From Cyclonatronum proteinivorum (GTDB lineage Bacteria > Bacteroidota > Rhodothermia > Balneolales > Cyclonatronaceae), in NCBI RefSeq assembly GCF_003353065.1, contig NZ_CP027806.1:840997-904996 (forward strand): a DNA stretch of 64,000 nucleotides, given 5' to 3'. Position numbers and translations under genes: made by a program. Below the pieces are notes generated by a model. That model saw only the letters and a program-made list of their open reading frames with translations, ran no database searches and was not told the origin of the DNA. Positions 1 to 64,000 of the stretch are shown here, in pieces; position 1 is the first letter of the stretch; every line of letters starts with the position of its first letter.

Positions 1-101
1 CCTGAAACCCCAGCACTTCTGCATCAGGCACCCTGCCGTCAACGCGCGTATCGGCGGCATGAAGGAGGGTTTCATCGAGGTCGAGGATGAGGAGGATGGG
101 G
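1..101 (+). repeat. 101-bp direct repeat, left copy (pair at 43233-43333)
   Basis: Every base from 1 to 101 matches 43233-43333 at a constant offset of 43232. After base 101 the sequences diverge abruptly. The left limit cannot be seen because the window starts inside the repeat. The two copies bracket about 43 kb of mostly AT-richer DNA. Confidence 0.9.
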
Positions 102-112
102 TGGGATGCCAA
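1..112 (-). CDS. HAD/FCP1-like phosphatase, N-terminal fragment (runs off window)
   Basis: This is the 5' part of a gene that leaves the window on the left. Its first 101 window bases are identical to 43233-43333, which lies inside the intact HAD gene at 42784-43347, so the DLDET phosphatase motif is present here too. Reading upstream, the identity stops one codon before the conserved Pro-Ile-Leu-Leu. The frame then gives His, Ser, Ala and a possible TTG start at 110-112, with an in-frame stop at 125-127. No good ribosome binding site is seen before the TTG, so this may be a 5'-altered paralogue or a pseudogene. Family knowledge: such HAD proteins dephosphorylate proteins or small metabolites through an aspartyl-phosphate. 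Which substrate applies here cannot be told. Confidence 0.6.
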   Translation of the reverse strand, partial: MASHPILLILDLDETLLHAADTRVDGRVPDAEVLGFQ

Positions 113-150
113 ATGAATTAGGTGTTATTCAATAAAGTATGAAGACTAGC

Positions 151-179
151 CGGAATTTGATCTATGGGATCAAATTCCG
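151..179. promoter_or_regulatory. 12-bp perfect inverted repeat, putative operator
   Basis: CGGAATTTGATC (151-162) and GATCAAATTCCG (168-179) are perfect inverted copies separated by five bases. The site lies between the divergent HAD fragment and the start of the long operon at 296. No T-run follows on either strand, so a rho-independent terminator is unlikely. A binding site for a dimeric regulator controlling the downstream operon is the simplest reading. This is inference from symmetry and position. Confidence 0.5.
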
Positions 180-295
180 ATGTTGATATTTTGAATTGTA
201 ATGAATTATGCGGAATAAACAGAATTGGAATTTAAAATTGATTACTTATATTAAGGGCGCATCTGAGTTTGTAAATTTAAAACAAGTTAGGGAAG

Positions 296-1288
296 ATGAA
301 TACAAAAACGGCTCTGCTTCGCATTTTATCAAACAGTACTGATGTTGCTGCAACCAAATGGTTATACGAACTTGCCGTCAATATTGGAGTTGTCTACATT
401 AGACATAGGGTGAGAAAAGGCTCAATAGATCTGGATTTTCTTCATAGCGACGAGATGTATGTTGCACAAACAAGTGTTGCAGAGCTATTTGCCAGGGATG
501 ATGAAAACAAATTTAAGTGTTTGTGCGGATGTGAGTTGTTGCAAAATATAGAGCAGTCTGCTTTGCAAGATGTGGAGATTCAATTTAAAAGAGTTGTTGT
601 TACGAAAGTTAGGGATGGCATATATCTGTTGTATAAACAACACGATGCCCAACTAAATAGGATACTAAGAAATCTAAAAACATCTTTTGCTAACTTTTCT
701 GATTTAAATATTTCTGATACAGGGATTGTGCATTTCGCAAATTCAAATGAAAATAAGGAAACGATACCTGAGCAAATTTTGGAAAGAATTATCGTTAATG
801 CTGCAAATAGTACAGTAAATACTCCTCAGCTGCTTGCGAAGCTTGTTGAATCTTTTAATAGGTATCAAGAATATAATATTTCGATCAACCTTACTGAGCT
901 TGCAATACTCATACGTTCAGCTGCATATAGTATTGGTAATGTATCAAATAATTTTAGCATTGGAACAGAAGAAATTGCTGAGGCTGAGTGTTTAAAAGCT
1001 GTTATCGAAAAAGCAATCAAAAAAATAAAAAAACGATATAAACCAGGATATGTAGAGAAAAAAAAGATGCCGGATTGGCTGTTTGAGAGTTATCTAAGCT
1101 CGATAAAGAATTTATACCTGGCAAAACTCACCAATGGAGATTCGGCAGAAGGGTCTATTTTTTACTATCTTAAAGAGGAAATTCCGAATCTTAAAAATGA
1201 AGAATATCGGGATGGACACCGGGTTACTGTAGAATATCTCATTAAGCTTTCAAGAGAACAGATATTAGCGGATTATCGGAAAATTTGA
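296..1288 (+). CDS. Uncharacterised protein, first gene of signalling operon; weak sigma-like N-terminus
   Basis: This 330-aa soluble protein has no signal peptide or membrane segment and is not recognised with confidence. The N-terminal 140 residues are helical and contain a basic stretch around residues 110-135 that loosely recalls region 2 of divergent sigma factors. The C-terminal part is Lys-rich and helical. ATG 296 is preceded by a short purine-rich tract. It is the first gene of a co-directional run and is followed 39 bases later by a protein with an HxxxCxxC zinc-finger motif like that of anti-sigma factors. A sigma/anti-sigma relation is therefore possible but unproven. No catalytic motif is visible. 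Confidence 0.6.
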   Translation: MNTKTALLRILSNSTDVAATKWLYELAVNIGVVYIRHRVRKGSIDLDFLHSDEMYVAQTSVAELFARDDENKFKCLCGCELLQNIEQSALQDVEIQFKRVVVTKVRDGIYLLYKQHDAQLNRILRNLKTSFANFSDLNISDTGIVHFANSNENKETIPEQILERIIVNAANSTVNTPQLLAKLVESFNRYQEYNISINLTELAILIRSAAYSIGNVSNNFSIGTEEIAEAECLKAVIEKAIKKIKKRYKPGYVEKKKMPDWLFESYLSSIKNLYLAKLTNGDSAEGSIFYYLKEEIPNLKNEEYRDGHRVTVEYLIKLSREQILADYRKI

Positions 1289-1327
1289 TTTTATGCATTT
1301 GGACTAAACTGCGAGGAATAGGTTAAA

Positions 1328-2110
1328 ATGGAACATCTTACTTTTCACGAAGTGGAGACTCTCGTGTTTCGCAGGGAGACTCTGACCAATTCGACTATAT
1401 CGAGTATGCTAAGTCATATCCAAATTTGTGAGGTTTGTCGAAACATAGCAGAAATGGAACAACTTTTGTACGCTGAATTCCGCAAGAATACGCAGGCGGA
1501 GGTTAGGCCACCTTACAGAATGATTTTAAAGCACAAAAATTTTTCCAAAAAGAGAATGCCAGGTAAAATCCGGCTTGCTGCCGATACAGCCGTTGTGTCA
1601 TCTGCGGGCTTTAGTAATGTCGGAACGTATATTTCAACTGAATATGGGTTGCTGATTCGGTTCAGTTTAGATAATAACAATGGAAGACTCTCTGTCACGG
1701 CGCTTACAGCCCACGAGGATGTTGATTTATCATACCTGTTACTTCGATTGGAAGGGCAAGAAACCTTTATTCAACTAAACAAAGATGCGAAAGGTGTCAT
1801 TCCTGCAGAATTGGTTTCAACCTCAAACCGAAGCTTTATGTCAGACATCGAAATTATATTTCCAATGATAAAGTTTGATTTGAGACCGGCCGAAATGGAA
1901 TATTCAAATGGCGATTTAAGTGTGCAGGTTGTGGTTGAAGATAGTCGAACCACCTTCATTTGGAAAAAAATGTTTGCGTACCTGCCGGATGTTAAGCGGG
2001 CTTATCTTATTGATGAAGGGGGACTAGCCATCAATAGATTGGTTGATAGCAGTTCTTTTACATCTACATCCGGGCCAAAAATTCAAAGGGTAGCGCTATA
2101 TCCTGCTTAA
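1328..2110 (+). CDS. Zinc-finger (zf-HC2-like) protein, putative anti-sigma or signalling partner
   Basis: This is a 260-aa protein. Near its N-terminus is a His30-x3-Cys34-x2-Cys37 motif in a helical context, the hallmark of the putative zinc finger of anti-sigma factors (zf-HC2). Unlike classical anti-sigma factors it has no transmembrane segment. The rest (about residues 60-260) is rich in predicted beta strands and unrecognised. It sits directly downstream of the unknown 330-aa protein and 56 bases upstream of the membrane protease gene. Together these suggest a cytoplasmic switch protein that may be proteolysed or bound during signalling. That role is inferred from motif and context only. 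Confidence 0.6.
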   Translation: MEHLTFHEVETLVFRRETLTNSTISSMLSHIQICEVCRNIAEMEQLLYAEFRKNTQAEVRPPYRMILKHKNFSKKRMPGKIRLAADTAVVSSAGFSNVGTYISTEYGLLIRFSLDNNNGRLSVTALTAHEDVDLSYLLLRLEGQETFIQLNKDAKGVIPAELVSTSNRSFMSDIEIIFPMIKFDLRPAEMEYSNGDLSVQVVVEDSRTTFIWKKMFAYLPDVKRAYLIDEGGLAINRLVDSSSFTSTSGPKIQRVALYPA

Positions 2111-2166
2111 TCCCTCTAAGAGTCAGATTGGTTGCATAAAATAACTTTGTCCGTTACAATCCGATT

Positions 2167-4422
2167 ATGTTTGATTTTGATGACGAACACGACCTTCTGA
2201 TAGACTCGCTTAAAAGGTCAGAATACATACCACTACTTCCTGTTAAGATTCAGAGTTTATTAACACTTTACCTTAAGGACGTAAGTCGTTATGAGCTTTA
2301 TCTGAAGGAGTTATTTAGTGAGATATCGGGCGTGAAAAGGACAATACATCTGTTGGGCGCCGAGCCGGAGGTCTATTTAAATTTAGGGTACCAACTAAAT
2401 AACAGTCTGGGGCACCTCAATTATGCAGGTTTGGGTTCGCTTGCATTAAGGTGTCAAAAGAAAATTAAACTTTTGGCATTGGCTTCTTTATGGTGTGTCT
2501 GTGATTACATACAAATAATAAAAGACGCCTCATTTGAAGACTGCTTTGATGATTTAGTATCACTGATAAATGAGCTCGGGCCGGAACAAAATGAAGTTCA
2601 AAAGTTTTGTGATTTGGTGATCAGCAATACCAAGGATTCAGGCCTAAAGCGTAAAGCTCTGGTTTGGAAGCAATCAGGCAAGTCTATAAAAGAGGAGATT
2701 TGGTTGCCTGTCGTAGCGTCAGATATTCAAGGCGCAGAAGTCAGCGGAGGCTTAATTCGCGTACGTCTCATACATACCGCCTATGATGAGGCACTTGATA
2801 AGGATTATTTTCACCCTCTAATAAACACACCGAAAGATGAAAATAGCAAGGAATATGTGTACTCAAACCCTGTTGCAGCAGCGAGGGCAGTATTTGGGAA
2901 AAACCGCAATACACCCGCAGTTCAGCTATTGATAGGTGTTGAAGACGAACAGGCATATTGCACAGGGCACTCAATGGGAGCTTCTTTTGGCTTGCTCGCG
3001 TTTTTGGCTTTAGAAAAGCTTGGTTCAGATCACCAAAGGCCTTTTTTTCCCGGAGGTCTTGCCGTAACCGGAATTATTGAAAAAAATGGAACTATTGGAG
3101 CTGTTAGTCTGGAGTCGATTGAAGAAAAGGTTAACGCGTGTTTCTTCGGTCCGGTAAGCATACTTGTGTTACCAGCCGGTAATTATGAAAAAGCATTAGT
3201 TGTGTGCGAGCGTCTCAGGGAGAAATACCCCGCAAAAGAACTCGCGCTGGTTGGCGTAAACTCACTGGCAGATATGATCTCAGACCGGAGAATTATCCAG
3301 TATAAAAAAATACCTTTGCTGAGACAGGCAGGAAACTATATACAGCGTAACAAAACCCTTATTTTAAGTGCAATCAGCCTGTTAATGCTCGTTGTGTTAA
3401 TTTCCAAGACGATGGAACCAATTGACCAAAATCCTGCGAAATTTGAGCTTGAGCTAAGCCGGATTATAGTTTTAAATCAGGCAGGTCAATATCTAAGCAG
3501 CATTCCAATAGATGATGCTACGTACCGAGAGCTTGTAAAAGACCAGAATCATATTCGTTTTTACGATATCAATAATAATGGAAGAAACGAGATCATATTT
3601 CTTCGGAATAACTCTCTAACTAACAGTAACTCTGTAACGCTGACGGTATTGGATGTCCGTGACAGAAAAGAAATCTGGAGCAGAAGTACAGTACTAAGTG
3701 CTGATTTTAGTCATAATCCGGATATCATTAACCGAAACATGTCAAGTACAGGCTTCTTAATTATTCCGGGTGATGGTATCAGAAGCCCCAAAATTATTCA
3801 TACGGCCTCTTTGAACTTTTTTCCGTTTGCCATTGAGCTACTTGACCTTCGTTCGGGTGAACTGATCAGCAGCTATTTGCACTCAGGGAGACTAAATGAT
3901 TTGCGGATTCTGGAAAACTCAGACGGAGATCCGCAAAGTGTAATTTTCACCGGGGTAAATAACAGTTTCAGGCAGGCAATAATAGGCGTTTTGCAGATAG
4001 ATGAAATCAGAGGTCAGTCTCCTTCGCAGGGACGGCATAAAGCGCAGGACTTACCGGTTGCTGTCCATGAACACTATATCAGATTGCCTAAAACAATACT
4101 CTTCGAAGCAGGTCGCACTAACAATCTGCTGAGCAAAGGAAGAAGAATCAGTTTGCTGCATGATAAAATTAGCGTGAGGATTGATGATCTGGTGATGGAT
4201 CGTTCTTTTGGGAACGGTAATGGGCAATTGATCTGGTACTTTACTAAGGGTTTGAAGCCCTTAGGTATTGGGCTTACCAACGCTGGCGATGCTGTAATTC
4301 AGAACTTAATTGATGAGGGCAAGTTGGAGCACTTTCCGTTTACAGCCGAATATATAGAGTCGCTTTTAGAGCAGGTCTCATATTTTAGGCATGGTGAATG
4401 GGTACGAAAACATTCAAAGTAA
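2167..4422 (+). CDS. Membrane-anchored Lon-type (S16) serine protease-like protein
   Basis: This 751-aa protein carries a Lon-like S16 proteolytic domain at about residues 250-340. The segment Gly-His-Ser269-Met-Gly aligns with the catalytic-serine loop of Lon. Glu-Glu-Lys321-Val-Asn-Ala, after a Thr-Gly-x-Ile strand, aligns with the catalytic-lysine helix, so a Ser-Lys dyad is visible. There is no AAA+ ATPase domain. One transmembrane helix (about 397-413) follows, then a C-terminal part of about 330 residues that contains an FG-GAP-like repeat (Asn-Asn-Gly-Arg-Asn-Glu) and is probably periplasmic and beta-propeller-like. The dyad would face the cytoplasm. The next genes encode a kinase, an FHA protein and a phosphatase. 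Substrate unknown. Confidence 0.75.
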   Translation: MFDFDDEHDLLIDSLKRSEYIPLLPVKIQSLLTLYLKDVSRYELYLKELFSEISGVKRTIHLLGAEPEVYLNLGYQLNNSLGHLNYAGLGSLALRCQKKIKLLALASLWCVCDYIQIIKDASFEDCFDDLVSLINELGPEQNEVQKFCDLVISNTKDSGLKRKALVWKQSGKSIKEEIWLPVVASDIQGAEVSGGLIRVRLIHTAYDEALDKDYFHPLINTPKDENSKEYVYSNPVAAARAVFGKNRNTPAVQLLIGVEDEQAYCTGHSMGASFGLLAFLALEKLGSDHQRPFFPGGLAVTGIIEKNGTIGAVSLESIEEKVNACFFGPVSILVLPAGNYEKALVVCERLREKYPAKELALVGVNSLADMISDRRIIQYKKIPLLRQAGNYIQRNKTLILSAISLLMLVVLISKTMEPIDQNPAKFELELSRIIVLNQAGQYLSSIPIDDATYRELVKDQNHIRFYDINNNGRNEIIFLRNNSLTNSNSVTLTVLDVRDRKEIWSRSTVLSADFSHNPDIINRNMSSTGFLIIPGDGIRSPKIIHTASLNFFPFAIELLDLRSGELISSYLHSGRLNDLRILENSDGDPQSVIFTGVNNSFRQAIIGVLQIDEIRGQSPSQGRHKAQDLPVAVHEHYIRLPKTILFEAGRTNNLLSKGRRISLLHDKISVRIDDLVMDRSFGNGNGQLIWYFTKGLKPLGIGLTNAGDAVIQNLIDEGKLEHFPFTAEYIESLLEQVSYFRHGEWVRKHSK

Positions 4423-4561
4423 ACGATCTTATTTACTGTTTAAATTAGATTTAAGAAACTGACGGGCGAACAGACGGGTATGAATTAACAACTATTTTTC
4501 CGCAAGGGATAAAAAACCAAAGGATAAGTGCTGATAAATATGAATTCATAAACTACATTTT

Positions 4562-6049
4562 TTGGTCAACCTTCTGATTAATATTGCAATAGCTTTCCTT
4601 TTGCTGTCTGCTGAAACGAGGGAAGTGTTAATTCAGACTGAGACAGGTGCACTTGTTAGTGTAAATGGAGTTGTTGCGCAAGAAGTAGGGGTGGGAGTGT
4701 ATAGAGTAGCATTTGCAGAGAATTCAGAAGCAGGCAGAGTTATTGAAGTTTTTGTAGAGAAGCCGGGATTTATTCCAAAACATATGACATTTCCTGCGAG
4801 TCAGTCTTTGGATAATGGTGGTGTTTTAGAAAAAAATATAATATTAAATCCAGCCTTTGCTTCAAATGTAAATAAGCAGAATGAATGGTACTTTATTCTC
4901 GGTATGCTTTTTGTCCTATTTGCTTGCGTATTAGTTTTTCTCTATTTCTATTCCGGCGTAAATTCATTATCCGTACAAAAGTTGATTAACAAAAAAAAGT
5001 TTACATCGAAAGAAAAATATATAGAGGAAGATCCAAATGTATTTAACGAGGAAAACGAAGATAATTCAAAACAATTAACACAAGAAGAGTCAGAAGAGAG
5101 CGACATAAGGGCAGAAGAGCCAAATGTCGTGGATGATAGCCAATATCATCATAAATACATGCCCAAAGAATGGGTGTCGGATGATCAGGAAAAAGATGTG
5201 GCTTCCAAATCTATCATACTTGATGGGAAAAATTTTTTGGTACTGAAGCATTTGGCAAAAGGTGGTGTTGCTGATTTGTTTCTTGTTCAAGATATGAATG
5301 GTAATCAGCTGGTGCTAAAGCAGATGTCGCAATTTTTAGACGATGATGATATGAGAAAGAAGTTTATAGGCGAAGGTTTTGCAGTTAAGAGAATAAACCA
5401 GCACACCCCAAATGCTCCAATCGTTGAAATATTCAACTATGGACAAATGATAAATGATAGTGGCGAAACCGTACCTTTTATTTTAATGGAATATTTAAAA
5501 GGTGCTAACTTAACAAATATAATTAAAGAGAATAGGTTGAGTTTCCATGATAAAATTGTTATTTCAATACAATTAATGGATGCTATTGACGCTGTGCATA
5601 GCACAGGAGTTCTTCACCGTGATATAGCTCCGGATAATATAATGGTTACTGAAGAAGATACTCCAAAGATTAAATTAATTGACTTTGGAGTAGCAAAGCA
5701 TGACGTAGCATGGCTCTCAGGTTCTTCCTATGGTGCCCTGTACGGAAAGCCAGCCTACATGTCACCGGAGTATCTTGAAGGGACTACCGAATTAGATTAT
5801 CGTTCTGACTATTATGCCTTAGGTGTACTGATGTATGAGCTGTTCTCTGGCAGTTTGCCTTTTAAAGATAAAAATCCTTATGCGATTGCTGAAATGCATA
5901 GATTTAAAGAAGTGCCTAAGTTAGAATCCGTGCCTGATAAGATCACTGACATAATATATATGTTACTCGAAAAGAAACCTGGTCAAAGACCAAATTCACT
6001 TCATGAAATAAAATTAACTTTAAAAAACATGATTAATTATGAATACTAA
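4562..6049 (+). CDS. Transmembrane Ser/Thr protein kinase
   Basis: This 495-aa kinase has an N-terminal signal anchor, a small extracytoplasmic PEGA-like beta domain (20-100), a transmembrane helix (about 108-131), an acidic linker and a C-terminal Hanks-type kinase domain (222-490). Visible motifs are the glycine loop (Ala-Lys-Gly-Gly-Val-Ala), Lys253, His-Arg-Asp (352-354), Asn359, the Asp374-Phe-Gly magnesium loop and Ser-Pro-Glu in place of Ala-Pro-Glu. The usual catalytic-loop lysine is Ala356 (DIAPDN). The start is TTG 4562: the only in-frame alternatives before the upstream stop are rare codons, and no strong Shine-Dalgarno is seen. The gene overlaps the FHA gene by 11 bases, implying coupled translation. 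Confidence 0.9.
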   Translation: MVNLLINIAIAFLLLSAETREVLIQTETGALVSVNGVVAQEVGVGVYRVAFAENSEAGRVIEVFVEKPGFIPKHMTFPASQSLDNGGVLEKNIILNPAFASNVNKQNEWYFILGMLFVLFACVLVFLYFYSGVNSLSVQKLINKKKFTSKEKYIEEDPNVFNEENEDNSKQLTQEESEESDIRAEEPNVVDDSQYHHKYMPKEWVSDDQEKDVASKSIILDGKNFLVLKHLAKGGVADLFLVQDMNGNQLVLKQMSQFLDDDDMRKKFIGEGFAVKRINQHTPNAPIVEIFNYGQMINDSGETVPFILMEYLKGANLTNIIKENRLSFHDKIVISIQLMDAIDAVHSTGVLHRDIAPDNIMVTEEDTPKIKLIDFGVAKHDVAWLSGSSYGALYGKPAYMSPEYLEGTTELDYRSDYYALGVLMYELFSGSLPFKDKNPYAIAEMHRFKEVPKLESVPDKITDIIYMLLEKKPGQRPNSLHEIKLTLKNMINYEY

Positions 6050-7214
6050 AATAATAGCAAAATATTTTGCAATAGTCGTCGTGTGGCTATTCGTAGCAAC
6101 TGATGTTTCTGCTCAAACTGAGTTGAATATTCAAGACCTTCAAAACAACATATCAAGGTATTTGGACCGTGCAGTTATCATTGAGGGTGTGGTCGATCAG
6201 CATATTGATGATGTTGGTGATCTCGGAGCTTATGTTGTTCGTGACAGGTTTAATGACGTTATTAGGGTAAGAACCTCAGATTCAAAGCCTCCACTAAATA
6301 CAACCTTAAGAATTTCAGGGATATTTACAGAGGGTGCAGCAATACGTGGGGAAAGAACTTTTTTTGTACTTGAGTCAAGTCGCGAATTTACAGATGTTGG
6401 CGGAAGCACGGTAATGCTAACCCTAAATTCTAACCCGTCCGGCGCTACAATTATCATGAATGGCGTAATGCAGGGCACAACGCCTGCTAATCTTATTTTG
6501 CCTCAGGACCGAAATGTAATGTTACAGTTACAGAAGAATTTTTATAACGATAAAACCATTTCGGTTGTAACACGAAGGGATAATATTATTCGTGAAGTTA
6601 AATTAACAAGATCTGGTTTATATTATGTAGCAACCTTTTTGGGGATTGGTTTGATTTTAGCCTTAATTGGTATTGTTTGGTTTGCAACAAAAGATACAAG
6701 TTCTGGAGGTTCCGGAGTCACAGGTTCTACAACAGGTGGAAATCGTGGTGAAGGTGGAAACAGAGGTCAGGGTGGAAATAGTGTTAGAAAACCAACAGAT
6801 ACTGAAGACCAAAAACCATCTGTTGTTGAAAACAAGACTGTAAAAATGAATGTTCTTCAAGGCAGAACTGTCAAAGTGCGCAGAGGTTATTTTAGTGTTC
6901 TGGAAGGTATCTCAGAGCCTAAAGAATTGCGACTCTATATTGATCCAAAATCATCTGCAAATGAGTATACATTTGGTAGGGATGACATCAATAGTGTAAA
7001 TCACTTTCAACTTAAGGACATGACAGTAAGCCGTAAACAAGCAGTCCTTGTTGTTGAAAACAACGGACCGTATACTATTGTCAACAACGCCAAATCAGAC
7101 TCTAACCCCACAAAAGTGAACGATGAAGAAATGGCACCTTATGAAAGTCGTGCCCTCAACCACGGAGATATTGTTCAAATGGGCAATGTTAAGTTAGAGT
7201 TTAGGCTTAAGTAA
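6039..7214 (+). CDS. Membrane protein with PEGA and cytoplasmic FHA domain
   Basis: This 391-aa protein starts with a signal peptide ending near Val-Ser-Ala-Gln, followed by an OB-fold-like region (about 28-115), a PEGA domain (about 125-185), a transmembrane helix (about 197-216), a Gly-rich linker and a C-terminal FHA domain (about 290-391). The FHA signature residues Gly-Arg in the first strand, Ser-Arg-Lys (VSRKQ) and a conserved Asn are present. FHA domains bind phosphothreonine peptides, so the product probably reads the kinase's output at the inner membrane. The gene overlaps the kinase gene and is seven bases from the PP2C gene, so kinase, reader and eraser form one transcription unit. 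Confidence 0.88.
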   Translation: MNTKIIAKYFAIVVVWLFVATDVSAQTELNIQDLQNNISRYLDRAVIIEGVVDQHIDDVGDLGAYVVRDRFNDVIRVRTSDSKPPLNTTLRISGIFTEGAAIRGERTFFVLESSREFTDVGGSTVMLTLNSNPSGATIIMNGVMQGTTPANLILPQDRNVMLQLQKNFYNDKTISVVTRRDNIIREVKLTRSGLYYVATFLGIGLILALIGIVWFATKDTSSGGSGVTGSTTGGNRGEGGNRGQGGNSVRKPTDTEDQKPSVVENKTVKMNVLQGRTVKVRRGYFSVLEGISEPKELRLYIDPKSSANEYTFGRDDINSVNHFQLKDMTVSRKQAVLVVENNGPYTIVNNAKSDSNPTKVNDEEMAPYESRALNHGDIVQMGNVKLEFRLK

Positions 7215-7221
7215 TAATCCA

Positions 7222-8694
7222 ATGAGCAAGGCTTTGCCAATTGTTAGTGTACACCAGGAACAGGGACGCCGATCCTACCAGGAGGATCGGTGTCTTTATT
7301 TGTATGATTGCATACAGGATGTACCATTTGCTCTAATTGCTGTCGCGGATGGTATGGGAGGTCATCGTGCCGGTGATATTGCTGCTGAAATAGTGATAGC
7401 CTCCCTTGAGCGTTACTATAAAGAATTAAAAAATAACTTCACCCGTGACTTAAGAGAGCTTAAAGCAAACGCAGTTGAAGCAATCCTTGAGGCTAATAAA
7501 GAAATAGCTAAAGCGGCGCAGTCTGACAACGAAAAGGCTGGTATGGGTACAACGCTCGTTATGGCTATTATCCTGGGAAATAAGGCGGTTTTCTTTAATG
7601 TTGGTGATTCAAGAGGATATCTTTTTGATGAACATACGTTGGACCAAATAACAAAAGATCATTCGGCAATTCAACAAGCCGTTGATAAAGGTTATGATGT
7701 TTCATCGTTAAATATAGGTTCGAATGTACTCGTAAACTGCTTAGACGGAAGCTCAGATACGGAGGTTGATGTCTTCCCGGCACTTGATGGTTTTGACATT
7801 TCAAATAAAGGAATATTACTCTGTTCTGATGGTGTTTCTGGATTTGTTGAGGAAAATATAATATTAAGTATTTTAAACCAGCAATCGGATAATTATGCAA
7901 GAAAAATTGTTGAGGAGTCATATAATAATGGTTCTGATGATAATATAACTGCTATAGTATTAAGTCGTGATGATAATACTGAAGACCATAATCCTATTCA
8001 ATATGTTGGTGAAGATGGAAACGAAGAAATTTTAAGTAAAGGTGAATTTCGGGAAAATAAAGCCAATTCACTATATGTACTGCTGGTTGTTGCATTATTT
8101 GTAGCTTCATTTTTATTAGGATATATAATTAGAGATATGGATATATTTGGTTCCAAAACGGATGAGTCTGCAGTAATTTTGTCTAATGGCGAGGACACTA
8201 TTGAACAAAGTGAAACAGGGCAAAGTGGTGAAACTGATAGTAATGGAAATAATACAGTAAATAAAAATAGTGGGTTTGAAGTAAATATACTTTTTGGTTT
8301 GCCTAACACAGTTAATCCTGAAGAGTCCGGAAATGATTGGTTTGTTCTTAAAGGTAATGTTGCTATGGTGGATGATAGTATTCGATATAGTGGATTTGAA
8401 ATTATAAGTCCTGATAGTAGCCAAAAGGAATTTGATTTAACACAAATAGTTCCTTTGAATCATTTGCATGAAGCCGTTAAATATATGAGAAGCGAGTGTA
8501 GTGGTCAATTTGTTTTGAATTATACTGTAGGTAAAGGTGATACTGTAAGAAAAATTGAACGTTGTACACAAGTTAGTGTGCATGAATGGCGTGATAAACC
8601 TGCAGATCATAGTAATATTCAAGTTGGTGAAGAGTTTGTGATTCTTGGTACTATGCCAGATAATCTACAATCCCAATCAGAAGAGTCGAACTAA
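7222..8694 (+). CDS. PP2C-type protein phosphatase with membrane anchor
   Basis: This 490-aa protein has an N-terminal PP2C domain (about 5-255). Metal-binding motifs are visible: Gln-Glu-Asp at 20-22, Asp43-Gly-Met-Gly-Gly-His, a Gly-Asp-Ser-Arg strand, Ser-Asp-Gly-Val and Asp-Asp-Asn near the end. A transmembrane helix follows (about 284-303), then a Ser/Thr/Asn-rich linker and an extracytoplasmic domain of about 150 residues that is unrecognised. The phosphatase domain would be cytoplasmic and would reverse phosphorylation by the kinase two genes upstream. Kinase, FHA protein and phosphatase share the layout of a cytoplasmic enzyme or reader domain joined through one helix to a periplasmic domain. 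Confidence 0.92.
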   Translation: MSKALPIVSVHQEQGRRSYQEDRCLYLYDCIQDVPFALIAVADGMGGHRAGDIAAEIVIASLERYYKELKNNFTRDLRELKANAVEAILEANKEIAKAAQSDNEKAGMGTTLVMAIILGNKAVFFNVGDSRGYLFDEHTLDQITKDHSAIQQAVDKGYDVSSLNIGSNVLVNCLDGSSDTEVDVFPALDGFDISNKGILLCSDGVSGFVEENIILSILNQQSDNYARKIVEESYNNGSDDNITAIVLSRDDNTEDHNPIQYVGEDGNEEILSKGEFRENKANSLYVLLVVALFVASFLLGYIIRDMDIFGSKTDESAVILSNGEDTIEQSETGQSGETDSNGNNTVNKNSGFEVNILFGLPNTVNPEESGNDWFVLKGNVAMVDDSIRYSGFEIISPDSSQKEFDLTQIVPLNHLHEAVKYMRSECSGQFVLNYTVGKGDTVRKIERCTQVSVHEWRDKPADHSNIQVGEEFVILGTMPDNLQSQSEESN

Positions 8695-8698
8695 TAAT

Positions 8699-9241
8699 AT
8701 GATTTATATAAATAACATACACGCAAAGCTAATCTTTATCTGTTGGGTAATCGTATTCGTTGTAAGTTCATGCGGACCAACTGAAAAAGTTCATCGTATT
8801 GACCTCGAAGATACTTTTCAGGATGAAATTAGCAGAGATACGAATGATGATGTTGAAACTGCTGAAAATTTACCTGATGTGTTCTTTATTGGGGGCATAG
8901 TGTCAGAGCCTGTTGTTGTAAACGGAGACACTACATTTGTCCCGCTTCCTGACGTTACAATAGAAATTCGTGACGAGTCCAGGTTTCTTTTTGCACGGGC
9001 AAACACCGGGCTGAGAGGGCAATTTTATGTCGAACACCGTAATATTCAGCCCGGGCGGGAATATTTTATAATGCTGGTGACAAGAGACCGTAGAGCGACC
9101 GATTTGATCAACTACAATTTTGAGCTTCACTCCGATATGTCAATAATTGTCGCAGAGAACTTTATTTCATTCAGAGGATCAGATTGGGACGATCGTGCCA
9201 TATTGAGGGGATCAACAGTTCCTCCAAGGACAGAACAATAA
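8699..9241 (+). CDS. Lipoprotein with a predicted beta-sandwich domain
   Basis: The start chosen is ATG 8699, because translation from here gives a lipoprotein signal peptide (basic residues, hydrophobic core, Val-Ser-Ser-Cys lipobox). A longer frame from 8645 would begin inside the upstream phosphatase gene and bury that signal. The mature protein is about 155 residues, acidic at first, then a strand-rich segment resembling carboxypeptidase-regulatory or Ig-like folds. It probably sits in the inner or outer membrane facing the periplasm. Function unknown; it may be an envelope partner of the signalling proteins upstream. Confidence 0.7.
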   Translation: MIYINNIHAKLIFICWVIVFVVSSCGPTEKVHRIDLEDTFQDEISRDTNDDVETAENLPDVFFIGGIVSEPVVVNGDTTFVPLPDVTIEIRDESRFLFARANTGLRGQFYVEHRNIQPGREYFIMLVTRDRRATDLINYNFELHSDMSIIVAENFISFRGSDWDDRAILRGSTVPPRTEQ

Positions 9242-9265
9242 TCAACTTTTATAGTATAGTTTGCT

Positions 9266-11164
9266 ATGGTAAAAAAAATGACATTCTATCACATTGTGAC
9301 TGCAGGGCTGAAAATTATTTTGGTAATGTACCTGTCATTATCGCTCTCAAGTTGTTCCCAAAAAACAGAGGCAAATCTTACGATAATTAGTTGCATTGAT
9401 CAGGACGGAGAGATTCTGACTGGAACTGCTGAGGTGCGTATCAATGGAGTACTGCATGAAATTGATTGTTCTGCTGTGAATACAATTTCATATAAAATAG
9501 CTGGCGATCGAATACCTTTACAGTTTTCAGGCGGAGAAATGCCAGGGTACGTTCTTATTTCACCCTCAGAAACTTTGCCTATAGGCGAAAGCGGGCTTGA
9601 AGTTGAACTTGGATTTCGTTCAACGGCAAATATGATTGAAATCGTAATAAATACATGTCTTGATGATAATGAGTTACCGGTAGATGATGTTTTGAAATTT
9701 ACTGTTGACGACAAAACGTACAACATCAATTGTCCGGATGGAAAAAGAATATTCGTTGAGAAAGATCAGTCTGAGTCTGACAGAGGTATTGAGTACGCAG
9801 TTGCAGGTGAAGGCTTTCGATATAGCGGTGATGGCTCGATCAGTTTTAGGGAGGATCAAAAACAGTATTATTTAACGCTAATGGTAGAGTCTGTTGCAAA
9901 CCTGTCAATTAACAATGCTCCCGATGCATATACAGTTGCCCTTAAAAACGAGAACGAAAACAGGACCTTGTTTTTTGAAGGTCAGGACTATTTTGAAGGT
10001 CTGCCAACAGGTAGATATTTACTTGAAATTGAAGCAGAAGGGTTCGAAACTCTGTCTGAAACGATTGAACTTGTGCGGGGAGATAATGCCATCACATTTG
10101 TATCCGCGCCAGTGATTGCCACAGGTATTATCAATTTTGATATAATACCAGAAACAGCCAATGTTAGTGTGACTTCGATAGCTACAGGCGAAGAATTCCC
10201 CGTTCAGTCAAACGATCAAAGTCTCGCTCTGCCCGTAGGTGACTACAGCTGGACAGCTGACGCCGATGATTATAAGTCTGAAAGCGGACAAATAGAATTA
10301 CGCAGAGGCGAAAGCAATTTAAATATAACGCTTCAGCCAATTGAAGTAATGGGTGAACTTGTAGTAGCAGTACGGCCGGCGAACGCAAATATAAGTGTAC
10401 GAAATACAAGTAATAATCAGATAATACAGCCGGGCACGAATGAGTTACTGCAGCTCACGCCCGGAGTGTATGAATACGATATTGAGTTAGCCGGTTTTAA
10501 TTCAAGAACAGGTACTGTCGAGATCAGGCCCGGGAGCGCATCCTCAATTACTGCTACACTAAGTGAGGTATCAATACTCAGCTTCATAGATGACATGCAA
10601 CAAGCTCGAAGTATCACAGATGCCTCAAGATTACTCAGAAGCAAACCCGCACAAGCGCCAGGTTTATCGGCTGAAAACAGACTTAGATATCATAATGAGC
10701 TGTACAGGCTTGCTGTAATATTATACGAAGGAGGAGATATACGAGATGCAGTTAATGTTTTTGAGTACCTGGTCTCAGAAGATAATGCCAATTTTCAGGC
10801 CAGGCTTGCATTGGGAAATCACCTGGTGAGAAGCGCTTCTAACTTAAACGAATTAACTGAAGCAAGAGAATTTATACGACCCATGTTTGGCAGTATGCGT
10901 TTTAATTACCCGCCAAATGACAGACAAAGGGTTGAACTAACTGCCAGATATTTTTATGCATTAAGTTATTATGAGCAAATACGTTTAACAACGGATACCG
11001 ACAGAATGGGAGTCGTTGCAAGACAAGCCATATCTCAGCTTAGGGATGTTCATGCGAGGTTTTCAGAGGTTGATAACCTGTCTTCAGATCTGCAAAACTA
11101 CAAAAATGATACTTTGAACCTCATTCAGGTTGTTGAAGCAGATATTCTCTTCGGGATTAATTAA
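9266..11164 (+). CDS. Lipoprotein with PEGA-like repeats and C-terminal TPR region
   Basis: This 632-aa protein starts with a signal peptide ending in a Leu-Ser-Ser-Cys30 lipobox. Residues about 40-280 are strand-rich. Two to three PEGA-like repeats follow (about 280-440), recognisable by the pattern of short beta domains with Arg-Gly-Glu and Pro-Gly turns. The C-terminal third (about 445-630) is helical with a TPR-like pattern. ATG 9266 and ATG 9278 are both possible starts. The PEGA domain is shared with the FHA protein upstream, suggesting the two periplasmic parts contact similar partners. A scaffold role is inference. Confidence 0.75.
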   Translation: MVKKMTFYHIVTAGLKIILVMYLSLSLSSCSQKTEANLTIISCIDQDGEILTGTAEVRINGVLHEIDCSAVNTISYKIAGDRIPLQFSGGEMPGYVLISPSETLPIGESGLEVELGFRSTANMIEIVINTCLDDNELPVDDVLKFTVDDKTYNINCPDGKRIFVEKDQSESDRGIEYAVAGEGFRYSGDGSISFREDQKQYYLTLMVESVANLSINNAPDAYTVALKNENENRTLFFEGQDYFEGLPTGRYLLEIEAEGFETLSETIELVRGDNAITFVSAPVIATGIINFDIIPETANVSVTSIATGEEFPVQSNDQSLALPVGDYSWTADADDYKSESGQIELRRGESNLNITLQPIEVMGELVVAVRPANANISVRNTSNNQIIQPGTNELLQLTPGVYEYDIELAGFNSRTGTVEIRPGSASSITATLSEVSILSFIDDMQQARSITDASRLLRSKPAQAPGLSAENRLRYHNELYRLAVILYEGGDIRDAVNVFEYLVSEDNANFQARLALGNHLVRSASNLNELTEAREFIRPMFGSMRFNYPPNDRQRVELTARYFYALSYYEQIRLTTDTDRMGVVARQAISQLRDVHARFSEVDNLSSDLQNYKNDTLNLIQVVEADILFGIN

Positions 11165-11177
11165 CAATTAGATTACC

Positions 11178-12944
11178 ATGAAAATTATTTTAAGCAATAT
11201 AATTATAATACTTCTTTTCATACCGGAGCTATCATCAGCGAGACAGGCGGTATCATTGCAAAATCAAACTGAGGGTGAAAGAGAAGTGAAGGCGGTGATT
11301 AATCCATCTAATGTAAATTTGTTTTCTTATGTTGCCGAACGTGACAACGCTCTGAATTTAGGGTACTTTCAGACAAGTGGTAATGGTTTTATCCCTGTTA
11401 TGTCACTATGCAGATATACAGAAACTGTTAGAGACGATATCGGCAGAGAAGAGGAAATCATTACGAATAAAAACTGTGATGATTTTAACTGGAGGCCGGT
11501 GTTGGATGAGAATGGCAGGTATTGGTTCTTATTCACATCAAGATCAGAAAACAGAATATATGCAGGTTATGTTGGCAAAAGTTTGGATTGTAGTACAGCT
11601 GAAGCCTGTAATTACTTCCCTTTAACCATAAGTCTGCCAAGAGGAGACGGTTCTCTGCTACGCCCGCAGTGGGCGGCTGACGGAACTGCTTTTATTTTCG
11701 AGTTCGGGGGTAACGTTTTTAAGGTTTCGGGTATCTTAAGTCCTGAGATGATGCAAGAACAGGAACTGCTCCCGATACTTTTTATTGAAAACGCAGCATA
11801 TCCTAATTGGTCACATAATCAGGAATTCATAGCATTTGAGAGAGATGGTGATATTCTTGTGTTTAATTATGGTTTGTTTCTGCGTGACAAATCACAAGAT
11901 CTTTACAGTGTAAATCAGAACTTGCCGGCGGATCGGGCTTTTGAAAAATCAAGACCTTTTTGGTCTTCTGATGGTGCACATCTTTCATATTTTGTGCCCG
12001 AAATAACGCAGTCGCATAATGCGTCAGAACAAGAGGATAATTTTAGCTGGAACATACTCATTAGAAGTTTGATTACTGAAGGAGAAGATTTTGGGTTTCG
12101 GCCACTAAACAGAGAGCGTTTTCAGGTTAGGGGAGTTTCGAGAGCGCGCGATACGCTCACAGGCCCAATGGTGGTGAATTTTTTAACGGGTGAAGACGAA
12201 CGTGTTTTCACAGGATTTGTAAACAACGATCCGGATAATAATTTCCCGGTAATTTTAAGATCCATACGTGCAGACGGGCGTCAGTTATCAACAACGATAT
12301 CAGATCGTAATCATTTCAATAATGATTATGTCGCAATGATGCCATCTGAAAATACCATACGTTTTATATACAGCTCGCAAATGGATGGTGAATTAAATCT
12401 TAATTTTGCAACTTGGGAATCACAAGATCATTCGTTTACAGCTCCTTATACGTTCCAGAATGTTGGTCAAAGGGATGCACTCATCAGATCAGCCCTAATT
12501 CCGGGATATGGTCAACTGTTTAAAGGTCAGCAAATAAAAGGATATAGTCTGATGGCAGGGGCTGCAGTGCTCACCGGGGCAGGTATCTATTTCGGTTTGG
12601 AGGCAAAAAACGCTTTAGACGAATACCAAAGGCAGCTTGATGCATTTAGGGATCTCCTTGTTGGTAATGAGGCAACAAGTGCTGAACTAATGGATGTAAG
12701 AAGGAAGCGTGACCTTGCACTTGATGATCAAAAACGTTTTAACAACCTTCAAACCTTATCACTTACTCTTTTAGCCGCTGTATATGTTTATAATTTATTT
12801 GATGCGCAGCAAGGGTTTCCAATATACAGACGTGTTTCAAGAGAAGGGGTTAAGAATCGTGTTACGCTTAACGCTGATTTGCTGACTTCCCAAAGTGGAT
12901 CAGTAATTTACCCTGGAGTACAAATCACTTTAAATGGATTGTAA
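11178..12944 (+). CDS. Secreted TolB-like beta-propeller protein with DUF5683-like C-terminus
   Basis: This is a 588-aa protein with an N-terminal signal peptide. The central part (about 40-430) has repeated strands with Trp-Ser-x-Asp-Gly and Ala-Asp-Gly-Thr turns typical of TolB/PD40 beta-propellers. After residue 430 comes a segment with Ile-Pro-Gly-Tyr-Gly-Gln followed by two hydrophobic helices, as in the DUF5683 family. The last part is probably near the membrane. It is 13 bases downstream of the PEGA lipoprotein and overlaps the next gene slightly. The function is unknown; propellers of this type usually bind proteins or peptidoglycan-linked partners in the periplasm. Confidence 0.75.
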   Translation: MKIILSNIIIILLFIPELSSARQAVSLQNQTEGEREVKAVINPSNVNLFSYVAERDNALNLGYFQTSGNGFIPVMSLCRYTETVRDDIGREEEIITNKNCDDFNWRPVLDENGRYWFLFTSRSENRIYAGYVGKSLDCSTAEACNYFPLTISLPRGDGSLLRPQWAADGTAFIFEFGGNVFKVSGILSPEMMQEQELLPILFIENAAYPNWSHNQEFIAFERDGDILVFNYGLFLRDKSQDLYSVNQNLPADRAFEKSRPFWSSDGAHLSYFVPEITQSHNASEQEDNFSWNILIRSLITEGEDFGFRPLNRERFQVRGVSRARDTLTGPMVVNFLTGEDERVFTGFVNNDPDNNFPVILRSIRADGRQLSTTISDRNHFNNDYVAMMPSENTIRFIYSSQMDGELNLNFATWESQDHSFTAPYTFQNVGQRDALIRSALIPGYGQLFKGQQIKGYSLMAGAAVLTGAGIYFGLEAKNALDEYQRQLDAFRDLLVGNEATSAELMDVRRKRDLALDDQKRFNNLQTLSLTLLAAVYVYNLFDAQQGFPIYRRVSREGVKNRVTLNADLLTSQSGSVIYPGVQITLNGL

Positions 12945-14241
12945 GAAAAGGTTTTTTATGCTGCAAATAAAAAACATAAAAAATGAATGTATAAAATGCT
13001 TTCAGCTATTTTTCATACTTGTATTGCTTGGTTTTATTCCGGGCAAAGAATGTTTTGCACACAATCGTGACATTATTTCTGAAATAAATAATGTCACAAA
13101 CAGTTCTTACGGATCCAGTGCAAGTAATAGTTTGGAAAAATTGCTTTCGTACGCTGAATTGTATAGGCTCTCGTATTATTACTTTCTTGAATTATCTCTG
13201 TACTATATCACGTCTGATTATGAAGATACAAACACAAATGAATTGCAGGTTGGCAAGAGAATGAATGCTTTCTTGAATAAGAATCAATCACATGACCTTG
13301 AGTTTCCTGCCAGCTGGTTTGTGGATTCTTCGGATATACCAAATTGCAGCAATGTTGAAAAGTATTTGTCTGCATATGTTTGTAGTATTTTTGCTCAATT
13401 GCATAGTAAAGATGATGTTATGGATTCAAACGAAATCCGTAAAATCCTCACGCAAATATCTTCAACAAGCAGAGCACAGTTGCTTGACGAAATAAATGAG
13501 GCATCCGATTTGTATTCTTTAGATACGCTATTGTCAAAATGGGCCGACATGTATCATGCATATTGGGTTGCATATTATCAATTGGCCAGAAAATACGCGT
13601 TTGAGATGCTAAATACAGTAGATTCATTTGAATATACGATAGCTGCATACGCTCTAAGAGAACTGACATTTTTTGAAAGCAAAAGCTATCAGGGTTCGGA
13701 TATATTGTATCAGATGGTTGTCAACCTTGGTAGGGTGTTCGCAACAAATTCAGCATGTGGGGAGACGGAAGAACAGTTGGTCACTGACATGTTATCAGAA
13801 TATCAGGCTATAGGACTGTCTTATGCTGTGGGTTATGCTTTGCACTATTGCAATGCGGACCGCATGTCAGGTTTATTTCTTACAAAACTTGAGCAACTAT
13901 TTAACCTCATGCGAGAAAGAAGTCAGTTCACCATGAATCAGCGTCAAACTATGTTGCAAGCCATTTATTTGCTTGATAAAAATCTTGCAGCTGAGCTGTT
14001 CCGTAATTATGTGCAGCGTATTAACGCATTAGATCAGGCTCAAAATGACCGGGTTGCTGCAGTTTTATTTAGTGCGCTGAATCTGTATCAGGAAAATGCA
14101 GATATGAGATCGGATTCTCGTCTGTTAATTGAGCGCTTATTGCGTACAAACCCGGAATTTGGCCGTCTGTTTTTAGTATTACAGCTTGCAACCCTGCCAC
14201 CGGATGATGTTCCTAACCAAATTATCAGATACGAACAATGA
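12934..14241 (+). CDS. Uncharacterised secreted helical protein
   Basis: This protein of up to 435 residues is entirely unrecognised. A hydrophobic segment near the N-terminus ending before Ala-His-Asn looks like a signal peptide. ATG 12958 is an attractive alternative start because a purine-rich tract lies about six bases upstream and it gives a shorter, more normal signal peptide. The mature part is helical and may contain degenerate TPR-like repeats. The gene overlaps the beta-propeller gene before it and by four bases the peptide-binding protein after it, so it links the signalling genes and the transporter genes in one operon. Confidence 0.65.
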   Translation: MDCKKRFFMLQIKNIKNECIKCFQLFFILVLLGFIPGKECFAHNRDIISEINNVTNSSYGSSASNSLEKLLSYAELYRLSYYYFLELSLYYITSDYEDTNTNELQVGKRMNAFLNKNQSHDLEFPASWFVDSSDIPNCSNVEKYLSAYVCSIFAQLHSKDDVMDSNEIRKILTQISSTSRAQLLDEINEASDLYSLDTLLSKWADMYHAYWVAYYQLARKYAFEMLNTVDSFEYTIAAYALRELTFFESKSYQGSDILYQMVVNLGRVFATNSACGETEEQLVTDMLSEYQAIGLSYAVGYALHYCNADRMSGLFLTKLEQLFNLMRERSQFTMNQRQTMLQAIYLLDKNLAAELFRNYVQRINALDQAQNDRVAAVLFSALNLYQENADMRSDSRLLIERLLRTNPEFGRLFLVLQLATLPPDDVPNQIIRYEQ

Positions 14242-15815
14242 AAAAAAGTTACTTAAGCAAAGCACTACTACTTATTATTTTAGTCGTTTCTGCGCAAAGC
14301 CTTTTTGCACAACAAGGAACGCTTCGATATACTGAGGATGCCCAATTTGCCCGGCTTCATCCGTATGATAATGCGTCCGAAAGAGCAAATACCGCCAGAA
14401 TTTTCTCCCTGATATTTGAACCCCTTTTTACGTATGACTATAATTTAGAGCAGTTCGAATACGCCCTTGCGAAAGAAATACTTGTACAACAGCCGCGAAA
14501 GGTAGTTATCAGACTTAAAGATAATGTGAAATGGCATGATGGGAAAAATTTCTCAGCTGATGATGTCTATTTTACTTTCGATAAAGCCATGAATTTCAAC
14601 AGAAATGAAGCTGTTAGAAACAGACTGAGTGGCTTAATTGAAAACATCAATATATTAAGTGATGATCAGGTTGAGTTTGTTTTTAAGGAGGATGTAAGAG
14701 ATCCAAAAGCTGAATTAAGCTTTATTTGGATTGTGCCAAAGCACAGACTTGAGGGGGATAATGCAACAGATTTTATAAGAAATCCAATCGGTACCGGACC
14801 TTACAGAGTGTCTGAGTTTAATATGAGTGGTATTACTTTTGAGCATTTCCCTGATTATCACGGTACTATAAGAGATATAGGTAAAATTGTTCGCAGGCAG
14901 ACTATCGATCTTGATGCCCGAATAACAGAACTTCTTTCAAATGCTACTGATTTGCTCATAAATGTACCGGCAAATAGAGTTCGACAAATCGCTGAAAGAG
15001 GCATGCATAATCTCATCCCTTATCAGTCTTTTTCAATAAGTACGATTGCCTTCAATTACAGCAACAGCATGCTTGGAAACAGGAATGTGCGTGAAGCTAT
15101 GGTTCGGGGTTTTAATCGTGAGCGTGTTCTGAACACATGGTACAACGGCAGAGGGAGTTTAATTGGGGGGCCGCTTACTCCTGGCGCACCATTTTTTAAC
15201 CCCAATGTACAGCCTTTACCGTACGAACCAGCAAGAGCAAGGCAATTGCTTGCAGACGCCGGATTTTCAGATCGGAACAACGATGGGTTTTTGCAGGACG
15301 CCAACGGGAATCGGCTTCGTTTTTCAATGGTTGTACGCGATTTGGGTGCAAATACGAATGACCCAAGCCTGAGAAATGTCGTTCAGGATTTTATTGATGA
15401 AATGCGCAACATTGGAATTGAAATTCAAATTGTAAATCTCACCTATGACGATTTTCGCCAGAGGGTTTTTGAAAGCCGTGATTTTGATCTTGCTGTAATG
15501 GAAATCTTTTTTGATCCTACCTACGATATCTCCCCATTGTTTTTTAGTCGGTCAGTATTTTCTGAGTTTAATGTAACAGGATATAGTAATCGGGCTGTTG
15601 ATGCAAGATTCGAATCCTTCTTTAATTCAGAAAGCCGCAGTGAACGCATGGAGCTGATGAGTTCTATACAGGAGATAATTGCAAGAGACATTCCGTATAT
15701 CTTTATGTTTACCCTTGAGCGTAATGCTGCCATTAATCTGCGGTTTTATAATGTCAGGGTAGATCCGTTCTATTTCTTTAATGAAGTTAATTACTGGAGA
15801 GTGCAGGATTTATGA
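14238..15815 (+). CDS. Peptide ABC transporter substrate-binding protein (SBP family 5)
   Basis: This 525-aa protein has a cleavable signal peptide ending near Leu-Phe-Ala-Gln. It shows family-5 features: the Leu-Lys-Asp-Asn-Val-Lys-Trp-His-Asp-Gly segment followed by a Phe-Ser-Ala-Asp-Asp-Val strand at about residues 95-110, Gly-Thr-Gly-Pro-Tyr near 190, and a C-terminal lobe rich in Arg-Gln-Leu-Leu-Ala-Asp-Ala-Gly patterns. Such proteins bind oligopeptides, dipeptides or nickel in the periplasm and deliver them to a Dpp/Opp-type importer. The gene overlaps its neighbours on both sides by four bases, and two permeases and two ATPases follow. Substrate cannot be fixed from sequence; oligopeptides are most likely. 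Confidence 0.92.
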   Translation: MKKSYLSKALLLIILVVSAQSLFAQQGTLRYTEDAQFARLHPYDNASERANTARIFSLIFEPLFTYDYNLEQFEYALAKEILVQQPRKVVIRLKDNVKWHDGKNFSADDVYFTFDKAMNFNRNEAVRNRLSGLIENINILSDDQVEFVFKEDVRDPKAELSFIWIVPKHRLEGDNATDFIRNPIGTGPYRVSEFNMSGITFEHFPDYHGTIRDIGKIVRRQTIDLDARITELLSNATDLLINVPANRVRQIAERGMHNLIPYQSFSISTIAFNYSNSMLGNRNVREAMVRGFNRERVLNTWYNGRGSLIGGPLTPGAPFFNPNVQPLPYEPARARQLLADAGFSDRNNDGFLQDANGNRLRFSMVVRDLGANTNDPSLRNVVQDFIDEMRNIGIEIQIVNLTYDDFRQRVFESRDFDLAVMEIFFDPTYDISPLFFSRSVFSEFNVTGYSNRAVDARFESFFNSESRSERMELMSSIQEIIARDIPYIFMFTLERNAAINLRFYNVRVDPFYFFNEVNYWRVQDL

Positions 15816-16696
15816 GTCTTGCCAATAACTTTATTGCTAAAGTTATTCTTAAAGGTTTGCTTCAGCTCATTGCAGGCATCGTATTGCTGTGCCTGCTTAC
15901 AGCTTTTGTGCCCGATCACACAGCGCCAGGTTTTTGGGAGCGTTTTGTGAGCTATCTGAAAATTGTGTTCACTTTTCGGTTTTCCGAATCCTGGCTTTTA
16001 CCCTTTTCGGTATTTGAGCTGCTCAGTTATCATTTTAAAATCACTTTTGTGATACTGACGGTGAGCATTTTGTTTGTAATTTTGTTTGCAGTTCCGGCAG
16101 GTGTGCTCGCCGCCAAAAAGCAGGAAAGCGCACTCATGGCCTCGGTGTCTGCACTTTTGCATTGGCTGAGTTCTGTGCCCCTGCTTGTCTGGGGCGTGAT
16201 GCTGATGTTTGCCTGGTTTTCGTGGTTTTCGATCGTACCGACTTATGGGAACTTTGAGGATGCCGGTTTCACGGGTAAACTCTTTTTTTTGCTCCCTGTA
16301 GTTTTAGCGCTCTCCTTTGGGGACGGTACTTTTAGCGATGTGTACAACAAAGTAAGGTCAGAAACGGCTTCAATTATGGAGCAGCCCTGGATGAAAGCTG
16401 TAAAAGCGAGGCGAAGCAGCGAGACAAAACATCTTGTATCAAGGCTTACAGAGCCTGTGTTTCATGTGGTCAGCAGTAAACTTGTTTATCTCATTAGCGG
16501 CACCATTATTGTCGAGTTCATCTTCGACTGGCGGGGGCTCGGGTGGTTGTTATGGAGTCTGCTCACAGAAGAAGGAGCCAAAGATTACCCCGTTTTGATT
16601 GCCGTATATCTGGTTTTTCTGTCCATAATTGTTACTGTCAGTGTACTCCGGGAAATAGCTTCATTCCGGCTTAATCCTCAAAGAAGATACAGCTAA
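15812..16696 (+). CDS. Peptide ABC transporter permease, DppB/OppB type
   Basis: This 294-aa integral membrane protein has an N-terminal helix, a short loop and a block of five hydrophobic segments from about residue 80 onward, the usual plan of DppB/OppB permeases. The cytoplasmic coupling loop region with Glu-Gln-Pro-Trp-Met-Lys-Ala-Val-Lys-Ala-Arg is around residues 190-205 and is slightly divergent from the standard EAA motif. ATGA overlap with the binding-protein gene shows coupled translation. It pairs with the second permease to form the channel. Confidence 0.88.
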   Translation: MSLANNFIAKVILKGLLQLIAGIVLLCLLTAFVPDHTAPGFWERFVSYLKIVFTFRFSESWLLPFSVFELLSYHFKITFVILTVSILFVILFAVPAGVLAAKKQESALMASVSALLHWLSSVPLLVWGVMLMFAWFSWFSIVPTYGNFEDAGFTGKLFFLLPVVLALSFGDGTFSDVYNKVRSETASIMEQPWMKAVKARRSSETKHLVSRLTEPVFHVVSSKLVYLISGTIIVEFIFDWRGLGWLLWSLLTEEGAKDYPVLIAVYLVFLSIIVTVSVLREIASFRLNPQRRYS

Positions 16697-17871
16697 TGAA
16701 TACAGAGGCTCTGCGGGAATACTGGCGCATAGGCATTGGCGGAGCGATTGTTCTGATCCTGCTGGTTTCCAATATCATTGTACTGCTCTCGGGTGATGAT
16801 TTCATCAGGAGTGGGGAGCGGAATTTGCCTCCTAAGTCTTTATTGCTGCAGCGGGTAACCATGCAGTTTCCTTTGCATGAAGAAGTTTATGATCCCTGGG
16901 GAATGCTCATAATGAGTGATGAAGATGCGGAAGATGAAATCTTTGTCCGCAACCGACCCAATGTTAGAGCAACCATAGGTCAGGCGTATACTTTCAGGCC
17001 TAAACTTAAGAACGGTGCAAAAGCAGAACAGCTCGAGGCAGGAAGAGTACCGGCGGGTGCCTCCGTTGAAGAGGGCCGTTTTGTATGGAAACCCGACTCT
17101 TTGCAGGCAGGCCGTCATGAGATTGAACTGCGTATTACCATCAGGCATATGGATGAATCAACTACAAAAATGGTTACGTTTCCGGTATATGTAAGCAGTG
17201 AGGCGTTTTTTCTCGGGACTGATGAGCGCGGGCGATCCATGGTTCACTTGCTTATTTCCGGAACAAAGTGGCTGGTTTTACCGGGGCTGATTGCCTTACT
17301 CATTGCGCTTCCCGTCGGTTTGCTGCTTGGGGCCTTATCCGGATTTTATACCGGCATGGCGTCAAAAATACTGCAGGGACTTAACCTGCTGCTTGAAACG
17401 GTTCCGGCTTTGCTCCTCATTTTTCTGGCTGCTGTTATTTCAGGGTTTAATATTTACAGTACCATGATTGCAGCCGGTCTTGTACTGATGCCTGCATTTG
17501 CAGAGAGCATTCGTGCTGTGGTACAGCGTTTCAGGGAAATTCAGTTTGTGGAAAGTGCTGTTGAACTTGGCTTAAGCCCCAAAGTCGTACTGTGGCGTGA
17601 AATTATATGGGTTAACTGCAAAGGACTCATTTTCCCCTATATCCCCTATGTATTTGCTTTTGCGGTTATGGTTGAAGTAACCCTGAGCTACCTGGGGATT
17701 GGTGTGCAAATTCCGGAAACATCCTGGGGACTTGTACTCAATTCCGGCCGCGCGGCCCTGCTCGACGGCATGTATTGGGTTACCCTTTTTCCCGGACTGG
17801 CAATTGTGCTAACCATTTTTGGATTTTACGTGCTGGGCGATGGAATAGCAAGAAAATGCCAGCATAAATAA
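16696..17871 (+). CDS. Peptide ABC transporter permease, DppC/OppC type, with extra periplasmic domain
   Basis: This permease is 391 aa, about 100 longer than usual DppC/OppC proteins. After the first helix (about 11-32) comes a hydrophilic stretch of about 140 residues, then the conserved Gly-Thr-Asp-Glu-Arg-Gly-Arg-Ser segment that in normal family members lies soon after helix 1. The inserted region has the strand pattern and Phe-Arg-Pro-Lys / Phe-Val-Trp-Lys-Pro turns of an Ig- or cadherin-like domain (about 90-170) and would be periplasmic. The remaining five helices and coupling loop (Glu-Ser-Ala-Val-Glu-Leu-Gly-Leu) are intact. It overlaps the previous gene by one base. Confidence 0.88.
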   Translation: MNTEALREYWRIGIGGAIVLILLVSNIIVLLSGDDFIRSGERNLPPKSLLLQRVTMQFPLHEEVYDPWGMLIMSDEDAEDEIFVRNRPNVRATIGQAYTFRPKLKNGAKAEQLEAGRVPAGASVEEGRFVWKPDSLQAGRHEIELRITIRHMDESTTKMVTFPVYVSSEAFFLGTDERGRSMVHLLISGTKWLVLPGLIALLIALPVGLLLGALSGFYTGMASKILQGLNLLLETVPALLLIFLAAVISGFNIYSTMIAAGLVLMPAFAESIRAVVQRFREIQFVESAVELGLSPKVVLWREIIWVNCKGLIFPYIPYVFAFAVMVEVTLSYLGIGVQIPETSWGLVLNSGRAALLDGMYWVTLFPGLAIVLTIFGFYVLGDGIARKCQHK

Positions 17872-17878
17872 GGAAGCT

Positions 17879-18922
17879 ATGTATAAAGCAGTAGAAGTTC
17901 AGAATCTTTCTCTTGGCGTAAAAACCGGAAGCCGGTACACTGAAATTGCCGAAAATATTTCTTTCACACTCTACAAAAGGGAGAGACTTGGTATTGTCGG
18001 GGAATCAGGCAGCGGCAAAACCCAAACGGTGCTTTCCCTCTTGGGCCTTACGCACCCAAACATTAAACCCCTTTCAGGCCGGATTCTCTTTGAAGATAAT
18101 CTGGTTTGGGATGCTGCCTTTGCCGGAAAAAGAAGTGAGCGGAAAAAACTTGCAGCCCTTCGGGGGAATGATATTGGCATTATTTTTCAGGATGCACGGG
18201 CGAGTTTGCTTCCGCACCTGACCATTGAAGAGCAGGCCCGGGAAACCTGGCTCACCCTACGGCCAGAGATAGGGCTCATAGGTTTTGAGAGTCAGACCAC
18301 TTTCATCCTTCAAAAACTCGGCTTTTCGGATCCTAAAGCTATCCTTGCAAAGTATCCCGTGCAGCTCAGTGGGGGGCAGGCACAACGCGCTTATATCATG
18401 CTCGCCCTGCTTGGTCAGCCGACCGTGCTGATAGCTGACGAACCCACAAGTTCACTCGACCCCTATACATCCCGGCAGATTATTGAATTAATCCAGAAAT
18501 TCTATAAAGAACAGTATCTCAGCCTTATTATCATATCCCATGATTTGGCTGAAATCATGACCATCACCGACCGGATTATCGTGATGTACGCCGGGCGAAT
18601 CGTCGAAGAAATCCCGACCAAGGTACTGAAAGAAGGTGGGGAGCCATATCACCCCTACGCCCGTTTTTTGTTTTCGATGGCTACCGGCGAACTTTTCGGG
18701 CGCTTACGTGAGGCTGCGGCTGACAGTCCGGTTTTCCGGGAGGACTACCTCAACGGACATAAAAAAGCGGAGTCCGGCTGTCCGTATGCCTCAAGATGTG
18801 CTCTGAAAAAGACCCTGCCTGAAGATCTGCAGCGCAAGTGTACAACCAATATGCCTCCGCTAACAGATCGGGGCAACCAAAGAAAAGCTGCATGCTGGGG
18901 AGTTGGTGATGAAAAAGCCTGA
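17879..18922 (+). CDS. Peptide ABC transporter ATP-binding protein, DppD/OppD type
   Basis: This 347-aa ATPase has Walker A Gly-Glu-Ser-Gly-Ser-Gly-Lys-Thr (41-48), signature Leu-Ser-Gly-Gly-Gln (163-167), Walker B Ile-Ala-Asp-Glu-Pro (185-189) and switch His221. The C-terminus has the oligopeptide-transporter extension with conserved Cys-Pro-Tyr-Ala-Ser-Arg-Cys and a further Cys, which in relatives can bind an iron-sulfur cluster. It energises import together with the following ATPase. A purine-rich ribosome binding site (AGGAAG) precedes the ATG. Confidence 0.93.
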   Translation: MYKAVEVQNLSLGVKTGSRYTEIAENISFTLYKRERLGIVGESGSGKTQTVLSLLGLTHPNIKPLSGRILFEDNLVWDAAFAGKRSERKKLAALRGNDIGIIFQDARASLLPHLTIEEQARETWLTLRPEIGLIGFESQTTFILQKLGFSDPKAILAKYPVQLSGGQAQRAYIMLALLGQPTVLIADEPTSSLDPYTSRQIIELIQKFYKEQYLSLIIISHDLAEIMTITDRIIVMYAGRIVEEIPTKVLKEGGEPYHPYARFLFSMATGELFGRLREAAADSPVFREDYLNGHKKAESGCPYASRCALKKTLPEDLQRKCTTNMPPLTDRGNQRKAACWGVGDEKA

Positions 18923-19691
18923 GACTAAAACAGATGTAATATTCAGCGTCCGGAAGCTTGAAAAATCCTTTATCACAGTAACCGGAAGCAGAGAACCCGT
19001 GCTGAATGAGATAGATCTTGACTTGTTATCCGAAGAAGTTACGGGTATAATCGGTCTGAGCGGCGCCGGAAAGACGACCCTGCTGAGGGGCATTTTACAG
19101 CTTAGCCGCCCTGACGCCGGTGAAGTGTGGTATAAGGGTAAAGACCTGACGCAGCTCAATGAAGACGAGCTGCGCGGACACCTCAGGCCAAATGTGAGAA
19201 TGATATATCAGCATCCGGAAGCAGCTTTAAATCCCGGCCTGAGGGTAGAAGAAATATTCGTACAGGCTCTCCGGCTAAACCCGGATAAACCGGTGGGTTC
19301 TGATGTAAGGGCAAGTTGTGACCGCCTGATTCAGGACATAGGCTTGGATCAAAGCTATCTGAAAAAATATCCCCATCAGCTCAGCGGTGGTGAAAAAAGA
19401 AGGGTAGCCCTTGCGCGGGCCCTCGCAACCGGCCCTTCCGTTCTGTTTGCAGATGAACCCTTTGCAGGGCTGGACAAGGTACTGCAGTTTGCCATGCTCA
19501 GGCTCATACTCAAGCTTAAAAAACAGTATCGTTTAACCGTAGTCATCATTTCGCACGATACTGACATCATGCAGGAAGTCTGTGACACCCTCATTGTGAT
19601 GCACGAAGGCAGGATTGCGGAAGTGATTTCAAAACCCTGGACTACTGATTCCTACGCAAGTGAGGTAAGCCATAAATTACTGGGTGTATAG
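18909..19691 (+). CDS. Peptide ABC transporter ATP-binding protein, DppF/OppF type
   Basis: This 260-aa ATPase has Walker A Gly-Leu-Ser-Gly-Ala-Gly-Lys-Thr (49-56), signature Leu-Ser-Gly-Gly-Glu and Walker B Phe-Ala-Asp-Glu-Pro. The start chosen is ATG 18909, which has GGGAG about eight bases upstream; a TTG two codons earlier (18903) is less likely. The C-terminal Cys-containing extension of most DppF proteins is missing, which makes this one shorter. The gene overlaps the previous one by 14 bases and is the last of the operon starting at 296. Confidence 0.92.
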   Translation: MKKPETKTDVIFSVRKLEKSFITVTGSREPVLNEIDLDLLSEEVTGIIGLSGAGKTTLLRGILQLSRPDAGEVWYKGKDLTQLNEDELRGHLRPNVRMIYQHPEAALNPGLRVEEIFVQALRLNPDKPVGSDVRASCDRLIQDIGLDQSYLKKYPHQLSGGEKRRVALARALATGPSVLFADEPFAGLDKVLQFAMLRLILKLKKQYRLTVVIISHDTDIMQEVCDTLIVMHEGRIAEVISKPWTTDSYASEVSHKLLGV

Positions 19692-19969
19692 CAGGCCGGG
19701 TTTCCTCTGGCTCTCTGCACCGGACCTGATACTCCCAAAGTGTGTTTGCATGTGATTCTGTAGATACTGTGAATATAAATTAAATAAAGTAATTTTTTGC
19801 TAAATTATATGTTGTCTTTCCAATTCAACATGTTTCGGATTAGAAGTGTAAAGGTGAATTTAGGATTAAAAATCGAGGTTTAATAGTTAAAGAGAAAATC
19901 TGCACTAGCCATGATCCGTGAGGATACTTAAAATGTTCAAGCAACGTAACTATCAATAAGGTCAACGAT
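19692..19969 (+). promoter_or_regulatory. Conserved leader region, copy 1 (278 bases, no gene)
   Basis: No gene is seen here. The whole interval, from shortly after the ATPase stop to the ATG at 19970, is similar to 23770-24043 upstream of the paralogous giant gene. The last 135 bases agree at roughly nine of ten positions, at least as well as the coding DNA that follows, suggesting selection on the leader itself. A small hairpin ATCC-gtga-GGAT lies about 55 bases before the start, and AAGG lies upstream of the ATG. It probably holds promoter and 5' UTR signals common to both genes. Confidence 0.6.
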
Positions 19970-21937
19970 ATGAAAAACTTCTTTACTGACGAATTGAGTT
20001 CAATAAGCTTTGTTTTCAAAGTAGCAACTATGTTATTTCTGATGATTTGGTTAACCGATAATTTGCTTGGCCAAAATACAGAACTAAGAGTATTTGATGA
20101 CCCACCAACTAGTCATATCCCTGTTGACACGAGTAAATTAATTCACGATAGAAAAGAGTATTGGGATAACTTGAACTCAAATGAAAAATATAATTATTTG
20201 AACCTAATTAAAGAGAGAACATTATTTATTCAAGGTTTTATTGAAGATCAATATGTACTAGATATTAGTTCTTCCACTATTGATTTTGTGGAGTTAGCAC
20301 TAATGGAGGGTGTAGAGTCGATAGTGGTTGAAGATTTGTTAAATCTACAAAAAAAATTTAATGACGCAATAAAGCATAAAAAGTTAATAAAATCAGAAGT
20401 AAATTCAGAAGGTTTATTACAGACTACTGTACTCGTGCGCCCAAATGCGACGCAATGGTGGACGGGCACTGTTACGAAAGGTCCAATCGAGAATTTTAGC
20501 TATAATGTGGCACATGGCAATAGCAATGGAGGAATAAGTGCTGGAAGAGATAGTGTTAATTACAGATCAAAATCTTGGGTATTTTTTAACATATTATCAA
20601 TCCCAAACAACGCAGAAATTATAAATGCAGAGCTCGATTTTTTTTTGACAGATGCAGGAAATACTTCTCATAGAATTGATATTGGGCAAATGGATGTAAA
20701 CACTTTTAATAGTCTGACTGGTCCTGAAGCTTTATATAATTATATTGGATCAGTACCTACGTTTATAAATAATTGGAATGGAATGACGCCAACTGCACCA
20801 GCTATAAGACAGGTTAATTACACAGCGTCTGGAAGAAGTTATTTGCAAGATAGCATTATAAATGGAACAATACATGGAATATCTATCAGACCTTCTTCAG
20901 ATACTATTATGCAAAGAGGGCAATTTCGTGGATGGGATTGCTGTGGAAATAACGCCGAACCGTGGTTGATAATCACATATACATTGATCAACCATGTACC
21001 ACCTCCCCCAACATTAGTTTCTCCATCAAACGGTGCCATAAATGTACCTGAAAGTACAACATTGAGCTGGAATAGCGCATTAGGGGCGACTTCTTATCAG
21101 TTACAAGTAGCAACCAGTTCAAGCTTTAGCTCGTCAAGCTTAGTCGTCAACCAAAGTAACATAACAAGTACTTCAAGAAATGTTAATCTGAACGAGGAAA
21201 CACTGTATTTCTGGCGTGTGAGAGGTTCAAATGAAATTGGTGGTGGCGAATGGAGCGAAGTATGGTCATTTACGACCTCAGATGATTTGCTGCCGCCGGG
21301 TACATTTTCGTTGCTGTCTCCCAAAAGCGGTACGGAGCTGATTGCTGATCCCGAAGATAATACTGAAGTCACTGTTATCTGGGATGCATCTGAAAATGCT
21401 GATACATACACCTGGCTTTTGATTGAGCAGGGCGGTGATTTCGATGAGCCGGTACTGGGCTTCTCATCCGATGATGAGGGCACGGCAACACAACTCACTT
21501 TAACAGTAGCCGGGATTGTTTCGGCCCTGAACGAAGCCGGAGTGAATACTGAAGGTGCGCTCACTCTTGAGTGGACAGTTGAAGCACAAAATGAACAGGG
21601 CACACAGCGGGCAGAAGAACCCTTTACCTTGCTGCTAACCCCGCCTACGTCCGTAAACGAACCTGTGGTTCCCTCAGCATTCGCCCTGAACCAAAACTAT
21701 CCCAACCCCTTTAACCCGACTACCCAAATCGAATATGCCCTGCCCGAAGTAGCTGACGTCCGTTTGGAGGTCTTCAACATCATGGGGCAACGGGTCGCAA
21801 TATTGGTCAATACTATGCAAAACGCCGGCTACCACATCGTTACCTTCGATGCCTCGCGGCTATCGAGCGGGATGTATATCTACCGATTGGAATCGGGCAG
21901 TTTTATCCAAACTCGAACCATGATGCTGGTTAAATAA
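19970..21937 (+). CDS. T9SS-sorted surface protein with DNRLRE-like and fibronectin-like domains
   Basis: This 655-aa protein has a signal peptide within the first 37 residues, an N-terminal helical region, a DNRLRE-like carbohydrate-binding domain (about 145-340, with the pattern of strands around Ile-Pro-Asn-Asn-Ala-x-Ile), a fibronectin-III domain (about 345-440), a SusE-like beta domain (about 440-560) and a type IX sorting domain (about 570-655) with Asn-Tyr-Pro-Asn-Pro-Phe-Asn-Pro. It is thus exported across the outer membrane and attached to the surface. The N-terminal 440 residues are paralogous to the 2,413-aa protein at 24044, so it looks like a short version with the middle replaced. 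Confidence 0.9.
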
Positions 21938-21991
21938 CATGTATTGATGATAATGTATGCTTCTGAAAGGAATTATATAAAGTCTATTAAA

Positions 21992-22091
21992 TGAGTTCGC
22001 TCCGAAAAGTCAATTTCAACGAAAAAAGTGGCCTCTATTACAATTTTAGAGGAGTGATAAGCCTAAAAATGGACTTTTCGGAGTAGGCTCT
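21992..22091. repeat. 100-bp palindromic element or insertion-sequence ends
   Basis: CTCCGAAAAGTC (22000-22011) and GACTTTTCGGAG (22072-22083) are perfect inverted copies; the similarity continues outward to 19 bases with four mismatches. Inside, CCTCTA and TAGAGG form a second small hairpin. The size and long terminal repeats fit a MITE, or one end of an older insertion sequence whose transposase tail follows on the minus strand. No target duplication could be assigned. Confidence 0.5.
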
Positions 22092-22105
22092 TAAATAGGG
22101 CTTCC

Positions 22106-22235
22106 TTAAAAAGTAAAGCCAGCCTGATTGGCGAAGGCTGTCAGATTCAGCACAAACAGCGTAGCCGCAATCCAGGTCTCGGAGGTACTTCTGAGTTTGG
22201 CTTTGATTTCGTTGAGTGACAGTGCTTGTTTGGGA
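22106..22235 (-). pseudogene. Possible transposase C-terminal remnant, cut by insertion sequence
   Basis: The minus-strand frame gives about 42 residues ending at 22106 with a Ser-Leu-Asn-Glu-Ile segment, a Ser-Glu-Thr-Trp-Ile stretch and a hydrophobic tail, reminiscent of the C-terminus of DDE transposases of IS4/IS5-like elements. The frame is entered by the inverted repeat of the next insertion sequence at 22236, so the upstream part is lost. The recognition is by memory of the pattern only. Confidence 0.35.
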
Positions 22236-22285
22236 TCAAGTAAAATACTTGGGGAGCGGATCTGATTTCGTGTTATTTTGTGGGT

Positions 22286-22660
22286 ATGGAAAAAGAATTG
22301 TTGCACTTGTTTTTACCGGCTGGTTTGCTGGACCGGTTTGAAATTGAGCGTTTTGAGCAGTCCCGGATAGAGGGTAGCGCTATCGCTTCAACATTACACA
22401 TCTATCTGGTGGAGAAGAATCAGCTTCCCCCTGGTTATGCCCCCGATGAATGGGAATCTAAAGGTTTTTGCGAATCCAAAACGATTCAGGATTTTGCTAT
22501 TCGCACGAATCTGGTGTACCTGGTCTTTCGGCGGCGGCGCTGGCGTTCGAAGAGCGATCCAAATCATACCATTACCTCCGACTTGGCTTTTTTAGCAAAA
22601 GGAGCCAAAATGACCGCCGAGCTATCGGCTTTTTTAAAAGGTACTGGTCAAAACCCGTGA
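22286..22660 (+). CDS. ISAon1-type transposase N-terminal-region protein
   Basis: This is the first frame of the insertion sequence, about 124 residues from ATG 22286 (a GTG two codons earlier is also open). It matches the family of separate N-terminal-region proteins of ISAon1-like elements: an acidic start, a Val-Glu-Lys-Asn segment, and a basic Arg-Arg-Arg-Arg-Trp stretch near residue 85, ending just before the second frame begins. In this family the region helps DNA binding. The frame ends at TGA 22658-22660, where the reading frame of the second part (three positions different) begins to match the conserved transposase. Confidence 0.75.
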   Translation: MEKELLHLFLPAGLLDRFEIERFEQSRIEGSAIASTLHIYLVEKNQLPPGYAPDEWESKGFCESKTIQDFAIRTNLVYLVFRRRRWRSKSDPNHTITSDLAFLAKGAKMTAELSAFLKGTGQNP

Positions 22661-23628
22661 AGAAACGGTAAAAACGATTGCCGAACACCATGGCGTGAAG
22701 CCCCGCACGCTGCGAAGGCTCTATAAAAACCACAGCAGCGGCTTCCGGGATTGGAACCAGCGGGATCAATGCGAGCCAGTACCTGCTTTATCCCGATAAT
22801 GTGGGGCCTGATATAAGTATCGATGAGGTAAGTCTGTCACGTGGTGAGCTGTACACCATTGTGGCCAATAAGCAGGCAAAAGGGCGAAAGGGATCAACAA
22901 TCGCCATTATTCAGGGAACAAGGGTAGCGGATTTGGTCAGCCGTCTCGAGCTTTTACCCCTTGAACTAAGAAATCAGGTCCGACAGGTGAGTATGGATAT
23001 GGCTGCGAATATGAAGTCGGCAGTGCAGCAGGTGTTTGCCCAGGCATCGATCGTAACAGACCGCTTCCATGTAGTTCGATTAGTCAATGAATGTGTTCAG
23101 CAGGCTCGTGTCAAGCTACGCAGGCAAGAGATGGATACAGAAAACAGGGCAATTATACAAGCCAGAGCCGATAAGAAGCGCTATGTTGGCGAAGAACTTG
23201 CCAACGGTGACACGCCTAAACAATTATTGGCCCGCATGCGAAACACCCTTAATCAACCCCAAAGCAGCTGGTCTTTATCCCAGCGCATCAGAATGAGCAT
23301 TGCTTTTGCCCGCTATCCCCATTTAGAAACAACATACAATCACGCTATGCGGCTACGCTCCATTTACGAAAATACAAACAAGGCAATAGCAGCCCAGCAC
23401 ATGCGAGACTGGATAAATGATTCTCATAAGTACTATAAAGAAGAATTTGCCACAGCAGCGAATTCTGTATCCAACCACATGGATACTATTCTAAACTTCT
23501 TTGATCACCGGGCTACAAATGCCAATGCGGAATCCTTTAATGCGAAAATTAAAATGTTCCGCGCCATCCAAAAAGGCGTTCGGGATGTACCGTTCTTCCT
23601 GTTCAGACTCGAAAAACTTTTTGCTTGA
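22638..23628 (+). pseudogene. ISAon1-type transposase, frameshifted
   Basis: Conserved transposase sequence starts in the frame of 22659 (Glu-Glu-Thr-Val-Lys-Thr-Ile-Ala-Glu, then Lys-Pro-Arg-Thr-Leu) and continues to Gly-Phe-Arg-Asp-Trp-Asn-Gln-Arg-Asp near 22767. It then jumps to the frame of 22801, where Gln-Tyr-Leu-Leu-Tyr-Pro-Asp-Asn carries on to the stop at 23628. One extra base in the GATCAATGC stretch (about 22765-22771) explains the jump. The catalytic Asp-Asp-Glu residues (Ser-Ile-Asp-Glu, Thr-Asp-Arg-Phe-His, Asn-Ala-Glu-Ser-Phe) are all intact in the downstream part, so the element was recently active or uses a frameshift. Confidence 0.75.
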
Positions 23629-23659
23629 TTATCGAGTTCTCCCCAAGAAATGTACTTGA

Positions 23660-24043
23660 CCCTTGAAAACACCCGACAAGCAAGTCCTCCACACTAAATA
23701 AATACCTGAATTTCAGCAGTTTGTGCTAGCTGAAGATGGTTGGCATGTTATAATTTGCGGGAGGGCAGGCTGTATAGCTGGTCGGGTTACCTTTGGCTAT
23801 CGGCACCGGACTTGATACTCCCATAAGGAGTTTGGATCTAATTCTGTATATATTGAAAATATATAAAATTAAGTAATATATTTGTTGAATTATATATAAA
23901 TATCAATACTATACGTTTCGGATTGCAAGTGTAAAGGTGAATTTAGGATAAAAAATCGAGGTTTAATAATTAAAGAAAAAATCTGCACTAGCTATGATCC
24001 GTGAGGATACTTAGAATCTTCAAATAATGTTACTATCAATAAG
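23660..24043 (+). promoter_or_regulatory. Intergenic stretch with conserved leader, copy 2
   Basis: The first 110 bases after the insertion sequence show no gene. From about 23770 to the ATG at 24044 the sequence is similar to 19692-19969, including the GCACCGGACTTGATACTCCC block near 23802, the hairpin ATCC-gtga-GGAT, and AAGG before the start. The duplicated leader supports shared regulation of the two surface proteins. Confidence 0.6.
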
Positions 24044-27000
24044 GTGAACGATATGAATAACTTTTTTTCTGACGAATTGAGTTCAAGAAGCTTTGTTTTC
24101 AAAGTAATGATGACGCTATTTCTTCTAATTTCGTTGACCGATAATTTGCTTAGCCAAAACTCGGAAGTAAGAGTATTTGATGGCCCATCAACTAGTCATA
24201 GCCCTGTTGATAAGAATAATTCAATTGGCGATAGAATAGAGTATTGGAATAACTTGTATTCTAATGAAAAAAGTGACTATTTGAATATAATTAAAGAAAG
24301 AACACTATATATTAAACATTTTACTAAAAACCAATATGTCTTAAGTATCGGTGCTGCCATCATTGATTTTGTGGAATTAACACTAATGGAAGGTGTCGAG
24401 ACAATGGTAGTGGAAGATTTGTTAACCCTACAAACAAGATTTTATGACGCAATATTGGATGAAAAGTTAATAAAATCAGAAGTAAATTCAGAAGGTTTTT
24501 TACAGTATACTGTACTCGTGCGCCCAAATGCGACGCAATGGTGGACGGGCACTGTTACGAGAAGTACAATCGGAAATTTTAGTTATAATGTAGCACATGG
24601 CAATAGCATTGGAGGTATAAGTGCTGGAAGAAATAGTGTTAACTACAGGTCGAGATCTTGGGTCTTTTTTAACATATCATCAATCCCAAACAACGCAACA
24701 GTTGTAAATGCAGAGCTTGATTTTTTCTTGACAGATGCGGGGAATAGTTCGCATAGAATTAATATAGGTCAAATGGATATAAATACATTTAATAGTCTAA
24801 ATGGCCCTGAAGCAATTTACAATTATATTGGTTCTGTACCCACATTTATAAATAATTGGAATGGAATGACGCCAACAGCACCTGCCGTAAGGCAGGTTTC
24901 TTACACAACGTCTGGAAGAAATTATCTGCAAAATAGCATCACAAGTGGAAATATACATGGTATATCTATTAGGCCCGCTTCAGATACGATTATGCAAAGA
25001 GGTCAATTTCGTGGATGGGATTGCTGTGGGAATTCCGCTGAGCCTTGGTTGAGAATCACTTATACATTACCCAATCCCACACCTCCACCTCCAACATTAG
25101 TTTCTCCTACGAATGGTGCCTCAAATGTACCTGTAAATACAACATTAAGTTGGAATAGCTCCTCTGGAGCCACATCTTATCAGTTACAAGTAGCAACCAG
25201 CTCAAGCTTTACCTCATCGAGTTTAGTAGTCAACCAAAGTAACATAACAAGTACTTCAAGAAATGTTAATCTGAACCAGGGAACTACATACTATTGGCGT
25301 GTTAGAGCAACAAATAATTCAGGGAGTAGCGATTGGTCTGCAACAAGAACCTTCACGACAATTTGCAATACACCAAGTCTTCCCGTGCTTGTTTCGCCTT
25401 CGAATGGTGCTACAATTACGGTTACTAACCCAACATTAAGCTGGAATAGCTCGTCTGGCGCAACACACTATGAGTTACAAGTGGCTACAAATTCAAGTTT
25501 TAGTGCTTCAAGCATAGTTTTTAATCAAGGAGTTTCTGGTACTTCGCGAACCATTAATCTTGAACCTGACATCACATATTTTTGGAGGGTAAGGGCTGTA
25601 AACAGTTGTGGTGTTAGTAATTGGTCGGCAAGAAGTTTTACAATTCAATTACCCCCTTCAACAATCAACGTAACTGTGAGGAATATCGATAATACACCTA
25701 AACAGGGTGCAATTGTGGTAAGGTTTAACTCAAACTGGCAGCCTGTACAGGAACGCATAACTAACGCATCGGGAGTAGCAAGTTTTACAGGTTTACCGGC
25801 TAATCAAATATTTCACTTTCAGGTATATAACCCTACAGATCACGTTACTGAAAATGAGTTTTGGGGACAGGTTGCAAACATCAATTCCGGTGTTAGTCAA
25901 ACAATATCTGTTCCTTTTACCCGAAGGGCACCCTACTCAGGGGGTATAAGCTATAGTTCGCAGAATTTACAATCTGGCGAAGAGGTAACGATTACTGTTG
26001 GGGTTGCTAATCCTGAAAACATTAGTAAAAATACACGCGTAAGAATTCAAATTGCACGAGGTACAAGGACAAATGTCATTCATACTGAAATGAAAACGCT
26101 GACATTGAGTCCATCTTCAAACAATATTCTAAATTACACCTACACACCTGCGGAACCCGGTGACTATTTTGTCAGAGCTCACTTTACCCAAGCTAACTAT
26201 GAAAATATGGGTTGGGTTACAACAGACTCATGGAGTTGGCCTGACGAAGTGTCATTTACAGTTCAGCCCCCACCTACTTCAAACATTGGTGTAACCATTC
26301 GTAATTTTGATAATGCGCCGAAGCCATTTGCCAAAGTAGTGATGTATAATGCAGAATGGCAGGAATTAGAAGAAAAAGAGGCTGACAGTCAAGGTATAGC
26401 ATTATTTACGCAAGTGCCGGCAAATCAGATATTCCATTTTGAAGGTTATAATCCAACACCTCACCATTCAGGAAATGAATTTTGGGGGGCAGTTACAAAT
26501 GTTAACTCAGGTCAGTCTCAGAATATACCAGTTGATCTTGTTCGTAAAGCTCCATTTTCAAGAACGTACAGTTTAAGCACTACAAACTTAAATGTTGGTG
26601 AATCAATAAGTATAGGCATAGTTGTTGTAAATGGTGAAAGTTTTCCTGTAAATACAAGAGTTCGTTTACAAATTGCCAAAGATAGTCCTTCGAATATAGT
26701 GCATACACAGTCAAGTTCTTTTTCTGCTCCCCCGCTTCAGGAAAATGCTCTAAACTTCAATTTTACCCCACAAGGTGCGGGCGAATACTACATAAGGGCT
26801 TGGTTAACAGAGGCTTATTATGATGGTTGGAAATTGACTGACACATGGGCGTGGCCAGAAGATCCTGCATTCACGGTCAATGCACTTGAAGGAAATTTAG
26901 AAATTGTGGTTAAAGATGCGAATAACAATAATACCGAAGGAGTAGACCTTGTTATTTATGAAAATACAACATCGGGCTTAGTCAATTTAAACCAGGATAG

Positions 27001-30000
27001 AACCACAAACCAAAATGGTGTAGCATTTTGGGAGTCATTAGATGCTACAAAAATTTATACTTTTGATGTTTTTAAATCAACGCCGGTTATCGCCGGTTTA
27101 AAAGAGTACTGGGGTTCATTGAATCAAATATCAATTTCTCCAAATACGAGTAATCATAGACAATTTAACAGAAACGCCTCTTTTAGTGAAGGAGTACTAA
27201 TTACAAACGAAAATGGTCATATAGCGAATAGCTTTTTTGGCGGAGAAGTAGTAAATGTCGATGTTAGAGTAAGAAACAGATCTGACTTCACGCAGGATAC
27301 GAGAGTTGTCTTTCAGGTGGCAACTGATACCTTGGCCACTACTCCAACTCAAATTACGAGTAATTTCAAAAGTATTGAAGCCAACAGTTACGAATATATA
27401 CGGTTTTCGTTTTTTGCTCCTAACACAGGTGGTACATACTATGTGAGACCGTATAAAACCGAGGTTTCCAACATTAGCAACGAAATAACATTAACAGATA
27501 CCTGGTACTGGGTAGAAGGGTTTGATGTTACAAGCACCTCAGAATTGTATATCTCAAGTGTAGTACCCCAAACTACAGTGACTTTGAGTCCGGGTTCATC
27601 ACAACTCTATACTATTACTGTAAGAGATGATAATCAGAATGCCGTAAGTGGAGTAACTGTGCAGGTTGATGATCAAATTGCAGGGTTGAATACTTCCGCG
27701 GGACCAACTGATAGCAATGGTCGGACGACTTACATCGTGGAGATACCTTTTGATTTTGTGGCAGGACAATATTCGCTTGAATTTTTTCTATATAATAGTG
27801 AAAATACTATTATTAGAAATATTAATGTAGATTCAGATGTTCAAATAGATGCTGTAATTGTTACAGTTGATGGCATAGATATTGGTGCAATGATTGCTGA
27901 GTCTGGAACTTATGAAAGAGAATCAAATTATCTTGAAGTTGAGATTGAAGAATTAATTAATTCAAATAGAGTTGAAATAATTCCTTATTCGTGGAATGGT
28001 GATATTAGAGACACTGTTCAACATGTCGATTCTTTAAAGACGTTACTTCTTGCAGCATATGAAATAGCATCTATTAATAATGCTAAGCTAATTGTTACTG
28101 GTCATAGTTGGGGTACACTATTATCATATGTTGCAATGGCTCAGCTAAGGGAAAATATATTTGTTGATCTATATATAACTCTTAGTTCCCCACTTGGTAC
28201 TTACTTTGCACATCCATTGCTAACAGATTTGGAGTTTGTAATACATGGAACTACGTATTCGTGGCTAAATGAACTAAACTTCTCGAATTGTTATAACTGT
28301 GTACCAAATATAAATAGATTTATCAATTATTGGGCATATAGGGACGCTATATCTGGACCACTAGGTGAAGGTTGGGATTTACGTGCTGAAGATGTTGTTG
28401 TAGATTCTTATTTAAACCCAGTTGGTATATACTTATCGCGCCTTTCATTAAATATAATCAACAATATCAGGTGGCATAAATATACTAGTTTAAGACCTAC
28501 AAATTTTGGAAATAACTTAAGGAACGCTGTTTATTTTGAGATAATGTCTCTGATAGATAATACTCCACCACCTCCTCAACCAGTTGTACTTAATGAAATT
28601 GTCATTCCTGATAATATAACTATAGGAGATAATTTTAATATACAAATAGATGCGAAAAATATTGGTGGTTTGGCAACTTATGGATCAATTTCGGTATCCT
28701 TTCCTGGTTTGTCTAATCTAGATGGAATACAAATATCTTCTAATACTACAAACCCATCATATGTCTCGACTTATAATGAAGGAGATTTAATATGGAGATA
28801 TGACGGTGAGCAAATACCAGCGGACTATTTATTGATTGAATATGGTGATCCTGCATGGGACATGAATCATGAACAGACATTAGCACTTGAAATAACTCCT
28901 CAAGTTGCAGGTGAATACGTAATTGACGTTAGAGTCAATATGGGTAATCAAAGCACAGGCGCATATTATAATAACCCTATTGAGTCAGAATATTATGATC
29001 AACAAGGATGGTCGGTCATAAGATATATTGTTGTCGTGCTACCGGATGATGATGAAATTCCATTAATCACCATTAACCCTGTAATCCTAGATTATGAGCA
29101 GGTTGAAATTGGGAATTTTAGCGAGCAAGTGCTCACAATCACAAATACATCTACAAATAATTCAACTCTTTCAGGTACACTTGAAATAGAAGGAGGGTAT
29201 TTTACAATTACCAGTGGTGATTATTCTTTTAACCTCACATCCGGTCAATATAGTCAAGTTACCGTTCAGTATGCACCAATTGGATCAGAAGCCGTGCACA
29301 CAGGTATGCTATCCATTTCGCATAATGCACCCAATCGGGAATCACCATTTGACGTTATACTTGTTGGTGATGCAGTTGAAGCCTTAGAGGTAGTTGATAT
29401 GATTCTTAGCATTGGAAGTATAGATTTTGGAAATATTATTGTTAATGAGTGTGAGAATAAATCTTTACTGATTACCAACTCAACTAATTCAACATCCCAG
29501 CTTAATGGAAGTTTGATATTAAATGAGAGTGATCAGTATTCAATCCTAACAGGGGGGCAACCATTTAATATAAGCCCTGGTCAGGATAGGTTAGTTGAGA
29601 TCGAGTTTTGCGCACCCTCTGAGCTTGGCAATATGAATGCCATGCTAAGAATTGTGCATAATGCTGGAAATATAGATAGTCCAATAGATATCCCACTAAC
29701 AGCGAACGTAGTATCTGATTTAAGCATGGTTGACTTTGCATTGAATGTAAATGTATTCGATACCGCGTCAAACTCGCAAAACCTGATTATCGGCACAGCA
29801 TACGATGCAACTAATGGATTAGATCCACAATATGATCAACCAGCACCTCCATCCCCACCAGACGGAGCATTTGATGCGCGGATAAGAACATCAAATGGCA
29901 GCTTCTTTAGTTTTTTTCAACCAACGACACAGGAGCAAACGACTTGGAATATAAGATTTGAGCCAGCTTCTAACGCCGGTCCGATTTCATTAAGTTGGAA

Positions 30001-31285
30001 TCCAGATGAACTTCCATCAGAAGGCAGCTTTAGTTTAACGGACATAATTGATGGTAACTTTGTCAGTATAAATATGAGATCAGTTAACGAATTTACTATT
30101 CCTTATGACTTTATTAATGAATTGAGACTGACCCATAGTGTAATACATTCGCATAGCAGATCATATACAAGTGGATGGGCACTTGTTGGCATGCCTGTAG
30201 TAATGCAGCATAATAGCTATTCAGACATCTTCAATCATGCAATGCCCGGATCCTTTTTTGGATACGAGGGTTCATACATTGGTCAAAGTGTCTTTCTACC
30301 TGGAAATGGCTACTGGATTAATCTTACGGATGATGAGGATGTCATTTTTAGTGGTAGTATAATTGATCACATTGAGTTGGATCTTAATGAAAACTGGAAT
30401 CTTATTTCAGGTACATCGGAATCTACCCCCGTATCTGGAATACAGGATCCAGACAATATTATTGTACCAGGCACAATTTACTACTATGATGGTGCATATG
30501 TAGAAGCAACTGTAATAGAGCCCGGCTTAGGTTATTGGGTTCTTGCGAACGATTCAGGCGTTGTAGTGCTAGGTGTATCAGGGCAAAATTTAGCAGGTAT
30601 GGGCCGGCCGGCTGGTAGTATAAATGAAATTCCTAAAGGATTTTCCAAAATAGAGATTTCAGATGGTCAGCGAACTTTGATTCCCTTGTACTTCGGTGCT
30701 GAATTATCAGACGGTGAAAGCTTAATGGGTTATGCATTGCCGCCAATACCTCCTGCCGGATCTCCGGATGCCCGGTTCGAAGGGAATAAGAGGTTGAGCG
30801 AATCTGAATTGGTTCATGTAAAGCTGCAACAAGGTTCAATACCAATGGTGTTAAACTTAATAGCGCATGATCACAATGTAGTGTTTACGGTACGTCAGAT
30901 TAGTGGAAGTGTTCAATTGGATGAAAGTCTAATTGAATCACACCGTACTTTGCAAATCCTGCCTAACACCGAAATTCTTGAAATCCGCCTTAATCATGAA
31001 GATTCAACAGTTGAACTGCCTAAAGTACTAACACTAATGCAAAACTACCCTAACCCATTTAATCCGTCAACACAGATTGAGTTTGGCTTGCCACAAGGAT
31101 CGGATGTTAGATTGGAAATCTTTAATATTTCGGGTCAGCGTGTCGCTCAACTTGTGAATGGTTATCGTGAAGCTGGTTGGCATTCGATTTCCTTTGACGC
31201 TTCTAACTTATCGAGTGGCCTATATTTGTATAGAATTCAAGCGGGTAACTTTAGCGAAACTAAAAAAATGATGCTAGTAAAATGA
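24044..31285 (+). CDS. Giant T9SS-sorted surface protein with hydrolase-like domain
   Basis: This 2,413-aa secreted protein has, in order: signal peptide; paralogous N-terminus and DNRLRE-like domain (to about 340); two fibronectin-III domains (345-545); three carboxypeptidase-regulatory/Ig-like modules with repeated Asn-Gln-Ile-Phe-His-Phe and Trp-Ser-Trp-Pro segments (545-1170); Ig-like domain (1170-1265); an alpha/beta-hydrolase-like part (1275-1500) with Gly-His1354-Ser1355-Trp-Gly and a possible His near 1477; two ASH-like domains (1670-1890); a PPDGAFDAR domain (about 1905-2020); and a T9SS domain with Asn-Tyr-Pro-Asn-Pro-Phe-Asn-Pro. Role inferred as adhesion plus esterase or lipase activity at the cell surface. 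Its ATGA overlap couples it to the next gene. Confidence 0.88.
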   Translation: MNDMNNFFSDELSSRSFVFKVMMTLFLLISLTDNLLSQNSEVRVFDGPSTSHSPVDKNNSIGDRIEYWNNLYSNEKSDYLNIIKERTLYIKHFTKNQYVLSIGAAIIDFVELTLMEGVETMVVEDLLTLQTRFYDAILDEKLIKSEVNSEGFLQYTVLVRPNATQWWTGTVTRSTIGNFSYNVAHGNSIGGISAGRNSVNYRSRSWVFFNISSIPNNATVVNAELDFFLTDAGNSSHRINIGQMDINTFNSLNGPEAIYNYIGSVPTFINNWNGMTPTAPAVRQVSYTTSGRNYLQNSITSGNIHGISIRPASDTIMQRGQFRGWDCCGNSAEPWLRITYTLPNPTPPPPTLVSPTNGASNVPVNTTLSWNSSSGATSYQLQVATSSSFTSSSLVVNQSNITSTSRNVNLNQGTTYYWRVRATNNSGSSDWSATRTFTTICNTPSLPVLVSPSNGATITVTNPTLSWNSSSGATHYELQVATNSSFSASSIVFNQGVSGTSRTINLEPDITYFWRVRAVNSCGVSNWSARSFTIQLPPSTINVTVRNIDNTPKQGAIVVRFNSNWQPVQERITNASGVASFTGLPANQIFHFQVYNPTDHVTENEFWGQVANINSGVSQTISVPFTRRAPYSGGISYSSQNLQSGEEVTITVGVANPENISKNTRVRIQIARGTRTNVIHTEMKTLTLSPSSNNILNYTYTPAEPGDYFVRAHFTQANYENMGWVTTDSWSWPDEVSFTVQPPPTSNIGVTIRNFDNAPKPFAKVVMYNAEWQELEEKEADSQGIALFTQVPANQIFHFEGYNPTPHHSGNEFWGAVTNVNSGQSQNIPVDLVRKAPFSRTYSLSTTNLNVGESISIGIVVVNGESFPVNTRVRLQIAKDSPSNIVHTQSSSFSAPPLQENALNFNFTPQGAGEYYIRAWLTEAYYDGWKLTDTWAWPEDPAFTVNALEGNLEIVVKDANNNNTEGVDLVIYENTTSGLVNLNQDRTTNQNGVAFWESLDATKIYTFDVFKSTPVIAGLKEYWGSLNQISISPNTSNHRQFNRNASFSEGVLITNENGHIANSFFGGEVVNVDVRVRNRSDFTQDTRVVFQVATDTLATTPTQITSNFKSIEANSYEYIRFSFFAPNTGGTYYVRPYKTEVSNISNEITLTDTWYWVEGFDVTSTSELYISSVVPQTTVTLSPGSSQLYTITVRDDNQNAVSGVTVQVDDQIAGLNTSAGPTDSNGRTTYIVEIPFDFVAGQYSLEFFLYNSENTIIRNINVDSDVQIDAVIVTVDGIDIGAMIAESGTYERESNYLEVEIEELINSNRVEIIPYSWNGDIRDTVQHVDSLKTLLLAAYEIASINNAKLIVTGHSWGTLLSYVAMAQLRENIFVDLYITLSSPLGTYFAHPLLTDLEFVIHGTTYSWLNELNFSNCYNCVPNINRFINYWAYRDAISGPLGEGWDLRAEDVVVDSYLNPVGIYLSRLSLNIINNIRWHKYTSLRPTNFGNNLRNAVYFEIMSLIDNTPPPPQPVVLNEIVIPDNITIGDNFNIQIDAKNIGGLATYGSISVSFPGLSNLDGIQISSNTTNPSYVSTYNEGDLIWRYDGEQIPADYLLIEYGDPAWDMNHEQTLALEITPQVAGEYVIDVRVNMGNQSTGAYYNNPIESEYYDQQGWSVIRYIVVVLPDDDEIPLITINPVILDYEQVEIGNFSEQVLTITNTSTNNSTLSGTLEIEGGYFTITSGDYSFNLTSGQYSQVTVQYAPIGSEAVHTGMLSISHNAPNRESPFDVILVGDAVEALEVVDMILSIGSIDFGNIIVNECENKSLLITNSTNSTSQLNGSLILNESDQYSILTGGQPFNISPGQDRLVEIEFCAPSELGNMNAMLRIVHNAGNIDSPIDIPLTANVVSDLSMVDFALNVNVFDTASNSQNLIIGTAYDATNGLDPQYDQPAPPSPPDGAFDARIRTSNGSFFSFFQPTTQEQTTWNIRFEPASNAGPISLSWNPDELPSEGSFSLTDIIDGNFVSINMRSVNEFTIPYDFINELRLTHSVIHSHSRSYTSGWALVGMPVVMQHNSYSDIFNHAMPGSFFGYEGSYIGQSVFLPGNGYWINLTDDEDVIFSGSIIDHIELDLNENWNLISGTSESTPVSGIQDPDNIIVPGTIYYYDGAYVEATVIEPGLGYWVLANDSGVVVLGVSGQNLAGMGRPAGSINEIPKGFSKIEISDGQRTLIPLYFGAELSDGESLMGYALPPIPPAGSPDARFEGNKRLSESELVHVKLQQGSIPMVLNLIAHDHNVVFTVRQISGSVQLDESLIESHRTLQILPNTEILEIRLNHEDSTVELPKVLTLMQNYPNPFNPSTQIEFGLPQGSDVRLEIFNISGQRVAQLVNGYREAGWHSISFDASNLSSGLYLYRIQAGNFSETKKMMLVK

Positions 31286-32091
31286 TTAGGTTTAAGGCTA
31301 ACTTTGTGAGGAATGTACTATTATTTATAGCTGCAGTTTTAATCTTTACTGCAGCTACAAATGCTCAGGGAAAAGAGACTGAATTTGTGATTAGCGATGG
31401 CATACATCAACAGTCTCTGATAGTGGGAGTACATCCAGCTGCGCAGGAAGGTTTCAACCAGGGTCTTGACCAATTAGCCCCTCCTCCACCTCCTGATGGG
31501 GCATTTGACGCTCGGTTAAATGTTGATGGAGTAAGTTATTTTGTCAAATATCTAAGTTCGAACCCTGGTCAAAAAAGATTTGAGTTTCGTTATCGCAATG
31601 GTAGCGGAAATGAACCGATCTCAATTAGCTGGAGTAACGAAGAATTAATCCCTAATGCGATTTATTCCATAGAAGATAGATTTGGAGGTCATAATTTTTC
31701 GTCTCCTTTAGAAAATATTGGAGAACATTTTGTGCCATCACAATTAAATTCTGTGTTAAATGATGGATTGGTATTGGTGATCGATTATGGGGAAGCCACA
31801 ACAATTAATGAGACACCAAATAGCCATGGTACATTTACTATTGGGCAAAATTATCCCAACCCTTTCAATCCAAGTACTGTGATTCCAATTTATATGTATA
31901 AAGATGCAGTTTTGGATATAAGTTTATTTAGCTCTGACGGTCGAATGATTCAGCGAATATACAGAGGCTTTAAGTCAAATGGACGACATACAATATCCTT
32001 CGACGGAAGTTATTTGCCTTCAGGAATCTATTTGGTAAAAGTCAAGTCTAACACATTTGTAAAAACAATTAATATAAGCCTAATCAAATGA
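31282..32091 (+). CDS. Small T9SS-sorted protein with PPDGAFDAR domain
   Basis: This 269-aa protein has a signal peptide (cleavage near Thr-Asn-Ala-Gln), one beta-rich domain of about 130 residues containing Leu-Ala-Pro-Pro-Pro-Pro-Pro-Asp-Gly-Ala-Phe-Asp-Ala-Arg, and a T9SS C-terminal domain with Asn-Tyr-Pro-Asn-Pro-Phe-Asn-Pro. The same domain occurs at the N-terminus of the next protein and near the end of the previous one. Start and stop overlap both neighbours by four bases (ATGA), so the three are co-translated. The domain's function is not known to me. Confidence 0.85.
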   Translation: MIRFKANFVRNVLLFIAAVLIFTAATNAQGKETEFVISDGIHQQSLIVGVHPAAQEGFNQGLDQLAPPPPPDGAFDARLNVDGVSYFVKYLSSNPGQKRFEFRYRNGSGNEPISISWSNEELIPNAIYSIEDRFGGHNFSSPLENIGEHFVPSQLNSVLNDGLVLVIDYGEATTINETPNSHGTFTIGQNYPNPFNPSTVIPIYMYKDAVLDISLFSSDGRMIQRIYRGFKSNGRHTISFDGSYLPSGIYLVKVKSNTFVKTINISLIK

Positions 32092-35000
32092 ATAATATGT
32101 ATATGCGGTTCGCAGGGGTTGTTGCAATTTTATTCACTTTGCTGACTTCAAACATCGCTATTGGCCAAGAGTTTTCTGTTCCGTTTAATGTTAGTGATGG
32201 TACAAACAATAGAGAATTAGTAATTGGTATTCATCCTAATGGGGATACAGGTTTTGTTGAGGGGCTTGATGAACTAGCTCCACCACTACCACCTGATGGT
32301 GCTTTTGATGCTCGCATCCGGGTTGGGGGGATAAGTTACTTTACAAAGTTTCTCAATAACAGTGTTGGTGAGAAAGTGTTTGAGTTTGCCTATCTATCGG
32401 CTGCAGGGCAAGATCCAATTAGTATAGAATGGAATCCTGACGAATTGGATGACTCGTTTGGTTTCCGAATTCAGGATGTATTTGGTGGCAATATTATTTC
32501 AGTAAGCTTATTTGACTATCCGGCTGGAACAATCACACCGGCAGAGCTTAACCCAGTATTGTCAGAAAGGCTCGTATTGGTTGTAACTGTTAATGATGAA
32601 GAAGCCCAAGTAACGGATCCGCCTGTTTTTTCACCTGAACCGGGTACATTTGAGTTGCCTCAGACGGTCACGATAACGTCAGCTACCGAAAATGCTTCCA
32701 TTTACTTTACGACTGACGGCACAGATCCGGATGAGACCTCTTCGGAGTACAATGAGCCTATTGAAATAACAGAAACAGTGACCATCAAAGCCATTGCTAT
32801 CGCGCCCGATTTTCATCCAAGCCCTATTATATCTGCAGAATATGTGATTGAGCCGATTCTGCCGGGCGCTTTCGATCTGCTCACTCCTGCTAAGGGCACA
32901 GAGCTGGTGACCATCCCCGGCAGCAGCGAAGAAGTGAACATCACCTGGCAAGCCTCCGAAAACGCCCAAAGCTACACTTGGCTGCTAACAACATCTGATG
33001 GCAGTTTTGATGAACCCTTGCTGAGTCAGACGACCGAAAATACAAGCCTAACCTTCACAAGCGGTGATTTGGATGCGTTACTAGCCGGTGAGGGCATAGC
33101 GCCGGGTGAAGGTGCTGCGCTGCAGTGGACTGTCGTTGCCCAGCGCTTCGACAACACGACCGCAGCCGCTAACGGCCCGTTTGGTCTTACACTCACACGT
33201 GGCGTGGCAGATGTGACGGTTGATCCGGCTTCGCTGTCGTTCACGGTTAAAGAATTTGAAAACAGAACACAGACGCTAATGCTGAGCAATGCGGGTCAGC
33301 TAAACGCTACGCTCAGCATTACCGCGCAGGCTGGCGAAGGCGGCAGCTGGCTGTCGGCCTCGGAAACAGAGGTGACGGTTCCGGCCGGTGGTTCTGTTGA
33401 AGTAGAAGTTACTGCCGATGCGGCTGTGGGCAATCTTGAGCCGGGCAGCTATACCGGTAATGTCGTTCTCACGGGCGATGGCACGGACTTCACAGTACCG
33501 GTAAGTCTGGAAGTAACGACACTTCCGCTGGGTGCCTTCAACCTGCTCACTCCCGCAGACGGTAATGAGCTGACCACCATTCCGGGTAGTTCTGATGAAG
33601 TAGAAATCACCTGGCAAGCCTCCGAAAATGCCCAAAGCTACACCTGGCTGATGATTGCGGAGGGTGGTAGTTTCGATGATCCTTTGTTGAGTCAGACGAC
33701 AGAAAATACAAGTCTGACGTTCACAAGCGGGGCTTTGGATGCATTTCTGGCTGATCAGGGCATAGCTGCCGGCCAAAGCGCAGCCTTGCAGTGGACTGTT
33801 GAAGCCCAGCGGTTCGATAGCACGACTGTGGCGGCCAACGGCCCGTTTGGTCTTACACTCACGCGCGGCGTGGCCGATGTGGCGGTTGATCCGGCTTCAC
33901 TATCGTTTACGCTTAACGAGTTTGATAACGGTACACAGACGCTGACGCTGAGCAACGCCGGTCAGTTACCCGCAACACTGACCGTATCGGCGCAGGATGA
34001 CGCGGGGGGCAGCTGGCTGTCGGCCTCGGCAACAGAGGTAACAGTCCCTGCCGGTGGTTCAGTTGAAGTAGATGTGACAGCCGATGCGGCTGCGGATGAT
34101 CTTGAGCCGGGCAGCTATACCGGTAGTGTGATTTTCACGGGTGAGGGCACGGACTTCACGATACCGGTAAGCCTTGAAGTGACGACACTGCCACTGGGAG
34201 CTTTCAACCTGCTCACCCCGCCCGACGGCACGGAGCTGACCACCATTCCGGGTAGTTCTGATGAAGTAGAAATCACCTGGCAAGCCTCCGAAAATGCCCA
34301 AAGCTACACTTGGCTGCTAACAACATCTGATGGCAGTTTTGATGAACCCTTGCTGAGTGAGACGACTGCAAGCACAAATCTGACGTTCACAAGTGGGGCT
34401 TTGGATGCATTTCTCGCCGGTCAGGGCATTGCCCCTGGCCAGGGTGCAGCATTACAGTGGACGGTTCGGGCGCAGCGCTTCGACAACACTACTGTGGCGC
34501 CCAACGGCCCCTTTGCTCTGAACCTCACGCGCGGTGTGGCAGATGTAACGGTTGATCCGGCTTCGCTCAGTTTCGAGCTGCCCGAAGATCAGATTGGAAC
34601 ACAGACTATTACTATAACAAACAACGGACTTGTGGCTGTAACCCTCAACATAGCGGTTGTCGAAAACCAAGGCTCGGGCTGGCTTTCGAGCAATCTTCAG
34701 CAGATTACCCTTTTCGCGAACGCTTCACAAACGGTGAGCATTTCAGCCAACCCGGAGGCTTCCGGGCTTGTTCCGGGCACTTATACAGGGACTGTCATTT
34801 TTAGCGAGGGTACTCCGGATGGGGTCAGTGTAGAGGTCCCCGTAAACATGCAGGTGCAGCCTCTGCCACTTGGGGCTTTTGGTCTGACATCCCCCGCTGA
34901 CGGAGCCGCAATTGCGACACCGGTGAATTTGGACGGTTCCGTGGAAATATCCTGGGAGGAGTCCGAAAACGCACAAAGTTACCGATGGCTTGCGATACTA

Positions 35001-38000
35001 CCGGACGGGGGTTTTGATAATCCGGTTCTGGAAATTACGGGTATTGAAAATTCATCATTTGATTTAAGCTATACGGCTATCAATGACTTCTTTGAATCGA
35101 ATAACATCCTTCCGGGACAAACACAGGAGATTCTTTGGACAGTTGAAGCGGCACGGTTTGACAGTACAAGAGCCGCAGAGCAGGCGTTCAGCTTAAAGCT
35201 GTCGAATCAGGCAGACGCGTCATTTTCCACGATTCAAAACGATGATGAGCAAATCACAACCGATGATACCACAACGCTTACGGTACAGCTGCGTGACAGC
35301 GCCGGTAATCCGGTAGCGCAGGCCGGTAATCCGGTAACGCTTCAAACCAACCTGGGGCTGATTAATGGAGTTTCCGGTCAGCTTACGCTTGAAACAGACG
35401 AAGATGGCGCTGTATTAGCAGAGTTCAGTTCAGAGCAGGTCGGTGCTGCTGAAATCAGTGCTTTTGTGGGTTCGGACACAGGTGGTGAACAAATTGGTAC
35501 GGTCGCCATCGAGGTCACCTTTGGTGCCATCAATGCAACGCAATCTACTTTTGCCACAGATGACGATAACATTACTACAGATGACACCGCGCAGCTTACG
35601 GTAGAATTGCTTGACTCGTTTGGCAACCCGGTTACAGAAGCGGGAAATGTTGTGACTTTGCAAAGTAGTCTGGGTCTCATCAACGAGAGTACCGGTCCGG
35701 TAAGCCTTACTACCGATGAGCAAGGTAGAGTAACAGCCAGTTTTAGCGCTTTGGAAACAGGTACAGCTGAGCTGACAGCGCAGCTTGAAGCTGCGGCAGA
35801 AACCATTGGTATCCTTACGATAGACGTTGGTTTCGGCGCCATCAATCCCAATGTGTCGGAACTTACTGCGGGCACTCAACAGCTAACAACCGATGATACC
35901 ACAACGCTTACGGTACAGCTGCGTGACAGCGCCGGTAATCCGGTAGCGCAGGCCGGTAATCCGGTAACGCTTCAAACCAACCTGGGGCTGATCAATGGGG
36001 GTTCTGGTCAGCTTACGCTTGAAACAGACGAAGATGGCGCTGTGTCAGCGGAGTTCAGGTCAGAGCTGGTTGGTGATGCTGAAATCAGTGCTTTTGTGGG
36101 TTCAGGTACAGGTGGAGGGCAAATCGGAACTGTCACCATTGGAGTCACTTTCGGTGCCATCAATGCATCTGAATCTACCTTTATCACGAATGCTGAAACC
36201 ATCACCACAGATGATACCGCGCAGCTTACAGTAGAACTTCGCGACTCGTTTGGCAACCCGGTTACACAAGAGGGAAATGTGGTGACTTTGCAGAGCAGCC
36301 TGGGGCTCATCAACGGTAGTTCCGGAACAGTGACACTGCAAACCAATGCCTCAGGGGTCGCAACGGCTGCCTTTGGCTCTGTCGAAACAGGTTCCGCTAT
36401 ACTAACAGCACGTCTTGGCAGCGGAGCTGCGGCAGAAACCATTGGTACCCTTACGATAGACGTTGGTTTCGGTACCATTAATCCCAATATGTCAGAATTT
36501 ACTGCGGGCATTCAACAGCTAACAACCGATGATACCACAACGCTTACGGTACAGCTGCGTGACAGCGCTGGTAATCCGGTAGCGCAGGCCGGTAATCAGG
36601 TAACGCTTCAAACCAACCTGGGGCTGATTAATGGGGTTTCCGGTCAGCTTACGCTTGAAACAGACGAAGATGGCGCTGTATCAGCAGAGTTCAGCTCAGA
36701 GCAGATCGGTGATGCTGAAATCAGTGCTTTTGTGGGTTCCGGCACAGGTGGTGAACAAATTGATACAGTCACCATCGAGGTCACCTTTGGTGCCATCAAT
36801 GCAGCTGAATCTACATTTGCCACAAATGCCGATAACATTACTACGGATGACACCGCGCAGCTTACGGTAGAACTTCGCGATTCGTTTGGCAATCCGGTTA
36901 CAGAGGCGGGAAATGTGGTGACTTTGCAGAGCAGCCTGGGGCTGATCGACGGTAGTTCCGGAACAGTGACACTGCAAACCAATGCGGCAGGGGTCGCAAC
37001 GGCTGCCTTTGGCTCTGTCGAAACAGGTTCCGCTATACTAACAGCACGTCTTGGCAGCGGAGCTGCGGCAGAAACCATTGGTACCCTTACGATAGACGTT
37101 GGTTTCGGCGCCATCAATCCCAATGAATCAGAACTAACAGCCGGTATTCAACAGCTAACAACCGATGAAACCACAACGCTTACGGTACAGCTGCGTGACA
37201 GTGCCGGGAATCCAGTAGCACAGGCAGGCAATGAGGTAACGCTTCAAACCAACCTGGGGCTGATTAATGGGGTTTCCGGGCAGGTAACGCTGAACACAAA
37301 TCCAGACGGTTTTGTGTCAGCGGAGTTTAGGTCAGAGCAGGTGGGTAATGCTGAAATCAGTGCTTTTGTGGGTTCAGGTACAGGTGGTGAACAAATTGGT
37401 ACGGTCACCATCGGAGTCACATTTGGTGCCATCAATGCAACTGAATCTACGTTTGCCACAGATGTCAATAACATTACTACCGATGACACCGCACAGCTTA
37501 CGGTACAACTGCTTGACTCGTTTGGCAACCCTGTTACACAGGCGGGAAATGTGGTGACTTTACAGAGCAGCCTGGGGCTCATCAACGGTGGTTCCGGAAC
37601 AGTGGAGCTGCAAACCACTGCGTCAGGAACCGTATCCGCATCATTCACATCTGAAGAGCTGGGTGAAGCCTCCATAACAGCCCGGACAGGATTAGGAAAC
37701 GAAGAAGAAGAAATTGGTGTGCTAACAATAGGGGTTACATTTGGTGCACCAAATGCGATCAGGTCAACTTTTGCAACGGAACAGGATACGGTGCGCACAG
37801 ATGAAACGGCTAATCTTCTCATACAGCTTCGGGACGCCGCAAATAACCGTGTTCGGTCTGCCGGGCTTCCGGTAACGGTAAGCGTATCAGCCGGAAATCT
37901 CACGTTCGGAAATAATTCCGGACAGATCCTTCTTGCAGAAACAAATGGAGAAGGTGAAGTTTTACTGCAATTTGTGCCTGACGATAGTATCACGGCTGCA

Positions 38001-39953
38001 CAGAACGCAGCTGTGAAGTCTTTCATAGGTGAATCAGAAAACAGCCAGAATGAAATCGGAGAAGTCACCCTCAGAATGATACCTATTGCTGCACCGCCAG
38101 TATTCAGTAGGGTCGGAGGGTATTTTTTTGACGCGGTATTTGTAGAACTGAGCAGCAATCTGGAAGGAGCGCAAATCCGTTATCAAATCGGTGGCGGTTC
38201 AGAACAAGTCTATACCGGTCCGGTTCTTATACAGGCTACCGCTGAGCTGAGAGCGAAGGTGGTTAACGCAGTTGACTTCGGCGATAGTGGTTTCAGATCA
38301 GAGCTTTATCGCCGTGCTCAGCCCGATGCTGCGAGTCTCTTTCCTTCTAACGGGCTTTCAAACATAAGCCTTAGACCAGTGTTGGGCGGAGCCATTTCCG
38401 GCGCACCGCAAACGCCAATACGGCTTTTTGCACGGTTTAATCAGGCTGAAATCGGGGATGTGAATATTTCGGATAGCCCGCAGCTCGAAGAAGAAACAGC
38501 CTATAGCTGGCATTTGTGTCTGGAAAACAACCCGGATACAGCAAATGCGTGGAAGTCATGCCGCGAAGCAGCAGCAGACTTTACAACCCGACCTACTATC
38601 CGTGAAACAGAGCAACAGCAGCTAAGCTTTGGTTCCGGAGCGGAATTGTATTATCAGTTTGTCGGAATTCCATACAGTGAAGGTACTCCAGCCGATCAGT
38701 TTATGTCGGGGGATCAGGGCCCGGACTGGCGAATATTTGATTTTGCACTTCGGGAATCAGCTGATGAAAATCCTGTACTATTTGCAGCTGGTGATCCCGT
38801 TTTCATGATAGCTCAAAATCCGGTAACAATTCCTGCAGGCGCTGCGGCAGTGCCCTCACCTGAAACAGATGCTTCGTTAATTCCGCTTCAAACGCGAAAT
38901 AACTGGGCTGTATTTTCGAAACCTTTTATTAGCCCGGAACCTCTTCAAATTTTTGATATTCTTCTGTTTAACGGGTTGAATGCTTCAACACCCGTTTATG
39001 CCCTTGAAAATGGCAGCTGGCAGTTGCAGCAGCCGGAAAATGTGGTGCAAACATATACCGGCTACCTTGTTTGGACAGGGGATACAGGCCTCAATAGTCT
39101 TGATATACCGTACACAAGCTTACAGCAAAGAGGACTGCCGTCTCATTTTCAGCGCCCAACTGCTGTACCCGGTTTAAATCTGGTGATTTCATCAGATGGG
39201 GCAGAGCAGATATCAGAACTTCAGCTTCGCTTTCCTGGGCTGGCTGATTTGGGGCTTGAAAGCAGGGCTAAGGCGGACGGAATACAAAATGAAGCTCAGG
39301 CTGAAATTTCAGGACAGCCTGATGAGTTCATTAGTACGGATGTTCCCTACCCCTGGATGGATATTTCGGCCCGAACAGCGGCCTTTAGCACAGCTGATAC
39401 GCACCTTGCTGCTTATCACAAAGTGTTGAAAGAAAGTTACGTCGAGTCTGGCAGCCGGTATGTCATTAAAGTTAAAGAAAATGCCAATGAAGCCTTAAAA
39501 TGGCAGCTGCATGCTGACGATATGCCCGAAGATGTAGCTATGCACGTTGAGAATGCCCGTACCGGTCGGACAGCCATCATACTTCCCGGCGAGCCAGCGG
39601 AAATCCTGCATAGGGAGGAAGTCACAGAATATATCATTCATGTGGGTAGCAGGTCATACATCGAGCAGCTCAACGGAACGCAGCTACCTGAAGCTTTTGT
39701 GCTGGAACAAAACTACCCGAATCCTTTCAATCCGGTTACCAACATTCGTTTTGGTTTAACCGAACAGGACGACGTTCGGCTGGAGGTATTTGATATTTTG
39801 GGCAGAAGGGTAGCCATTCTGCAAAACGGTCCGATGGAAGCGGGCTGGCACACGGTGGTTTTTGATGCAAGCCGGCTGGCTTCAGGGGTATATCTGTACC
39901 GCATTATTTCGGGAACCCATGTAGTGACCCGCAAAATGACACTTGTTAAATAA
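32088..39953 (+). CDS. Giant repetitive T9SS-sorted surface protein (Ig/BACON repeats)
   Basis: This 2,621-aa protein has a signal peptide, a PPDGAFDAR domain (about 30-170), a chitobiase C-terminal-like domain (about 180-260), four SusE-like domains alternating with three BACON domains (260-1040), nine tandem Big_1/invasin-type Ig domains (about 1045-1990), a second chitobiase-like domain, a large C-terminal region and a T9SS domain. The SusE/BACON unit repeats about every 660 bases and the Ig pair about every 630-636 bases with near-identical DNA, which indicates recent unit duplication or homogenisation. A long stalk holding binding domains away from the cell is the likely architecture; an adhesin or glycan-binding role is inferred. 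Confidence 0.9.
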   Translation: MNNMYMRFAGVVAILFTLLTSNIAIGQEFSVPFNVSDGTNNRELVIGIHPNGDTGFVEGLDELAPPLPPDGAFDARIRVGGISYFTKFLNNSVGEKVFEFAYLSAAGQDPISIEWNPDELDDSFGFRIQDVFGGNIISVSLFDYPAGTITPAELNPVLSERLVLVVTVNDEEAQVTDPPVFSPEPGTFELPQTVTITSATENASIYFTTDGTDPDETSSEYNEPIEITETVTIKAIAIAPDFHPSPIISAEYVIEPILPGAFDLLTPAKGTELVTIPGSSEEVNITWQASENAQSYTWLLTTSDGSFDEPLLSQTTENTSLTFTSGDLDALLAGEGIAPGEGAALQWTVVAQRFDNTTAAANGPFGLTLTRGVADVTVDPASLSFTVKEFENRTQTLMLSNAGQLNATLSITAQAGEGGSWLSASETEVTVPAGGSVEVEVTADAAVGNLEPGSYTGNVVLTGDGTDFTVPVSLEVTTLPLGAFNLLTPADGNELTTIPGSSDEVEITWQASENAQSYTWLMIAEGGSFDDPLLSQTTENTSLTFTSGALDAFLADQGIAAGQSAALQWTVEAQRFDSTTVAANGPFGLTLTRGVADVAVDPASLSFTLNEFDNGTQTLTLSNAGQLPATLTVSAQDDAGGSWLSASATEVTVPAGGSVEVDVTADAAADDLEPGSYTGSVIFTGEGTDFTIPVSLEVTTLPLGAFNLLTPPDGTELTTIPGSSDEVEITWQASENAQSYTWLLTTSDGSFDEPLLSETTASTNLTFTSGALDAFLAGQGIAPGQGAALQWTVRAQRFDNTTVAPNGPFALNLTRGVADVTVDPASLSFELPEDQIGTQTITITNNGLVAVTLNIAVVENQGSGWLSSNLQQITLFANASQTVSISANPEASGLVPGTYTGTVIFSEGTPDGVSVEVPVNMQVQPLPLGAFGLTSPADGAAIATPVNLDGSVEISWEESENAQSYRWLAILPDGGFDNPVLEITGIENSSFDLSYTAINDFFESNNILPGQTQEILWTVEAARFDSTRAAEQAFSLKLSNQADASFSTIQNDDEQITTDDTTTLTVQLRDSAGNPVAQAGNPVTLQTNLGLINGVSGQLTLETDEDGAVLAEFSSEQVGAAEISAFVGSDTGGEQIGTVAIEVTFGAINATQSTFATDDDNITTDDTAQLTVELLDSFGNPVTEAGNVVTLQSSLGLINESTGPVSLTTDEQGRVTASFSALETGTAELTAQLEAAAETIGILTIDVGFGAINPNVSELTAGTQQLTTDDTTTLTVQLRDSAGNPVAQAGNPVTLQTNLGLINGGSGQLTLETDEDGAVSAEFRSELVGDAEISAFVGSGTGGGQIGTVTIGVTFGAINASESTFITNAETITTDDTAQLTVELRDSFGNPVTQEGNVVTLQSSLGLINGSSGTVTLQTNASGVATAAFGSVETGSAILTARLGSGAAAETIGTLTIDVGFGTINPNMSEFTAGIQQLTTDDTTTLTVQLRDSAGNPVAQAGNQVTLQTNLGLINGVSGQLTLETDEDGAVSAEFSSEQIGDAEISAFVGSGTGGEQIDTVTIEVTFGAINAAESTFATNADNITTDDTAQLTVELRDSFGNPVTEAGNVVTLQSSLGLIDGSSGTVTLQTNAAGVATAAFGSVETGSAILTARLGSGAAAETIGTLTIDVGFGAINPNESELTAGIQQLTTDETTTLTVQLRDSAGNPVAQAGNEVTLQTNLGLINGVSGQVTLNTNPDGFVSAEFRSEQVGNAEISAFVGSGTGGEQIGTVTIGVTFGAINATESTFATDVNNITTDDTAQLTVQLLDSFGNPVTQAGNVVTLQSSLGLINGGSGTVELQTTASGTVSASFTSEELGEASITARTGLGNEEEEIGVLTIGVTFGAPNAIRSTFATEQDTVRTDETANLLIQLRDAANNRVRSAGLPVTVSVSAGNLTFGNNSGQILLAETNGEGEVLLQFVPDDSITAAQNAAVKSFIGESENSQNEIGEVTLRMIPIAAPPVFSRVGGYFFDAVFVELSSNLEGAQIRYQIGGGSEQVYTGPVLIQATAELRAKVVNAVDFGDSGFRSELYRRAQPDAASLFPSNGLSNISLRPVLGGAISGAPQTPIRLFARFNQAEIGDVNISDSPQLEEETAYSWHLCLENNPDTANAWKSCREAAADFTTRPTIRETEQQQLSFGSGAELYYQFVGIPYSEGTPADQFMSGDQGPDWRIFDFALRESADENPVLFAAGDPVFMIAQNPVTIPAGAAAVPSPETDASLIPLQTRNNWAVFSKPFISPEPLQIFDILLFNGLNASTPVYALENGSWQLQQPENVVQTYTGYLVWTGDTGLNSLDIPYTSLQQRGLPSHFQRPTAVPGLNLVISSDGAEQISELQLRFPGLADLGLESRAKADGIQNEAQAEISGQPDEFISTDVPYPWMDISARTAAFSTADTHLAAYHKVLKESYVESGSRYVIKVKENANEALKWQLHADDMPEDVAMHVENARTGRTAIILPGEPAEILHREEVTEYIIHVGSRSYIEQLNGTQLPEAFVLEQNYPNPFNPVTNIRFGLTEQDDVRLEVFDILGRRVAILQNGPMEAGWHTVVFDASRLASGVYLYRIISGTHVVTRKMTLVK
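33531..34860 (+). repeat. Tandem ~660-bp SusE/BACON repeats
   Basis: Two full units and a partial, more diverged third lie inside the 2,621-aa gene. The block CCGGGTAGTTCTGATGAAGT occurs at 33583 and again at 34243. Each unit encodes one SusE-like and one BACON domain. An earlier diverged unit begins near 32870. Confidence 0.8.
35250..37800 (+). repeat. Tandem ~630-636-bp repeats encoding paired Ig domains
   Basis: The block beginning CGATGATACCACAACGCTTA starts at 35261, 35891 and 36527, with a one-base variant at 37163, giving unit lengths of 630, 636 and 636. Each unit encodes two Ig-like domains of about 105 residues that differ from each other but are nearly identical between units. A ninth, diverged domain follows at about 37750. 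Confidence 0.9.
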
Positions 39954-39972
39954 ACGATAGGCAAAAAACACT

Positions 39973-40455
39973 ATGCAAACGTACAAAATTAGATTTCTGC
40001 TTATTCCAATTCTGTTATTAATGGGGCAAAGCGCTTTGGCTCAGAGCGCGGAATCACCGGTGCCCGCAACGAAAGAGTTGCATGCCGCCGGTCACATGAA
40101 CCTGACTTTTTCACTGTTGTTTTCAGAACCAGGTCAATTGGCCGGGGAAATGTTCTCAGGTCATGCTTTTTTGCATCATGAACCTGTTATAGGATACGTA
40201 AAGCCGGAAAGCCCTTTGTTGGTGCAGCTTCGGTATCAGAGTGAATTGTCCGAAGCACAGATAGCAGCAGATCCTAACCGTTTCCCACGTCCAACGCCGG
40301 AAGCTGCCAGGGTGCCCTGGTATAAAAGCAAGTGGTTTTGGATAGGAGTCGGTGCAACTGCCGCGGTAACGAGTACGGCTGTACTCATAAACCAAAGCCA
40401 GCCGTCACCGGAAAGACCTCCGCTATTCCTGCCACCGCCACTTCCTCAGCCATAA
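39973..40455 (+). CDS. Small exported protein with C-terminal membrane helix
   Basis: This 160-aa protein has a signal peptide ending in Ala-Leu-Ala-Gln and one hydrophobic segment (about 121-142) preceded by Trp-Tyr-Lys-Ser-Lys-Trp-Phe, then a Pro-rich tail. It starts 19 bases after the giant gene and probably belongs to its transcript. No known domain. It may anchor or help export the neighbouring surface proteins, which is a guess from position. Confidence 0.6.
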   Translation: MQTYKIRFLLIPILLLMGQSALAQSAESPVPATKELHAAGHMNLTFSLLFSEPGQLAGEMFSGHAFLHHEPVIGYVKPESPLLVQLRYQSELSEAQIAADPNRFPRPTPEAARVPWYKSKWFWIGVGATAAVTSTAVLINQSQPSPERPPLFLPPPLPQP

Positions 40456-40578
40456 TTCAAAATGATTGTTTTGTGAATAGCCGCTAATATTGGAATATTT
40501 TTCTGCAGTACTTACTTGTCGCGATGATATCACATTTTTAATAAATGCATAAAGATCATTAATCTAAGCTTAATAACT

Positions 40579-40977
40579 ATGACTAGAAATAAATTTAAAC
40601 TTTTGTTGATTGGTGTTGTTATCTTCATGAGCGGGTGTGCAACACAATATTCTACAAATGTTACATTCCCTTCTCCTGATCAGCTCTTTATTACAACAGG
40701 TGACGGTGATATTCAAAAACCATATACGCCAGTAGGGCAAATATTTTACTATAAGAAAGGTCCTCGAATTGGTTTGCCATTATTGGGATTAATTCGCTTT
40801 GATGATGTTGATCCTGCTTATGAAATAAGCACTAATGTTGCAAGACAGGCTCGGGCTATGGGTGGAAATGCTATAATTAACTTAAGGGTCGTATGGGAGC
40901 CTCCAAGTAATGGTTTTTTGGGAATTGCGGCTAATGGCGGCAGAATTGTAATATATGGTACGGTAATTAGTATGTAG
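40579..40977 (+). CDS. Small lipoprotein of unknown function
   Basis: This 132-aa protein has a clear lipoprotein signal peptide (Phe-Met-Ser-Gly-Cys lipobox at Cys21). The mature part has a Gly-Gly-Asn-Ala-Ile-Ile-Asn-Leu segment near residue 95, like that of small YbjQ-type or heavy-metal-binding-like folds in which a Gly-Ala-Asn-Ala-Val motif precedes a strand. It is separated by about 120 bases from the upstream gene and starts a group of three small envelope genes. Confidence 0.65.
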   Translation: MTRNKFKLLLIGVVIFMSGCATQYSTNVTFPSPDQLFITTGDGDIQKPYTPVGQIFYYKKGPRIGLPLLGLIRFDDVDPAYEISTNVARQARAMGGNAIINLRVVWEPPSNGFLGIAANGGRIVIYGTVISM

Positions 40978-40987
40978 TATTTGTGGT

Positions 40988-41800
40988 ATGAGCAACAGTT
41001 TAAAAATTATATGCTTATTAGTTATTTTGCATAGTTTAGGAATTAGCTTACAAGCGCAGTCACTATCACAGGTAATGTCTCAATTCGAACATATTGAGCA
41101 CATAGGCCCCGCCCGTTTACCTCTCAATATTGCATTTACTGATAACCGATGGGACCAAACCAATCAAATTCCGTTATCAGTACTTGAAAATCGAATGCTT
41201 TCTTCAGACTTAATTGATACAGATACCCGAAGTATTGTTCAGGGAACGGGTAATGATATTACTTTGAGGGTTGAAGTTGACTTTCTGGGCCTTTACAGAA
41301 CAGAATCAGGTTTTTGGGGAGGGCGTTCAATCATTAAGGTATACGATGAAGGCAGAAATGTCTTTGTAGGGCATGCTAACTTCGATGAGATGTACCGCAG
41401 AGCACGCAGACCGTCAAGGGAAGAAACAGATCGGTGGGCATTTAATGTTATGGACAATGTAACAGATATACTATCACAGCTGATTATAGCTTATGCAGAA
41501 AGAAATAGCTCCCATATCAGAAAGGTTGAAACCTTCGGTTGCACGCCTGTAAGCGGGCAGAGAGCTGATCGTGCAGACAGGACAAGAGCACTATACGAAG
41601 CGTTTCGAAGGGGGGCGAATCAGGCCTGGGGACATCAGCTCGAAAGTATAACTACAATAACTGACCTTTATGATGTAGAGGATATCATTCGCGTCTCGGG
41701 AAGCGGAAGAATCACCACTTATGAAATTGATGAATCAAAGACTGTAATTACGTCTGATAATCACCTTTGTTTATTTGTAAATATGAATGTCCAACAATAA
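40988..41800 (+). CDS. Exported protein, FlgT/LPP20-like C-terminal half
   Basis: This 270-aa protein has a signal peptide (cleavage near Leu-Gln-Ala-Gln). The first half resembles CsgG-like or curli-related folds only loosely. The second half (from about residue 190) has Asp-Arg-Thr-Arg-Ala-Leu-Tyr-Glu-Ala, the helix that starts many FlgT-N or LPP20-like domains. It lies 11 bases after the lipoprotein gene and 13 bases before the LPP20-like gene. An envelope assembly role is possible but unproven. Confidence 0.6.
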   Translation: MSNSLKIICLLVILHSLGISLQAQSLSQVMSQFEHIEHIGPARLPLNIAFTDNRWDQTNQIPLSVLENRMLSSDLIDTDTRSIVQGTGNDITLRVEVDFLGLYRTESGFWGGRSIIKVYDEGRNVFVGHANFDEMYRRARRPSREETDRWAFNVMDNVTDILSQLIIAYAERNSSHIRKVETFGCTPVSGQRADRADRTRALYEAFRRGANQAWGHQLESITTITDLYDVEDIIRVSGSGRITTYEIDESKTVITSDNHLCLFVNMNVQQ

Positions 41801-41812
41801 ATATATAAGCGT

Positions 41813-42346
41813 ATGGAAAAGAATAAATTGCTGACTGTACTTGTTGCTTTTATAACTTTTTTTCTGATACAGGCTTGCGGAACTTCAGAAAGAACAGCAT
41901 CTGAAACAGTTGTAACACAAGAAACGGTTGTAAGACAAGACCAAACCGGAACTACTGCGACAACTCAGGTAGTACGAATCAATGATCAGGAGCTGCGCTC
42001 TGTAAGATCTGAATGGGAAAATGAGTATTTATATGCAGAAGGTTCTGTGCCTGTTGTTGATCGATATCCCGATGAAAACCGAAACAGAGGTTTGGCAAGA
42101 AGAGGTGCGATTGCAGACGCGCAGCGTAATCTTGCGCAGCAGATTAGCGAGGTGCGGATTACAGAAACCGTTACAATGAGGGATCTTGAAGTTTCTGACT
42201 TTGTCCGAACGGAGATGAATGCCGTTTTAAGAAACCTTGAGGTTGTTAATGAGACATTTGATGCGTCTTCGAATCATTATAATGTTACTATAAGAATGCC
42301 CTTGATGTCTGTATACAGGGTTGTTGAGCAATACACCAAGCGGTGA
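41813..42346 (+). CDS. LPP20-like lipoprotein
   Basis: This 177-aa protein has a lipoprotein signal peptide (Ile-Gln-Ala-Cys lipobox). The mature part contains a Tyr-Ala-Glu-Gly segment followed by Arg-Arg-Gly-Ala-Ile-Ala-Asp-Ala-Gln-Arg-Asn-Leu-Ala, which is the typical core of LPP20/FlgT-N domains, and ends with a strand and amphipathic helix. Family members are outer-membrane-linked lipoproteins with mostly unknown roles. Confidence 0.75.
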   Translation: MEKNKLLTVLVAFITFFLIQACGTSERTASETVVTQETVVRQDQTGTTATTQVVRINDQELRSVRSEWENEYLYAEGSVPVVDRYPDENRNRGLARRGAIADAQRNLAQQISEVRITETVTMRDLEVSDFVRTEMNAVLRNLEVVNETFDASSNHYNVTIRMPLMSVYRVVEQYTKR

Positions 42347-42783
42347 GAATGATGAACTGCGGATGTAATAGATTGGGTTTGACTAATATATTATTTTATG
42401 TGGTATACAGATTTTTTGCCACCAATGTCTCATTTTATAGTATAGTGTTCGATACGTTAATTAAGAGATCCTCATGATTGCGCAAGTTATTATTGCTTAA
42501 ATTAATAAGTCAAAAATACAAGCTTTAAAATGCGGGGATAATTATATGCACGTACAAACTTGTACTCAATAGGTTAATTCAGATGGCTAATTCACGTGAT
42601 TCGTAACAATGCACAGTGTCTGTATAAGGACTCAAAGTATCTTAAAAAAAACAATATGGACTTATCGGGGATATAAAGCAAGTAGTGCGTTTAGTGTTTT
42701 TGTTAATTTTGACTTTTTAAGGAGGCACTAATTGCAGTAATTTTAGCAGAAATTGTTCTCATGAGTTATTCGCATCTGTTTGT
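42347..42783. other. 437-base intergenic region between convergent genes
   Basis: No gene is supported. A Shine-Dalgarno-like AAGGAGG at 42719-42725 is followed by TTG CAG TAA, which stops at once. No convincing terminator hairpin was found for either flanking gene. The AT-rich region ends here and GC-richer DNA begins with the HAD gene. Confidence 0.5.
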
Positions 42784-43347
42784 TCATTTCCCCCGCCAAA
42801 ACCGTTTCTCAATCCGCCGCACATCCTCCGCATCTTTCAGCGTTTGCAGGTAGGCGTGCAGCTCCAAGAGCACATCATCCGGCTGACCCATAAACGGTGG
42901 TACATAAATCGCATTTCCGTAGCAGTTTAGAACCTTCAGCGGAGTATCCTCCACAATCAGAATCCGCTCCTTCCGGTAGCCGGTACGGACGACCTTACTT
43001 AGCTGCTTGGTGTACTCGTAATCCGGCAGCAGCTCGCCGAAGCCGGAATTTGCCCGCTCGCGCTTGTAGGTGCAGCGGCTGCGTCCCCAAACGAAACGGA
43101 ACAGCGACCGATGCGCGGGCAGCGCATCAACCATAGCTTCCACATAATCATCCGTGCCTGATGACCAAATCGCAAGCTCAAAATCTTCCGCGCACTTCCG
43201 GAGAAAGTCCGCGACATGCGGCCTGAAATATACCTGAAACCCCAGCACTTCTGCATCAGGCACCCTGCCGTCAACGCGCGTATCGGCGGCATGAAGGAGG
43301 GTTTCATCGAGGTCGAGGATGAGGAGGATGGGGCTCGTGGGGGGCAT
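42784..43347 (-). CDS. HAD/FCP1-like (NLI-interacting factor type) phosphatase
   Basis: This 187-aa protein has the catalytic motif Asp12-Leu-Asp14-Glu-Thr, then Trp-Ser-Ser-Gly-Thr (motif 2, about 60-65), a basic residue region and Val-Glu-Asp-Thr-Pro near residue 150 (motif 4). Such bacterial relatives of FCP1 act on phosphoproteins or small phosphoesters; the substrate is unknown. The N-terminal part of the gene is duplicated at the left edge of the window (1-101), so this is the intact copy of a pair that flanks about 43 kb. Confidence 0.88.
   Translation of the reverse strand: MPPTSPILLILDLDETLLHAADTRVDGRVPDAEVLGFQVYFRPHVADFLRKCAEDFELAIWSSGTDDYVEAMVDALPAHRSLFRFVWGRSRCTYKRERANSGFGELLPDYEYTKQLSKVVRTGYRKERILIVEDTPLKVLNCYGNAIYVPPFMGQPDDVLLELHAYLQTLKDAEDVRRIEKRFWRGK
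43233..43333 (+). repeat. 101-bp direct repeat, right copy (pair at 1-101)
   Basis: Bases are identical to 1-101 and in the same orientation. Divergence begins within the third to fifth codon of the phosphatase gene. Confidence 0.9.
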
Positions 43348-43627
43348 AAGATGGAGAGTGATTCACCGGCTCGGATTGAATGCAGGAAAAATAAGCTGTG
43401 CGCATTCCAAAATCTCAACTTTAAGCGTCATTTGAAACAGGATAGCAGAGGTTATCCTGCAAGCGGATGAAATTGTTCATCCTTAGAAGACACCCGAATT
43501 CCGGGGTTCTTTTTACATCCATTTTTTGTTTATTGAAAAAACTGCACGCTTCATTTCCGCAAACCGCGCTGGTTGGAAATGCCCATCACCCTCATCCATC
43601 CTGAAAAAAACATAACGGTTTTTATTT
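43348..43627. other. Intergenic region between divergent genes
   Basis: 280 bases with no supported gene. A short GC-rich symmetry (CCCG-aattc-CGGG) followed by TTCTTTTT near 43494-43515 could be a terminator or part of a promoter; it does not follow any gene on the plus strand. Confidence 0.35.
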
Positions 43628-46600
43628 ATGTCAGCTCCCCTACAAATCCCCATAACATCATCTGCCAACCTCCTCATCCGGACTGATACGCCGCATGGGC
43701 TTTTTGAGGCGGTGCGGCAAAATACGCCGGTTTCCGAAACGGACTGGGAGGCAGGAGAGATGTTTTCGATTGGGCTGTCGAGTGAAGGCGGTGAAGCTAA
43801 TGCCCATACCGGTGCCGATGGTGGCGCAGATGGCAGCCCGACACCGCTCTCCGTACATATTCCTGCCGGCGAAGGGCGATCGCTCTCATTTGGGATGCAG
43901 GCTTCGAAGGGGCTTTCTCTCAGGCGTGATTTCAGTAGTGCGATTGAAACCCTCTCGCGCGGGCAGGAAATTGCCGCGGGTCTGCACAACCCCAATCCCG
44001 CGCAGGCGCATCACTTCCTGATGCTGCACTGGAACTATGATGTGAGAGCGGCACATGAGGGTACGCTGCCGCTGGGCGCCGGAAAATCGGCGGTGTACGG
44101 GGTGGAGGCGGGTCGGGAACGGCTATTTGCGCTCATTCGTGCGGTGGAGCCGCAGACCGGTACGCGCGACGCGCTTCAGACGATGCTTCGGAACTGGATG
44201 ATGCCCCGTGCCGTGCGTCAGGCTTCCGATCTTGATCCGGGTACCTGGCTGGTTACCGAGCTCGACCGCAGTGTGACTGCCAAAATCGGCTGTCAGATGG
44301 GCTATGATTTCAGCTGGGTGCATGAGCTGGGTGAGGGTGGTCTTGCCGGAGACATCGGACTGAAGCTGGAATCCGCAATGAAAGCTACGGTCGGTTTTGA
44401 TTTCAGCGGAAAGTTTGCGTTGGTCGTCGCACGGGAGTCTGCGGATCCTTCGAATCAACAGCTTCGGGTGCGGCTCTTTAAGCTTCGAAAGAAAGGCTGG
44501 GACTTCGCACTCAGCGCAACGGCTCAAGCCGAAAGCAGCGCGGAATTCAGGGAAGCTGATATCGAAGAGCTGCTGAAAGCCATCCTTGGGATTCAGTCGG
44601 TGCAGGTGTTGAGTGACCTGAAATCCGTCAAAACGTGGATGGGTGACAACAGCGATTTGGCCAGCTATTTTGCGGAACTGAGTGCAGACAGCATCCGCGA
44701 TTTTCTGGGAGGAGTCACCGGACTCGATGTTGTGGCTTCTGTTGATGAAGCCTCCGGGCAGCTGAATGCCTGGTTCAAAAAGTGGGACAGGCTCACGCAG
44801 GAAACCGCCGCAAGCCTGTGGCAGCTGGCCGAAGACGGCCTGCCCCTTGATGAAATCCGCGACCTCTCCCGCACCATTTCCGAAGCCGATGAGGACAAGA
44901 TCCGGACCTTTCTTATTGAAAAATGCAGTAAACCGGACTTCCTGACATCCGGCACCGGAAAATTCCTGCTTTCGCTGGTGCCCGGGGAAGACCTGTTCGG
45001 CGCGCTCCTCAGAACAAACAGCATTCGTCAGATTCGGGAGGCTGCGAAAAAGGTACACCATCTGCTGGATGGCGATGTTTCGGAGCGCATCCTGCTGAAC
45101 CTGAACCGGGCCATCAACCGGCGGCTGAACTTGGAAAACATCCGGGAAGTGCTCACCGAGACCGACTTTGAACAGCTCGATGAATGGCTGAAAGCCCGTC
45201 TTGCCCGTTTCTTTGGCAAAAAGCTGGAAGACCTTGGACTCGAAGATCTCCGGAATCTGAAGCAGTTCATCGAAAGATGGGAAGCAAAAAAGGGCCGCAT
45301 CCTCGAAAAAATGCAGGAAGTCGTGACGCATCAGTACGGCGCCGCTTTCAATTATGCGTACAGCAAAAGCCGAAGCCATGAGGCGCTGATTGATCTCAGC
45401 ATTGATTTCAGCTACCCCGACGAAGCCGGGCGCGTGCTGCAAATGGCCATGGACGGGAATTTTGACCGCCTCCTCACCGAAACCTTTGAGAGCGTGACCC
45501 TGCATCAGGCGGTGCTCACACACGGCATCATGCGCTCGGCTTCGGTCCAATTCAGTCTGCCCTTCGCCAAACGGGACATCAGCGCAATCACCGAATCCGT
45601 CGCAACCGCTGAGGCCTTTGATACGGAGGACGGACGCCTGCTCCTGTATCAGCTCGATACCAAAAGCAGGCTGAAGCACTTGGGGAAAAGTGCCGGACTC
45701 ATGACCATTGGCGGCTATTTTCAAAGTCAGGCGAACCAAGTTCGAACCCACAGCCGGGGGAGCATCGACTTTTCCTACACCCTGCGTCAGGCACATAAAA
45801 GCATGCAAGCCGATACCTTAAAGCTTACGCTGAAGCCGGTGCTCAAACAGTATTTTCCGGAGGTCGGGACGGTTTGGGTGAACGACCTCGATAAAATTAT
45901 TGACGAGCTGGAAGCAAACGAAACCGGCAACCTTGGCAGCCTGCTGCAATCGCTGCACGTACATGTGCCGGGCGAAATTGGAGTACGGTGGCTGCATGCG
46001 CCTTCAAAAATACGGGATTATCAGCCCATGGCCGATCACCTGATGCAAACCATGCGGAAAACCTTCTTTTCCTATTACCTCAACAGGCTTTCTGCAAACA
46101 CGCACGATAAAAATACAGCGGATGCCCTCCTCCTGTACAGCAGTGTTCCGGAGGGTTTCTTCCCGGGAAAAAGAGGGAAAAGACTGCATTGGTATGTGGG
46201 GAAAAGATATCACAGCGGGTTGGGCGTCAGGGATTTTGACAAAAAAAGCATTCGGGCAGCTATGCTGATCAGGCTTCTTGAAATGTCCCACGCCATCGGC
46301 ACCCTGCCTGATTTGGAGGACCGTTTCGGGAAATACATTCCCCGACCCGAAAACACGACCCGGATTTTGAACGATGTGTTCAATTCCCCCTCTGCAGAGG
46401 AATTTCTTAACAATCTTTTTTGGACAGAGCAACAAATTATTGACGGAGCCGCAGCTGCGGGCCGAAAGCTCAACAAAGCCCTCAAAAAATCCGCATCCAA
46501 ACCACAGAAGGCTGTAAAAGCCTTTGCTGCATTCGGGGACAGTCTGGCTAAGGCATTCGATGGCAGGCAACTCAAACGGGTTTTTGGGGAAGCACACCTC

Positions 46601-46852
46601 AGCGCATCCGGCGCCCTGCTCTTTGCCGCCGCCGCCGAAGCTTTCCCGGAAAAGGCCCTCACCAAGTTACAAGGAAATACCCGCATGAGCGATACAGGCG
46701 AAGCAACACCCCCGCAACACATCCGCTCCTTACTTGCCCTCTACTTCCTCAGGCCCGAATCCCAGCATGATTTTAATACGTTTCTCAAATCTGGCAAGGT
46801 GCCTGCGGAAGAGGTGTTGTTGAGTCCGATGCTGGTATCGGGGGAGGGGTAG
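43628..46852 (+). CDS. Large protein of unknown function
   Basis: This 1,074-aa protein is not recognised. It has no signal peptide. The N-terminal 160 residues are strand-rich with a Gly/Ala/Asp-rich segment near 55-70. The middle (about 210-310) contains an amphipathic beta pattern alternating Gly, Phe and charged residues. The rest (330-1070) is largely helical with many Leu, Glu and Arg residues and may be a helical repeat or coiled region. The GC content is higher than in the preceding 43 kb. It is monocistronic. A long antisense open frame overlaps it but is best explained by codon bias. Confidence 0.75.
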   Translation: MSAPLQIPITSSANLLIRTDTPHGLFEAVRQNTPVSETDWEAGEMFSIGLSSEGGEANAHTGADGGADGSPTPLSVHIPAGEGRSLSFGMQASKGLSLRRDFSSAIETLSRGQEIAAGLHNPNPAQAHHFLMLHWNYDVRAAHEGTLPLGAGKSAVYGVEAGRERLFALIRAVEPQTGTRDALQTMLRNWMMPRAVRQASDLDPGTWLVTELDRSVTAKIGCQMGYDFSWVHELGEGGLAGDIGLKLESAMKATVGFDFSGKFALVVARESADPSNQQLRVRLFKLRKKGWDFALSATAQAESSAEFREADIEELLKAILGIQSVQVLSDLKSVKTWMGDNSDLASYFAELSADSIRDFLGGVTGLDVVASVDEASGQLNAWFKKWDRLTQETAASLWQLAEDGLPLDEIRDLSRTISEADEDKIRTFLIEKCSKPDFLTSGTGKFLLSLVPGEDLFGALLRTNSIRQIREAAKKVHHLLDGDVSERILLNLNRAINRRLNLENIREVLTETDFEQLDEWLKARLARFFGKKLEDLGLEDLRNLKQFIERWEAKKGRILEKMQEVVTHQYGAAFNYAYSKSRSHEALIDLSIDFSYPDEAGRVLQMAMDGNFDRLLTETFESVTLHQAVLTHGIMRSASVQFSLPFAKRDISAITESVATAEAFDTEDGRLLLYQLDTKSRLKHLGKSAGLMTIGGYFQSQANQVRTHSRGSIDFSYTLRQAHKSMQADTLKLTLKPVLKQYFPEVGTVWVNDLDKIIDELEANETGNLGSLLQSLHVHVPGEIGVRWLHAPSKIRDYQPMADHLMQTMRKTFFSYYLNRLSANTHDKNTADALLLYSSVPEGFFPGKRGKRLHWYVGKRYHSGLGVRDFDKKSIRAAMLIRLLEMSHAIGTLPDLEDRFGKYIPRPENTTRILNDVFNSPSAEEFLNNLFWTEQQIIDGAAAAGRKLNKALKKSASKPQKAVKAFAAFGDSLAKAFDGRQLKRVFGEAHLSASGALLFAAAAEAFPEKALTKLQGNTRMSDTGEATPPQHIRSLLALYFLRPESQHDFNTFLKSGKVPAEEVLLSPMLVSGEG

Positions 46853-46985
46853 GAACGTGCTTTTTATTTTGGTGAATTTTAGCGTATTTGTCGCGTCAGC
46901 GTGACCCTGAATCTCTTACGAACGCTTTTGAACAGTTTCCGCTTTAAGCCTGAAACCAATTCTTAACCTGTTAACCCCCCCAACC

Positions 46986-47483
46986 ATGCTCCACAAACTA
47001 ACCCCCCTCCTCCTCCTCACCCTCTTCGCCTGCACCTCTACCACGGCGCAGCACGATGCGGGAAGCTTCTCTGATTTTATGGATGCCTTTGATGAGGCCA
47101 TTCAGGTTTTTGTGAATGGGGAGCCGGAGCCGTTTATGGGGCTTTGGGCGCAGCAGGAGCGGACGACCCTTGCGGGCGGACTTGGCGGAGAGATTGAGTT
47201 CGGATGGGAGGCCATCAGCGAGCGGCTTGTACGGGTGAGCGGGATGTACGGTCAGTTCGATCAGGCCCGGTATCAGGCGCAGCGCGTTGCCTACGGGTAT
47301 GGGGATCGTTTCGGCTATTTGGTGCAGCACGAAGAAATCGAGATCGATGATGCCGAAAGCGGCACAACGGCGACCCGCTTTTACCGTGCTACCATGACGT
47401 TCGAGCGCATCGGCGATACCTGGCGCGTCGTGCACCGGCAGGCCGATCTTCACACGGTGGAAGATGACGGCCTCCGCGATTAG
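46986..47483 (+). CDS. SnoaL-like (NTF2 fold) lipoprotein
   Basis: This 165-aa protein has a short signal peptide with a Leu-Phe-Ala-Cys lipobox at Cys16. The mature part looks like a SnoaL/DUF4440 domain: helix with Phe-Met-Asp-Ala-Phe-Asp-Glu-Ala, then Gly-Leu-Trp-Ala-Gln, Gly-Trp-Glu-Ala-Ile, and final strands Ala-Thr-Met-Thr-Phe-Glu-Arg-Ile-Gly-Asp-Thr-Trp-Arg-Val-Val-His-Arg. The last two strands are the signature of this fold. The ligand or reaction is unknown. Confidence 0.75.
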   Translation: MLHKLTPLLLLTLFACTSTTAQHDAGSFSDFMDAFDEAIQVFVNGEPEPFMGLWAQQERTTLAGGLGGEIEFGWEAISERLVRVSGMYGQFDQARYQAQRVAYGYGDRFGYLVQHEEIEIDDAESGTTATRFYRATMTFERIGDTWRVVHRQADLHTVEDDGLRD

Positions 47484-47551
47484 GCTATAGCACTTCACAC
47501 TTCAGCGGACCTATCACTTATGCTGAAAAAAAGCCAACGGTTCCCATAAAA

Positions 47552-47613
47552 GCGGCAGCGGATTTTCATCTGCGCGGTTTTTTTAGGGGGAAACACCGTG
47601 AACATCAGGTGTT
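47552..47613 (+). terminator. Terminator and attached 28-base element, copy A
   Basis: An imperfect GC-rich hairpin (about 47552-47577) is followed by seven T (47578-47584), then AGGGGG and a hairpin AACACC-GTGAACATCA-GGTGTT. It follows the lipoprotein gene. A 28-base core (47580-47607) is shared with the minus strand of 63446-63473 with one mismatch. Confidence 0.5.
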
Positions 47614-47828
47614 GCGGGGCAGATTGAAAACGCCTAAACCTAAGACAGGTCCCTTGCTTTTTGGTGCCGGTAAATGTTTCAGCGGCCTTTGGCACCGTAA
47701 GTTGTCCGTACTTCGGCTAAAAATCGTCTCTTAAACTGCTTCTGTGCATCACAATTCCCCAAAAAGTGTATGGGAAATGGCAGCAAATAATGTGATTACG
47801 TTTAATGCGGATTTAGGTGCAGGGGGGA
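47614..47828. other. Intergenic region before the defence island
   Basis: No gene is supported in these 215 bases. Short open frames on the plus strand overlap the 3' part of the ptuB-like gene and are shadows. Confidence 0.4.
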
Positions 47829-48494
47829 TCAAATAATCCCATCGGGACGGGCTGTTCTGTTGCCTTCGGAATCAAGTACAAAATGCGTCCCTCTGAGCAC
47901 ATACCTAAGTTCGGCTACAACAGCTTGGTGTTGCTTGAATATCTTGCACCAAATGGAGTAAAAACCCATACCTTTGGCGGTAAGTGCTATTTGTTCTGCC
48001 ATTTGCGGACTGGGATTTTCCTCCCAGTTTCTCAGGGATTGTTTGGCTACAAGCCAGGCCTGAAGCCTGAAAATCCACCTTTAATCGGCTTTGCTTGGCT
48101 CGTGTGAAGTGCCCGGATTTCTGTCTAATCCCATTAACCCGATGGTTGCTATGGCTTCCGCCCGAACCGGAGTATCTTTGGCGGTTATCCCGCCTGTTTC
48201 CGAGTAGTCAAAAGCTGCATCTGAGTTATCACGATCAGGCCAGATATATCCCTCTCTTGATAAATTGCGGGCTCCTTTCACCGTATTGCAGTATTTGCAG
48301 GAAAGCAAAAGGTTTTCCCAGGCTAAGGGATCACCTCCGTTGGCCGTTGGAACCACATGTTCTACTTCGATCATATTCGTGATGGCCATTTCGCAGTACG
48401 AGCAATGCCAGTCAATCCTGCTGCCCAGGTCGTTTCGTGCATCCTGATATCTTTTGTAGGTCTGTGGTGATTCACCTTTTAAAACAGCTCTCAC
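47829..48494 (-). pseudogene. Septu-like HNH endonuclease (PtuB-like), interrupted by in-frame stop
   Basis: From GTG 48494 the frame gives 137 residues with an HNH nuclease zinc site: Cys31-x2-Cys34, Glu45-His46-Val-Val-Pro, Asn61 and Cys66-x2-Cys69. It ends at TAA 48081-48083. Read through this codon, the same frame continues as Arg-Trp-Ile-Phe-Arg-Leu-Gln-Ala-Trp and a clear C-terminal domain with Ser-Ile-Trp-Cys to TGA 47829, in all 221 codons, the usual length of such nucleases. So a single nonsense change (a likely ancestral CAA) splits the gene. It starts one base inside the ATPase stop (TAGTG overlap), as in Septu pairs. Confidence 0.8.
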
Positions 48495-49771
48495 TATTTG
48501 CCCGCATTTTTAAGTTTTTCCTGTTCTATAAAGGCATCAAATGCCGGGTTTTGAGAAAATGGCCTGATGCGTTCCGCCAACTTCATAGCGTCCGTTTCTG
48601 ACAATACCTTACCGGCATCTAAATCCCTGTAAACATCTTTGGCCATTTCAAATAGCTCCGTTTTTTTCGTACTCCATTGCGGCATTTCAACACCTTGAAT
48701 AAACTCGGCAATATCTTCAATACTCAGCTCTGAAGCCCCTTTTACATTTTTCAACTTGCAGTTCTCCAATATGAAAAGCTGACCAAGGTCTGTTTCCTGT
48801 ATTAGGAACGGACTATGCGTAGTGGCGATGAACTGAATTTTTGGAAAGGTTTGCAACAGACTTGTGACAATGATTTTCTGCCAGGCAGGATGCAGGTGCA
48901 GATCTAATTCATCAATAAAAATAATTCCCTGTGTCTCTTTTAAGGCCTCTTCTCCCAAGTACGGATTCAGCAAAACACAGCGGTGTGCTATATCGGCAAT
49001 CATAGCAAGGAAGCTGCGGTAGCCATCGCTGAGGTAGTTAAAGGGAAGTACGCGGCCGTCTTCAAATTCGAGGGTCAGCCCTCTGCCTGTGTCAGGATCA
49101 AGATCATAGATTATTTTCCGGCATCCGGGCAGCGCTTCTGTAATTGCGGTTTTTATCAGGTTTAGCGTAAGGTCTTGTTCGTTGCGCTGGATCTGGGACA
49201 TCTCTTTCAGTCGGAACCATTCCGTGAATCTTCTGAAATTGGACTTGGCATCAAAAGCTTCCCGGTATCCCCTCAGCCGGGAACCTATTTCTTTGGGTTT
49301 TGCAGATGCTTTGTCTTTCCGCTGGCGATCCTGTGCAATAAGGAACAGCCTGCCGGTCGAAAAATAACTAATCAGCGGCAGCTTTACTTTCTCCCCCTTT
49401 CTGATGGCTACGTCAAGCCTTTTGCCCATCATGCTGATTGCGGATGCATTTTTTTTAGTTGTACTGCCTTTTCGTGTGTTGCGCTCCCGGCTCCACTGAA
49501 TGCTGGCATTATTGACAACCCCTTCCGCAATAATTTCTACCGGAAACTGATACTCTTCATTTCTGTAGGCTATCTCGTCGTTTGCTATACCTTTGGTAGA
49601 AACGTCCCTCACGCCGATAAACAGGGAGCCCGCGGCAATGAGCAGGGCTTCAAGTACAGCCGTTTTCCCACTCCCGTTATCGCCGATAAATATGTTTAGC
49701 TGATCATTGAGGTTCAGGCTTAACTCTTGAATGCCCTTGAAGTTTCGGATGGTTGCTTGTTTGATTTTCAT
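48494..49771 (-). CDS. ptuA: Septu-like AAA ATPase (PtuA-like)
   Basis: This 425-aa ATPase has Walker A Gly-Asp-Asn-Gly-Ser-Gly-Lys-Thr (30-37), an ABC-like signature Leu-Ser-Asp-Gly (247-250), Walker B Ile-Phe-Ile-Asp-Glu-Leu-Asp (284-290) with Leu-His-Leu-His-Pro after it, and switch His319. This plan, plus an HNH nuclease overlapping its stop codon, matches the Septu anti-phage system (PtuA/PtuB), and also the ATPase of some retrons; no retron reverse transcriptase is present. The ATPase is intact, but its partner nuclease has a premature stop, so the system may be disabled. Gene symbol given by arrangement and motifs, not by a database search. Confidence 0.75.
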   Translation of the reverse strand: MKIKQATIRNFKGIQELSLNLNDQLNIFIGDNGSGKTAVLEALLIAAGSLFIGVRDVSTKGIANDEIAYRNEEYQFPVEIIAEGVVNNASIQWSRERNTRKGSTTKKNASAISMMGKRLDVAIRKGEKVKLPLISYFSTGRLFLIAQDRQRKDKASAKPKEIGSRLRGYREAFDAKSNFRRFTEWFRLKEMSQIQRNEQDLTLNLIKTAITEALPGCRKIIYDLDPDTGRGLTLEFEDGRVLPFNYLSDGYRSFLAMIADIAHRCVLLNPYLGEEALKETQGIIFIDELDLHLHPAWQKIIVTSLLQTFPKIQFIATTHSPFLIQETDLGQLFILENCKLKNVKGASELSIEDIAEFIQGVEMPQWSTKKTELFEMAKDVYRDLDAGKVLSETDAMKLAERIRPFSQNPAFDAFIEQEKLKNAGK

Positions 49772-49974
49772 AGCAGCTTAGCTTATTAATCTGAATCTGG
49801 CTTCATAATATAAGGCAAAGCTAAGCAATACAGATACCTGAGTGTTTCGATCTGTTCCTGGCCCTTCCCAAATATTAATTTTCAGGCAAATGTAAACTGA
49901 TTCCCTGAAATACTTGCAATTAATCCTGGGGCGCAACGACAGGAACAGACCATCTCCCCAAACCTTCCCGCCCG

Positions 49975-50541
49975 CTACTCCCGTATTTTGCGTTCAGCGA
50001 GGGCTTCGAGGTCCTCGTAGGTTACGCCGTACAGCTTGAGCTTTTCGAGGGCGGCGCAGAGGTTGTCGTCGAATTTGTAGAGGGCTTTATCAAGCTGCGT
50101 GCCGACACCCATGTTCTTTAGGGCATCATCGGGGTAGCGGTCGCGGAGGGCGAGCACGTGCCGGTCGGTGTAGTTCATGGGCAGCTCCGGCAGGGCCGAT
50201 GCACGACCGCTGAGGTATTCGATGAAGCCAAACCGAATCATTTCCGGACCTTTTTCGACATTCAGGTAGCGGTCCGCGATGGTGAACACGAGCGGCTCCT
50301 CCGGTCTGGGTTTGGTGAGCTGCTTCAGCAGGTAAATCGGGAAGAGGTAGCGGCCAAAGCCTGACGCATGCGCCTCAACCGGCACGGACGCCCCCGGCGC
50401 CCGGAGCGTCATCATTTCAGGATGAATATCAAGCTCAAGCCGGAAGAACACATCCCCTTTGGTGTACTTATCCAGCGTAAACCGAATCAATCGGATGGCC
50501 TTCCTGAGTTCTGCTTTATTGACCCGGATGGTGAGTTTCAT
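49975..50541 (-). CDS. Uncharacterised protein with possible clamp-like (DnaN-like) fold
   Basis: This 188-aa protein is not securely recognised. The first 120 residues follow a beta-alpha-beta pattern (Ile-Arg-Val-Asn-Lys-x-Glu-Leu-Arg-Lys-Ala-Ile helix, then strands with Phe-Arg-Leu-Glu-Leu-Asp and Leu-Arg-Ala-Pro-Gly, then a Phe-Pro-x-Tyr-Leu-Leu-Lys-Gln-Leu helix) that recalls one domain of DNA sliding clamps. It begins 44 bases after the helicase stop and on the same strand, so it probably belongs to the same operon. If it is a clamp-like protein it could tether the helicase to DNA. This is inference only. Confidence 0.6.
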   Translation of the reverse strand: MKLTIRVNKAELRKAIRLIRFTLDKYTKGDVFFRLELDIHPEMMTLRAPGASVPVEAHASGFGRYLFPIYLLKQLTKPRPEEPLVFTIADRYLNVEKGPEMIRFGFIEYLSGRASALPELPMNYTDRHVLALRDRYPDDALKNMGVGTQLDKALYKFDDNLCAALEKLKLYGVTYEDLEALAERKIRE

Positions 50542-50585
50542 GGGGGATTAGCTTGGCATTTACATTTTTAGTTTCACCTTTACCG

Positions 50586-52646
50586 TCACTTTCCACGCAA
50601 ATCATCCAGAAATTCTGATTCTGGTGACGTGCCGGTTACGAGCAGGTAATCCCGGGCGCGGGTGCAGGCTACATAGAGAAGGTGCCGTTCGGTGTTGTAG
50701 ATTTCTTCGAGGTCGGCTTGATCAGCGATTTGTTCGATGCGGCTTTGCAGGGGGATGACCTCATCATCGCAGGCCATGACGACAACCGCACGGAATTCCA
50801 AACCCTTGGCCAGATGCATGGTGCTGAGGGTAATGCCCCGGCTTTCCTGCACCCGGCCCGTCATAAGCGTGTAGGGGTACCCTGCGGCCTCAAGCGCTTG
50901 TTTTGCGCGATCGAGCTCATGTTCTGTGCGGGTGAACAGCCCGATTTCCGAAGGTTGAACACCGCTTTCCAGCTTGTCAGCAAGCCATGCGGTTACCGCC
51001 TGCTGCTCTGCTTCTTCCGTTTCAAAAACGTGAATATCCGGGGTGGGACTGTTGAATACCGAGACCGTTTTGTTGCGCACTTCTTCGTTGCCGTCCACAT
51101 CTCTGACAACGGGATCGAGCAGTAAATCTGCTTGCCTGCGTATCTGATGCGAGGTGCGGTAGTTGATGTGCAGCGTGCGTGACCTGCCTCGGATATCAAC
51201 GCCGAGGGATTTCCATGAAAAGGGCTGCTGAAAAATGCGCTGACCAAGATCTCCGGCAAAAAACAATCCGCCGGGTTTATCACCCAGCAGGGAAAGCAGC
51301 CGTAACTGTGCGACGCTGATATCCTGCGATTCATCCACAACCACAAAATCGTACGGAAAGCGGCCTTCACTCCGGTACTGTGCTTCAAGGCGCCGGTACA
51401 CCGCATTCAGGCTTGTCAGGTTGTTTGCCGCAAGTTTTTCGCGGAGCTTTTCGAAAACGGCCCAAAGCAGCTTGCGGCGGTTTTCCGGCAGCCGCGTTTT
51501 TCGGCCTATACGCTGTACTACACGGTATTCATCCCAGCTTTGAAGCTGCCAGGCATCGACGACTTCCTTCCATTCTTCCATCAAAAAGCGGGCACTGAAG
51601 GTTGCGGCTTCCTCCCCCTCAACCGCTTCCTGAAGCAGTTTGGCGATGGTTGCGTCGTCTGCAAGCGCTGCTTCGCCAAAACGGCTTTTGTACAGCCGGA
51701 GTCCCAATTCAGGCAGGGCGTGTGTCTCAATGCGCTCCTTGAGGCGAGGCCGGGTGCTGATCAGCCGCCGGAGCTTTACATCAAGTGCTGAGGCCAGTAC
51801 ATCCGAGAAGGTCGTGAGCAGTACGCGGGCCTCCGGATGCTGCTCGGCCAGCCAAACGGCGCGGTGCAGGGCTACGATGGTTTTCCCGGTCCCGGCCGTA
51901 CCGGAAACCCGCGCTGGACCACCGCCTGCCTGCTGCACGATTTCCCGCTGTGCCGGATGCAGGAAAACCGACCACTTTTCCCAGGGATATTCCAGGGCGA
52001 GCTGCAGCTCTTCGAGGTTATCCATCACACGGAAACGGCGTTTCGCATCGGGGTGCTCAAAAGGATCAGACGCCGGATCGGCCTGCAGTGGCAGCGGCGG
52101 CTCGTGTCCGACCGCAAGATTCAGCAGCGCTTCCGCAGCCTCGGCAGGCAGGAGGGCCGCAAGGGCGAGCAGCTCATCCTCATCGGCCTGTTTGGCTTCT
52201 TTGACCCACTCCTGCGGGATGCCGTATTGCAGCAACTTCCCCTCGGGTACCGCAGCCAGCGGGCGTTGTTTCGGCTCCGGCTTTTGAACGTAGGTTGGAA
52301 TCAGGACTTCCTGCACCCGCTCCCGAATAAGGACCATCTGCGCCGCGCCGGTTGTTGGGTGTCGCTCAAGCTTTCGGCGTGAAGCCCAATCGTATGCCTG
52401 ATCGTGATGATCCACATAGCACACCAGCATGCTTTGGGCTGATTTATGGATGATGAGCCGGATGTCCCGCGACACCCGGGCGGACCAAAACCCTTTGTCC
52501 TTCACACGCGCGATACGATGCAGTTTAATCCCGTTATTGGCCGGATCAACCTGAAGATCAAAAACCGTTGTCTTTACGGCCTTTTGCTCCTCGTTCGTGA
52601 GCTTGGCGAGGCTGTCGGTGAAGGTATCGGCGATAAGAAACTGCAT
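50586..52646 (-). CDS. UvrD-like helicase with N-terminal RelE/ParE-like domain
   Basis: This 686-aa protein is a fusion. Residues 1-97 follow the RelE/ParE toxin fold: an N-terminal strand, a helix, His-Arg-Ile, Phe-Trp-Ser-Ala-Arg-Val-Ser-Arg-Asp-Ile-Arg and a C-terminal Asp-His-His-Asp-Gln-Ala-Tyr-Asp-Trp-Ala. A linker follows, then an SF1 helicase with Walker A Gly-Thr-Ala-Gly-Thr-Gly-Lys-Thr (249-256), Walker B Val-Val-Asp-Glu-Ser-Gln (about 430), Leu-His-Ile-Asn-Tyr-Arg-Thr and the C-terminal Val-Ala-Cys-Thr-Arg-Ala-Arg. It lies eight bases after the small nuclease-like gene. Helicases of this type unwind or translocate DNA; the toxin-like part may bind or cut RNA. Confidence 0.88.
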   Translation of the reverse strand: MQFLIADTFTDSLAKLTNEEQKAVKTTVFDLQVDPANNGIKLHRIARVKDKGFWSARVSRDIRLIIHKSAQSMLVCYVDHHDQAYDWASRRKLERHPTTGAAQMVLIRERVQEVLIPTYVQKPEPKQRPLAAVPEGKLLQYGIPQEWVKEAKQADEDELLALAALLPAEAAEALLNLAVGHEPPLPLQADPASDPFEHPDAKRRFRVMDNLEELQLALEYPWEKWSVFLHPAQREIVQQAGGGPARVSGTAGTGKTIVALHRAVWLAEQHPEARVLLTTFSDVLASALDVKLRRLISTRPRLKERIETHALPELGLRLYKSRFGEAALADDATIAKLLQEAVEGEEAATFSARFLMEEWKEVVDAWQLQSWDEYRVVQRIGRKTRLPENRRKLLWAVFEKLREKLAANNLTSLNAVYRRLEAQYRSEGRFPYDFVVVDESQDISVAQLRLLSLLGDKPGGLFFAGDLGQRIFQQPFSWKSLGVDIRGRSRTLHINYRTSHQIRRQADLLLDPVVRDVDGNEEVRNKTVSVFNSPTPDIHVFETEEAEQQAVTAWLADKLESGVQPSEIGLFTRTEHELDRAKQALEAAGYPYTLMTGRVQESRGITLSTMHLAKGLEFRAVVVMACDDEVIPLQSRIEQIADQADLEEIYNTERHLLYVACTRARDYLLVTGTSPESEFLDDLRGK

Positions 52647-52654
52647 ATTGTCCT

Positions 52655-53101
52655 TTATCTGATGCGCGTGATTTTTTCAGGGAAGGCTAAGCCGCTTTGG
52701 GCCAGCTTTCTTGCCTGTGAGCTGTCCTTCAGGATGGCGATGCTTCCAGTAGCTATCCACAGGAAAGGTTTATCGGAGGCCTTCATGGCATTGATTTCAG
52801 CTCCGTGCTCCTGTAACCAGGATTTTAACCAGCGCAGCTTATTAAGCATCTCGGCAACATTTCCGGTATTCACGGGATGAACTTCCACAAAGTAGGCCTG
52901 TTGATTGTACCCGATGATGTAGTCCCAGCGGGGACTGTTTGGGTATTTCCGGGAAACACAGCCGTCCAAATCTACGCTGCCTTCCAGGGCTCTTGTGTTT
53001 TCGGGGATCACCTTGCCTGAATTGATGCCGAGTGCCCGCAGGCCGGTTTCGTAGCAGGCTTCTATGGATGGGGTTTTCTCAACGGCACCTTTAAAACGCA
53101 T
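52655..53101 (-). CDS. Small putative nuclease of the ATPase-helicase operon
   Basis: This 148-aa protein overlaps the ATPase gene by 11 bases. It is not recognised as a known family. It contains a possible restriction-endonuclease-like core: Trp-Asp60-Tyr-Ile-Ile-Gly followed by Tyr-Phe-Val-Glu73-Val-His75-Pro, in the order strand, Asp, strand, Glu-x-His; the usual Lys is replaced by His, and a long helix follows. This makes a PD-(D/E)xK-type nuclease plausible but not certain. Its position between an ATPase and a helicase supports a DNA-targeting effector role. Confidence 0.6.
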   Translation of the reverse strand: MRFKGAVEKTPSIEACYETGLRALGINSGKVIPENTRALEGSVDLDGCVSRKYPNSPRWDYIIGYNQQAYFVEVHPVNTGNVAEMLNKLRWLKSWLQEHGAEINAMKASDKPFLWIATGSIAILKDSSQARKLAQSGLAFPEKITRIR

Positions 53102-54254
53102 CTCTTGAAGCCATTAAGTTGGAGATGAGTTCAGAGGCTTTACTGCCAAAGGCCGTCATGCCTCCCCATTCGGCCAGGTCCGGGTCTTCGTCTGTTTGCT
53201 CAAGTGCTGAAATGTCTCGCACAGTCACTTCGTCTGATTTCCGGTCGAAGAAGTAAGTATAAAAAGCAGCACGGTTTAGGGTGTGCTCAAAAATGGCGTG
53301 CAGCGAATCAGATATTTGGCCTAAGCTAAACAGCTTGCGAAGTTCCTCCGGCTTTGCTTTCATCTGCTGCATCAGGCGCACCGTCCAGCAAAGCTGTAAA
53401 ATGGTGGATGAATGCGTTGACACGATAACGTTATACCCCCGTGACATGAGTTCAAGGAAAAGGAGCATGAGCGCTTCAATGGCCATCGGATGCAGCCCCA
53501 TTTCCGGTTCTTCGATGATGACATACTGATGATGCTGAAGCTTCCCGTTCGGGGATGGACCGTTTTGCAGTAACCCGTACAGTTGTAGCAGTAAAGGAGT
53601 GAATTCGCGCTGACCGGCTGACCAGCCGAGATAGGAAATCTGACTTTCGCCGGTATCGAGCATGAGGCGCATTTGTGGTGTGCTTTTGTCGAGTTTCACG
53701 CTTGCGTTCACAAAAATGGCCTTGCGGATGTGTTCTTCAATCTCCGCATGCATCAGGCCCGTTGCAGGAAAGACATCCCCGCTTGTTTGGTCAAGCCCTA
53801 AATCCAGCCAATGTTGCAGGCCACTGCTGAATTTTTTTAGCACAAAGGGATCTTTAAGGCGGAAGTCAGAATACGGTCTCGGCCATCCGTGATGCATGGC
53901 AAGCACGCGCTGCGCCGGCACATAGGCTACGCGCTCGTGTTGCGTCCCTTTTTCTTGGATGAAATCATGCACCTCGGACACCGCACCATCTACCCGTATT
54001 TCGGTATCCTGACGCAGTATTTTCCCCATACCCTCGCCCATGTACAGATCGAGGAACTCGTTGGGGTTGCCTTTGTGCTGTACGCCGTGATTTTTCATCT
54101 GCGCGAGGATGTGCCCGCCATCCAAAGCCAGCTTGAACATCTGAAGCAGGATGCTTTTCCCGCTCGCCTGCGGGCCAATAAAAACGGTAAAGTCGCCAAA
54201 GGTGATGTTGGCTTCTTTGATTTGACCGAGGTTGTTTGATTCAAACTGTTTCAT
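53091..54254 (-). CDS. AAA (OLD/ABC-like) ATPase without visible nuclease domain
   Basis: This 387-aa ATPase has Walker A Gly-Pro-Gln-Ala-Ser-Gly-Lys-Ser (27-34), signature Ser-Ala-Gly-Gln (212-215), Walker B Ile-Glu-Glu-Pro-Glu (247-251) with Leu-His-Pro, and switch His281. This is the plan of OLD-family and SMC-like ATPases. Unlike OLD or GajA proteins it ends without a TOPRIM domain. It is the first gene of a unit with the small nuclease-like gene and the helicase. The combination recalls Gabija (OLD-type ATPase-nuclease plus UvrD helicase) in split form. Confidence 0.82.
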   Translation of the reverse strand: MKQFESNNLGQIKEANITFGDFTVFIGPQASGKSILLQMFKLALDGGHILAQMKNHGVQHKGNPNEFLDLYMGEGMGKILRQDTEIRVDGAVSEVHDFIQEKGTQHERVAYVPAQRVLAMHHGWPRPYSDFRLKDPFVLKKFSSGLQHWLDLGLDQTSGDVFPATGLMHAEIEEHIRKAIFVNASVKLDKSTPQMRLMLDTGESQISYLGWSAGQREFTPLLLQLYGLLQNGPSPNGKLQHHQYVIIEEPEMGLHPMAIEALMLLFLELMSRGYNVIVSTHSSTILQLCWTVRLMQQMKAKPEELRKLFSLGQISDSLHAIFEHTLNRAAFYTYFFDRKSDEVTVRDISALEQTDEDPDLAEWGGMTAFGSKASELISNLMASRDAF

Positions 54255-54335
54255 TGGATGTCGTCCTTAACAAAATTCTAAAAGTTTTTCATACTTGTCT
54301 CTTAATTATTATGCAAAACAGTAGGAATGCAATTA

Positions 54336-55886
54336 TTAGGTCGCTCTTGTTCTTTGGTGCTGACCTAAATATCCTACAATTACTTTATTTGATTCTTTGT
54401 CAAAAAAGAAAGCTATCCTAATCGTATACTCAGGGTGCTTGTTAGCACCTGTTCCAATATGTTCTTTTAGCTGGTGTTTTTCTCCGTTGTAAAAATATTC
54501 ATAATCATCTTTATATTGCCCCATAGTCCTTGTGGATTGGTTTGAAGAATAAAAGAATCCACAGCTTTCTTTACATGAATGATCAAGATTTTCAATTTGT
54601 ACTTCCTTTGTTTTATATTTACAGTAGGTTAAGGCAAGCCATGTTAGGGCTTTATGAAGCGATTCGTAATCCTTGAATGAACTATCTTTAATGGCTCTTT
54701 TTTCAATTAAAATGTGATCTCTGTATTTTTTGGATATATCAGAAATTACGCTATTAAACGAATCGAAAGATAACGTGTCATTTAAAATAGTGTTTATACT
54801 TTTGTTGTATTTTATACTTGTGAGAAGTTGTTCGTTTTGCTTTCTTAGATCAAAAACTTGTCCTTTTAGTTCTTTGATTTCGTTTGTTTTCTCATCGTTA
54901 CTTGAGCTAAGGCTTAAGTTTTCTTCTTCAAGTAATTGTATCCATTCTTCTTGTGTGCCCGTTTCTTTAGCTTTTTCTAATCTTTTTTGCCTGTCTATTT
55001 TTTGAGCACCTTCCCAAGTGAGATATTCACTTACATACCTGGTTTGCGCATGCTCGCAAAGCTGGTTAAAAAGAAAATATTCAAACTCATCTTTGTTGCC
55101 ATAATCCAGGATTTGCTCTTGAGTCCATAAGGTGTGAAGTTGAGGATTATCAGTAACTTTAAATCCAGGCCAATATATTCTTACGGCTCCATCATAGCAA
55201 TTATGGGTTTTCCCTAAATATGTTTGCAGGTCCCAAGTAACCGATTGCTCATCGCTCATAATTATATAAGCCATGCCAGAGCAATTTCTGATAATTGAAC
55301 TTACATTTACAATAGGTTTATTATCATTGTTATCTCTTGAAATAAATATTATAGGAAGTTTTCTCCGGCTGCTGGTCAATAAGTAGAAATAAATCGGATT
55401 GTCTTTTTGAGGTAGGGGTATATGACCATTTTGTAATGGGAAAAGTTCAAAAGCACCAATTTCTTGAATTAATTCATAAATTAAGTTAGGCCTACTATGT
55501 TGACGGACAATAGGTTGAAACTTTTGATTTCGGCTTCCATACCAAATGTTTATTGAAAATCTATAAGAATGATCATCATTAAAAATTTTTTTTCCTATAA
55601 CAATCTCTGTTCTCCAAAAAACGTCATCTGAGCTACTGTCATCATGCTCATATCTAATCGCAAGCAATTCCCCCACCTTTGTTTCTGTGAAATAGTATTT
55701 GAATAACTTATGATCATTAGCTTCTATTTTAAATTCATTGTCAGTCAAACTAAATGATGGTGGTAGTGAAAAACCACGTTTTGGCTTTTTTAACCATCTA
55801 ATAATAATATTTGTGATATCGTCTAAATTCCTAAGTGGTTCTTTAGAACTACCAAGTTGGAATGTTGTGAAAAATGACTTCTTCAT
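54336..55886 (-). CDS. Uncharacterised coiled-coil protein of the defence island
   Basis: This 516-aa protein is not recognised. The N-terminal 290 residues are strand-rich. A coiled coil (about 305-375, with Lys-Glu-Thr-Gly-Thr-Gln-Glu-Glu-Trp-Ile-Gln and Glu-Ile-Lys-Glu-Leu-Lys segments) follows, then a helical domain and a C-terminal part ending in Ile-Val-type strands that contain Val-Gly-Tyr-Leu-Gly-Gln-His. It is much more AT-rich than the genes on either side and starts 23 bases after mod, which points to separate acquisition. It might act as a sensor or effector linked to the type III system. Confidence 0.7.
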   Translation of the reverse strand: MKKSFFTTFQLGSSKEPLRNLDDITNIIIRWLKKPKRGFSLPPSFSLTDNEFKIEANDHKLFKYYFTETKVGELLAIRYEHDDSSSDDVFWRTEIVIGKKIFNDDHSYRFSINIWYGSRNQKFQPIVRQHSRPNLIYELIQEIGAFELFPLQNGHIPLPQKDNPIYFYLLTSSRRKLPIIFISRDNNDNKPIVNVSSIIRNCSGMAYIIMSDEQSVTWDLQTYLGKTHNCYDGAVRIYWPGFKVTDNPQLHTLWTQEQILDYGNKDEFEYFLFNQLCEHAQTRYVSEYLTWEGAQKIDRQKRLEKAKETGTQEEWIQLLEEENLSLSSSNDEKTNEIKELKGQVFDLRKQNEQLLTSIKYNKSINTILNDTLSFDSFNSVISDISKKYRDHILIEKRAIKDSSFKDYESLHKALTWLALTYCKYKTKEVQIENLDHSCKESCGFFYSSNQSTRTMGQYKDDYEYFYNGEKHQLKEHIGTGANKHPEYTIRIAFFFDKESNKVIVGYLGQHQRTRAT

Positions 55887-55909
55887 GAGACCTCGAATTT
55901 AATTTGTGA

Positions 55910-58900
55910 TCACACCCGAAACACCTTCATCACCTCATCCCCTAAGTGATTAATCACTTTCACGGCGATTCTGCCGCTTGCGGGTTTTTCGAAGGGGACG
56001 GAGGTGTCGGAGTTGAGGGTTTCCCAGGCTTGTTTGTTGATTTCGTTTTTGAGGGTGGTTTTGAGGGATTTGTAGGGGTCGTTGACGCCCGCGCCGAGGA
56101 AGTAGGCATGACGCACGAAAAAGCTTTCTTCGTTATAGTCGGTATCCAGGAACCAGCAGGCGATGCCGTCGGCATTGTCGCTGCGAATTTCTCCCGTTTG
56201 CGGATGAAAGACATCAACGCCATTAATTCTAACCTGATAGTAGTGGGTATTGGTGAGGGGCAGGTGGGAAGCGTTCAGCGCTTGGTTAGCGCCTTCATCA
56301 GACCGTTTAGCATTTTGCTTATTTCCTCGCAGTCGCGCAACAAGCTGTTGCAATCCGTCGCGGTCGCCAGTTGTAAGCGCTCCGAGATAATCAGAAAGAT
56401 TTCCAGCTCTGCCAGAGATCCCCGCGCTATCCCAAGCGACTGCAGAAATTCCCCCGTTGTCCGCCTTGCCTGACCCTCCGCTATGTTTGCGGGTATCGAG
56501 GTGGCGGCCCGCCGCATTTGTGATATAATCCCAAATTTCTCTTCGGTTGGAAAGCTTGAGGTAAGCCTGTAAATCTGAATGCTTAAGTCGATTGATTTCT
56601 TCCAGACGGTCAGTTCCCGATATGATTTTAAAGATTTCATAAGGTGCTAATTTTTGATGATGTCTGTCCACTAACCATTCTTCACTTGCCACATCCACAT
56701 CCGGCTCGCCAAAAATCACAAAGAGGTTGCCTTTGCCGGTGAGGTCGTCGGCGGTGTGCAGGTCGGCGTTCATGTTGGCTTTGAGTACCGGGATGATGCC
56801 GATCTTGTTCACATCGGCGGCGTGTGCTTCGTAGCTGAAGGCGCAGGAAATGATCACATCGAAACCGACGTCTGCGGCTTCGCGGGCTGCATCAACGAGG
56901 TCAGCCCGCATGACGGTGCCGAATTCCGGACCGATAAGGATGCCTGCGCGGCGGCGGGTTTCGCCTTCGTAGTAGAAGCCCTCCGCGGCGATGTTTTTGC
57001 CCGGCCAGGGTTCGAGGCTCTCGAAGGTGATGCGGTCTTCTTTGTGGGCCTGCTGAATGCCGGCTTCGCGCAGGTTATCTATGATGAGTTCGCCAAAGTC
57101 GCGGGTTTTGCGGTAACCGTTGCCGGGCGCAGCGGTTTTGCGGTCGATGATTTCGTCGTTTTCATCGAGGGCGGCGGTGCGGTGCGGGGAGAGGCTTTCG
57201 ACCGTGAAAGGACCGGCTACGCGCACCTTGTTTTTGTCGGTATAGGGCCGGTCGTAGAGGTACTCCTGCTCGGCATTGGCGGCAATGGAAGCGTCCATTT
57301 CGTTTTGGCGCTTGATGCGGAGTTTCCACCATTTGGCGTGGAGCTGATTCGCCTTGTCGGGCCAGGGATCGCGCGGCTTTTCGGGCAGCTCCTCGAGGCT
57401 TAGGGTGCGACCCAGGGCTTCGGTGAGTTTGGTGAGCAGATTGCTGAGGCGGACCTTACTTGCCTCGATGCCTTTCTCAAGCTCGGCTTTGATATCGGCG
57501 TGCACGTCTTGCGCGGGTTCCGGCCAGGGTTCTCCGGCCTCGCGCGGGATTTCCCATTCTTCCCAGCTTTTACCCAGCTCGGTATTGAGCTGCGCGCGCA
57601 CCGGCTCCATCTTTTCCTGAAACTGATCCCAGATGACGTCAATCTCCGCGTTGTTCGCGATGTCGCGGAGCATGATGTGCGGCACGCGCTCATACACAAA
57701 GCCCTGCCGGATGTCGCCATAGGTCGGCTTCATGCTCGGGGGCCTGCGCTGCAGTTCGGCCTCTTTTTCCTGACCTTCTTCAGAATCCGCCAGCAGGTAA
57801 TAGTCGTATTTGGCGCCCATCAGCCGGGCCCGTGCAAGGGCAAGCGAAACCCGCGAAGTATCAATCGTAATCCAGCGGCGCCCCCATTGTTCGGCGACAT
57901 AGGCTGTTGTCCCGGAGCCACAGGTAGGGTCAAGGACGAGATCGCCGGGGTCGGTTGTTAATGTTATGCACCTTTGTATTACTGTTGTAGCTGTTTGTAC
58001 TACGTACTTTTTTTCGTCGCCGAAACCAGATTGCCTAGTATCATCCCAAATATCATTAAAAGCTTGACAGGGAAAATCAACAGCTGGCCTAATGAATCCT
58101 AAAGTTTTACCAGAAAATGTTAGTCTAGATGCTTTATTCAATCTATTCATTCCTTTTAAATTTGTTTTCCATCCGCCTTTACCAGGCCTAAATCCCCTAT
58201 TTTGAAATGAATACTCAAACATTGTTGTATTGCTTCCAGACTGTGATGTTATTGGATTCATTCTTGCCAATCTATATGGATTACCATCACTATTTTTGAA
58301 TACACCATATTCATCAAAATCATGTCTATAATTTAAATCCTTATCATAATCTCTATAAAACCACAGTTTTCTATACTTGATATTTTCTTTTGATTTCGCA
58401 AACCAAATAATAAAATCACGTGTACTATCCAATATTGATGAAGCTTTTCCAGTTGTTGTTCTGAAGCTAATCAAACTCACAAAATTCTCATCCCCAAAAA
58501 CCTCATCCATCAAAGACCTCACCCGGTGCACATTTTCATCTCCGATTTGCACGAAAATGGAGCCGGATTCGGTGAGCAGGTCGCGGGCTACGGTCAGGCG
58601 GTCGCGCAGGTAGGTGAGGTAGGAGTGAATGCCGTCGCGCCAGGTATCGCGGAAGGCTTTCACCTGCTCCGGCTCCCGGGTGATGTGCTCCGCCTTCCCA
58701 TCCTTCACATCCCGCGTTGTTGTGCTCCACTGAAAGTTGGAGTTGAACTTGATGCCGTAGGGCGGATCGAAATAAATGCACTGCACCTTGCCCCGCAGGC
58801 CCTCCCGCTCGGCAAGGGAAGCCATCACGTACTTGGAGTCGCCCAAAATCATGCGGTTGGTCCAGTTGGCGTCGTGCCGGTAGAACTCTGTCTTCGCCTG

Positions 58901-58912
58901 CTCGTCGGCCAC
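55910..58912 (-). CDS. mod: Type III restriction-modification DNA methyltransferase (Mod), main part, with inserted cassette
   Basis: This 1,000-aa frame holds a beta-class amino-methyltransferase: Asp49-Pro-Pro-Tyr52 motif IV, a target recognition region (about 145-310), then motif I as Asp-Pro-Thr-Cys-Gly-Ser-Gly-Thr-Thr (328-336). The C-terminal half is the extension usual for this Mod type. Residues about 742-890 do not match the family: they are the other-frame reading of an inserted four-helix-bundle gene (56275-56640), after which family sequence resumes (Gln-Val-Arg-Ile-Asn-Gly-Val-Asp-Val-Phe). GTG 58912 is a restart: in the same frame upstream, across a TAG at 58949-58951, lies the normal N-terminus. 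So Mod is damaged or translated in two pieces. Confidence 0.85.
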   Translation of the reverse strand: MADEQAKTEFYRHDANWTNRMILGDSKYVMASLAEREGLRGKVQCIYFDPPYGIKFNSNFQWSTTTRDVKDGKAEHITREPEQVKAFRDTWRDGIHSYLTYLRDRLTVARDLLTESGSIFVQIGDENVHRVRSLMDEVFGDENFVSLISFRTTTGKASSILDSTRDFIIWFAKSKENIKYRKLWFYRDYDKDLNYRHDFDEYGVFKNSDGNPYRLARMNPITSQSGSNTTMFEYSFQNRGFRPGKGGWKTNLKGMNRLNKASRLTFSGKTLGFIRPAVDFPCQAFNDIWDDTRQSGFGDEKKYVVQTATTVIQRCITLTTDPGDLVLDPTCGSGTTAYVAEQWGRRWITIDTSRVSLALARARLMGAKYDYYLLADSEEGQEKEAELQRRPPSMKPTYGDIRQGFVYERVPHIMLRDIANNAEIDVIWDQFQEKMEPVRAQLNTELGKSWEEWEIPREAGEPWPEPAQDVHADIKAELEKGIEASKVRLSNLLTKLTEALGRTLSLEELPEKPRDPWPDKANQLHAKWWKLRIKRQNEMDASIAANAEQEYLYDRPYTDKNKVRVAGPFTVESLSPHRTAALDENDEIIDRKTAAPGNGYRKTRDFGELIIDNLREAGIQQAHKEDRITFESLEPWPGKNIAAEGFYYEGETRRRAGILIGPEFGTVMRADLVDAAREAADVGFDVIISCAFSYEAHAADVNKIGIIPVLKANMNADLHTADDLTGKGNLFVIFGEPDVDVASEEWLVDRHHQKLAPYEIFKIISGTDRLEEINRLKHSDLQAYLKLSNRREIWDYITNAAGRHLDTRKHSGGSGKADNGGISAVAWDSAGISGRAGNLSDYLGALTTGDRDGLQQLVARLRGNKQNAKRSDEGANQALNASHLPLTNTHYYQVRINGVDVFHPQTGEIRSDNADGIACWFLDTDYNEESFFVRHAYFLGAGVNDPYKSLKTTLKNEINKQAWETLNSDTSVPFEKPASGRIAVKVINHLGDEVMKVFRV
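56245..56690 (-). mobile_element. Four-helix-bundle cassette inserted in mod (approximate limits)
   Basis: The limits are estimated from where Mod stops and resumes matching its family (about residue 742 to 890). Flanking bases show partly complementary sequences, for example GGTTAGTGG on one side and CCCACTAC on the other in the transcript, so the ends could base-pair as in rRNA intervening sequences. The insertion appears to keep the mod frame. Confidence 0.6.
56275..56640 (-). CDS. Four-helix bundle (S23/IVS-type) protein inside mod
   Basis: This 121-aa frame is a typical four-helix bundle protein of the 23S rRNA intervening-sequence type: Lys-Ser-Tyr-Arg-Glu-Leu-Thr-Val-Trp-Lys-Lys near the start, Gln-Met-Arg-Arg-Ala-Ala-Thr-Ser-Ile-Pro-Ala-Asn-Ile-Ala-Glu-Gly in the middle, and a helix-rich end. 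These occur as stand-alone genes and as cassettes in rRNA genes, and are related to the accessory protein Avd of diversity-generating retroelements. Here it lies in a different frame within mod, in the same direction. Mod stays open through it. Confidence 0.85.
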   Translation of the reverse strand: MKSLKSYRELTVWKKSIDLSIQIYRLTSSFPTEEKFGIISQMRRAATSIPANIAEGQARRTTGEFLQSLGIARGSLAELEIFLIISERLQLATATDCNSLLRDCEEISKMLNGLMKALTKR

Positions 58913-58948
58913 CCCGTTGAAATCGCTGAAGAGGTCGGGCTGCTTGGG

Positions 58949-59272
58949 CTATGCGTCCTCTTCCTTGATCAGCCGCAGCTTCGCACTCCGCTTTTTCAGG
59001 TCTTCGATCAGGGCTTTGGGATGAATCTTTTCCTGAATGTAGAGCGGGGGCGCCTTCACCACAAAATCGGCCCAGTTCTGCTCATCCTTGCCCCGCCACA
59101 CGAGCTGCGGATCGAGGTCGCGGTTCCGGCGCTCATAGGCGACCTCAATCGGCGACCGCTGCGCCTCATCCAGCAGCGGCTGATATTCTGCCGTCGGGAT
59201 ATTGCGCCGCGAGGCGTCTTTATGCGTGAGCGTTTCAATCGCGATCTTGCTGGATTTCTTGCGTTTGGCCAT
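58949..59272 (-). pseudogene. mod: Mod N-terminal part, cut off by amber codon
   Basis: This 107-aa frame is the usual N-terminus of this Mod family: Glu-Thr-Leu-Thr-His-Lys-Asp-Ala, Asn-Ile-Pro-Thr-Ala-Glu-Tyr, Leu-Val-Trp-Arg-Gly-Lys-Asp-Glu-Gln-Asn-Trp-x-Asp and Pro-Pro-Leu-Tyr-Ile-Gln-Glu-Lys-Ile-His-Pro. It ends at TAG 58949-58951. The next codons, in the same frame, read Pro-Lys-Gln-Pro-Asp-Leu-Phe-Ser-Asp-Phe-Asn-Gly and pass straight into the main Mod frame. A single nonsense change (ancestral CAG would fit) therefore separates the two parts. Confidence 0.85.
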
Positions 59273-59313
59273 GATGTTTATGGGAAGCGTAAGTTTTTGT
59301 TATTGCTGATAAA

Positions 59314-59422
59314 GACCATTTTCCTGACGACAGGAAAATGGGTTGGTGATGAGGGCGGTTGGAGACGAGCGTGGGTGAGGGATTTCGGTACGGACCATTT
59401 TGTTGGCGTCAACAAAATGGGT
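59314..59422. repeat. Pair of REP-like hairpins between res and mod
   Basis: CCATTTTCCTG-acga-CAGGAAAATGG (59316-59341) and CCATTTTGTTG-gcgt-CAACAAAATGG (59395-59420) are two perfect 11-bp inverted repeats with four-base loops. Both have the same outer part (GACCATTTT...AAAATGGGTT) and different inner bases. They lie about 79 bases apart in the same orientation. No T-run follows, so they are unlikely to be terminators. The pattern resembles REP/BIME pairs moved by a RAYT transposase, or operators. Confidence 0.75.
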
Positions 59423-59454
59423 TAAATGATGAGCCGAGAAGTTGCTAAAATCAT

Positions 59455-62400
59455 TCATGAAGGTTGCGTCTCCCTGGTCAAAGCGGCGTCAATCATTTCA
59501 TCAAAAACCGCTTTCACCTTTTGCTCAAAATCAGGCTCAATGTCGTAGATGTCGGTGAATTCCGCAAAATCCCAGCGTCCGTATTCCTTGAGATTGTTCA
59601 CGCCGGGCACCCAAAGCGTTTCCATGGTTTCTTTCTTCATTTTTGCGTCTTCTCTGCGGTAGCCTTTGATTTCCACAATCAGGTGGAGCGGATCATCCGC
59701 CCCGTGACCGTCATCAATCTGCACAATAAAATCAGGCAGATAGGTTCGCTTTTCAGTGCCAAACACATAGGGCACTTCAAACCCGAGATTATGATTCTTT
59801 ACATACGCCAGCACGCGCGGATGCTGCTCCGCAACCCGGCAGAACTCGGCCTCCCAGCCGCTGTCGAGAATGACCCGGTTGATGTGACAGTGCCGGGAAG
59901 AAGTTTCCCAGCGGTCTTTGCGGGAAGTTGTGAAATTGACATAACGGGTTGAGCTTGCCGGGTTGTAAGGGGACGGGATGGCAATGACTTCCCGGTTTTT
60001 CCCGATTTCGGCCCGCGTAATGGCGGTGTTGATTTTGTTGCAGGCCATTTCCGCCAGTTCCCGGTAGATAAGGTGGGCGGGTAATGTGTCGCCTTTACAT
60101 TCCAAATAACCGTCAAGCCACTGCTTGGTGATGCGCTTGAGCTGTCCGAATAAATGGAGGGGCGGGTCCTCCCCGGGATTGCGCCATTTGGTATTCATCA
60201 GGTGATTTACCAGATGAAAAAGGATGGTTGAAGTGCGGTGATCTTTCAAATGCTCAACGGTGAGATATGTCTGCTCACCGATGATGCCGGAATTGAGTAT
60301 TTTGGTAGCGCCTACGAGATCAGGGGTGAGCGTGAGGACCGAGTCGTCCGTGAAAGTTGCTGTAATCCGGTCCTGTGGTATTTCAGTACGGTAGCCCACA
60401 ATATTCGGAAAATGAATTTCGAGGGCGTCCCGCTCGGGCCTCACAGCCTTCACCCGAACCGAATCTTCGGGGGGCTGAGGCGGGCTCACCTTTGGCTTGG
60501 ATGCGAAATCGAACGGGATACCGAACACATCGGCGTATTCGGGATTAAATTTGTCGTTCTCATTCAGCTCGTAGGACTGCCGACGGAGGGCGCGCCCGAT
60601 GACCTGCTCACAAAGTAATTGCGTCCCAAAAGCCCGCACTCCGAGCACGTGCGTCACATTGTTGGCGTCCCAGCCTTCGGTAAGCATGGAAACCGACACC
60701 ACACAGCGGATGGATTCGCCCAGCTTGCCTTTCTTCCCGACCGTGTTCATCACCTCCCGCAGCAGCTCCTGCTCCGTGATAGATTCCGCAGCGCGCCGGT
60801 CGCCGGTCCGCTCAATGATTTCGCGCTTGAAGAGGTCAATTTCGCGGGCAGCCATCTTCCGGAAATTGTCATCCAGCGCTTCGCCTGATTCGAGTTGCTC
60901 GCTATCAATCAGTAAAGTGTTTGGCCGGGGGAGCCGATCGTCGTACTCATCAAAATTCCGAAAGAGTTCGAGTCTGCCGTTGATCACGCGCGTGCCGTCA
61001 CTGCCTTCCTCTCGCTCATAGCCGGCAACGTAATCATACACGAGCTTGGAGGTTGCCGTGTTGTTGCAAACAATGATGAAACAGGGCGGCACGGACATCC
61101 CCTCTTTTTGCCAGAGGTCAAAGGTTTTTTTGTAATGACCGTACAGGGCTTCAAGCGCCGTCTGCAGCTTAAGCGGGATGCTTTCAGGGTCAAGATTTTT
61201 GGCACCGCCCCGGCCTTTTTTCGGCATGTCTTTTTTGATGTGATTCCACAAATCCCGGTTTGCGGGCAGTTCCTGTCCCGGCACATTGTCTGCGATGGGC
61301 ACGCGGGGCAGCTTTACGATACCGCACTCGATGGCGTCCATGAGAGAGAAATCGCTCATTGTCCACGGGAACAGCGTGCCTTCGGCATAGCCCGAGCCGC
61401 GCAGGAAAAAGGGAGTCGCAGAAAGGTCGATCACTTTATTCAGGCCCAGCTTGCGCTTCACCATTTCAATGCCGCTAATCCACAGGCGGGCGGCCTCGTT
61501 GTTCTTTTTGGCCTCCTTTTTATCATCGCCCCTTAAGCTGTCAACCTCTGCGTCGCTATCGCCGGGCTTCTCCCGATAGCAGTGATGGGCTTCATCGTTG
61601 ATAACCATCACATTTCTGAGGCTCATGAGATCGGGCATGACCCGCTGTATCATTTGTCCTTCGGTTTCCAGCGTCCGGACTTCCTCCCCGCGCTGCCCCT
61701 GCAGCAGGGAACGGGTGCCCTTAGGTAGCTCCATGCGTTCGCGTAGCTTGAAGGCATGGTAGTTGGTGATGACGATGCGGGCGCGCTCGAGTTCGGGCAT
61801 GAGATCAGGCGGCACAAGCTCGCGGCTTTTATAGTAGCTGTCGGGGTCGTTGGGCTGCAGTACCCGCAGCCGGTCTTTGATAGTAATCCCCGGCGCAACA
61901 ACCAGAAACCCGCGGGTGTAGCGGCTGCTCGTAGGCCTGCGGCAGGCGTTGATGGTCTGCCAGGCGATAATCATCGCCATGACGGTCGTCTTGCCCGCGC
62001 CGGTTGCCAGCTTGAGCGCAATCCGCAGCAGCTCCGGATTGGCTTCTGCATTGGCCCCTTCAATATGCTCCAGAAACTGCTTTCCTTTCTTTCCGAGCGA
62101 AGGCGCAACTTCCGTGAGCCAGATCAGGCTTTCGACGGCCTCAACCTGACAGAAAAAAGGCCGGTAGCTGCTGAAGTTGTGATGCCGCCAGTGCTGTAGC
62201 AGCCGGGCGGTTTCCGGCGTAACGCGCCAGCTTGCCTGTGGGGCCTTGCGCCACTTGTCAACCTCGGTACGCAGGCTGTTGATGATGGGGGTTGGGTTGT
62301 ATCGCTGCTCTTCGGTTGTGAGGCCCGCACCTTCATCAAAGAGGAGTTCGCCCTGCTTATTTTTCTTTCCCCGCTTCTTGGATTTTGGAATAGGCGTAAT

Positions 62401-62512
62401 CAGGGCCGAAACGCGGCGAAAATTTAGCGGTTTTTCTGTCGGTTGACCTTCTTTATCGAGCTCCCAGTGCCGCGTAGGGCACACGTAAGGTGAATTTAAA
62501 AGGGTCTTTCAT
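59455..62512 (-). CDS. res: Type III restriction enzyme Res subunit, start apparently frameshifted
   Basis: This 1,009-aa frame (GTG 62484) is an SF2 helicase-nuclease: Walker A Ala-Thr-Gly-Ala-Gly-Lys-Thr-Thr (160-167), Asp-Glu-Ala-His box (297-300), helicase C-terminal motifs near Gly-Arg-Ala-Leu-Arg-Arg-Gln, and a PD-(D/E)xK nuclease at the end (Pro-Asp-Phe near 914, Glu-Ile-Lys near 937). It lacks the usual first residues. ATG 62512 followed by Lys-Asp-Pro, after removal of one T from a run of four, gives Pro-Leu-Asn-Ser-Pro-Tyr joined to Cys-Pro-Thr-Arg-His-Trp, which matches the family start. So either a one-base insertion or a restart at GTG is present. Res precedes mod, the reverse of the common order. 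Confidence 0.88.
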
Positions 62513-63464
62513 AAAAACTGTCGCTCATAGGGAGAGGCTGCCTGTGCTTTAAAATGACTGCTGCGGAAAATTTAATATGGCATGCTTATTCGCTTACCTT
62601 ATTTACAATATAATGGTGTTCTTTTATACGGGAAAGCTAAACCGGGCTGATATTCGAAATTCATCATCTATCATCCCGCATGAGAAGCATTATAACATTA
62701 TGATAGCAAAGCCGTGTGACAACAGTATGTCATCAAAATTCCTTGAGTGTAAAAAAAATGCATCGCCGCCTTGCTTCGTAGTGCGGGTTGACCTTTGTCT
62801 CCTTCTCAGGAATTCCTAAGCTTTTAAAACTTCTTAGCAAAAGTCGAGTTCATTTATCAAACCGAAGAGCGGCTAAAACCAACTCAGGTACTGATAACAG
62901 CTACCAAAGTGCAACATTTGCAAATGCTTTCATGATAGTGAAAGACGAAGGGTTTCCTCAATTAAGCGAAGTCCGGATTTCGGATTTACGGTCTTTTTTT
63001 AGATAGCTGAAAGGCGAGGTATTTGGCCTGATGAAGTGTGATCATGGCTGATTTTGGGTTTCGGTACAATATAGTGGCAATTCCATCATCTTGCAGCAGG
63101 CATATTGATTGGCGCAACCCAAACTTCCCAAATCTCCCAAAACCCCCATCGGTCGCTTTTTTGGAACGCTTTCTTTCCCTGTGATCGACCTAAATTACCG
63201 CTTCGGCTAAGTATAGTTTGCACCCCATCCCAATCCCCCGGATCGCTCCGGGATCGCTCCGGGATCGCTCCGGGATTGCTCCCAGATTGCTCCGAGGATT
63301 TTCCGGCCTCCTCCAGGCGGGGCAGGAGGCTGAAGTGGCGGAGGGCAGCCGTTGTACATCTCAGCATAGCAGCTTCATAAAGGCCCCCCAAAAAGCAAGG
63401 GGCTCATCTTTGATTTGGGGGCTTCCGAGCTGTCACGAAAGACCGTGATGTTCACGGGGTTTCC
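62513..63464. other. Mostly non-coding region with one tandem repeat
   Basis: About 950 bases without a supported gene. Open frames here are short and have no recognisable domain. The only clear structure is an 11-bp tandem repeat at 63241-63295. The region separates the defence island from the amidase gene. Confidence 0.5.
63241..63295 (+). repeat. 11-bp tandem repeat, five copies
   Basis: Five units of GATCGCTCCGG follow one another without gaps; the last two have T for C and a changed end (GATTGCTCCCA, GATTGCTCCGA). The region has no supported gene. Confidence 0.9.
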
Positions 63465-63523
63465 CCCTAAAAATAAAAAAAGCCTGACCTGCTCCGGAGA
63501 TTTGTGGTCGGGCAGATCAGGCT
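63430..63523 (-). terminator. Rho-independent terminator with 28-base element, copy B
   Basis: On the minus strand AGCCTGATCTGC (63523-63512) pairs with GCAGGTCAGGCT (63492-63481; one mismatch) and is followed by TTTTTTATTTTTA. It ends the amidase gene. The T-run leads into AGGGGGAAACCCCGTGAACA, a core (63446-63473) shared with 47580-47607 in the opposite orientation. Confidence 0.8.
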
Positions 63524-63599
63524 GTTGTGAGACTGTCGTGCAGATACCGCTGTGTGCGGGGGGCTACACTGAAGACCGTCAGGTGTTGTCAGTAGCGGG

Positions 63600-64000
63600 T
63601 TACCGCTCGTTTACGAATTGAGTGGAGACCCAGCCTTTGAGGGGGGTTTCGACCTGCATCCATCCGTTTTCTTCTTTCAGGATGCGGACGCTTGTGCCTT
63701 TGGGGAGGGGATCGGCGACGCGGTCGCTGCCGGCATTGGGCGCTTTTCGGATGTTGAGGCTTGATGCAGTTACGGTGCCCTGTCTGCGTTCGGTCGGGGT
63801 CGGCCCGGTTTCGTCGCTTCGGTTGGTATCGAGCAGGCGGGTGCGGATCCGCTCAAGCGGGAAGGCGGGGCCGGGATCCTGTTTGCGGCCCGGTGAAATT
63901 TCGTCGTGCCCCAGTATTTCTTTGATGTTGTAGGTTTCAATAAGGGCTTCGCAGAGCGCCTTGCAGGCTGCTATTTGTTCCGGCTCGAACACGCGCCACC
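63600..64000 (-). CDS. N-acetylmuramoyl-L-alanine amidase with SH3b domain (3' part)
   Basis: The frame runs off the right end of the window; about 130 C-terminal residues are seen. Near the beginning comes Leu-Gly-His-Asp-Glu-Ile-Ser-Pro-Gly-Arg-Lys-Gln-Asp-Pro-Gly-Pro-Ala-Phe, the C-terminal zinc-ligand region of amidase_2 enzymes. After a Pro/Thr-rich linker, the last 60 residues form a bacterial SH3 domain (Leu-Asn-Ile-Arg-Lys-Ala-Pro, Gly-Trp-Met-Gln-Val, Gly-Trp-Val-Ser). The enzyme cleaves the peptide from the glycan of peptidoglycan. A terminator follows it. Confidence 0.85.
   Translation of the reverse strand, partial: WRVFEPEQIAACKALCEALIETYNIKEILGHDEISPGRKQDPGPAFPLERIRTRLLDTNRSDETGPTPTERRQGTVTASSLNIRKAPNAGSDRVADPLPKGTSVRILKEENGWMQVETPLKGWVSTQFVNER

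Follow-up and report, generated by a model that had tools for sequence, protein, structure and literature searches.

A Septu type I locus of Cyclonatronum proteinivorum with a ptuB gene probably inactivated by a recent nonsense substitution

Does a Septu-like gene pair whose nuclease gene is interrupted by an in-frame stop codon still encode a working defence system? The question is raised by a locus on the minus strand of a 64,000-nucleotide stretch of the Cyclonatronum proteinivorum chromosome, referred to here as the window. Its anatomy can be read directly from the open reading frames of that strand, which agree with the coordinates of the original prediction. The ATPase gene ptuA (48494..49771, 425 codons) is intact. 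The nuclease gene ptuB starts at a GTG at 48494 that shares one base with the ptuA stop (TAGTG), and its 5' part (48081..48494) runs for 137 codons to a TAA at 48081..48083, codon 138. The frame then continues for a further 83 codons (47829..48080), free of further stops and of indels, and closes with its own stop at 47831-47829. This remaining part, which holds an in-frame ATG at 48002, is untranslated unless read through; the joined frame has 221 codons, the TAA counted.

The family of both genes is equally plain. PtuA matches the PADLOC model PDLC00278 (PtuA1) with an E-value of 8e-123 over residues 1-423 of 425, its closest solved chain is E. coli PtuA (8ee4, E 9.3e-46), and it contains a Walker A motif (GDNGSGKT), a Walker B motif (FIDELD) and a TTHSP motif. 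The pre-stop part of PtuB matches positions 1-136 of the 227-position PADLOC model PDLC00315 (PtuB1) with an E-value of 1.3e-40 and the Pfam HNH family with an E-value of 9.6e-9; the HNH motif lies entirely within it, as do four zinc-type cysteines (C31, C34, H46, N61, C66, C69 and N70). No match to the reverse transcriptase family PF00078 (RVT_1) was found in the whole genome, and thus the locus is assigned to Septu type I rather than to the retrons; no Rfam match at an E-value of 0.1 or better was found in 46900-55000. The locus has the full-length PtuA-type ATPase and the adjoining, one-base-overlapping HNH nuclease gene of a type I system. A complete PtuB with both the HNH and the C-terminal part is lacking, since the TAA follows codon 137, and we accordingly file the locus as an inactivated copy and not as a working system.

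Is the frame beyond the stop genuine PtuB? Searched alone, it matches PDLC00315 at positions 142-209 of 227 with an E-value of 1.7e-13, and is thus collinear with the pre-stop match. Against a PtuB family profile made from 24 relatives, with the window sequence left out, it scores 57.6 bits in the correct frame, while the other five frames score about -2 bits each and 1000 shuffled sequences reach 8.5 bits at most. Judged from these matches, the post-stop frame is the real C-terminal part of PtuB. The nonsense codon was originally described as interrupting the HNH frame ahead of a clear C-terminal domain in that frame, and the profile scores bear this out: the codon lies inside a family-typical protein.

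To place the stop among relatives, we scanned 84,980 species genomes, which yielded a single close relative, the locus L045:4724-6666 of Tenacibaculum ovolyticum DSM 18103. The gene order and the one-base overlap are the same there, and the products are a 425-aa PtuA and a 221-aa PtuB; the Tenacibaculum ptuB is intact, however, with a serine where the window gene has TAA. The two PtuB sequences align without a gap over all 221 positions. They are 68% identical up to the stop and 69% identical over the 52 codons after it, with a drop only in the variable tail; the similar values give no sign of extra decay beyond the stop. Between the two loci as wholes, PtuB is clearly nearer (64% identity) than PtuA (47%), and third-position divergence is also slightly lower for ptuB than for ptuA. 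Plasmids, phages and viral contigs held nothing closer than distant PtuBs, and the sole match in a sample of the flavobacterial family was the Tenacibaculum genome itself. In the five congeners searched, ptuA is absent from all, which fits a freely losable accessory gene.

The original prediction had named relatives with a PtuB ending at the same position as the finding that would speak against it. All 27 relatives examined continue past the stop column; they comprise the Tenacibaculum locus, 24 further whole-genome loci (including a second copy from the window's own genome) and two viral-contig loci. Sixteen columns are invariant among 26 aligned PtuBs, and all are kept in the window sequence. 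Three of them, R139, W182 and F186, fall after the stop, where the codons still encode them. Both the place of the stop in comparison with the relatives and the loss of these three residues from the short product are direct observations. A second internally stopped PtuB, flagged in genome G936 (L055), was rejected as a parallel, because the TAG there marks the natural C-terminal end of the protein, as it does in L040. Two loci in draft assemblies of other genomes are damaged in different ways. In L029 ptuA is mostly lost, with the last ~75-125 residues kept, and the PtuB tail is divergent; in L041 ptuA seems to be frameshifted around residues 54-64. Damage to PtuAB pairs is thus not unique to the window locus.

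What the stop removes can be seen on an AlphaFold2 model of the Tenacibaculum PtuB (mean pLDDT 89.5). The model has helices at 139-159, 163-176, 179-185 and 190-199, and the TAA is the codon directly before the first of these. Compared with the solved PtuB chains of E. coli Septu (8EEA) and of the retrons Ec78/Eco7 and Ec83, it reaches Z-scores of 12-18 over 173-186 residues spanning both parts, and these matches cover residues 1 to 187 or beyond; the next HNH structures reach a Z-score of 4 over about 85 residues. According to the alignment and the predicted fold, the product ends ahead of the conserved RW motif and of the C-terminal helices (139-199). The HNH core remains in the short PtuB, but a part common to every solved and compared PtuB is gone. 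E. coli Septu forms a PtuA:PtuB complex of 6:2 that protects against phage (PMC12948488, PMC13096335), and defence is abolished when either its ATPase or its HNH motif is mutated (PMC13096335). For growth arrest by retron Eco7, neither protein suffices on its own (PMC11555353). Since both are needed in these systems, a PtuB unable to work with PtuA would be silent.

The ptuAB pair forms one edge of a defence cluster whose genes lie on the same strand; wherever a close family model exists for a cluster gene, that gene is full length. Beyond ptuA come a protein of 188 aa (49975-50541), for which neither Pfam nor PADLOC gave a match, and the UvrD-type helicase that it adjoins (50586-52646, minus strand); judged by eye, the first ~100 residues of the helicase resemble a RelE/ParE-type toxin fold. 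The helicase is followed on the same strand by an AAA ATPase with a 148-aa partner, candidate PDC-M56A/B with full-length PADLOC matches (52655-54254), a candidate HEC-07 (54336-55886) and a type III-like pair for modification and restriction (55910-62484). Its members are a 1000-aa methyltransferase and a 1009-aa ResIII protein with only a weak resemblance to known restriction enzymes of type III. Beside the island, a 1074-aa protein (43628-46852, plus strand) has no Pfam, PADLOC or NCBIfam match. A further TAA followed by a long open frame, between 40988-41800 and 41813-42346, was considered as a broken gene and rejected: these are two separate proteins, each opening with an apparent signal peptide of its own. 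A second and complete PtuAB pair, with products of 432 and 251 aa, lies about 69 kb away on the same chromosome (L002:173-2232; G000:C1:957022-959081), and its PtuB is 33% identical to that of the window. It is located about 2 kb from a tRNA-Met gene.

Together, our results suggest that the locus is probably an inactivated Septu type I system whose ptuB was broken recently by one nonsense substitution. We then propose that a ptuA-ptuB locus was horizontally acquired into the defence island and that a single recent substitution inactivated ptuB. PtuA would probably still be made, whereas PtuB would end after residue 137, with the HNH core present and the C-terminal helical part missing. Without this conserved part the PtuAB nuclease very likely neither assembles nor acts, and the window copy would give no defence. 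We infer that the event was recent, that function was lost and that the host bears no cost, perhaps because the second complete PtuAB pair and the other defence systems remain. Under a neutral model with an assumed indel:substitution ratio of 0.1, the chance that 83 codons acquire no new stop or indel is below 5% beyond ~0.09 substitutions per site; the third-position distance to the Tenacibaculum relative is about 1.2. Among the fates originally put forward, disabled is favoured; for the other two, a phase-dependent system or one that needs readthrough, we found no positive evidence.

A sequencing or assembly error, by which the true codon would be a sense codon and the Septu pair intact and functional, is the alternative that survives best, and we consider it unlikely. 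One substitution is indeed the sole defect in an otherwise perfectly kept ptuB frame, and the neighbouring defence genes are full length. However, the genome is a single contig and 99% complete, and a lone substitution error, unlike an indel, is uncommon in finished genomes.

Much less probable is readthrough or recoding, in which some full-length PtuB, at a dose kept low, would come from ribosomes that read past the TAA at a sufficient rate. Readthrough would preserve the downstream frame too, and this frame is as well conserved as the upstream one. The RNA 3' of the stop folds slightly better than shuffled sequences (z -1.47), but 12 of 200 shuffles fold as well, and the fold thus lies within chance. 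None of the 43 tRNA genes found has a tta, cta or tca anticodon, so that no suppressor tRNA is apparent, and TAA, which ends 16 of the 34 main genes in the window, is the most frequent terminator there. The closest relative has no stop at this position, so a stop here is no conserved trait of the family. The more specific version, in which leaky termination gives enough full-length PtuB and the TAA limits the dose of a self-toxic nuclease, deserves slightly less credence still.

We regard as similarly improbable a functional short PtuB, in which the 137-residue HNH part would work with PtuA alone or together with a C-terminal fragment started at the ATG at 48002. The complete HNH motif and the cysteines do precede the stop, and an in-frame ATG is present downstream. 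With the catalytic motif wholly upstream, the short form may have some nuclease activity. On the other hand, no relative ends at or near the stop position, the lost region holds three invariant residues, and the residue at the ATG is also a methionine in the unbroken relative and hence not a new start. Phase variation, in which a reversible switch (by slippage, inversion or conversion from a donor copy) would have the stop as one of its states, can hardly be entertained, as nearby repeats are short, two-copy only and never across the stop, the genome holds no second DNA copy, the second PtuB has a protein identity of only 33%, and a substitution stop is not a product of slippage.

Inactivation by a nonsense substitution would make this locus a well-documented instance in which a defence system has lost its effector but retains an intact ATPase gene. 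An automatic pipeline would annotate such a locus either as an orphan PtuA or as a short HNH gene that seems complete. Pseudogenes of defence systems are known to be common (PMC9252829); this Septu case is useful for studies of turnover and would represent ordinary decay of a defence system, with no surprise in it.

Among known systems, Retron type I-A (Ec78/Eco7 and Ec83; Septu type II) has the PtuAB effector pair and its fold in common with the locus. Retron type I-A, however, carries a reverse transcriptase and a non-coding RNA beside ptuAB, neither of which was found here (whole genome and 46900-55000, respectively), and the locus scores far below the Ec78-specific NCBIfam cut-offs. With Septu type I it shares the gene order, the one-base overlap, both profile families and the absence of a reverse transcriptase, and its full-length PtuB relative has the fold of solved PtuB, as in that type. 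The original description as a Septu-like pair thus holds. The difference is that PtuB is complete in Septu type I, whereas the PtuB of this locus is cut at residue 137 of 221 by a nonsense codon.
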